From a virus, in IMG/VR virus record IMGVR_UViG_3300017719_000065, positions 1 to 34,999 of that record: DNA of 34,999 nucleotides, one strand, 5' to 3'. The notes under the pieces are model-generated. The model was not told where the DNA came from. It made no database searches and saw only the letters and a list, made by a program, of their open reading frames with translations. The first letter of the stretch is position 1. Every line of letters starts with the position of its first letter. Both the position numbers and the translations under genes were made by a program. Shown one piece after another: positions 1-34,999 of the stretch.

Positions 1-649
1 AAGCCGCAACAAGTGCTAATGTTGTGCCGTCAAAGGTAAAGTTTGCATCGTCTTCTAGTGAGCCTGCTGTGCCAGCAATTACAACACGATTATCAGTAAG
101 GTCGCTTACTGTTGCAGATGCAAGCGTTGATTCGCCAGTAACGCCTAAAGTACCTGCGATTAAAGTATCACCAGTTCCGTCTCCGGCTACAGTAAATGCA
201 TTTGTATCTACTGCAATGCCACCATCTGCGTTGAGTAGTCCAGTAAACGTACTTGAACCAGCAAAGTTAACTACTGAGTTTAACTCGATAGTACCAGTGC
301 CGTTAGCAGTAAGTTCAATGTTACCGTTAGTATCCGTAGAAGAGATTGTATTACCATCGATAGTAATATTATCGATATTAATGACATCAATCTTCGAGTT
401 CGCATCTACAACGATTGCTGATGAGGCAGTTAAAGTGCCATGTGCATGATCTAGCAGGTCAGTAAAATATTTACCGCCAACTACATCAATTGCGTTTGCG
501 ACACCGGCAGTTTCACCGCCAGTACCTAAGTATAATCTATCTCCGCCGTTCGTTTGTAAACCAGTGCCATATGCGTAGCCAAATTCGCCTAGGGCGAGTG
601 CGGTTGGGGCTAAAACACCACTGGATCTTTTGATCTTAATAATAGACAT
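1..649 (-). CDS. Tail fibre protein, N-terminal 216 codons (3' end outside window)
   Basis: An open minus-strand frame starts with ATG at 649-647 and stays open to the window edge, so 216 codons are visible and the C-terminus is missing. The start has a strong Shine-Dalgarno (GGAGGCAA) and a late-promoter box 26 bases upstream. The protein begins MSIIKIKRSSGVLAPTALAL, then a Gly/Thr-rich section with LGEFGYAYGTG and DRLYLGTGG, and later repeating beta-type phrases such as IDNITIDGNTISSTDTNGNI and DNRVVIAGTAGSLEDDANF. This N-terminal pattern (a short IKRSSG-like opening followed by 'ADGE.ayaYg' and a grid of beta-strand repeats) is what I recognise from distal fibre proteins of marine T4-like phages; that is recall, not a search. 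Inferred role: trimeric fibre used in host recognition. The plus-strand reading frame at 24-449 is its antisense shadow. Confidence 0.85.
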   Translation of the reverse strand, partial: MSIIKIKRSSGVLAPTALALGEFGYAYGTGLQTNGGDRLYLGTGGETAGVANAIDVVGGKYFTDLLDHAHGTLTASSAIVVDANSKIDVINIDNITIDGNTISSTDTNGNIELTANGTGTIELNSVVNFAGSSTFTGLLNADGGIAVDTNAFTVAGDGTGDTLIAGTLGVTGESTLASATVSDLTDNRVVIAGTAGSLEDDANFTFDGTTLALVAA

Positions 650-868
650 TTAGAAATTGCCTCCGTTTATAATTGTATTTATATTATCCATTTCAGTGGT
701 CGCTTCCCACTTCGCTGACGTACTGTTATAGAGAATAACTGCTCCGTCTGAATTGCTAGATATGTCAACGTCAAATAGGTCTCCCAACCTAAGTGTGGCT
801 GCGTTAAGCTGATAGTTCGTTACCATAAGATTTTGTGTAGGCGTTAATTTAGCCTTGATGTTTGCCAT
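650..868 (-). CDS. Small structural protein, 72 aa, fibre-associated
   Basis: A 72-residue protein with a good ribosome site (AAGGACTTAAAG before ATG). Its stop codon ends 2 bases from the next start at 649. The middle reads LGDLFDVDISSNSDGAVILY followed by NSTSAKWEATTEMDN, and it ends NTIINGGNF. The pattern 'L.DvdiS...DGavL.Yn..tskWeaT' recurs in fibre and baseplate proteins of T4-like marine phages, both as a free small protein and inside larger ones, so a virion role is likely. No membrane segment or signal peptide is seen. It lies between the 110-aa protein and the truncated fibre, and its 3' end carries the late-promoter box of that fibre gene. Its exact function is unknown. Confidence 0.8.
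   Translation of the reverse strand: MANIKAKLTPTQNLMVTNYQLNAATLRLGDLFDVDISSNSDGAVILYNSTSAKWEATTEMDNINTIINGGNF
676..683 (-). promoter_or_regulatory. T4-type late promoter box for the truncated fibre gene
   Basis: The minus strand reads TATAAATA, the exact T4 late-promoter consensus, inside the 3' end of the 72-aa gene. The fibre ATG follows 26 bases later, with GGAGG in between. The box, the CAA directly after it, and the 26-base spacing match the minus-strand box before the 110-aa gene (1230-1237), which makes chance less likely. No start-site data are available. Confidence 0.65.
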
Positions 869-870
869 CT

Positions 871-1203
871 TTAAGTCCTTGTTATTCCAGCTGTTACTGT
901 TGCAGTGCCCTGTACAACTCTAACTTTACTTCCTCCACCAGAAGTAATTTCGATATCGTACAAGTATCTACCAGGTTCCAAAACCTCAGTTACACTACTA
1001 TCCAAGCTAATAGTTATTTGTCCTAAAGCTCCATTATGCGAACAGATAAAATTGGTCGCAGTAGTAGCCGCATAATTTTTTCTCATTTGCGAGGCAACAG
1101 TGTATCCTTGAAGATCAAAAACTGCTCCTGAAGCAGTCTCTACATCAATCAGTGCGGAAAAATCTGTGCCTTGGTCTATTACAATATTTGCTTTAATTGC
1201 CAT
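871..1203 (-). CDS. Small beta-sandwich structural protein, 110 aa (BppU N-domain-like)
   Basis: A 110-residue protein preceded by AGGGAAATAAC and a late-promoter box. It begins MAIKANIVIDQGTDFSALID, continues with GAVFDLQGYTVASQMRKNY, and has a repeating beta pattern through GQITISLDSSVTEVLEPGRY to LYDIEITSGGGSKVRVVQGT. The order 'i.QGtdf...i.l.d..G...dLtGytv..qmRk' followed by 'Y.YDiei...g...rv..G...v..giT' resembles the Ig-like N-terminal domain of phage baseplate upper proteins (BppU type). I infer this from the pattern only. It is the first gene of a short minus-strand cassette with the 72-aa protein and the truncated fibre, and the first gene to the left of the divergent promoter. It probably serves as an adaptor between baseplate or fibre parts. 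Confidence 0.8.
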   Translation of the reverse strand: MAIKANIVIDQGTDFSALIDVETASGAVFDLQGYTVASQMRKNYAATTATNFICSHNGALGQITISLDSSVTEVLEPGRYLYDIEITSGGGSKVRVVQGTATVTAGITRT

Positions 1204-1229
1204 GTTATTTCCCTAATCTATGCTACTTG

Positions 1230-1241
1230 TATTTATAAATA
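1230..1241. promoter_or_regulatory. Palindromic two-way late promoter
   Basis: The 12-base sequence TATTTATAAATA is its own reverse complement. It contains TATAAATA on the plus strand (1234-1241), pointing at the 811-aa gene that starts at 1276, and TATAAATA on the minus strand (1230-1237), pointing at the 110-aa gene that starts at 1203. T4 late promoters consist essentially of this box, read by the phage sigma-like factor gp55 on clamp-loaded DNA, so one palindrome can serve both directions. The two boxes overlap by 4 bases, so the two directions may compete. Function is inferred from sequence and position. Confidence 0.7.
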
Positions 1242-1275
1242 ATAAGAACAGAACCCTTAACTAATTGGATTTAAA

Positions 1276-3711
1276 ATGACATCAAAATACATCAAGTTCG
1301 GACTTCGTGCCGATAAAAATTTAGCAGACTTGGAAGACTCTAGCCAAGCTTTAGCCAATGTATTAGACGATAACTCTGCGGCATTAGATGAAAACGGTCA
1401 AAAGAGCGGATTCACTGTTGCGGATATTAGTCCTGTAATTGGTTTAAGAAATACTGGACTATCAGACTTCACGAATGAAGATGGTCAATCAAATGATCTC
1501 GCAAGCTTAAATGGCACTGTTGTATCGTTTACTAACACACTAGGACAAGACCAAGTCGTTGAGCCTCTTGTGACTATTCAAGATAATATAAGCAACTTTA
1601 AATCTGTGTTAGGTAATCCTCCTTGGATTAATGGCGGTGACGGACTAAATTGTTTCTTTATCGGTAGCGATAGAATCAATCCTAATCCTACTGGCGCCAT
1701 CACGGGTAATTCAGGTACTGCTTCAACAACAGGTGGCTTGTCATCAAGTCAACTGTGGACATCATATGCAGACGGAGACTTTACTCCAGTTATTGGTCCA
1801 GTGGACTTTTGGAATAACGGAGTCTTCGCCTTCAACGCAAAGCTTCATCCTCAAATGCAAAATACATATGGTCTGGTACAGTGGACCGGATATCTATCAA
1901 GCAACTATGATCAAGATTGGGGCTCTACAGGGTTATTTATCATAGAAGAAGATACGGTGGATGACGGCACAGAAAATAATTGGACTCAGCTTAAATCTGT
2001 TTATGCCACTCCAGATTCTAATGATCAAAACAGAAGTGCCTTTCAGCTAAACAGTTTATCATATACTGGTCCAACAGATGGAGTAGTGACGATAGACTAT
2101 AGCGGATCTTCTATTAATAAAACGTCTATCTGTGCAGGAATGTCATTCGAGTCAAGCGGTTCTCCTTATGAAATTGCAACAGTAGATCCAGTAGCAGAGA
2201 CGGCAACAGTTCAGACATCACAAGCTATAAGTGGACTCACTCAAACATTTAAGTTCAAGCCAGGTCAAGATGAAGTCACAACCCCAATCAAATTTACTGC
2301 TCAGAAAAGAGGTAATAGATTAAGGGTTCGTTATACTCTTTGGTACCCAGATACAGGCAATGGAACTGCTTATAGAGATAAAGGATTCAGAGAGGTTAAT
2401 GATAATAGCGAAAGAGCGCCATACTCCGACTACTATAAAACTTTCGACAGAAATCAAATATTTGGTCCATACACGTACAAGTATTTTGAAGATAATAAAG
2501 CGAGTGCTTTGAATCAGACATCTACGTCTAAATTGACTGTACTCGATACTATATCTCTAATTGTCGATCCTCCAGAACTATTAAGTGATAAAGTTGTAGG
2601 GATATCTGGTAGCAATACTACTGTAACTCCAAAGACGATTACAATACAAGATAGTTTTGGTAAAATATCTGCATCTAACTGGACAGGATGTTCTGTTGGC
2701 GACTGGGTAGTATTTCAGAAGTCAAATAATAACACATATGCTTTTCAACTATTAGAGATTGGTGGAGTTGATGACGATGATAATTATTTTGCTTATGTCA
2801 AAGACACGCTACTTACTGATGCGGGACTAAGTATTGGAGATACAGAAGACGCAATCATATTTAAGAATATTGGACTTATTGGTCTATTCAGACTCGACTC
2901 TGCTGGTAACTCTCAGGGATCACTATATTCATTGCCTCCATATAACATCAATCCTGCAAGTAAAGTGTTTGCAGATCAACTGTTAATGACTATTAAAGCA
3001 GACGGAACTGATGGACTACAAGTCAAAAGACTATTTGATGCGTCCGGAAGTGCTCCTAGAAACATCACGATATCAGATCATTTGAGTAATGGAGGAACAA
3101 ACTTATTTAATGGAAATATTCAGATTGGTGCAGTCTATGCTTCTAGAGGATTAGATGATAAATCTTCTTACTTACAATGTAATGGTGTTTACGGAAGAGA
3201 AGTTGCATCTACTGCGGCTATCGGGCAAAGTCAAATAGCTTTAACTACTACAAATGGAGTTTCGACTGGTGATTACGTACACTTCTATGGTACTGGAAAT
3301 GCTGGCGGTACTGGAGCTATACCTGGATCACCAGATTTTAACAATAATCAAGTTGGTTCAACTACAACAGTATCGAGTATAAGTGGTAACACTATAACAT
3401 TAAGTGCTAATCTAACGGCAGAAATACCAGCGGCACGAACTATAGTTTTTATTAACGGCAGTGACCCCGCAAGCGATAATAAAGAATTCTGTGTGATTCC
3501 TTTAAATACCGCCCCGCCGTTTGAGGGTACAGCCGTTGGTCTTAGAACTCCCTCAGCTAATGCAGATTTACTTGTAGTGGGATTGACTTTTAACAGCCTA
3601 AAGATGCACACGCCTTCGAGTAATGTTCAAGCAATTACGCCTCCAACTAACGCTACACACTATTTTCCTATAGTGTATAATGGTACAACTTATAAAGCTT
3701 TACTCGCTTAA
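1276..3711 (+). CDS. Virion structural protein, fibre-like, 811 aa, on the opposite strand
   Basis: The only convincing plus-strand gene in the window. The ATG follows a weak ribosome site (GGA 7 bases upstream) and a late box 34 bases upstream. It begins MTSKYIKFGLRADKNLADLE and continues with a helical/hydrophilic stretch (SSQALANVLDDNSAALDENG), then PPWINGGDGLNCFFIGSD near residues 115-132. The remainder is Gly/Ser/Thr/Asp-rich beta sequence with aromatic patches, ending FPIVYNGTTYKALLA. The opening 'i.FGLRaDkNLaDL' and the 'NPPWiNGGDGL' phrase are features I recall from large structural proteins of T4-like marine phages. It converges on the 312-aa gene and the two stop codons overlap in TTAA, leaving no room for a terminator between them. 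A virion role is likely; the precise part is not known. Confidence 0.85.
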   Translation: MTSKYIKFGLRADKNLADLEDSSQALANVLDDNSAALDENGQKSGFTVADISPVIGLRNTGLSDFTNEDGQSNDLASLNGTVVSFTNTLGQDQVVEPLVTIQDNISNFKSVLGNPPWINGGDGLNCFFIGSDRINPNPTGAITGNSGTASTTGGLSSSQLWTSYADGDFTPVIGPVDFWNNGVFAFNAKLHPQMQNTYGLVQWTGYLSSNYDQDWGSTGLFIIEEDTVDDGTENNWTQLKSVYATPDSNDQNRSAFQLNSLSYTGPTDGVVTIDYSGSSINKTSICAGMSFESSGSPYEIATVDPVAETATVQTSQAISGLTQTFKFKPGQDEVTTPIKFTAQKRGNRLRVRYTLWYPDTGNGTAYRDKGFREVNDNSERAPYSDYYKTFDRNQIFGPYTYKYFEDNKASALNQTSTSKLTVLDTISLIVDPPELLSDKVVGISGSNTTVTPKTITIQDSFGKISASNWTGCSVGDWVVFQKSNNNTYAFQLLEIGGVDDDDNYFAYVKDTLLTDAGLSIGDTEDAIIFKNIGLIGLFRLDSAGNSQGSLYSLPPYNINPASKVFADQLLMTIKADGTDGLQVKRLFDASGSAPRNITISDHLSNGGTNLFNGNIQIGAVYASRGLDDKSSYLQCNGVYGREVASTAAIGQSQIALTTTNGVSTGDYVHFYGTGNAGGTGAIPGSPDFNNNQVGSTTTVSSISGNTITLSANLTAEIPAARTIVFINGSDPASDNKEFCVIPLNTAPPFEGTAVGLRTPSANADLLVVGLTFNSLKMHTPSSNVQAITPPTNATHYFPIVYNGTTYKALLA

Positions 3712-4646
3712 TTCTTGAGAAGTAAAAAGAAAGTTTCGCCATTAATTGTAATAGGTAACTTAAAGTTGTAAGAGGCTAATGTGTTAGTCTCTGCAACTAA
3801 AAGACTTCCAGGAACTTGAAAGTTTGGAGGATTTCCACTTGATGGATTTAACTTCAAAGTGTTGGGTTGACTATTCGCTTCAGTTGTAGATAAAACTCCG
3901 CTTACCGAATCGTCCCACGGGTTTGATGCGTCACTAAACGCTCTGGTAGAGCCTGCACCAGGATTTGAGGCATCTACGATAAACAATCCAGGAGTAGTGT
4001 CATTCGGTTCTGTACTGACTGTCGCATCATTATCGACAATCATTACAGAACCCCTAAAGCTAACTCTCTGATCAAATGAACTATCTTCAAATGTAAGAGG
4101 CACCCTCTCTCTTTTATAATAGTATAATGCTAGTTGAGAGTTGATATAATCAGACTGTGAGGCAGAAGAGTATTGATTAAATAAATCAGCCGCTCCGTCA
4201 TCAGCACTAACTCCAGTCGATGCCGATGGATTAGTTTCAAGCCTCTTGACACTTAAGTTAGATAAATTTTCCGCTGTGACTGTATCATTACGTCTTAAGT
4301 CTCCAACAGGTGCTACTACTTGACCGAGTGAGTTTCTAATTCTAAACTTATCGATTCCATTTGATGAGTGAACTTCATAAATGAATTCTGTGGGAACATC
4401 TCCAAATGATATCTTTGTGCCGTCAGAGAAAGCAACTTTGCCTTCTCCTGTAACAGTAATCACATCTGCGCTTGAGTCATATGAGTAGTGTGCAGCCTGT
4501 ATCTTAGATATAAATTTTGTATTTCCATCAAACAGAAGTAAGTCTGTAGTAATGTTTGGTCCACCTAAGTTATCAAGAATGCCTCTATCTAGAGTACCAG
4601 TATCACTCTCTATTAAGTTTAAGTCTCTTACAAATCCTTGAGCCAT
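3708..4646 (-). CDS. Virion structural protein, 312 aa
   Basis: Starts after AAGGAAAAGAT, 9 bases past the stop of the LRR gene. The N-terminus MAQGFVRDLNLIESDTGTLD is followed by a section naming ILDNLGGPNITTDLLLFDGN, then beta sequence (VITVTGEGKVAFSDGTKISF), a helical section (DLFNQYSSASQSDYINSQLA) and a C-terminal part with FRGSVMIVDNDATVS, ARNP-like turns (SDASNPWDDSVSGVLSTTEA) and the ending LPITINGETFFLLLKN. I recognise the 'RG.v.IvD' plus 'AFSdaSNPWDd.sG.LsT' plus 'ipi.iNGet.yLLL' arrangement as common in structural proteins of T4-like marine phages, but I cannot name a T4 equivalent. Its C-terminal motif resembles that of the gene facing it on the other strand. Confidence 0.8.
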   Translation of the reverse strand: MAQGFVRDLNLIESDTGTLDRGILDNLGGPNITTDLLLFDGNTKFISKIQAAHYSYDSSADVITVTGEGKVAFSDGTKISFGDVPTEFIYEVHSSNGIDKFRIRNSLGQVVAPVGDLRRNDTVTAENLSNLSVKRLETNPSASTGVSADDGAADLFNQYSSASQSDYINSQLALYYYKRERVPLTFEDSSFDQRVSFRGSVMIVDNDATVSTEPNDTTPGLFIVDASNPGAGSTRAFSDASNPWDDSVSGVLSTTEANSQPNTLKLNPSSGNPPNFQVPGSLLVAETNTLASYNFKLPITINGETFFLLLKN

Positions 4647-4655
4647 ATCTTTTCC

Positions 4656-7127
4656 TTAATCCAGTAGAATAGTCCAGAAACGTTCTAGGAAAGCAAGCTT
4701 GTTTGCCGTACTAGACTCTCCTTCTGTTCCATCGTTAACAATATTTGTTCTACTCAGACCATTGTTACCAAGTAAGTTTACGCTAACTCCGCTTCTAGGA
4801 TTACCCGCATAATTATCGAATAGATCGTTAATCAGAGGTGCACCCACAGATGCCGGTAGTTGATTGTTACTCAAGTCTATGATACTTAAACTTGTATTAT
4901 ACTTGAGTGCGTTTGTTGTATATCCATCTATAGAGTTACTGTTAAGATACAATCTTTGAAGTCTTACAGCTCCACTCATACTAGGCAGATTGCCACTTAA
5001 GTTATTGTTCTGAAGATACAAATAATACAGATACGGAGTATTCAGCGCAGGTAGAGATCCACTAAGCTGATTGTTATAACAGAACACGTATCTCAGTGCA
5101 TTAGTTGACCAAGTAGGAACAGTACCAGTCATAGCATTACTATCAAGTCTCAAGTAATATAAGTTTTGATTTGAAACTAAGTTGGGTAAATTACCGCTAG
5201 TGTTAGTGTTTCGAATATATATTCCACGCATGTTAGTACAATTAGAAAAGTCTGGCAAATCTCCTGCAATGTTTCCATTACTATAAACATAAAGCCATTG
5301 AAGACTTGACATGTTAGAAAAGACTTCTCCATTATTACCATTAACTTGCGAAGCAGCCGTACCATAAAAATCGCTATCGTTATGACCAGAGCCTGCAAAT
5401 CTAATATGCTGAAGTGCGTCTGCTCCAGTAAAGCTATTGTCTTCTAATCCGCCTGACACTGAAGTCCATCTCAAATCTAAAACTCGTAGAGAACTTAAAG
5501 ATTGATTTGCAAATGCAATGCCAATATCCGCTTGTATTGTACTTGATGCATAAAAATATAATTGGTCTAGTGCTGTACACCCAGTAAATTGTCCAGCTAG
5601 ATTTCTGGGCTTACTGCTATCTGGACTAGAGTAAGCCTGAATGTAATTGGTCAGTAAGGTCTTAGAACTCATATTCACTACGTTATGAGCATTACCGTAT
5701 GATATAAACTCACCTATGCTAGAACTTGCGATAGAGATTGGCTGAGTGCCGCCTGATCTATTTTCAGCAGTACTAATTGAGCACCACGGGAAATATAGAT
5801 ATGTCAAGTTTGGACTAGCGCATACTCCAGCATCCAACTGACTATAGGGTTGATTATATATTCTATATTGACTTATGCCCTTCACTTTAGGATTAGCAGA
5901 ATCTATAACAGTCTTTGGAGATATTGTACCTCCAGTCATGCGTCTTTGTGCATTTCGACTATAATATGTCTGAAACTGTAAAAACTGTAGATTATCATAA
6001 TCAGTTAAATCTATTGTAGTGCTATCAGAGAATACTCCGTTCATCGTTAAGTGAGTCAATGTGGTAGGAAGAGTGTTTAACTGAGCGTTTGCGGGAAGTT
6101 GATTTCCACTCGCATCTTCTGCCCTCGACATATCATTCGCACTAATTGTTATCTTTTTAAGATCGACTGCAAGTTCATCACCACCTCTACTTGAAGGACC
6201 AAACTTAGGTAACTCATAAAAGTCATTATTGTTAATATCAATTCGTTGAATATTATCTAAGCCGACATTTGTCCACTCGGTTAAGTTACATCCAGGAAGA
6301 CGTAACTCTCTAATTTTTAAAGGATTATAAAAGAACTCAATCTTACGTGCTTTTGATGAACTATCTCTAAATGCGTAAGTTGCTGGAGAATCAACTGTAC
6401 CTGCTCCAATAGATCCAGTAGCATCACCAGTATTATAAGATTGCCCTCCAGCTTTGTTTGTTATTCTCCAAACTGGCGGTACAATTCCAGCTGAATCGCT
6501 AACAGAATCAACTGCATGTGACAAGTCTACATTTCTAAAAAAGCCTTCCCATTCTAAAGGAATTCCTTTCATTGCTAGAAACTCTTTAGCTGTGCCATTA
6601 ACACTAATTAGAAGCTTGTGTGTCGCAACTTCAGCCCTAAATGTTTTTGGAATTGGAGCAGTACTTGTTCCTAGTGAACTGAATGTTACATTGTCTCCTG
6701 TTACTTCAACTTCTCCTCCATATAAAATAGAAGAACCTATTGAAGACCAAGATGAAACTCTTGACGTTGATATGTCTGCTGTTTTGATACTGTTATTGGA
6801 ATAATCCAGATAGTTGTATTTGATTGCTGCCGCATTAATCTGGTTATCAATCTCTAAGTTGAAATCTAATGGTTGTCCAATATCCTTCAAGCTAGTGAGA
6901 AGACCTCCAACTGTAGTTGACGATCTAGCAAGAGAAGCTAATTCCTTTTTTTGATCTACAACTAGTCCAGATACTGTGTGTAATTCGTTTGCCTCAACGC
7001 TTGCATTAGATGCTAACCCAGATATGAGCGCCAAGTCCCTCTGGTCTAAGCCCAAGTTAATGAGAGACTGTGCCGCATTATCGACATCATTCATTGCTAA
7101 TTGTACGTTTAGACCTCGAAATGGCAT
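4656..7127 (-). CDS. Leucine-rich-repeat virion protein, 823 aa
   Basis: Start ATG overlaps the stop of the preceding gene (TAATG) and has GAAGGAA upstream. Residues 1-80 are helical (RGLNVQLAMNDVDNAAQSLI, then a SGL...VSGL stretch). Residues 85-200 are a beta domain (QPLDFNLEIDNQINAAAIKY; IKTADISTSRVSSWSSI; GIPLEWEGFFRN). From about 270 there are irregular leucine-rich repeats, and from 607 to 760 seven clear repeats of 22-24 residues with the pattern xxLxxLYLxxNxLSGxLPxxs, for example YLYYLYLQNNNLSGNLPSMS. This is close to the plant-type or bacterial 'LxGxiP' repeat and forms a curved solenoid that normally binds protein or glycan ligands. There is no signal peptide, sorting signal or kinase part. 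The N-terminal part and the neighbouring genes point to a virion protein, probably a tail-fibre or receptor-binding component. I believe related marine T4-like phages carry similar proteins, but the function is not established. Confidence 0.85.
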   Translation of the reverse strand: MPFRGLNVQLAMNDVDNAAQSLINLGLDQRDLALISGLASNASVEANELHTVSGLVVDQKKELASLARSSTTVGGLLTSLKDIGQPLDFNLEIDNQINAAAIKYNYLDYSNNSIKTADISTSRVSSWSSIGSSILYGGEVEVTGDNVTFSSLGTSTAPIPKTFRAEVATHKLLISVNGTAKEFLAMKGIPLEWEGFFRNVDLSHAVDSVSDSAGIVPPVWRITNKAGGQSYNTGDATGSIGAGTVDSPATYAFRDSSSKARKIEFFYNPLKIRELRLPGCNLTEWTNVGLDNIQRIDINNNDFYELPKFGPSSRGGDELAVDLKKITISANDMSRAEDASGNQLPANAQLNTLPTTLTHLTMNGVFSDSTTIDLTDYDNLQFLQFQTYYSRNAQRRMTGGTISPKTVIDSANPKVKGISQYRIYNQPYSQLDAGVCASPNLTYLYFPWCSISTAENRSGGTQPISIASSSIGEFISYGNAHNVVNMSSKTLLTNYIQAYSSPDSSKPRNLAGQFTGCTALDQLYFYASSTIQADIGIAFANQSLSSLRVLDLRWTSVSGGLEDNSFTGADALQHIRFAGSGHNDSDFYGTAASQVNGNNGEVFSNMSSLQWLYVYSNGNIAGDLPDFSNCTNMRGIYIRNTNTSGNLPNLVSNQNLYYLRLDSNAMTGTVPTWSTNALRYVFCYNNQLSGSLPALNTPYLYYLYLQNNNLSGNLPSMSGAVRLQRLYLNSNSIDGYTTNALKYNTSLSIIDLSNNQLPASVGAPLINDLFDNYAGNPRSGVSVNLLGNNGLSRTNIVNDGTEGESSTANKLAFLERFWTILLD
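4848..5309 (-). repeat. Seven leucine-rich repeats coded in the 823-aa protein
   Basis: Residues 607-760 hold seven repeats of 22-24 residues, with the first conserved hydrophobic position at L609, M633, L656, L678, L700, L723 and L747. The core is LxxLxLxxNxLxGxLP, with the LSG(S/N)LP step best kept in repeats 4 and 5. The DNA copies have diverged strongly, so this is an old repeat array rather than a recent tandem expansion. Confidence 0.85.
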
Positions 7128-10100
7128 TACTGTTCCTTCACTGTGAGAGTTACTTCTACATTACCAACAGATGTACCGTCTACTGCTGATCCTGTAAGGT
7201 ATATTGCTTTATTATTTAGCAGTCCTCTCGCTAATCCCTTTCTGTCTCTGTTGAAGATATTTGACAAGTCAAACTTTTCTGGAACTCCTCCTTGGAGGAA
7301 CAGAGAATATATTTTGATGCCAGGTCTTAATGGATTCAAACATTGATCGTCAAATCTAACACTTGACAATCTATCTATGCTTTGAAATGCCGCAGGTGAA
7401 AGAATATCACTTGAAGTGCCCGACCCAACGATACTTAAATTAGGAGCTTCATCTCCCTTAATAAACTTAGGAGTATGAGTTCTAACACTATCTGGTGTAA
7501 ACTCTTCGACTATAATATTATTTACTTTAGCATTATCTTTTAATGCTACGACTAAGTAGAGTGGCTGAGCATTAAACTTTACTGCCTTTGATCTAGTAAA
7601 ATTGTCTCCGTTTAAATCAGGATCAAGTTGCCAGTCATGTGTAATTGATACTGTCTTTGTCTGAATAGCAGTCACGGTTCTGTTGCCACTATCAGTAGGA
7701 TCTCCATCAACATATGCAAAGTAGCTTCCGTTCGAATCTAACACTGGAACTGTCGTGTAGTATATACCTAGTCCTACGCTTCCCACGCCTATCTCTGTAC
7801 TCTGGGCTATTACATTATTTGAACCATCGAGCGTAAATAATTCTTCGGCTGGAGCACCACCAGTAAATGTAATCTTCCATTGACCATTAAAGTTTCCTGT
7901 GCCGGCATCAATCGAACTTACAGGATAATCTACTACTCTAACTTCTCCTTTTACAGCCGATACGTACCCACTGTCATCACCTGATGGACGTGGAATTCTG
8001 TTATCGACCATAAACATATCCGAGTATCCTGGATCCCACTCATATCTATCAGCTTTAGTTGTATATTCAATTGCCGCACCCTCTGAAGAATACTCTTGGA
8101 ATAATTCATCGTATAAAGAATACTGTGCCCTAGATCCGTCATCCGCTTCAAACTTTAATTTGTTATTATCGGTAGAGTCCACATATGGCTCTTTTGAAGT
8201 AACTGATATAGCAAAGTCTGCGAAATGTTTGCCACCATCTCTTGCACTAGGATTTAAAAAGTGTACTTTAAAGTTATTACTGTATATAGGAACTGTCGAT
8301 GCTGTAATAGTATGGTAGTTGGAAAGTCTACCAGTAAATTGTGTTCCTGATACACTAGCATCTATGACTGTTCCGTCTGCCTTAAGTCCCTTAGCGATAC
8401 TATCTATCACTAGAGTTTGCGAACCATTTCTTCGTCTAATGTTAGTAGATTGATGATCATTTGTAAAGTCATAATCAACATACGCATTGTAGATTCCGTC
8501 TGCGATTATATGAGCATTGTCATCTTCAACATTTAGAGCATCTCCGTTTAAAATATCTAGTTGATTGCCTCCTGTACCTACAAACCCAAACGTCAATGTT
8601 CTAGATAAGGCATGCACTCCATTGTGTAGAGAAGTTGAAAAGTTATAATGTACTCCATCTGGAGAGCCATTGATCTCTTCAATATCTATTCTCATATCAA
8701 TATCACTTGATATAGACATGGTAGAGGGATAAGCTTTCTTGAAGTTGGTTAATCCTTCTCCGTCTGAATTGAAAATCTTTTGTTTAGGAAGAATGCCCAA
8801 TAAGGGAGTTCTTGGTTTATCTACCTGTTTACTATCAACTGTCGTAGTTACAAGTCTAATAGTGCCCTCGTCTCCGCCATCGACATAGTAACTACTACCG
8901 TACTTGTATAATGCTACAGGCTTTTTCATCGTAGCATTGTCTTCGGTGTAAACTAGATACTTAAATTTAAAATCAGGATTTTTGAGAATAGGTTTGCCAA
9001 GACCGTTTTCGATTACAAGTCTATGAATTAATACCCAACGTGCATCGCCGTTACCAGAGGGAACGTATGCGTAGAATTTAGCGCCAATTGCACCATACCA
9101 AGAAAATTCAATCTTGTACATCGTAACATCTTCAAACGATAGAATATATCCAGATGGTCCATTTCCGAGTAAACTGTCTCCGTTAAACTTAGTACGTGGT
9201 ATTACAGTTTCCCACATTGCTTCTCGTACAGTTGTGCCTTTAGGTTCAATGGGAGTAGCTGATTGATCAGTTGGATCAAGTCCTTGTCTAAGTAATAGGG
9301 CGTCTGGTAATTTGATAACACTTCTACGAACAATGTTAAATCTAGATCCAACTAGTTGAAACATATATTCGTCTGTGTCGTTTGAGCATCCCCACTCAAT
9401 CGTATTTACGTTTGATGCTGGATCAGTTTCTTGTCTTACACCAAATGTAAATCCACTTGCTCGACCAGGCTGATATCTAAATGTCTTCTTACTTTCAAGA
9501 ATCGCAAACTTGGTTGCACTTGAACTGCCGCCAGGCTGTGCTTTACTTGACAAAAACGATCTGATAAATGGATAGATAGGATCTAAAGTGAAGTCTGGTT
9601 CGGGTTGACCCGTAAGAGTTGGAAATGACGCATCGCCAGAAACTATACGATCAAACAATACTGTCCATCTTTCAATTTGATCAAATGCTCCTTGAAGATC
9701 GCTACCGTATTCAACATCAAAGAATGTGTTATCTCCAGAAAAGAACAGACCATTAGTATTAAAGGTAGAAGTAGACGTTACATCTATTTCTGCTTCACCA
9801 CTACTGACGATTTTAATATCAGTGTTTAAAAAGTTTCTTTCAGCAAATACACGATTGTAGGGTAAGAATATCGTGTAAAGATATTTGCCCATAGCAATGA
9901 AGTTCATGAATCTTTTTAAGCTGTCAGATGCTTCACTTTGCCTATTCGCAATCGTACTGCCAGGAAAGTTGTACTGACTAGGATAAGTCGATATGACTAA
10001 TGCTTGCTCTGTGCTTTCTTCATAGAATTTGGGATTGAATCTTCTTCCAAAAATAGGATTCTCTTTACTATACCATTCTGGAGGATAGACTGCATTTGAA

Positions 10101-10456
10101 AATGTATAATAATTCCAGTTCTCTTCATCTAGTCCGTAAGTAGAAACATCTGCAAAAAGACTTAGTTGTTCTTCAGCACGAGGTACTCCAAGAATGGAGC
10201 TACTTACTTCTGACTCACTTGAAAACTGTTCTTCAACAGGAACAGTTACTACAGGACTATTATTGTAGTTATTTGAAAATATCGATGTAGCGGAATCAGA
10301 CCTAGCAAAGGATCCTAGTACCGCTTCATCTTCAGTAACCACAGGATTACCAGCCGCATCGTACAGAAGGTTACCTTCAATGTCGATAAGCTGTGTAAAC
10401 TGCTTCGTAACTGGAGCAGGTACTTTATCCAGTCCAAGTTTGATCTGCTTTGGCAT
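7127..10456 (-). CDS. Large virion structural protein, 1109 aa, paralogue of the upstream gene
   Basis: It lies 3 bases after the stop of the 1382-aa gene and its own stop overlaps the start of the LRR gene. It begins MPKQIKLGLDKVPAPVTKQF. Four blocks match the 1382-aa protein in the same order: VEEQ...SILGVPRAEEQLSLFADVSTY (about 74-107), KTFRYQPGRASGFTFGV (324-340), VTMYKIEFSWYGAIGAKFYA (444-463) with YVPSGNGDARWVLIHRL, and YKYGSSYYVDGGDEGTIRL (517-535). Between the first two blocks it has its own insertion (about 125-310, PEWYSKENPIFGRRFNP and KRFMNFIAMGKYLYTIFLPY). The C-terminal half (about 560-1109) is beta-rich and ends VEVTLTVKEQ. These blocks are familiar to me from very large structural proteins in marine T4-like phages. 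A role in the tail-fibre network or baseplate periphery is inferred; no catalytic motif is seen. Confidence 0.85.
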   Translation of the reverse strand: MPKQIKLGLDKVPAPVTKQFTQLIDIEGNLLYDAAGNPVVTEDEAVLGSFARSDSATSIFSNNYNNSPVVTVPVEEQFSSESEVSSSILGVPRAEEQLSLFADVSTYGLDEENWNYYTFSNAVYPPEWYSKENPIFGRRFNPKFYEESTEQALVISTYPSQYNFPGSTIANRQSEASDSLKRFMNFIAMGKYLYTIFLPYNRVFAERNFLNTDIKIVSSGEAEIDVTSTSTFNTNGLFFSGDNTFFDVEYGSDLQGAFDQIERWTVLFDRIVSGDASFPTLTGQPEPDFTLDPIYPFIRSFLSSKAQPGGSSSATKFAILESKKTFRYQPGRASGFTFGVRQETDPASNVNTIEWGCSNDTDEYMFQLVGSRFNIVRRSVIKLPDALLLRQGLDPTDQSATPIEPKGTTVREAMWETVIPRTKFNGDSLLGNGPSGYILSFEDVTMYKIEFSWYGAIGAKFYAYVPSGNGDARWVLIHRLVIENGLGKPILKNPDFKFKYLVYTEDNATMKKPVALYKYGSSYYVDGGDEGTIRLVTTTVDSKQVDKPRTPLLGILPKQKIFNSDGEGLTNFKKAYPSTMSISSDIDMRIDIEEINGSPDGVHYNFSTSLHNGVHALSRTLTFGFVGTGGNQLDILNGDALNVEDDNAHIIADGIYNAYVDYDFTNDHQSTNIRRRNGSQTLVIDSIAKGLKADGTVIDASVSGTQFTGRLSNYHTITASTVPIYSNNFKVHFLNPSARDGGKHFADFAISVTSKEPYVDSTDNNKLKFEADDGSRAQYSLYDELFQEYSSEGAAIEYTTKADRYEWDPGYSDMFMVDNRIPRPSGDDSGYVSAVKGEVRVVDYPVSSIDAGTGNFNGQWKITFTGGAPAEELFTLDGSNNVIAQSTEIGVGSVGLGIYYTTVPVLDSNGSYFAYVDGDPTDSGNRTVTAIQTKTVSITHDWQLDPDLNGDNFTRSKAVKFNAQPLYLVVALKDNAKVNNIIVEEFTPDSVRTHTPKFIKGDEAPNLSIVGSGTSSDILSPAAFQSIDRLSSVRFDDQCLNPLRPGIKIYSLFLQGGVPEKFDLSNIFNRDRKGLARGLLNNKAIYLTGSAVDGTSVGNVEVTLTVKEQ

Positions 10457-10459
10457 GAG

Positions 10460-13400
10460 TTACTGTTCTTCCCATGTGCAACCTAAGCTTACTTGGATTG
10501 GCGATACTCCTGAATCGTTGTCAGAGTCTACTGCAAAATAAAGACTATCTGCTTGGTCCGTCAGTGGGAACGATAGATATTCTTTATTGTAATCAAAGTA
10601 AGGACTTAAGTCGAGTTGTTCTGTTCCCGGCTGTAAGTATATAGTCGCTACGTTAATACCAGTATTTGGAATTGGTACTATCGTATCGTTTGCAATCTTA
10701 ATTGAACTTAATCCCTCTTTCTCTGAAGTTACTTTAGTTACTGTTGTTTGTGCTATGTCATCTCCGTCTGCTTCAAATCTCAAATCAGGTAAGAATGAAT
10801 CAGCTTTTAACTGAATTACTCCGTTAAATGATTCTAAGAGTTCGAAGTAGTACTCATCACTTTCTTTGTAAAGTCTGCCGAATACTGTTACTTCGTCTGC
10901 ATCAACAAGTGCTTGGAACCAACCGAATACGCTTTCGTTATTATCGATATATGTTCCAGCTCCTCCACTTTCAGTCACTCCGACTGTGCTTAATGGCTCA
11001 TTCAATGCGGTCAACGTATAAGGAGCATCTAAAGTAAATGTTCCGGTAAACACTGTGTCCGTCTGGAATATAGGAGTCTTCTTAAATCTCATGCGAACAG
11101 GCTTTGCGTCTACGCCACTAGATAGGTTCGATGAAGAAAGTTTTGTAGGATAAACCTGAACTCTATTACGAACAGCATTTGACTGTTGAGTACTCAAGAT
11201 AATCTTCTTGGTTTCTAGATTATATGTTGCATTTGCTCTGTCAACTAAAAGACTCATGTTAGTTGGATTAGTGGATGGAACACCATCTAGATAAACCTTA
11301 TTCGCATCTGCCCAAACTACTTTAATATTTTGATCAGTTCTGTTTGCACTCTTAAATCTAGCTCCCATAAAGAATCTAGGATCTACGCTAGTATTTGCGT
11401 TACCGCTAAGAGACGATGCGCTGATAGTGATAGTGTTGTCTGCTGAATTATAGTTTCCGTTAGCGATAGTCCAAACTTTACCATAAGCATCTTGAGTAAG
11501 TTCATTGTTGTGACTATACAGTCTTACTGTACCTCTGTCGCCACCATCGATGTAGTAAGAAGCACCGTATTTGACAATAGAGTGAGATTGAGATCCGTAT
11601 CCTCTATCAACAAAGTTAGCATCTTCTCCATCACCTAAAGAAAGTTCATCACCACCACCGTATGTCGTATACGTAATAGGAAGTGTCGCATTACCCAAAG
11701 AAGCATTCTTGTATTGGTTAGAAGCACGTAAGTGGTGTACTCTTACCCATCTTGCTTCTCCATTCTCTACTGGAACATATGCTAAGAACAATGCACCAAC
11801 AGCACCATACCATGAGAATTCAATCTTAAGCATAGTAACTTTTGTAAAGTCAAAGTTATATAAGCTACTCATTGATTGGGTTACGCCGTCAATAGTATAA
11901 ACTTGACCAGGTCTTGCTGTACCACTTTCTCCTGTAGCAACGTCACTATAGACTCTTTGTTTTGCTGGTGGATTTGTGAGATCAGTTCTTCCATCTAACG
12001 TGTCATGACTGAATCTTGATCTAGGCACACGATAATCATACACTCCCCAAAACTCTGGCTTAACGTTGAATCTTACCCATGTAACAAAGTTAGGATCAAA
12101 GTTAACGTAATCGATCTGGTCACATACAGTGTTAAGACCATCTGCTGTAGAAATGTCTAGTGCTGTGTTAACATATCCAACACGTAAACTTGCTGATGCG
12201 TCTGTGCTATTGAGATTGTTATCGCTTGCATACATGTACGGGAATACCATTCCACCTGGGAAAGTATCTGTCGATCCATCTGCGGGAATATTATGTGCGT
12301 CTCTATAGTTTGTTGGTTCATATCCATGATATCCAACTCCAACAGATCCTACATAAGTATTAGTTCCTGTTAGATCCTGCTTGAGTTTACTAGTACCAAT
12401 CGCAAGAGTAGTACCCTTTTTAGGGAAGATGAACGGAACAACTGTTTCTACTTTGAAATCGGCAGGAACATCTACTGCGTCAAAGACCTGTGCAATACCA
12501 TCTTCATCTTCTAACGTAAACTCGTTACCTTTTGGTCCAATCACATTAACGACTTTGTATACTTTTCCTGCTTCAAGTCCTGTGCCTCCAGTTCTCGCAG
12601 GAGTTGGCGCAGGAACAGCAGTTTTAACTTTGACGTGACCTTTAAATTGGACTACGCCTTTAGTTAGTTTAAGTTGATCATCAGTATCAGAGACTGCCAC
12701 AATCTGTTCGATATCTTTGAGTAGCTTTGGATCATAAACAGCAGAGTGTGTTAAGATGATTCCGTCTCGCATTGCAACCAAGTTACCAGCAAATCCATTG
12801 TCGCCAACATCCATTTGCTGAGTGTCTTCAATTGAGAAGTTATTGATAACTCTCGTTGCAAGTGCATCGAGTTTGATATACTGTGAAGTAGATGAACTAT
12901 ATCCAAAGTAAGATGCAAAGTCTGCTAAGATTGTATCTTTTAGGTGAGTGTGTCGATCAATCTCTGCTTGTACTGGATTACCTACAATGTTGCCATTGCC
13001 ATCATATTCAGCTTGAGAGTAGATAGACATACCAAAACCTGCGCTTGCAGATGCTGGTCTACCACCTTTGAAGTACATAGACATGTTGTACTTTGTTTCT
13101 CCGTCACCGCCGCCTGCGATGTCGTTTCCGTATCCGCCCACAATATATCCAATATCTCTTTGACACTTATACTTAAGTTCTTCTACTGTATATGGATATC
13201 CAGATGGAAATTCATATGTTGCGGCTGAGTCGGCAGTACCTGTTCCTGAACCAGCACCGGTGGCTGTAAACGTACTTCCTACAGCAGCCGTTCCACTTAA
13301 ACCAATTGCATTCCAATTTGTGCCATTGCCTAAACTAGAGATTTTATATACTGTGCCAGTTACAAAACTACCAGCAGTAGTATCTCCGTTTCTAGCAGTT

Positions 13401-14608
13401 ACGTGATATGCCCAATAGTGTGATTTAGTTGCAAAGATGGTATCAATCTTACTTCTGTTACCGTAGTCGCTATCGCTGATAGTTGGAACTAATACAGACT
13501 GTCCATTATTTCTATTGAAAGCAGTATTCGTAATTCCAGTCAGTGTAGTGAGTTTCGATATACCAGCTGATGAAAGACCCGCATATGTTGTTAATGCAGT
13601 TCCTAATGCAATGTGAGTTGGCTTCTCATAAGTAGCAATCGCAGGAAGTATAGCAGTTGCGTAGTTAGTGATGTTAATCTTAGTATGGTTTGTACCACCA
13701 TGCTCCATATCTAGTAGATAGAAGTCTACCCAGTAATCCAAATCTCTTGCACACTTCTCTTTTACAGAAGCCGCAGTCTCAGATCCTCCGATTGCTGCCG
13801 CTAAGTCTGCGTAGAAAGTACCCGTGTCTAGTCCGTTAACAACTCCATCGATAATAGCAAATCTATTATTCGTAATAAGTTCACGATCTTTCACTAACAG
13901 TGTACTAGGAACAGCCGCTTCACTTGCGCCTTGTCCAATGATTCTATAGTCATCAAACTGACTTCTAGAAATGGTACCTGCTGGTGCACCACCTTTAAGT
14001 GATTGTCCTACAACACCAGTTGGAGAGTTGGGAGCTTTTGTAAGTGACTGTGAACGTCTGACAACAGAGAAGTTATCTTCTTGCGAGTCATCTCTAGTTT
14101 CCCAAAAATATCCATCAAAGTTATCATAGATACCAAACTTTCTAATTGATGGGTTCTGAGAGAATGTGCTTTGTCCGAGTGTTGACTTAACACCAAACGT
14201 TGCGGCTGATACACGACCAGGCTGATATCTGAAGAAACGCTTCGATGTTAAAACTGCTGTCTTATTTCTAGGTGCTTCTACGAGCGCACCAGCTTCCGTA
14301 GGTAAGTGTTGAATGCCGTGTCCAGTGATATGATACTGTGGAGAAGATGACCACTCACTTGGATTAACATCATATGTGTTAACGTCTGCGAAGATACCTA
14401 AAGCAACTTCGGCACGTGGAATACCCAAGAGAGAAAGTGCGACTTCTGATTGTACTTTGTTTTGCTCTTCAACTGGAATAGCAGTCTGATCTGAGGCGAT
14501 TACAACAGGAATCGATTTCGAAGCGGGCTGAACACCAGGAGAAACGGGCGTAGTACGACCTACGTTTACTACACTAGCGTTATTATTTACATTTGTTATA
14601 CTTGACAT
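10460..14608 (-). CDS. Very large virion structural protein, 1382 aa
   Basis: The start has GGAAGGATAA upstream and lies 1 base from the stop of the beta-helix gene. N-terminus: MSSITNVNNNASVVNVGRTT, then SIPVVIASDQTAIPVEEQ, a common phage structural opening. Blocks shared with the 1109-aa protein lie at 46-79 (VEEQ...LLGIPRAEVALGIFADVNTY), 123-140 (RFFRYQPGRVSAATFGV), 923-943 (VTMLKIEFSWYGAVGALFLA) and 1012-1030 (VKYGASYYIDGGDRGTVRL). Between the second and third blocks sits about 600 extra residues, holding two copies of a 'C.RDidYiv' motif (C286 and C482), a short Gly/Thr-rich module (417-460) and a 'HTHLKDTILADFASYFGY' section. The C-terminus is beta-rich and ends CTWEEQ. No enzyme motif is recognised. 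It probably belongs to the tail periphery or fibres. Confidence 0.85.
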   Translation of the reverse strand: MSSITNVNNNASVVNVGRTTPVSPGVQPASKSIPVVIASDQTAIPVEEQNKVQSEVALSLLGIPRAEVALGIFADVNTYDVNPSEWSSSPQYHITGHGIQHLPTEAGALVEAPRNKTAVLTSKRFFRYQPGRVSAATFGVKSTLGQSTFSQNPSIRKFGIYDNFDGYFWETRDDSQEDNFSVVRRSQSLTKAPNSPTGVVGQSLKGGAPAGTISRSQFDDYRIIGQGASEAAVPSTLLVKDRELITNNRFAIIDGVVNGLDTGTFYADLAAAIGGSETAASVKEKCARDLDYWVDFYLLDMEHGGTNHTKINITNYATAILPAIATYEKPTHIALGTALTTYAGLSSAGISKLTTLTGITNTAFNRNNGQSVLVPTISDSDYGNRSKIDTIFATKSHYWAYHVTARNGDTTAGSFVTGTVYKISSLGNGTNWNAIGLSGTAAVGSTFTATGAGSGTGTADSAATYEFPSGYPYTVEELKYKCQRDIGYIVGGYGNDIAGGGDGETKYNMSMYFKGGRPASASAGFGMSIYSQAEYDGNGNIVGNPVQAEIDRHTHLKDTILADFASYFGYSSSTSQYIKLDALATRVINNFSIEDTQQMDVGDNGFAGNLVAMRDGIILTHSAVYDPKLLKDIEQIVAVSDTDDQLKLTKGVVQFKGHVKVKTAVPAPTPARTGGTGLEAGKVYKVVNVIGPKGNEFTLEDEDGIAQVFDAVDVPADFKVETVVPFIFPKKGTTLAIGTSKLKQDLTGTNTYVGSVGVGYHGYEPTNYRDAHNIPADGSTDTFPGGMVFPYMYASDNNLNSTDASASLRVGYVNTALDISTADGLNTVCDQIDYVNFDPNFVTWVRFNVKPEFWGVYDYRVPRSRFSHDTLDGRTDLTNPPAKQRVYSDVATGESGTARPGQVYTIDGVTQSMSSLYNFDFTKVTMLKIEFSWYGAVGALFLAYVPVENGEARWVRVHHLRASNQYKNASLGNATLPITYTTYGGGDELSLGDGEDANFVDRGYGSQSHSIVKYGASYYIDGGDRGTVRLYSHNNELTQDAYGKVWTIANGNYNSADNTITISASSLSGNANTSVDPRFFMGARFKSANRTDQNIKVVWADANKVYLDGVPSTNPTNMSLLVDRANATYNLETKKIILSTQQSNAVRNRVQVYPTKLSSSNLSSGVDAKPVRMRFKKTPIFQTDTVFTGTFTLDAPYTLTALNEPLSTVGVTESGGAGTYIDNNESVFGWFQALVDADEVTVFGRLYKESDEYYFELLESFNGVIQLKADSFLPDLRFEADGDDIAQTTVTKVTSEKEGLSSIKIANDTIVPIPNTGINVATIYLQPGTEQLDLSPYFDYNKEYLSFPLTDQADSLYFAVDSDNDSGVSPIQVSLGCTWEEQ
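13229..13360 (-). repeat. Short Gly/Thr module, copy in the 1382-aa protein
   Basis: Residues 417-460 read TGTVYKISSLGNGTNWNAIG, then a VGSTFTATGAGSGTGTA ending. The same pattern, 'Y.I..lGtt.w...G...n.VG..FtAt..g.GtGTa', occurs in the 978-aa and 927-aa proteins of this window. Here it sits inside the large insertion that distinguishes this protein from its 1109-aa paralogue. Confidence 0.7.
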
Positions 14609-14609
14609 A

Positions 14610-17546
14610 TTAGATTATCCTTCCTTGTGCCATCACAAAGCTGTCTATTATATTTAGCGTACCACCATTACCAACACTCAAGTCGACCTGGTTATTATTA
14701 TCGGTACCGCCTCCCGCTCCTTTAAATTTAATATCGACCACTGAAGTTACTCCGTTTGTTGTAATGTTGTGTACTGTTCCTGTTGACACGTTTCCTCCGT
14801 TGCTCCAACCAGTATGTCCGCTAAACCGAACTCTTTTACCTATACTTGCATAAAGTAAGTTGTTCACAGTGATAGAATAAATTGGATCAGCGCCGCTTAC
14901 GGAATCAACTGTCCAAGTAGGAGTACCAGAGATAGAGCCACATGACACTTCGTTTCTAAATGTAGATGCCCATCCTATACCTTCATGTAGAGAGTTGGCT
15001 GCCTTAAGAGTGCTGTATGAATGTGCTCCAGAAGCGTCTTTAATTGCGTTGACTATTGCCACTGGAATAGTGAATGCGAATTCGCCTAATTCTCTACTCT
15101 CATCAGATTTTGGCACATCAATAATTTGAATTGTATCTACACCGCCACTTGTTGCTGTGCCGTTACCAGCTCCTGCAGTTGCGGCTGTGAAAGTGTCTCC
15201 AACTGAATACACAACGTTAGATGTTCCTGCGGCCGTATTCCATTGAGATTGATTTGTAGTACCTAGAGACAAAATAGTATATCTGGTCGGTGGGTTAGTA
15301 ACTTGGAAATTGCCTGCTTGAGTTGTTGTTCCGTAAACTTCTTCAACTCCTTGTGCCGTTTTCTGAATATAGAATGCACGATGAGTAATATCTAAGATAG
15401 ATCCATCTGTTGCACTCAAGTCAAATGGAGCACCGTTTTCTTGATATACATGACCTGGAGAATCGTAATCATCACCAGCCGTTTTCGCTTCTGAGAGATC
15501 GATATTAATAAGATCATATTCAGAGTTAAGAATATCTGGAGTTGGTAAGAACTCTTGTGCTGGTCCCATAAGAACGTTTGGTGATGACACAAAGAATACT
15601 GAACCATATACAAACAGACCGCTACCACAATTGTTAATAACGTTGTTTGCTACAATGCCTTTGTTTGTTACTGATACGTCAACATAATCTGTATAGTTTT
15701 GGAATCTATTGCCCACAATCATAGTATCAGTACCAGAATCAGCAATAAGTGGACTATATTCATATCTATCTGTCACAGCACTGTCAGTGATCTCACTTGT
15801 GTTGATTTTCATCTCAACAGGACTAGAAGCATAGATGCCACCCGCTGGAGCATTTGTAATTCGTACTCTGTCTAATAGCAGTGAGTTACAGTTGATTCCA
15901 AAGTCTAGTAGATAATTTCTATTAATAGTAGATGAGTCTGGCCATAAGAACTGATTAGATGCTTCTCCGTCAATGTCTACTCCTACAATAGAAAGAGAAG
16001 TCGCTCCTGTTGCGCTTTGTGCGTAGATGAACTTACCATTCAATGCACTTGATTCGCCTCCAGTCCAAGGCAGTTTCTTAATCTTCGTAATGTACGATGT
16101 GCCGACAAGACCGAAGTTGTTAGGTAAACTAAGTTGTGACGATACATAAGTCTTAGCATTCAGTACGATGCTCTTCTTACCAGCTGAAGCATTGTTAGAT
16201 ATAGCAGTTTGGATAATAGCAGTATCATTGTGACAAATCTGTGCAGAGTAGTTGCCTGTTCCGTCTGGCGAATTAACGAATACGAAATCATCGATGGTTA
16301 AGTCAAATGAATTAGTGTTCTGTGTAATAGATTCGATGCGTTTGTCTACCCAACCACGTCTTGAAACGCTTTCAGATGTGAGAGGAAAGTGAATTACGTT
16401 AGTAAAGGTGTTGTCTGTTGAGTTCTTACCAGACCAAGAAGTATAATCGAATGACAGATAGTCAATCCAAGATCCAGCATCTATCTCTTTTCTTCCTAAT
16501 ACGGCAGTCAACTTATAGTCGCCAGATGATCCTATTCTTCTGAATACTGCGACACCACGATCAGCGGCAACACTTGCGAAACTCAATCTAATGAAGTGTG
16601 AAGTATTAAATTGATCTGGTACATTAGCCGCCCCACCTGAAGCTGGAACGTAAATTGTTCTTGTCTGTGCATTGGAACCAGGCGCTATCTCGCCAGTCTC
16701 GTAATTAAATTCTGCAATCTTATATGAGAAAGTATTTCCTATCGTGCCCGACTTTTTAGCACTTTCTGTTTCTGTAAATCCTTGAACAGTTAAAGAGAAT
16801 GTTGCTGAGTTTGTTGGATTCTGAAAAGACGATTGTCCTCCATAAATCCTAATAGTTTGTCCGACAGAGAATTGTTGTCTAGCGGCAGAGTTTTCATCGC
16901 CTGTTATACGAATAGTTTTAGACTGTTGCTGTCCACCAGAAACTCGGGTATCGATAAACGTAACGCCTAGTCCGTAAACACTATCTCGTACATCGCCTTG
17001 ATCAAATGTACTATTATAAATGTTAAACTGTTCACCGAAGTTATCAATTACCGCTTGTCTACCTCTTTCAGCAGTATAGTATAATCTACTTCCTTCTACT
17101 AGATAAGTTGTATCCATTTGGACTGTACTAGATCCAGCCCACTCCATTGTTTGAGTATCGTTGTCGTACCTTACAAAGCCAATTTCAGGAGTGTTATTAG
17201 TAGGTACTGCCAGGTCTATTGGAATTACTGGAGTACCAGAGAAATTAGCATACGTTAAGAAGTATGAGCCGTCTTGATAGAAGTCTGCTATAGGAGATCC
17301 AGCAGTAGCAGATCCTGCAACGAATAGCTTAGTAGCACTTAGTCCATTACCAGCATTAGTCGGATTATATGTATTGAGTCTCGATACCAGCAAAGCTTGA
17401 TCAAAACTGCCTTCATCGATAATAGAAGATTTTAGATCAGCAAACGTAATCTTTTTCGATTCTGTTTCAGATACATCCGACAGCGCAAAGACATCGGAAA
17501 TGTCTGGCGTAGTTATTGATACTAATTCGCTAAATTTTTTAGTCAT
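14610..17546 (-). CDS. Beta-helix fibre/spike-like virion protein, 978 aa
   Basis: A late-promoter box lies 37 bases upstream, with AAAGGCAAC as the ribosome site. The N-terminus reads MTKKFSELVSITTPDISDVF with DVSETESKKITFADLK, a typical phage fibre/adaptor opening ('FseL.sit.p...D...l.Dv...eskKIt'). Residues 150-400 are beta-rich. About 440-655 looks like a right-handed parallel beta-helix: short strands and Asn/Gly turns in SIVLNAKTYVSSQLSLPNN, LLLDRVRITNAPAGGIYASS, MIVGNRFQNYTDYVDVSV and IVANNVINNCGSGLFVYGS, as in pectate-lyase-like folds of tail spikes. Residues 755-801 hold a module shared with two other proteins in the window. It could be a depolymerase, but I cannot point to catalytic acids, so a non-enzymatic fibre is equally possible. 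Confidence 0.85.
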   Translation of the reverse strand: MTKKFSELVSITTPDISDVFALSDVSETESKKITFADLKSSIIDEGSFDQALLVSRLNTYNPTNAGNGLSATKLFVAGSATAGSPIADFYQDGSYFLTYANFSGTPVIPIDLAVPTNNTPEIGFVRYDNDTQTMEWAGSSTVQMDTTYLVEGSRLYYTAERGRQAVIDNFGEQFNIYNSTFDQGDVRDSVYGLGVTFIDTRVSGGQQQSKTIRITGDENSAARQQFSVGQTIRIYGGQSSFQNPTNSATFSLTVQGFTETESAKKSGTIGNTFSYKIAEFNYETGEIAPGSNAQTRTIYVPASGGAANVPDQFNTSHFIRLSFASVAADRGVAVFRRIGSSGDYKLTAVLGRKEIDAGSWIDYLSFDYTSWSGKNSTDNTFTNVIHFPLTSESVSRRGWVDKRIESITQNTNSFDLTIDDFVFVNSPDGTGNYSAQICHNDTAIIQTAISNNASAGKKSIVLNAKTYVSSQLSLPNNFGLVGTSYITKIKKLPWTGGESSALNGKFIYAQSATGATSLSIVGVDIDGEASNQFLWPDSSTINRNYLLDFGINCNSLLLDRVRITNAPAGGIYASSPVEMKINTSEITDSAVTDRYEYSPLIADSGTDTMIVGNRFQNYTDYVDVSVTNKGIVANNVINNCGSGLFVYGSVFFVSSPNVLMGPAQEFLPTPDILNSEYDLINIDLSEAKTAGDDYDSPGHVYQENGAPFDLSATDGSILDITHRAFYIQKTAQGVEEVYGTTTQAGNFQVTNPPTRYTILSLGTTNQSQWNTAAGTSNVVYSVGDTFTAATAGAGNGTATSGGVDTIQIIDVPKSDESRELGEFAFTIPVAIVNAIKDASGAHSYSTLKAANSLHEGIGWASTFRNEVSCGSISGTPTWTVDSVSGADPIYSITVNNLLYASIGKRVRFSGHTGWSNGGNVSTGTVHNITTNGVTSVVDIKFKGAGGGTDNNNQVDLSVGNGGTLNIIDSFVMAQGRII
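15144..15284 (-). repeat. Short Gly/Thr module, copy in the 978-aa protein
   Basis: Residues 755-801 read TRYTILSLGTTNQSQWNTAA, then YSVGDTFTAATAGAGNGTAT. It lies after the beta-helix part, just before a helical segment (DVPKSDESRELGEFAF). Confidence 0.7.
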
Positions 17547-17583
17547 CTGTTGTTGCCTTTAAATATGTAAGGTTATCTGTCTT

Positions 17584-17591
17584 TATTTATA
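17584..17591 (-). promoter_or_regulatory. T4-type late promoter box before the beta-helix gene
   Basis: The minus strand reads TATAAATA in the 55-base gap between the 553-aa and 978-aa genes. The start codon follows 37 bases later, after AAAGGCAAC. It is an exact match to the T4 late consensus in one of the few real gaps of this cluster. It may start a second late transcript covering 17546 down to 3708. Confidence 0.7.
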
Positions 17592-17601
17592 TCATCAAAC
17601 G

Positions 17602-19263
17602 TTAGGCTGTTTCCCATGATACCTTAACTGCGTCAATATTAAGTTGGAAGTCTGGATCGGTATAAGCTACAAGTTGTTTGTATCCAAAAGTTAGGTAGAC
17701 TATAAATCTTCCAGTATCAGTTATAGTTTCAAACACATCAGTTCTAACATTAGCTAAATCGAAACTCAAGAATCTAGAAATAGGTCGACCATCACCGCTT
17801 GTATCATCACCACTAAATGTAGGAGAAACTTCTCCTTTATACACTAACGCATCATTTCCAGAATCAACATTTACTATTCTAATGCCAACTTCGTTGATGT
17901 TAACATATGCATCTCCGTTATCGTCATCAAGACTTCCATAATATCTAATATCAGTTGTAGCCGAATCAAGAGGACTTAAAGTTAATTTAATGTTTCCAGT
18001 AAACGTAGATGGATCAATGTAAAATGTACCCATAGGCACATTATATGTCGTATAGTCACCAGGCAGACTGCCATGAACGGGGTCGTTATAAGCAAGAGAG
18101 CCTGGTAGTCTGCCGCTTCTCACATCAGTTCCGTCTGTCGTTATGTTAGCCGGAAAGTTGTTTGCTTCCCAAATATAACTATCACTCGTTTCGGCTGTGT
18201 TGTGACCTGGAATGTTTGCACTGCCTTCAAAAAAGTTTCTAGATCCATACAACTGAGAAAATGAAATTGGTCCACTTGTAGGAACTAAGTTATTTAGAGG
18301 AACTGTTTGCTCATTACTGGCATTAGCAGTGGTTCTTCTTTTAATGTAATATCTATCATACCAAAGATTGTATCTGGAGGATATATCCATATATTCAAAA
18401 TAGCGTTCAGCGTCATCAGGGTTATCAGGATCGAAAAATCCTACTGGCTCACCTGCGAATTGAAGTAAAATTGATGCTCCACTAGCATCAGGTCCAGTCG
18501 TATATGTGTATCCGTCAGTATGCTCGTACTCTTCACCTACGTTTCCATTTGGAATTTTAAAAGTGTATCCATGCTTATCATCAGCATCGGCGGTTTCATA
18601 TTGCCAAGCAAAGAGTAGATCGCCTACTGCGACTGGCACACCTTCAGAAATACCATAGTCTCTCTGATAGACAGCACCTGTATTCGTCTGCCTGTAGGCG
18701 AACTGAGTGCCTTTAGCAAAAGTTATATTTGTTCCATTCACATTAACTGTTAGTTCAGTGGTATCCTCTGCCGCAAGAGTTGATATTAAATTACCAGTAT
18801 ACACTAAATTACTTTCATAATAAATTCTTATGTATGCTCCGCCACCTTGACTCTGATTGTAGGTTATTCTCCATTCATTTACTGATAATGCAGGCTCTAT
18901 TGGAACTCTAATAGGTGGTACGGGTGTATTTACACTTTTAACTTTTCTTACATAATACAAATAATCTGGAGCATTGTTGTTGACATCCGCTCTCGTCCCG
19001 CTACCAAAAGGCGCAGAACCTGCTGAATACCGAGATTCGATTAACTCATTAGATCCATAGACACTCTCTTCTTCACTTCCCACAACGGTCGAACTTGGTA
19101 CAACGCTTCCGCCACGATAGTATTCACTTAACGAAGAAGAACCAGTATCGGCTGGAAACTCTGTACGTAAACTTCTAGATCCACCGCCACTAGCATTGCC
19201 AAAACTAATTGAAGGTCTGGGTGTATTAGGATCGTTGTCTGGATCTGCGGACGTGATAGCCAT
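17602..19263 (-). CDS. Virion structural protein, 553 aa
   Basis: Its ATG touches the stop of the S74 fibre gene directly (TAGATG), with AAGGAC upstream. The N-terminus is rich in Asp, Pro, Gly and Ser (MAITSADPDNDPNTPRPSIS). Two similar short motifs appear: SSLSEYYRGGSVVP at about 43-56 and PISFSQLYGSRNF at 332-344; both match the 'isfSeLyg' motif often seen in fibre and baseplate proteins of marine phages. The second half is beta-rich, with GNIKLTLSPLDSATTDIRYY, VNINEVGIRIVNVD and a closing FIVYLTFGYKQLVAYTDPDF. No catalytic motif, membrane segment or signal peptide. It sits between two fibre genes, so a fibre-attachment or adaptor role is inferred, without a named homologue. Confidence 0.8.
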   Translation of the reverse strand: MAITSADPDNDPNTPRPSISFGNASGGGSRSLRTEFPADTGSSSLSEYYRGGSVVPSSTVVGSEEESVYGSNELIESRYSAGSAPFGSGTRADVNNNAPDYLYYVRKVKSVNTPVPPIRVPIEPALSVNEWRITYNQSQGGGAYIRIYYESNLVYTGNLISTLAAEDTTELTVNVNGTNITFAKGTQFAYRQTNTGAVYQRDYGISEGVPVAVGDLLFAWQYETADADDKHGYTFKIPNGNVGEEYEHTDGYTYTTGPDASGASILLQFAGEPVGFFDPDNPDDAERYFEYMDISSRYNLWYDRYYIKRRTTANASNEQTVPLNNLVPTSGPISFSQLYGSRNFFEGSANIPGHNTAETSDSYIWEANNFPANITTDGTDVRSGRLPGSLAYNDPVHGSLPGDYTTYNVPMGTFYIDPSTFTGNIKLTLSPLDSATTDIRYYGSLDDDNGDAYVNINEVGIRIVNVDSGNDALVYKGEVSPTFSGDDTSGDGRPISRFLSFDLANVRTDVFETITDTGRFIVYLTFGYKQLVAYTDPDFQLNIDAVKVSWETA

Positions 19264-20505
19264 CTACTTGTCCTTCTTAAGTTCGTCTATCTCTGCCTTG
19301 AGTTCTTTGATTGATTCGATTAGCAGACCTACGATATTACCATGACGAACTGCTTTGCTTTGTGTGCCATCAGGCGACTCTGTTTCATACACCACTTCAG
19401 GCAAAACTTCTTCTAACTCTTGTGCAATAACACCAGTCATAGGCGTTCCATCGCCGATATAGTTAAACGTATATCCAGAAATCTGTGCCACTTTCTCTAG
19501 AGCATTGTCGATCTTAACTATATTCTCTTTACGATTTCGATCAGATACGCTACCAAATGCTGTGATGTCGCCTTCTGTTACTAGTGAGCCACTGGTACCA
19601 TTAATAGATAGCTTAGAGTCTAGACCATTATTAATATACATAGACTTACCGTCTAAGTTTATAATCATAGAGTTGACATCATTTACTGATCCATCTTGGA
19701 GTCCGATAGAAAATATTCTACTACCAGTTGCAAAGTCGCCATATCTAACAGTAGCATATCCATCTGTATTAGAATTCTGATTGCCAAAATATATATTTTC
19801 GCCTTCTGCTATTTGAACATCGCCACTAAATGCGGCTCCTGTCAGCGGAGCAAACCCGTTTAAAGTCGTAGTTAAATTAGTAATGTTTGCAACGGTATGA
19901 TTATGACTATTATCAGCTACAATTAATTCAACATCAGAAATATCAGCCGAGCCATCAATAGAGAAGTTACCCGTAACATCACCAGTAGCAAAAGTTACTG
20001 TGCGAGAGGCTGCCCAAGCTGTTGCTGTTCCGGCATTACCAGTTGTGTCTGCCGTAAGAGATGCGGGCATCATTGCATTATCGATTGTCCAAGTGCTACT
20101 AGTTATAGTGTTTGCGTCTGAATCAAAACGGACGTATTCACTACCTAAAGCAATATCTAAATCAGTATGATCAGCAGACGTTTCAATTTTCCAAGTAGGA
20201 GTGTTAGCTGATTGAAACTCAATTTTGCCTGCACCAGTAGTCTTATCTAAAATAAGATTGCCTTCGACTCCCAAATTAGAATTGACTGTAATAGTATTAC
20301 TGGAATTAGAATCAGTTTCTTGAAGTGTATCAATATACAGTGTACCGCTAGAAGTAATATCGCCAGTAATCACAACATTGCCACTATTCGTTTCACTGTC
20401 ACCTATAGTAACAACTGATCCGATAACGTCAATGATGTCATTGGTCCTAGTCTTCCAGACTCCAAAAGTATTCTGATTAGTAATCTGTGATAGTGTTCTA
20501 CTCAT
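19264..20505 (-). CDS. Tail fibre with C-terminal intramolecular chaperone (S74 type), 413 aa
   Basis: Residues 40-320 are fibre repeats with beta motifs such as NVVITGDITSSGTLYIDTL and TADTTGNAGTATAWAASRTV, plus an HNH sequence at 201-203 (an HxH pattern that in some phage fibres binds metal). From 321 the sequence SDRNRKENIVKI starts the peptidase S74 domain of endosialidase-type chaperones. Ser321 and Lys326 have the spacing of the known Ser-Lys self-cleavage pair. It continues with YTFNYIGDGTPMTGVIAQEL and VLPEVV to about 390, then a coiled coil (LIESIKELKAEIDELKKDK). In this family the C-terminal domain assembles the trimer and then cuts itself off, so the mature fibre would end near residue 320. 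It overlaps the 61-aa gene by 8 bases. No clear Shine-Dalgarno, so coupling to the upstream gene is likely. Confidence 0.9.
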   Translation of the reverse strand: MSRTLSQITNQNTFGVWKTRTNDIIDVIGSVVTIGDSETNSGNVVITGDITSSGTLYIDTLQETDSNSSNTITVNSNLGVEGNLILDKTTGAGKIEFQSANTPTWKIETSADHTDLDIALGSEYVRFDSDANTITSSTWTIDNAMMPASLTADTTGNAGTATAWAASRTVTFATGDVTGNFSIDGSADISDVELIVADNSHNHTVANITNLTTTLNGFAPLTGAAFSGDVQIAEGENIYFGNQNSNTDGYATVRYGDFATGSRIFSIGLQDGSVNDVNSMIINLDGKSMYINNGLDSKLSINGTSGSLVTEGDITAFGSVSDRNRKENIVKIDNALEKVAQISGYTFNYIGDGTPMTGVIAQELEEVLPEVVYETESPDGTQSKAVRHGNIVGLLIESIKELKAEIDELKKDK

Positions 20506-20683
20506 TGTTTATCTCTTTACATGTTTGTTGTAGAGAAGTGATTACTTCTTCTAACTTATTTATTCTAAGTTCCAAAGACTGAATTTTCTTAGTCTGTTCG
20601 ATTCTTGCTTTAGCGGACTTGAATGCAGACACATCTGTATTTACAACTCCCACATCTTTTCTTATATATCCTTCAGTCATCAT
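20498..20683 (-). CDS. Small coiled-coil protein, 61 aa
   Basis: The start overlaps the stop of the 1733-aa gene (ATGA) and the end overlaps the S74 fibre start by 8 bases. A second ATG follows at once (MMTEGY), so either may be used. The first half reads EGYIRKDVGVVNTDVSAFKS, and the second half forms a clear heptad pattern (KIQSLELRINKLEEVITSLQ). The tight overlap on both sides, the coiled coil and the position among virion genes support a real gene. The 'VvNtd...f..ak.r' opening plus coiled coil recalls small proteins found in other T4-like phages, but this is memory only. Possible roles are fibre trimerisation, a fibre-assembly helper or a minor virion part. Confidence 0.75.
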   Translation of the reverse strand: MMTEGYIRKDVGVVNTDVSAFKSAKARIEQTKKIQSLELRINKLEEVITSLQQTCKEINNE

Positions 20684-23600
20684 GTCAGTGCTATCGCTCT
20701 GTAGTCATAAATGTGTGGAAATATATGTTCTGCTGGAGTTACATTCAAATCTTTATCATTGATCTCACTTGATGTAGCATGTCTCATCTCAAACTTAAGT
20801 TGGAATGAACTATAGTCATTTGTTTCGTCTGCTAAATCATATTGAAACTCTCTATAGTCAAGAGTGTTTGATAGATTAGAATACATGTCTTCATCAGAGT
20901 TTACTAATTTTATCCAATCACTTTGAGTTTCTATATCTGTAGGATACACAAATCTTGCATATACATCAATATAAGCGCCTGCTGGTCTGAATCCGCTTAA
21001 GTAAACACGAAGTCCAGTTGCGTCCAATTGTTCTTGCAGAGTAATCTCTTTTGATACCCAGCTTGATGTTGCGACACTTGAAGCTGAAATTTTATACTTG
21101 TATGCATTCAGAATAGACAGTGCTGGATCTACAATAGGAGTTGAAGATTGGTATCCATTATTTGTCATAGCGACTCTAATCTTAAAGTCATTGCTTTCAG
21201 TCAAACCTGGATTAACAATATTCGAAGTACTGTTAACTACTCTAAGAGTGCCTGTACTGTAAACATTTCCGTTTAAAGGTATACTCTTATCTACAGCAGA
21301 ACCTTTATATAAAGTAAAGTCAGTAGAAGTTCTCATACTGTTACTTACAAAAATTTGAGGCTGAAAATACGAAATAGGTTCGTTGTCTATAGTAGATATA
21401 GTTGTGGTTGCACCAGTTCTATATCCATTAACTACTTCACCTGCTACTAAGAAGTTACCTTCTTTAGCCGAACTTTCTTTTAAGAATAGTCTATCTGCCT
21501 TTCTCTTGTTGAAGTACGAGACTCTTCCAGCTACAGTAAGGAAAGCAGTTGCGCTATTAGTTGTACCGCTATATGGAGCACGGATAGTTAAGATAGATGC
21601 AGTATCGTTTACAGCAACAATCTCACTTAAGAAATTATCATTGTTATCTACGATTAAGACATAATCTCCCACAGCAAAAATACTTCCGCCGCTAATAGTT
21701 ACTGTTCTATCACTTACTCCACATGGCTTACTATAAGATTTCTTAATGTATGCCAACTCGTCATTTTTGAAATTCAAAGTCGTATCTGTTACAGATAAAA
21801 ATTCTACATCATTAGGACTTAAATCAACAGATCCTGCAGTGGCTTGATGCTGATATCTTTTCAATGTAAACTTAATGTCTTCATCTTGATATGACTTCCA
21901 AGCACTATCGTTAGTCGAAGTGAAAAGAACACCGTCACCCCAATCATTCGTAATCGATGTGCCAGTTGCCAAATCAGCATTACCCACTTTAGATGTGAAT
22001 ATTAAAAAGTCTGGTGAGTTAGCGTCAGGAATAACAACAAAGCAGTATTCCTTGTTAACGTTCAGTTTAACTGGATTCTTAAATTGGAATGTCGTAGCAG
22101 TTGTTCCAGCATCAGAAGTATTAATTTGACTAGCACGTAAATGCTTTCTGCCAAAAGGTAAAACTGCTTGAGATGGATATCCATTTACAACTTCTCTCAA
22201 CTCAAGTGTAGCACCAACAGTGGCAGATTTTGATTTAAAGTAAACATCTACACTACTAATCATAGACATGCTTGCGCCTTCTGCTTGAGCAGGTCTAACG
22301 ATAAACGTTTGTGCAATGGGATCAACTCTCCACTGTCGTGTAAACGATCTAGTGGTTACGTTTCGCTCTACATCAAACGTGGGTGTACGAGTAGTCTGAG
22401 TTAGTTCAGATTTACCCACATCAAAATTATATGCTCTATACACAGCTTTAGTGTAAGAAGTCTTACCACTTTCTAAACTAGAATACTGATCAATGTCAAC
22501 AATTTCGATTGCTCTTTCTCCCACAAAGAAAGTTGCTTCCGGTATATCAAATACGGCAGCAAGTGTGCCCTCTGCGTCAGTACGAACAGCAGATCCTTTA
22601 GCCGATCCATTGTCTTCTACTTCACTGACATTATATTCTGTTGCGCTACCTATAACAGTTGGATTGACATCGCCAGGATAAATATGTGAGTCGATTGAAG
22701 CGCCGTCTAAGAAGAAGTAGTGTCGAGTGTTAGGTCTAAGACCAGTAACTAGAATCTTAACTTCTCTAGACTGAATGTATGGAGACATCGTAACATCGGT
22801 TACAAAGTTTCCTACACTACTAGTAGTGACATTATTATCTCCTACTGTAAGACTATCAGTAGTTGTAGTTACCGTAGTTGTTTGGCTACGGTTGTTACCG
22901 TTTCTTTGAACAGCTCCAGAAATACTACTTACCTGTTCTCTTGTTAAAGGAATAACTTCTTGAAGGTTATCGATCAAATCTAAAAGAGGAGTAGCAATAT
23001 CTACTTCTAAGTTGATAGCAGGATTCTCAATGACATCATAGCCAGCATCAAAAGGAGGATCGATTGACGCCTTACCTGCATAGTTATAAAAGTTAGATAC
23101 ACAGTTTCTAAAGTTTGTTGCGAATGGCTGTTCGATTACATTAACACGTGTTCCAGTGTCTGCCAAAGTAACAACGTCCTGATATACGTTTGCGCCCGTG
23201 CTTGAGTCAACTTTAAGATCGATAGGAAACTGAGTCACTGAAGGTGTTGCAACAGTCCTAGACTTATCAATGGCAGCTCCAAAATCTGGATCTTCTACTG
23301 CGCCTACACGTAAATCCCTAAACGCATCTACAAGAATGCCGTTCTTAAATCTGTTAGTGCCAGACCCATTAGGAATAAACATATCTTTAGTACTTGACTC
23401 AAGTAAACTCATTGAAACTGCATCAGTAAGTCTATCGATTTTCTTTTCGATGCCTGATATATCTTTCATCGTGTAGTTTTTATTTGAAACATCTACAACA
23501 CGAATTGGATTGTTTCCCGTAACTTTAGTCACGTTACCAGGAACATAAACATTACTCAATGCATACATTCCAGGAATTTCTGGAATACTTGGACTCTCAG

Positions 23601-25881
23601 ACTCGCCACCTTTGTAGATAGACAAGTCTCCGAACTCATCAAACACTACGCTATCGATACGTGACATGTAGTAAGATTGATCAGAAGAAATAGTCGCATT
23701 GTTTGAGGGCGAGATGCCTGCATCTACTGCTGTGCCTATAAGTGATACTGTACTTGCTCCAGTTTCACTCAATGCGTAAGTAGCGATTGCTTGCTTGTAA
23801 GGTCTAAAGTCAAAACAGTTTACTAGTGAGTGTTCAATGCCATCTTTACCTGTAAAGTTTTTGATTAAACTTTTATCAGACAATGTGCTATAGCTATTTG
23901 CTGTAAGGTATCCGCTACCAACTACAGACTGTCTCTTAAGAACTTTAACTTTAACTCTTAATGTTGTAGCGTGATTGACAACTTCGCCAGCTTTAGCAGT
24001 GATAAACGAGTGATCGTATACATGATCTTTCTGGTTGTTAACTAGTTTAAACTTAGACGTAATGTCCTTAATATTAGAAGGGTCAGAAATATTTTTTACT
24101 TCTAGTAGCTTGATTGCATTAGGTACACCAAGTGATGCCATATTAGGAATACCGAATACGGGATTACCACTAGTTTCTCCTGTCAAGTCATAAGTGGTAT
24201 TCACATAGATGTCAAGATCGTTCAATCCGTCAGCTTCAGAACCTGTAACGATTTCATCGTAGTAGAGAAATCCTTCGAAGTCAACTTCGTTAATTATTAC
24301 CTGTAAGTCAACTGTATTAAGAGGGCTACCATTCGCTTCACGTATGATGTCGGTGTTACTCATCGCAACGTATGAATTATTTACGAGAGGTTGAGTGTTA
24401 CTAGTAGCTGGAATTGTTACGGTTGAAGATGTAACTGGAAGTCTTACTCTTCTAGTATAAGCGACATTTGATATAGAGTCAATGCTTCCTTTACCGGTAT
24501 TGAATAATTTTCCTCCACTGTTAACTCCGTATAATGTTCCGCCATTCGTAAGAGTGGTTGATCCTAACTTTGCTATAGCAGTGTTCTCTTGACCGCTTGT
24601 CTTAGATATATTATAAACGAATATTTTACCAGGAGTTATATTTGATACTGAAGCAGTACCGATAATGTTATCAGAGCCGTCTAATAGATTAACTACTGAA
24701 CCGTTAATAGGATAATTGTCTAATACTAGACCAGCAGTATGATTGTATGTAAAATATTGTCCATACTGTACACCAGTGTACTGATTTGTTTTGCTTTGAG
24801 TAAGAGTAGTTGGTTCAATCAAAAGTTTTCGAGGACTAACGTTTATAGTTTCTCTACCGAAAACGTAAGCTTTACCAGGAGCAACAACAGCGTTTGTATT
24901 ACTGCCGTCTTGCTCAAGCGTTACTCTAAGTCCATTCGTAACATAGTTACCAGACTCATCAAAAGTTCTTCGAGCGAGTTCATCGCCAACAACATTGAAT
25001 TCTGTTCTGTCACGAATACGTACTGCTTCACCTCCAACATATCTAACTAAAGCAAAGAACTCTTCTGGTTCGCTTGCTGTCGAGTATGTTACGAGTTGAG
25101 GTACTAACTGAAGTCTGTCTGCACCAGGTGCGTTCTCGTTATTAAACCCTGCGGCATTGTCGAGTAGCGTGGTATCTTTATTAGAGTTGATTAGATTTTC
25201 AGCGACAGTAAAGCCAACTGAAGATGCTCCAGGAATATTAGAGTACTTTGATACGATGATGAATTGATTATCAACAAAGATAAAGTGTCCCTTCTGATAG
25301 ACAACACCCTCTTCACATGAAACACCAAACGATCTACCAGCGTGTCCAACAACTGTTGCAACTGTAATAGATGATTCGACAACAACTCCGTTACCGTCTT
25401 TGATCTTAAGCTGTTCACCTTGTGCGAACTGTTTCGCATCTGTTAAACTAGCACCTGTAACTGTAGAGTCATCAAAGCCAATGTAGTTGATATAGAAAGT
25501 TTTGAGGTCTGGGTCTTGAGTTTGGAAACCGTTTTCGCCCAAAATTATTTCTGCAACAAGACCGGTTGTTGTGCCAGTGGCTGTGTAAGTAACAGCGTCA
25601 GTTTGATTGTAGATTGTAGGATCAGTAAAGCCTACAGTATCATTTAGTTTGACGTAGAATATATCTGGACGTGAGGTAATATTAATACCACTAATGATAG
25701 TACCTTCTTTATAAACATTCGAACCAAAGCGTTCTACCTGCTTCTGAAGAATAGTTTGAAGTTGTGTTAACTCACGTGCTTGTACGGCTTTTGCGGGCTT
25801 AAACAGAATACGGTTAAACTGTTTAGCTTCACTAAAATCGTCATAGTACGGATCAACATTTAAGTCTGTATTAATGCCCAT
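20680..25881 (-). CDS. DUF4815-type giant virion protein, 1733 aa
   Basis: The longest gene in the window. The start follows TAGGAAAAGAG, 16 bases after the stop of the gp8-like gene. The N-terminus (MGINTDLNVDPYYDDFSEAK, then QFNRILFKPAKAVQARELTQ and LQTILQKQVERFGSNVYKEG) is what I recognise as the DUF4815 family of phage structural proteins, common in marine T4-like phages. The bulk is beta-rich, with several hundred residues of strand-and-turn sequence. A long Thr/Gln stretch and an aromatic-rich part (LRPNTRHYFFLDGASIDSH) lie in the second half, which closes FPHIYDYRAIALT. In T4 the slot after gp8 holds gp9, gp10 and gp11, and this protein probably takes over part of that peripheral-baseplate role. 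That is inferred from position. Confidence 0.85.
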   Translation of the reverse strand: MGINTDLNVDPYYDDFSEAKQFNRILFKPAKAVQARELTQLQTILQKQVERFGSNVYKEGTIISGINITSRPDIFYVKLNDTVGFTDPTIYNQTDAVTYTATGTTTGLVAEIILGENGFQTQDPDLKTFYINYIGFDDSTVTGASLTDAKQFAQGEQLKIKDGNGVVVESSITVATVVGHAGRSFGVSCEEGVVYQKGHFIFVDNQFIIVSKYSNIPGASSVGFTVAENLINSNKDTTLLDNAAGFNNENAPGADRLQLVPQLVTYSTASEPEEFFALVRYVGGEAVRIRDRTEFNVVGDELARRTFDESGNYVTNGLRVTLEQDGSNTNAVVAPGKAYVFGRETINVSPRKLLIEPTTLTQSKTNQYTGVQYGQYFTYNHTAGLVLDNYPINGSVVNLLDGSDNIIGTASVSNITPGKIFVYNISKTSGQENTAIAKLGSTTLTNGGTLYGVNSGGKLFNTGKGSIDSISNVAYTRRVRLPVTSSTVTIPATSNTQPLVNNSYVAMSNTDIIREANGSPLNTVDLQVIINEVDFEGFLYYDEIVTGSEADGLNDLDIYVNTTYDLTGETSGNPVFGIPNMASLGVPNAIKLLEVKNISDPSNIKDITSKFKLVNNQKDHVYDHSFITAKAGEVVNHATTLRVKVKVLKRQSVVGSGYLTANSYSTLSDKSLIKNFTGKDGIEHSLVNCFDFRPYKQAIATYALSETGASTVSLIGTAVDAGISPSNNATISSDQSYYMSRIDSVVFDEFGDLSIYKGGESESPSIPEIPGMYALSNVYVPGNVTKVTGNNPIRVVDVSNKNYTMKDISGIEKKIDRLTDAVSMSLLESSTKDMFIPNGSGTNRFKNGILVDAFRDLRVGAVEDPDFGAAIDKSRTVATPSVTQFPIDLKVDSSTGANVYQDVVTLADTGTRVNVIEQPFATNFRNCVSNFYNYAGKASIDPPFDAGYDVIENPAINLEVDIATPLLDLIDNLQEVIPLTREQVSSISGAVQRNGNNRSQTTTVTTTTDSLTVGDNNVTTSSVGNFVTDVTMSPYIQSREVKILVTGLRPNTRHYFFLDGASIDSHIYPGDVNPTVIGSATEYNVSEVEDNGSAKGSAVRTDAEGTLAAVFDIPEATFFVGERAIEIVDIDQYSSLESGKTSYTKAVYRAYNFDVGKSELTQTTRTPTFDVERNVTTRSFTRQWRVDPIAQTFIVRPAQAEGASMSMISSVDVYFKSKSATVGATLELREVVNGYPSQAVLPFGRKHLRASQINTSDAGTTATTFQFKNPVKLNVNKEYCFVVIPDANSPDFLIFTSKVGNADLATGTSITNDWGDGVLFTSTNDSAWKSYQDEDIKFTLKRYQHQATAGSVDLSPNDVEFLSVTDTTLNFKNDELAYIKKSYSKPCGVSDRTVTISGGSIFAVGDYVLIVDNNDNFLSEIVAVNDTASILTIRAPYSGTTNSATAFLTVAGRVSYFNKRKADRLFLKESSAKEGNFLVAGEVVNGYRTGATTTISTIDNEPISYFQPQIFVSNSMRTSTDFTLYKGSAVDKSIPLNGNVYSTGTLRVVNSTSNIVNPGLTESNDFKIRVAMTNNGYQSSTPIVDPALSILNAYKYKISASSVATSSWVSKEITLQEQLDATGLRVYLSGFRPAGAYIDVYARFVYPTDIETQSDWIKLVNSDEDMYSNLSNTLDYREFQYDLADETNDYSSFQLKFEMRHATSSEINDKDLNVTPAEHIFPHIYDYRAIALT

Positions 25882-25897
25882 GTATTATACTCTTTTC

Positions 25898-27763
25898 CTA
25901 GAAATCGAAAATAAATTTAATTTTTTCTTTACGTGTAGCTAATCTCTGTATGGGATCAAAGTCTACGAAGTGTAGAACTTGTCCGCTGTACGGAGAATAT
26001 TTGCCATACGTAACATTTGTACTAGCATTATTTATAGTAAGCGTACTAGCTGTTGTGGTAGACAGATTAGCTTTTACAAAAATAATACCGTTTTGAAAAG
26101 TGCTTTGAAAATCTCCATAGTAATCTACAAGGTATATTGTAGTATTGCCTCCAGAGTAAACACTCTCATGTATTCTTGCTGTGATCGTTTCAGTTACACC
26201 GCCCAAGTCAATATTCTGCTGAACATAGTGTCCTGCTATTGCGGTACTAGTGACATCTGATCCTTGAATAACAATTGAACTTCTATTATCAAACTGAGTT
26301 GGGAGAGTTGAATCAGTAAAGATAGGATTCTTAACAAGACCAACTTTAGTATAAGAGTTCGCATCTGGTATTAGAACATCTTCTCCTGCAAAGTTTGTAA
26401 TAACTGATAGTCTACTCATGCCCAACTCATTGATCGGATCAGATCCATGTCCACCTTTAGGTGATACTACACATCTAAGCTGTGCGGCTTGAGATGGGGT
26501 ATAACTATTTACGAGTGCAGATGGTAGTCCAAGTGTAGCAGTTGCGTACTTGTATTCGCTACCTCTTTCCATAAACTGAATAGATTTAAGTGTGCCGAAC
26601 TGATCGATCACTCCGTAAGCAACACAAGGAGTACCTGTAGAAGTACTTCTAGTCACGTGAATTTTAGGAACTAACTGAAAGGTATCATTCGAAAAAAGGC
26701 TTGGAGTATTGCCATCAGAAGAAGAAATCTTTAGAATTATTTTTAAATCAGAGCCAGGAATTGTTTCGCTACTGAGTACATCGTAAAGTATGGCTTTATT
26801 TTGATTTGCCTTTTTCTGTAACAGATACATTTCTTTATATGAGTCACCAGCACCATAAAGATCGAAACCTTCTTTAGATGTTGCGCTTACTGTTATATCA
26901 CTTATGTTTACATCTGTAGTTGACTGAATAATAGATTCAAAGGCAACAGTACTAGCATTAGAAGCATTAGTAGCAGGTCCAAATCTAAAGTTCGTGAATA
27001 GATTGGTCACGGTATCTTCGATAATTATTTGAGAAATTTCTTCTTTCGCAGAAGCAATAACTTCAGTATTGCCGTAAGAAGGATAAGGCAAAGGTAAACT
27101 ATCGCTAGTTCCAAAAACAGCATCTTCGCCAGCTCTCACAGTAAATAAATATTTCCAAATATATCCATCTGCTTCAGATATGTGTTCATAAGAATTTGGA
27201 TCAATATCAGCGAAAGTAGGAGTCGAAGTAGATGTTCTATTTACTTCTCCTGTTAATACGTTTGTAATTCCATTAGCCTCAAGACATCTAAAGACATCGT
27301 AGTCGCCCTCTGTATTTCTCACAGTAACTACATTAGTATTCAAAGCGGCTTGAGTCGTATAGTCTACTTTGTCATCATATCCTTGATAGATTGTTCCTGT
27401 AGTCCAAGCATTCTTATAGAACATATAACGAATATTAGAGTTTGATATCTTGTTACCAAATATAACTCTACGCTGAAACTCTCGCTTCTCGTACTGAGTG
27501 TTCGTGATAGCATTTGGCTTATCAACACTAGAACCCATAATGTAATAAGAGTTTTCTGGAGTATAAGAGTTTAGTTGAGTCTCAACGATATCTTGAATGT
27601 CTGATCTTTGGTCAGATGAAAGAGTAACGCCAGAAGTCTGGTCGACATATGCTTCCAAGCCCGACAAGAAATCTGCCGCAATAGACGAATTAGGACTGTC
27701 GAAAGTAGAGAACGTTTCTTTGGTTGTTTCTACTTTAAAATTTTCTGTAATGATCTTTGCCAT
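25898..27763 (-). CDS. 8: Baseplate wedge protein, gp8-like, 621 aa
   Basis: Start with AAGGTAATATA upstream, 9 bases after the stop of the gp7-position gene. Several stretches correspond to T4 gp8 as I remember it: YDVFRCLEANG (155-165) to the gp8 phrase 'lvYRCLDv', EADGYIWKYLFTVRAGED (197-214) to 'GDGYVWEYLFEIP', SLPLPYPS after it, and an ending VLHFVDFDPIQRLATRKEKI with KFIFDF, matching the gp8 end 'iNILFTF'. T4 gp8 is 334 residues, so this version is almost twice as long, with extra beta-rich sequence between about 230 and 590. In T4, gp8 forms a dimer joining the wedge to its outer parts. The position directly after the gp6 and gp7-position genes supports the call. Confidence 0.8.
   Translation of the reverse strand: MAKIITENFKVETTKETFSTFDSPNSSIAADFLSGLEAYVDQTSGVTLSSDQRSDIQDIVETQLNSYTPENSYYIMGSSVDKPNAITNTQYEKREFQRRVIFGNKISNSNIRYMFYKNAWTTGTIYQGYDDKVDYTTQAALNTNVVTVRNTEGDYDVFRCLEANGITNVLTGEVNRTSTSTPTFADIDPNSYEHISEADGYIWKYLFTVRAGEDAVFGTSDSLPLPYPSYGNTEVIASAKEEISQIIIEDTVTNLFTNFRFGPATNASNASTVAFESIIQSTTDVNISDITVSATSKEGFDLYGAGDSYKEMYLLQKKANQNKAILYDVLSSETIPGSDLKIILKISSSDGNTPSLFSNDTFQLVPKIHVTRSTSTGTPCVAYGVIDQFGTLKSIQFMERGSEYKYATATLGLPSALVNSYTPSQAAQLRCVVSPKGGHGSDPINELGMSRLSVITNFAGEDVLIPDANSYTKVGLVKNPIFTDSTLPTQFDNRSSIVIQGSDVTSTAIAGHYVQQNIDLGGVTETITARIHESVYSGGNTTIYLVDYYGDFQSTFQNGIIFVKANLSTTTASTLTINNASTNVTYGKYSPYSGQVLHFVDFDPIQRLATRKEKIKFIFDF
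26029..26036 (-). promoter_or_regulatory. Possible late promoter box upstream of the DUF4815 gene
   Basis: The minus strand reads TATAAATA inside the 3' part of the gp8-like gene, 147 bases upstream of the 1733-aa gene start. It is an exact consensus match, but it lies within codons for Thr-Ile-Asn-Asn and is further from a start codon than the other boxes, so it may be chance. Confidence 0.35.
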
Positions 27764-27772
27764 TATATTACC

Positions 27773-30556
27773 TTAAGTTCCTATCGATGTTGTTACTGCA
27801 TCTGTTGCTGTCTGATCGAGAGATACAAGTTCTGTGACTAATACTTCAGATGAATTGCCTTCTGTCATTATATTCTCTTCTGTTCCTTCTGTGACGTACG
27901 GCTCATCTGATAAGTTCCATATTTGGAATTCAACGTCAAGCGTACTATCTAAATTACTTGTACTATTTATGAGAGGGGAACTGAAGACTTTTGTGCCCGC
28001 AACTCCTACTGTGTCCTTAATAAGCTGTGTATACTTTTCAGGATCAATTACAGAAGATATCTCATATGAATACTCTTGATAATAATCATTATCATGTAAG
28101 TATTTAGTGTTATCGCTCAAGAAAGATGTAGTAGAACTCCACTTTCCTTCTGTCTTACCTGGTCCAAGTGTACGAATAATTGCCTTTGCTACTAACTGAT
28201 GAGACTCGTTTTTGAGATCAACAACTTCACCATCGACATATCTATATCCCGTATTAGTGATATCTACATCTTCAATCTGTCCAGTCTCGTAACTAGCATT
28301 ACCAGAGATGATTGCATTTCTACCCATAGCAAGTGAATTAGAATCTGGTCTCACTCCGCTAAGAGTATATTGATTGTTCTTAATAAAGATAGGATAGTTA
28401 TCATCAAAGTCGTAGAACGATAGTTTCTGGAAGTAGAAGTCATTACCTTCTCTCTTCAAGAACTTGCCAATTGATGTGTAGTAAACGAATTGATCGTTAG
28501 TACCAGGCACAAAGTTAGCATCAGGATTATTTCCAAAATCTGGATCTTCGATTTGAACTTCTTGTGTAACAATCTCGCCAACTTCAATTAAGAAGTTTGG
28601 GTTAGTGAATGTGAGAATAGTATCACGGCTATCAAATCTAGCAACATCAACATATTCAATTTCACTGAACACATCGTTGACGTAGTTATTACCTTCACTC
28701 TCAGGTACAATACCTGCGATAGATCCAATCGTAATAGACTTCGCTTCAAACGCATCTTTGATTCTTGTGTTTAAAGTTTCTGCATTAAAGCCTTGACTGA
28801 CAAGCGTACCACTCATACCATAGTTAGTAGCAACAACGTCTGTCACTGTACCACTGCCTATAGGGGTTGTTGTATTCTTAATAAATCGTGTCCCGACATT
28901 GTTATCTGCTGAACCAAGCAGAGTAAAGTCTGTAGTGCCTTGTGTTTCAATTTCATAGATACCTGGATTAACCATAGCAGTCGCATTGATAATAACAGCA
29001 AGAGGCTTATCAGCAAAGTTACCAATAAAGTCTGTGATGATACTTACCGACTCTTGATTACTAATACCTTCTACTCTAAAACTAGCAGTAGCATTATAGT
29101 CAGCAATCGTGGTTATTGTAACACTATTATTACTACCGACTGTAATATTAACAGTCTCGCCAGCAGGAAGAGAATTAAACTCGAAGCCAAACCCGTCTGC
29201 ATACACAGCAGGCAATAGTCTATCTTCAATCCATGTTGTCTGTGCAGTAGTAGAACTACCACTTATATAATTCGCAAAGATAGTTGCATCTTCGCCATTA
29301 ATATATCGACTTGTAACGAAGTTATATCCAGAGTTTGATATATCACCTAATCTGTATCCAGTGTTATCAAGGTCTGAGTTAAATATTGCGAGCATCTTTG
29401 GATCTACAGTAGAGTCACCCGCACCAGCAAGTGCAAGTTGAGTCTGAACAAAAGATAAAAACGTTGCTTTCGTATCTCTTGCAGAAGCATCAGTACTTCT
29501 TCTATCTGGATCTTGTCTATTCGATCTTACGTAGAGAAGAGGGTGATTATATGCCACAACTCTTCCGCCGCCATTGATCGTTGCCGTGCCAGAAGAAACA
29601 TCGTCTGCAACAATGTGTTGACCAGGCTGAATAGACGATACAGCAGTAGAGCCAGCAACGATCAATGCTTGAGTAGAGATAGACACATCGATATCATTAT
29701 TAATGACACTGTATCCAAATCCATCATTCTCTTTAACAAAGTCGATCTTGCCTGTAGTCGTTGTTGATATATCACTCACAACACCAGTCGCACTTGTACC
29801 TGTTCCGCCAATACTTGGATTACCAAATCGATCTAAGCCAGTTGATTCAATTGTAACGATATCACCAATTTCTTGACCAGCTACAGCAGTGCCTCGAATC
29901 ACATTCACACTACTTAAAGAACCAGTAACAAGTTTACCATAGCTTGTAGTTACGCCTAGTCTTGTAACAGAAATCGAATCATCAGATATAAATCTACCTG
30001 CTGAGTTAGAGAGATACGCAATAGGACATATAGTACCAGAGAAGTTTACAAAGATTAGATCGTCTACAAATGCTGTCGCACCTGATACGTCACCCTTGAG
30101 TTTATCACCACGCTTAATTGGATATCCATCAATAGAAGATACTGCACGAAGTTCAAGATACTCAGCCCCACCCCATATAGAGTCAGAAGGCTTTAGAATA
30201 GCAGTCGAAGGATAAAAGACTTCAATGTCTTCATCAAAGAACATACGAAACAATAGACGTAAACTTTCTTCAGAACCTTTTCGCTTGTATAAGTCTTGAA
30301 TATGTTTTATAATGAATCGTGTATCAACTACAGTATCAATAGGTAATGACTGAAGATATTTCTTCTTAAAGAATACAAGAAAAGATGCAAGAGTAGTATC
30401 GACATCACGAAGCTTAGGTACATTCCGATCCATAATAGTTTCGTTATGCTCATAATAAGCTTTAACAAACTCTACTAGAAAGTCGCCTTCTTCCCGATAC
30501 AGATCAGGAAACTGATCAGCAATCGTTGGCGAAATATGATCTCTTACATTGAGCAT
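27773..30556 (-). CDS. 7: Baseplate wedge protein in the gp7 position, 927 aa
   Basis: Start preceded by CGGAATAAAG, 3 bases after the gp6 stop. The N-terminal 120 residues are helical and well marked: ISPTIADQFPDLYREEGDFL, VEFVKAYYEHNE, FLVFFKKKYLQSLP and RFIIKHIQDLYKRKGSEESL, ending RLLFRMFFDEDIEVFYPS. This N-terminus is common to large proteins at this spot in marine T4-like phages, usually labelled gp7 or simply structural protein. The remainder is beta-rich with a short Gly/Thr module at 531-573 that also occurs in two other proteins here. T4 gp7 is about 1030 residues and follows gp6, so size and order agree, but I cannot show residue-level homology to T4 gp7; the symbol rests on position. 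Confidence 0.7.
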   Translation of the reverse strand: MLNVRDHISPTIADQFPDLYREEGDFLVEFVKAYYEHNETIMDRNVPKLRDVDTTLASFLVFFKKKYLQSLPIDTVVDTRFIIKHIQDLYKRKGSEESLRLLFRMFFDEDIEVFYPSTAILKPSDSIWGGAEYLELRAVSSIDGYPIKRGDKLKGDVSGATAFVDDLIFVNFSGTICPIAYLSNSAGRFISDDSISVTRLGVTTSYGKLVTGSLSSVNVIRGTAVAGQEIGDIVTIESTGLDRFGNPSIGGTGTSATGVVSDISTTTTGKIDFVKENDGFGYSVINNDIDVSISTQALIVAGSTAVSSIQPGQHIVADDVSSGTATINGGGRVVAYNHPLLYVRSNRQDPDRRSTDASARDTKATFLSFVQTQLALAGAGDSTVDPKMLAIFNSDLDNTGYRLGDISNSGYNFVTSRYINGEDATIFANYISGSSTTAQTTWIEDRLLPAVYADGFGFEFNSLPAGETVNITVGSNNSVTITTIADYNATASFRVEGISNQESVSIITDFIGNFADKPLAVIINATAMVNPGIYEIETQGTTDFTLLGSADNNVGTRFIKNTTTPIGSGTVTDVVATNYGMSGTLVSQGFNAETLNTRIKDAFEAKSITIGSIAGIVPESEGNNYVNDVFSEIEYVDVARFDSRDTILTFTNPNFLIEVGEIVTQEVQIEDPDFGNNPDANFVPGTNDQFVYYTSIGKFLKREGNDFYFQKLSFYDFDDNYPIFIKNNQYTLSGVRPDSNSLAMGRNAIISGNASYETGQIEDVDITNTGYRYVDGEVVDLKNESHQLVAKAIIRTLGPGKTEGKWSSTTSFLSDNTKYLHDNDYYQEYSYEISSVIDPEKYTQLIKDTVGVAGTKVFSSPLINSTSNLDSTLDVEFQIWNLSDEPYVTEGTEENIMTEGNSSEVLVTELVSLDQTATDAVTTSIGT
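28838..28966 (-). repeat. Short Gly/Thr module, copy in the gp7-position protein
   Basis: Residues 531-573 read PGIYEIETQGTTDFTLLGSA, then NNVGTRFIKNTTTPIGSGTV. It is the least Gly/Ala-rich copy but keeps the YxI, GTTxF, LG and VGTxF steps. Confidence 0.65.
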
Positions 30557-30559
30557 TCT

Positions 30560-32326
30560 TTATTCCGTTATTGTAGTTACGTTGACAGTAATGTCTTCAC
30601 CACGTATAGTAATAATACGATCTTTAGGAGCTTTCACATCTTTCGCTACAGAGTTAGCAATGAACTTAATTGCATTACCTTCGTATGAATCGATAATTAA
30701 ATTTGACAACTTGATTGCACCTGTGCTATAATCAATCGTACCAAGACTACGCTTAAAGACTGATTGAGAGGCAGACGAAGCAGTCACAGCCATCATCTTA
30801 CCAGCACCATCGTCTTGTAGTGTCACTAGTGTACCTTCGATTGTTAACTTACTAGTACGTACAGCTGGTGTAAATCCTGTCAAGCCAGTCGTAGCGTCAT
30901 ACGCATATGGCTGAACAAGTGCAGTCTCATATGAGAAAGCAGGGTTCTGTACAGTATTCAAAGTAGGTGTAATCTGAATAATAGGTGATGCAAAGATACT
31001 TGAAGAGATAATTGAGTTGTCTACCGCATCAAGGGTAGCCGCCAAACGAGACTGACGTAGTGTCTTATTAAAGTCTGCAAGACTATCAATAGAGTATGAC
31101 TCGATAGCACTCTTTACTTCGCTTTGAATCTGAGCAGGAGATTTTGTAGTATTATTAGGATCGAATACGACATCTACAATAGTATCAACAAACAAGAACT
31201 TCGCAGGTACAAACACTGGCTCGATAGTCAATGGTGTCTTGTCTTTTAGATATTCAGTGAATGACGCAATCTCAAAGTCCGCCGCCCCTTCGCCGCCAGT
31301 AACGTCTACAGAGATAATCACCTTACCAAACTCAGGAGGATCAACTTCGTCTCCACCATATACAGAGATAGCTTCGATATTTGGAAAACGATTACGTAGC
31401 AGTATTTCGTAGTCACGTGTCGTTACAGCACGTTCTTGTACTTGAAGAGCCTTAGGAGCAAACGCCCGTATAGACTCAGTTGTTTCCGCCGAGAGCCCGC
31501 CATTCGAAGGAGTCGTAATCTGTATTGATACATTAGCGGCATCTGGCAGACCATTACTCGTCATAGAGTTAACGCCGTTTGCATCTTCTGCTGAACAGAT
31601 ACGATACTTCGCTGTAATATTATCACCTGGTGTAGGCTGTTTTCCGAACTTGTCTTGTCCAAACTGTATAGAGTATTTCTCATCTTCTTCTGGCTGAAGA
31701 TAGAATACTTTGTCAATAGCAGTAATGCCAAATATGTCTGTCTTATATACGTACTCTTCGCCATTGACTTCTACGTATAATGAGCGAGTGTCTATCATGT
31801 TATTAGATAGTATTGTGTTCGATGTGTCAAGTGTTTCTGTAATTAATCTACCTTGAAATACTTCTACGTCTTGTACAGTAAATGTTCGAGGAGCGTTTGT
31901 AGTAGTCTCGCTTGATACAGCACTATATGCTTTCTCTGTAAGGAATGTAAATGTCTGATTACCACACTTGCCGTTAATCTTCGTATCTTTTGGTATAATA
32001 AAGAAGTTACCTGATTGCGTAGCAGTGATATTAAATGTTACAATAGCCTTAGCTGATCTACGTGAACGTGGTAAATAGTTTAATTCTTTTGCGTGTGATA
32101 TCATACTGTTACGCTCTTGAGCAGAGTCAAGGAACATCTCACTAATCATCATGTTATAATAGTAGTTATTATAGAATGTATTATATGCGAGTAAGTCAAG
32201 CAATACATTCATGTTAGAGCCTTCGAAGTCGTAGTCAGCAAACCTATCTTGATTGCTTAGATAAGTCTTAAGTGCTGACTTCGTTTCAAAGAAGTCTAAG
32301 TTTTGTATTGGTGATATATTTGCCAT
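30560..32326 (-). CDS. 6: Baseplate wedge protein gp6 (baseplate J-like), 588 aa
   Basis: The ATG overlaps the gp25 stop (TAATG), with AGGGTAAG upstream. The N-terminus NISPIQNLDFFETKSALKTY and DYDFEGSNMNVLLDLLAYNT with YYYNMMISEMFLDSAQERNS is typical of T4-type gp6. Residues 275-340 carry the baseplate J signature: GGLSAETTESIRAFAPKALQ, VQERAVTTRDYEILLRNRFP, then EAISVYGGDE and FGKVIISVDV. T4 gp6 is 660 residues, so this is slightly shorter. In T4, gp6 dimers form the ring that ties the six wedges together and changes shape on contraction. Direct coupling to gp25, its binding partner in the wedge core, fits. Confidence 0.92.
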   Translation of the reverse strand: MANISPIQNLDFFETKSALKTYLSNQDRFADYDFEGSNMNVLLDLLAYNTFYNNYYYNMMISEMFLDSAQERNSMISHAKELNYLPRSRRSAKAIVTFNITATQSGNFFIIPKDTKINGKCGNQTFTFLTEKAYSAVSSETTTNAPRTFTVQDVEVFQGRLITETLDTSNTILSNNMIDTRSLYVEVNGEEYVYKTDIFGITAIDKVFYLQPEEDEKYSIQFGQDKFGKQPTPGDNITAKYRICSAEDANGVNSMTSNGLPDAANVSIQITTPSNGGLSAETTESIRAFAPKALQVQERAVTTRDYEILLRNRFPNIEAISVYGGDEVDPPEFGKVIISVDVTGGEGAADFEIASFTEYLKDKTPLTIEPVFVPAKFLFVDTIVDVVFDPNNTTKSPAQIQSEVKSAIESYSIDSLADFNKTLRQSRLAATLDAVDNSIISSSIFASPIIQITPTLNTVQNPAFSYETALVQPYAYDATTGLTGFTPAVRTSKLTIEGTLVTLQDDGAGKMMAVTASSASQSVFKRSLGTIDYSTGAIKLSNLIIDSYEGNAIKFIANSVAKDVKAPKDRIITIRGEDITVNVTTITE

Positions 32327-32736
32327 TATCTTACCCTATCGATATCGATTGAAAGTGTTTGAGGTGTCTCATTATTTATGACATAGAATACAACGTTAAT
32401 GCGTACACTATTTGAATCAACGTCTCCAACGACTTCTACATTAATAATACCACAGCGTGGTTCATATGCTTGTAGTGCAGATTCAATCTTGTCTTTAATG
32501 AGTATTGCTGTTACTGGTGTGGCATTCTCGAATAGCATAGACTTAATATCACTACCAATAAGAGGCTGAAAGAGACGTTCGCCTTTATTCGTGAGTAGTA
32601 TATTCTTGATTGCCTCTTTGACAGAATTCTCGTTTACTCTACGTGCAATATCATTACGACCTGGCAATAGAGCCAAGTCCTTATGGAAATCACTGTGAAG
32701 TTCACGGCGTCTTGTAAGAGGTGTTATAGTAGCCAT
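32326..32736 (-). CDS. 25: Baseplate wedge protein gp25 (GPW/gp25 family), 136 aa
   Basis: Starts 19 bases after a CATAAATA box, with AAAAGGCAACAAGA before ATG. The sequence LHSDFHKDLALLPGRNDIAR, VNENSVKEAIKNILLTNKGE and RLFQPLIGSDIKSMLFENAT is the standard gp25/GPW core: a conserved helix, the 'NKGERlFqPliG' loop and the following helix. It is followed by IKDKIESALQAYEPRCGIIN and a final beta part to IDIDRVR. T4 gp25 is 132 residues. The protein sits at the wedge core and is thought to start sheath polymerisation. It overlaps gp6 by 1 base, an order I recall from marine T4-like phages rather than from T4 itself. Confidence 0.95.
   Translation of the reverse strand: MATITPLTRRRELHSDFHKDLALLPGRNDIARRVNENSVKEAIKNILLTNKGERLFQPLIGSDIKSMLFENATPVTAILIKDKIESALQAYEPRCGIINVEVVGDVDSNSVRINVVFYVINNETPQTLSIDIDRVR
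32373..32380 (-). promoter_or_regulatory. Possible late promoter variant upstream of gp6
   Basis: The minus strand reads CATAAATA within the 3' end of gp25, 46 bases upstream of the gp6 start. It is one base off the T4 consensus and the same variant as the box before gp25. It lies in coding sequence (codons around Val-Ile-Asn-Asn), so chance is quite possible. Confidence 0.3.
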
Positions 32737-32755
32737 TCTTGTTGCCTTTTACTTT

Positions 32756-32763
32756 TATTTATG
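32756..32763 (-). promoter_or_regulatory. Late promoter variant before gp25
   Basis: The minus strand reads CATAAATA followed by AAAGTAAAAGGCAAC, in the 27-base gap between the M15 protein and gp25. It differs from the T4 late consensus only at the first base. Its place in a true gap, with a ribosome site right after it, supports use as a promoter for the baseplate wedge genes. Confidence 0.5.
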
Positions 32764-34425
32764 TTATACTGAACGAAGTTTGTCACGATCATGTCTCGAA
32801 ACAAGCTCTACCCATCTAGCTGTCTGTGTTGTTGGTACTGGATAATCAGATGGTGTAGTAGGCTCTCCAGCTACCCATGCTCTTCGTCCACCTATGTCAA
32901 GATGTATAAACGAACTATAGACACCGATACCAGTAAAGCCAGCACGTGAGGCTGCAACAACGAATTGCGCTCTTGTATTATAGTCACCTGATACACGTAC
33001 ATCAATCGCATCGCCTGTCATGTGCTTAGACTTATTCGCACCACCTACAGATGCATTCTTACCTGGTGAACGATACCCAGAATTAATCTTGACTTCTGCT
33101 CCTGTTTGTGCTATAGTACGAAGTAGTTTAAACCATACGTCATGATTGACTTTCTTCCAACCAGCACCCTTGAGATACTTACCTTCGAAGTCATTCTGAT
33201 TTACAACTTGTGGCTCAAAAGAGAACTTGCCTCCAACACCGTTCTCGTCCATACCAGCAACTTGTTCTAATTCTTCTTGTGAGGGACATGTAGGACATTC
33301 GAAGTTACCTGATGCTCCATCTGCTATCTCTGCAAGACTAGGTGCTTCTTCGTTGATCTTTTCATTAGAGGCTTCGATATTCTTTGCTCTCTCATCAGCA
33401 GAAAGTCTTAATGCACCAGCTTCTACTGCTTTCTTTGTCTCTACAAGACCCGCACTCTTAAGGGCAGCTTGTTCGATTGTCAGTGCAGAAGCAAGTTTCT
33501 TAATACCATCTACGGGTGATGTGAGTAATTCTTGAATGATTTCAGTGAGTTGGCAGAAGCGAAACATCATAAGTGCTACGTTCTCAGCAGTCAATCTTTC
33601 GAATTGAGCAACCATTTTAGCCATAAACTTCTCTAGTGACTTCTTCAATCCGTCTTTATTGACTTCATCAAAGAACTCTTTGATCTGATTAGCGGCTTCT
33701 TGGATATGCTTGAATGCAGACTTAGCGGCACACTTTAATTCACCTGCCATACCAGTTAAGCTATTGACAACGCCCTCGACTTGCTTTATAAGTTGTGCTA
33801 TAACTTTATCTACAATCTCTAGTACAGTATCTTTGATTTTCTTAAGTACCATAGTGAGAGTAATAGATTTCGCAAGCTTAATCGGGTCTTTCTCAGTTAA
33901 GTTCTTAATGTCAGCAATGAGGTCTTGTGCTGTAGAGATAAGTGTAAAGAGTCCACCTAGTGTCGCAAAGATATTCGTAAATGCTCCACACAGTCCACTC
34001 GATATAGACTTTCCTAGATTCGTGTTTAGATAATAGTCAAGGTCTCCAAGATAAGAGTCCAGAGGTGCTGATAGATTGTCACCCATTACAGTAGGACTCC
34101 AATCGCCTACTGCTGAGAATATTCCATCAATGTCCTGATTGTTCGATACTAAGAAATCAGCAACTTCAACAAACGTTAACGGACCTTGTGAATGTCTATC
34201 ACTAAGTGTATTATAACTGGATATATCTATCTTGTCAAGTAAATTATTCGTTGCATTCGTTAAATCTACTAAAGTTTGTCTATCTAATCGCTCAATTGGA
34301 TTGGCATTTAGATCAACTAGCTTCGTATAGTCATCAATCTCCTTGAATACATCAGAGGCATTCGTAAGCAACGTAGCATCAAAGCGAGATGCCAATGGTG
34401 TTGTTGATTCGCATAAAGCTGTCAT
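32764..34425 (-). CDS. Hub-associated protein with C-terminal M15-type peptidase, 553 aa
   Basis: Starts after TTAGGATAGAACT, 4 bases past the SLT gene stop. Residues 1-360 are mostly helical (LCGAFTNIFATLGGLFTLIS, amphipathic helices through 190-340 such as KKSLEKFMAKMVAQFERLTA). Then comes a short CPTC sequence (377-380) and a C-terminal domain from about 425 to 520 of the D-Ala-D-Ala carboxypeptidase/endopeptidase M15 type: INSGYRSPGKNASVGGANKS, KHMTGDAIDVR and FIHLDIG. Expected zinc ligands are His468, Asp475 and His508, with Asp510 in the HxD motif. The domain would cut cell-wall peptides. No signal peptide, and the neighbours are baseplate genes, so I infer a virion protein that opens the wall during DNA entry, in the place of T4 gp5 lysozyme, rather than an endolysin. 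Confidence 0.85.
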   Translation of the reverse strand: MTALCESTTPLASRFDATLLTNASDVFKEIDDYTKLVDLNANPIERLDRQTLVDLTNATNNLLDKIDISSYNTLSDRHSQGPLTFVEVADFLVSNNQDIDGIFSAVGDWSPTVMGDNLSAPLDSYLGDLDYYLNTNLGKSISSGLCGAFTNIFATLGGLFTLISTAQDLIADIKNLTEKDPIKLAKSITLTMVLKKIKDTVLEIVDKVIAQLIKQVEGVVNSLTGMAGELKCAAKSAFKHIQEAANQIKEFFDEVNKDGLKKSLEKFMAKMVAQFERLTAENVALMMFRFCQLTEIIQELLTSPVDGIKKLASALTIEQAALKSAGLVETKKAVEAGALRLSADERAKNIEASNEKINEEAPSLAEIADGASGNFECPTCPSQEELEQVAGMDENGVGGKFSFEPQVVNQNDFEGKYLKGAGWKKVNHDVWFKLLRTIAQTGAEVKINSGYRSPGKNASVGGANKSKHMTGDAIDVRVSGDYNTRAQFVVAASRAGFTGIGVYSSFIHLDIGGRRAWVAGEPTTPSDYPVPTTQTARWVELVSRHDRDKLRSV

Positions 34426-34429
34426 AGTT

Positions 34430-34981
34430 CTATCCTAATGCCTGATTATTGTAGTACGAGTTAATACTACCTACTGTTATCTTACCGTCTGCTCCAACCC
34501 ATCCTGGATTCTGTTCATATGCTTTAGAGCCAGACTCATATACTTCGTACCCATCACCTCGAGAAGCATAACCTGGTGCGGCTTGCATAATCCCTAATGA
34601 TCCACCTCTATAGTCAAATGCATCAAGATATTGATCGTATACAGCAAGTTGTTCAGAAGCATTCATGTTCTGTATCTCACCTGTTGTATAACCTAACATC
34701 TCAGCAGTCGATGGTATGAATTGGAATAAGCCTGTAGCACCACTATCACTATTTAGTGCAGTTGTATTAAAATTACTCTCACCTTGCATCACTCTATACA
34801 ATTCTTCTTTTGTCAAGCCTGGATACTTCTCTAGCATCTCTTCTAGCTGTGCTTGGAACTCAGCATCGTTGTCAAGTGCTGATGCAGACGCATAGTTACT
34901 TCTTGATGGTTTTGCTGTAGCGGCATTCGTAAATGAAGGCGTTGTAGGTGGAGATGCTCCGTCTGTAGTATCATCACTCAT
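34430..34981 (-). CDS. SLT-type lytic transglycosylase, 183 aa visible, probably 5'-partial
   Basis: The domain spans about residues 45-145: LEEMLEKYPGLTKEELYRVM, then QGESNFNTTALNSDSGATGL and FQFIPSTAEMLGYT. Glu68 in QGESNFN is the expected catalytic acid, and GLFQF (84-88) is the second signature of the goose-lysozyme/SLT fold. The enzyme cleaves the glycan backbone of peptidoglycan. The first Met in the window (34981-34979) has no ribosome site in the 18 bases visible upstream, and those six codons are open and read PPSTSR, similar to the Pro/Thr/Ser-rich start that follows, so the true start is probably outside the window. Four bases separate its stop from the M15 gene, so the two wall hydrolases are probably co-translated and used together in the tail tip. 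Confidence 0.85.
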   Translation of the reverse strand: MSDDTTDGASPPTTPSFTNAATAKPSRSNYASASALDNDAEFQAQLEEMLEKYPGLTKEELYRVMQGESNFNTTALNSDSGATGLFQFIPSTAEMLGYTTGEIQNMNASEQLAVYDQYLDAFDYRGGSLGIMQAAPGYASRGDGYEVYESGSKAYEQNPGWVGADGKITVGSINSYYNNQALG

Positions 34982-34999
34982 ACGACTTGTAGAAGGTGG

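Follow-up and report, generated by a model that had tools for sequence, protein, structure and literature searches.

The window analysed here, a 34,999-nucleotide stretch of DNA (positions 1 to 34,999 of the IMG/VR virus record IMGVR_UViG_3300017719_000065), carries genes for the baseplate wedge proteins gp25, gp6 and gp8, followed by a VrlC/phrog_358 gene, a tail fibre gene and a module built around a gene for a leucine-rich repeat (LRR) protein (Table 1). The presence of the tail fibre gene in the same cluster agrees with the initial annotation, which had placed the LRR gene in a fibre cluster. The VrlC-like product shares 31% identity with VrlC of phages phiM7 and phiN3 over its full length, and in relatives the neck genes, read as gp13/gp14-like by comparison with phiN3, come after the module. 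In every family locus examined whose contig reaches far enough, the gene order is the same: two phrog_1645 genes, the LRR gene, the MAQGFV gene, and then a gene on the opposite strand. Relatives of the tandem phrog_1645 paralogs also occur in Synechococcus phage S-CBS4, in the gp44 region after the tail genes. Searches of the window for RNA families, tRNAs and tandem DNA repeats gave nothing.

Table 1. Features of the LRR module, its surroundings and divergent family members. Coordinates are those of the window, except in the last row, where they are those of the contigs named.
Feature	Coordinates	Strand	Basis
Divergent module gene, 811 aa, related N-terminal adapter (putative)	1276..3711	+	syntenic with S-TIM5 gp116
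Downstream module gene, 312 aa, MAQGFV family	3708..4646	-	in all family loci examined; syntenic with S-TIM5 gp117
LRR gene, likely virion protein	4656..7127	-	open ORF, 823 aa; Pfam, AlphaFold2, S-TIM5 gp118 as ortholog
C-terminal cap, residues 771-823	4659..4817	-	NPRxGVSVNLLGN...W(T/S)ILL conserved in family alignment
Plant-type LRR part, residues 607-770, seven units	4818..5309	-	units, PDB matches, aromatic concave face
Irregular LRR part, residues 263-606	5310..6341	-	LxxLxLxxN cores; AlphaFold2 strands
Beta-rich N-terminal domain, residues ~100-265	6333..6830	-	AlphaFold2 strands; family motif
Putative N-terminal adapter, residues 5-57	6957..7115	-	hhalign to 1276-3711 product, prob 88, E 3.1e-6
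Upstream virion protein (phrog_1645, E 1.7e-33)	7127..10456	-	stop codon overlaps LRR start codon
Paralogous virion protein (phrog_1645, E 1.5e-24)	10460..14608	-	N-terminal hhalign 99.9 to 7127-10456 product
Tail fibre protein, LRR gene cluster	19264..20505	-	phrog_11011 E 4.3e-35; other tail-fibre PHROGs
VrlC-like/phrog_358 large structural protein	20680..25881	-	phrog_358 E 2e-245; precedes fibre slot
Baseplate wedge gp6	30560..32326	-	phrog_219 E 2e-137; phiN3 39%
Divergent long members, 1472-1549 aa	L021:7992-12410; L024:4816-9387; L047:7992-12641		Lcl_C/DUF1566-like insert

The LRR gene and the phrog_1645 gene preceding it are probably translationally coupled, because the LRR start codon overlaps the preceding stop codon at a junction, AAGGAACARTA immediately before ATG, that is kept in nearly all of the family. 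A late-promoter-like site, TATAAATA, lies on the minus strand at 17584-17591, close upstream of the first gene of the run (14610-17546), and may be a weak candidate for a late promoter; the window holds five copies, a number not above chance. Two copies stand back to back on both strands at 1230-1241, between the divergent genes 871-1203 (minus strand) and 1276-3711 (plus strand), again with a count not above chance. The last codons (KEQ) of the 7127-10456 gene supply an AAGGA ribosome-binding site for the LRR gene.

The protein carries tandem LxxLxLxxN repeats within the 20-30-residue range that defines the LRR superfamily, and belongs there. The initial annotation had described seven plant-type repeats at residues 607-760, with more irregular leucine-rich units from about residue 270, and both observations stand. 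The plant-type part comprises seven units of 22-24 residues between residues 609 and 769 (starts at 609, 633, 656, 678, 700, 723 and 747, thus spaced by 22-24 residues), while irregular LxxLxLxxN cores start at 272, 293, 323, 441, 520, 547 and 572; two weaker units near 357 and 380, recognized by eye, bring the irregular total to about nine. On a simple 16-position plant-type LRR score, with units counted at a score of at least 7, the whole protein has eight units, whereas 2000 composition shuffles average 0.84 and never exceed 5; residues 601-765 have six, and 5000 shuffles average 0.35 there with at most 3. A chance origin is thereby ruled out. Pfam matches to LRR_4 (E 1.2e-13), LRR_8 (6.8e-9) and LRR_1 (2.3e-5) all exceed their gathering scores. 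Units of the plant-specific LRR class are 24 residues long and have xLxGxIP following the N position; here, five of the seven 22-24-residue units contain an (I/T/M/L)xGx(L/V)P-like segment in which L or V replaces I. LRR_5 gave no Pfam match in this protein up to E 1, and PHROGs offered no usable family (best phrog_6688, E 0.055). By inspection the N-terminus lacks a hydrophobic, signal-like stretch, leaving no evident export signal, as originally noted.

An AlphaFold2 model, built with 16 family members, has a mean pLDDT of 76.6, with residues 607-770 at about 86-96 and residues 1-130 poorly predicted. It places one short strand in each plant-type unit, at residues 611, 635, 658, 680, 702, 725 and 749, and it securely predicts a curved LRR solenoid with one parallel strand per unit. 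With the irregular part included, the solenoid comprises about 16 units, the last seven of them plant-type. The curved solenoid that the initial annotation had expected of residues 270-770 is thus what structure prediction returns. A phmmer search of the PDB ranks plant LRR receptor kinases best (AT5G25930 at E 4.8e-31, then MIK2, BRI1 and PEPR1), and Foldseek likewise retrieves plant LRR ectodomains for the model, including BRI1, RGFR1, PEPR1 and similar structures at E 5e-12; these matches are to the predicted fold class rather than the whole shape, because global TM-scores are low (0.2-0.36). Toward the C-terminus the model adds helices at 759-775, 793-797 and 807-817, plus strands.

Ahead of the solenoid lie two further regions. 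Residues 5-57, with helices predicted at 8-12, 18-24, 29-41 and 46-52 (pLDDT below 50), align with the product of the divergent module gene and are probably a docking element shared by the two proteins. Model confidence is low over residues 1-130, which weakens the structural case for docking through this adapter, and a fold search from the N-terminal model alone was dropped, the model being too weak (pLDDT 54). The beta-rich domain is better modelled (pLDDT about 60-93 from residue 160) and contains a motif, IKYNYLD...ADISTSRVSSW, that is kept across the LRR family. The virion-like character first ascribed to the N-terminal part of the protein is supported.

Relatives in cultured phages could be reached by one route only. 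Tblastn with this protein, and with the family member on contig L019, gave no match among 50,697 phage records; the neighbouring phrog_1645 protein, for its part, led the search to cyanophages S-TIM5 and S-TIM54. Both have the five module genes in the same order and orientation as the window, and in S-TIM5 the gene in the LRR position encodes gp118 (YP_007006107.1; UniProt H6WFW9), with counterparts in S-TIM54, S-TIM61 and S-TIM66, all Synechococcus phages of the genus Aurunvirus. Pairwise comparison of the two proteins is weak (BLASTP E 0.02, and no significant tblastn match), and it was profile comparison that settled homology: hhalign of the family against gp118 gives 99.4% at E 1.2e-21 over 289 columns, covering the N-terminal domain and first repeats. 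Moreover, gp118 is the second-ranked match to our model in a Foldseek viral library (E 4.9e-11, TMq 0.54). Gene order, profile-profile alignment and Foldseek together make a strong case that the two are orthologs. The gp118-type proteins are longer, at 1193-1217 aa (1193 in S-TIM5), and their repeats are more degenerate and interrupted; gp118 nevertheless has Pfam matches of its own to LRR_1 and LRR_4, although LRRs are absent from its record annotation.

That record describes gp118 as 'virion structural protein and packaging', and because the ortholog is so annotated, our protein is likely a virion component as well. The annotation probably derives from the S-TIM5 proteomics of Sabehi et al. 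in 2012. Proteins identified in S-TIM5 virions are also mentioned in a later paper (PMC10665884). The suggestion in the initial annotation that related marine T4-like phages have similar proteins is supported by gp118. None of the literature that we searched reports that cyanophages have an LRR protein in their virions.

The family also extends to uncultured phages. Short peptide patterns from the protein and its alignments, applied to viral and genome contigs, identified members on 22 IMG/VR contigs, some of them near-duplicates, and on one contig of a metagenome-assembled genome (MAG). They range from 819 to 1549 aa, and 15 of the 16 scanned match LRR_8 at E 0.01 or better; two members other than ours match LRR_5 (best E 2.3e-4). 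The MAG contig (NHEZ01000047.1) bears a close relative (81%) in an assembly labelled Cellulomonadaceae bacterium TMED98, and is probably mis-binned phage DNA; it was left out of host assignment for that reason. A check of 14 related records, many of them fragments, for the cyanophage auxiliary metabolic gene psbA was negative.

Divergent members have domains inserted within the solenoid. Those on contigs L021 to L024 and L047 contain an Lcl_C/DUF1566-like segment (E 6e-7 to 2e-5, below the Pfam cut-off), and at least L021 and L024 also have a cupredoxin-like segment inside the solenoid, with a Cys-x4-His-x4-Met pattern of type 1 copper sites recognized by eye and weak PDB matches (E 0.004). 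The sequences YQCSAHPDM and YRCQNHSSM in these segments of L021 and L024 are a possible type 1 copper site. Matches of L024 to Pseudomonas phages by tblastn were confined to the inserted domain and were set aside. Diversity-generating retroelements often have DUF1566 domains in their variable proteins (PMC4159848).

The concave face of the plant-type repeats has a composition of its own. Across the seven units, aromatic residues fill 13 of 35 concave positions but only 5 of the 126 others (p 1.3e-6), and each of the eight sequences compared keeps 11-13 concave aromatics. Receptor-binding tips usually diversify, and the initial annotation had proposed looking for fast change at concave residues among close relatives. 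The data contradict that expectation and point to strong purifying selection on this surface. The concave face is 97% identical in both nearest relatives, whereas the convex face is 84% and 73% identical; over the eight sequences, variability is 0.34 on the concave and 0.48 on the convex side (permutation p 0.022), the concave value being that of the repeat core. For residues 607-770 the two nearest pairs give dN/dS values of 0.16 and 0.05, although dS is close to saturation in the latter pair. Diversification of the concave face is rejected on identity, permutation and dN/dS alike, nor are residues 607-770 consistently less conserved than the rest of the protein, as diversification of the distal part would have it. 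No other exposed surface of the plant-type LRRs is as conserved as the concave face, which speaks against both a decoy and a receptor-binding face in rapid diversification. A fixed ligand would be expected to select just such a conserved, aromatic concave face, and the ligand may be either a molecule on the host surface or a second protein of the virion.

By a small margin over even chances, we favour a tail-associated attachment protein whose predicted solenoid would bind a conserved ligand. In this proposal, it would be a late-expressed virion protein of the tail or baseplate attachment module of a T4-superfamily marine myophage. The helical adapter of residues 5-57, which the divergent neighbour carries too, would dock the protein to the particle; the beta-rich domain would follow, and then the long solenoid, displayed outwards, whose aromatic concave face would hold the ligand during adsorption. 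That ligand would most likely be a conserved host cell-surface glycan or protein. A host ligand is favoured on account of the genome slot, the size variation of the family and the binding-type domains inserted in its divergent members. The LRR gene combines a host-recognition slot with a putative N-terminal attachment domain, the adapter, as expected of a receptor-binding protein, and a receptor-binding role is plausible; against a role at the tip itself, the separate, dedicated tail fibre encoded at 19264-20505 could be the tip.

The main competitor is a conserved contact between virion proteins, in which the solenoid would act as a structural connector: its concave face would bind another virion protein, a phrog_1645 product or the 312-aa neighbour being candidates, and within the fibre module it would act as scaffold or collar without itself touching the cell. 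Not only is the module inherited as a unit in every locus examined, but nearly all of the family preserves the probable translational coupling to the phrog_1645 gene, and the concave face is conserved as much as the repeat core, all of which would suit a connector. Lengths of 819-1549 aa and whole domains inserted into the solenoid would, however, be unusual for an internal connector, and ligand sites, too, typically have concave surfaces rich in aromatic residues; we regard the connector as unlikely, though worth keeping in view. Less probable still is an accessory adhesin for particles or extracellular polysaccharide, which would concentrate the phage near its hosts much as Ig-like capsid decorations might, and would not be a specific receptor-binding protein. 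A widespread ligand would fit the conserved aromatic surface and low dN/dS, and the separate tail fibre leaves room for such a part, but the gene sits in the baseplate-neck slot and has no capsid link. A decoy or effector, using a plant-receptor-like LRR to act on host or eukaryotic surface signalling, is highly improbable: the sequence does resemble plant receptor kinases, but no signal peptide is seen, the ortholog is annotated as virion, the adapter is common to another module gene, and the PDB matches extend across every repeat of numerous plant proteins, which a repeat consensus would lead one to expect.

Most phage tips described so far are trimeric fibres, beta-helices, or lectin- or Ig-like folds, and LRRs are familiar chiefly from the receptors of plants and animals. 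To our knowledge, an LRR solenoid has not been described as a receptor-binding architecture in phages; its presence in an adsorption module of cultured cyanophages and uncultured marine myophages would widen the phage attachment repertoire. Beyond the attachment protein favoured above, we tentatively suggest, without holding it likely, that in a widespread group of marine T4-superfamily phages such a solenoid, with its conserved aromatic concave face, would provide host recognition on a near-invariant ligand, with lineages gaining specificity from inserted lectin-like or cupredoxin-like domains. A concave face that is conserved rather than diversified leads one to expect a target that is hard for hosts to alter, and, with S-TIM5 in culture, what gp118 binds is directly testable.

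Several known systems offer instructive parallels. Plant LRR receptor kinases, such as AT5G25930, MIK2, BRI1, PEPR1 and FLS2, share the LxxLxLxxNxLxGxxP repeats and a solenoid with a second short strand, but their signal peptide, N-terminal cap domain, transmembrane segment and kinase are absent here; an LRRNT_2 cap, transmembrane segment and kinase gave no Pfam match up to E 1. The protein accordingly falls outside that family, and convergence is the simplest reading of a likeness that lies in the repeat consensus. In plant BRI1 a ligand-contacting domain is set into the run of LRRs; the divergent phage members likewise have domains inserted into the solenoid, with no common origin implied. 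BspA-type LRR_5 proteins and the mimivirus-like LRR proteins of BFVD share the solenoid fold, but occur in other contexts and without a virion attachment domain. The Sinorhizobium phage phiN3 (Emdodecavirus) provides the closest parallel for the slot, between VrlC/baseplate wedge and neck genes, which in phiN3 is occupied by a single tail fibre and a single assembly protein, with no LRR gene annotated. As the baseplate backbone of the window (20680-34981) is nearest to phiN3 and phiM12 among cultured phages, at 31-39%, but the attachment module (1276-14608) is held in common with Aurunvirus, that module has probably been exchanged as a unit.
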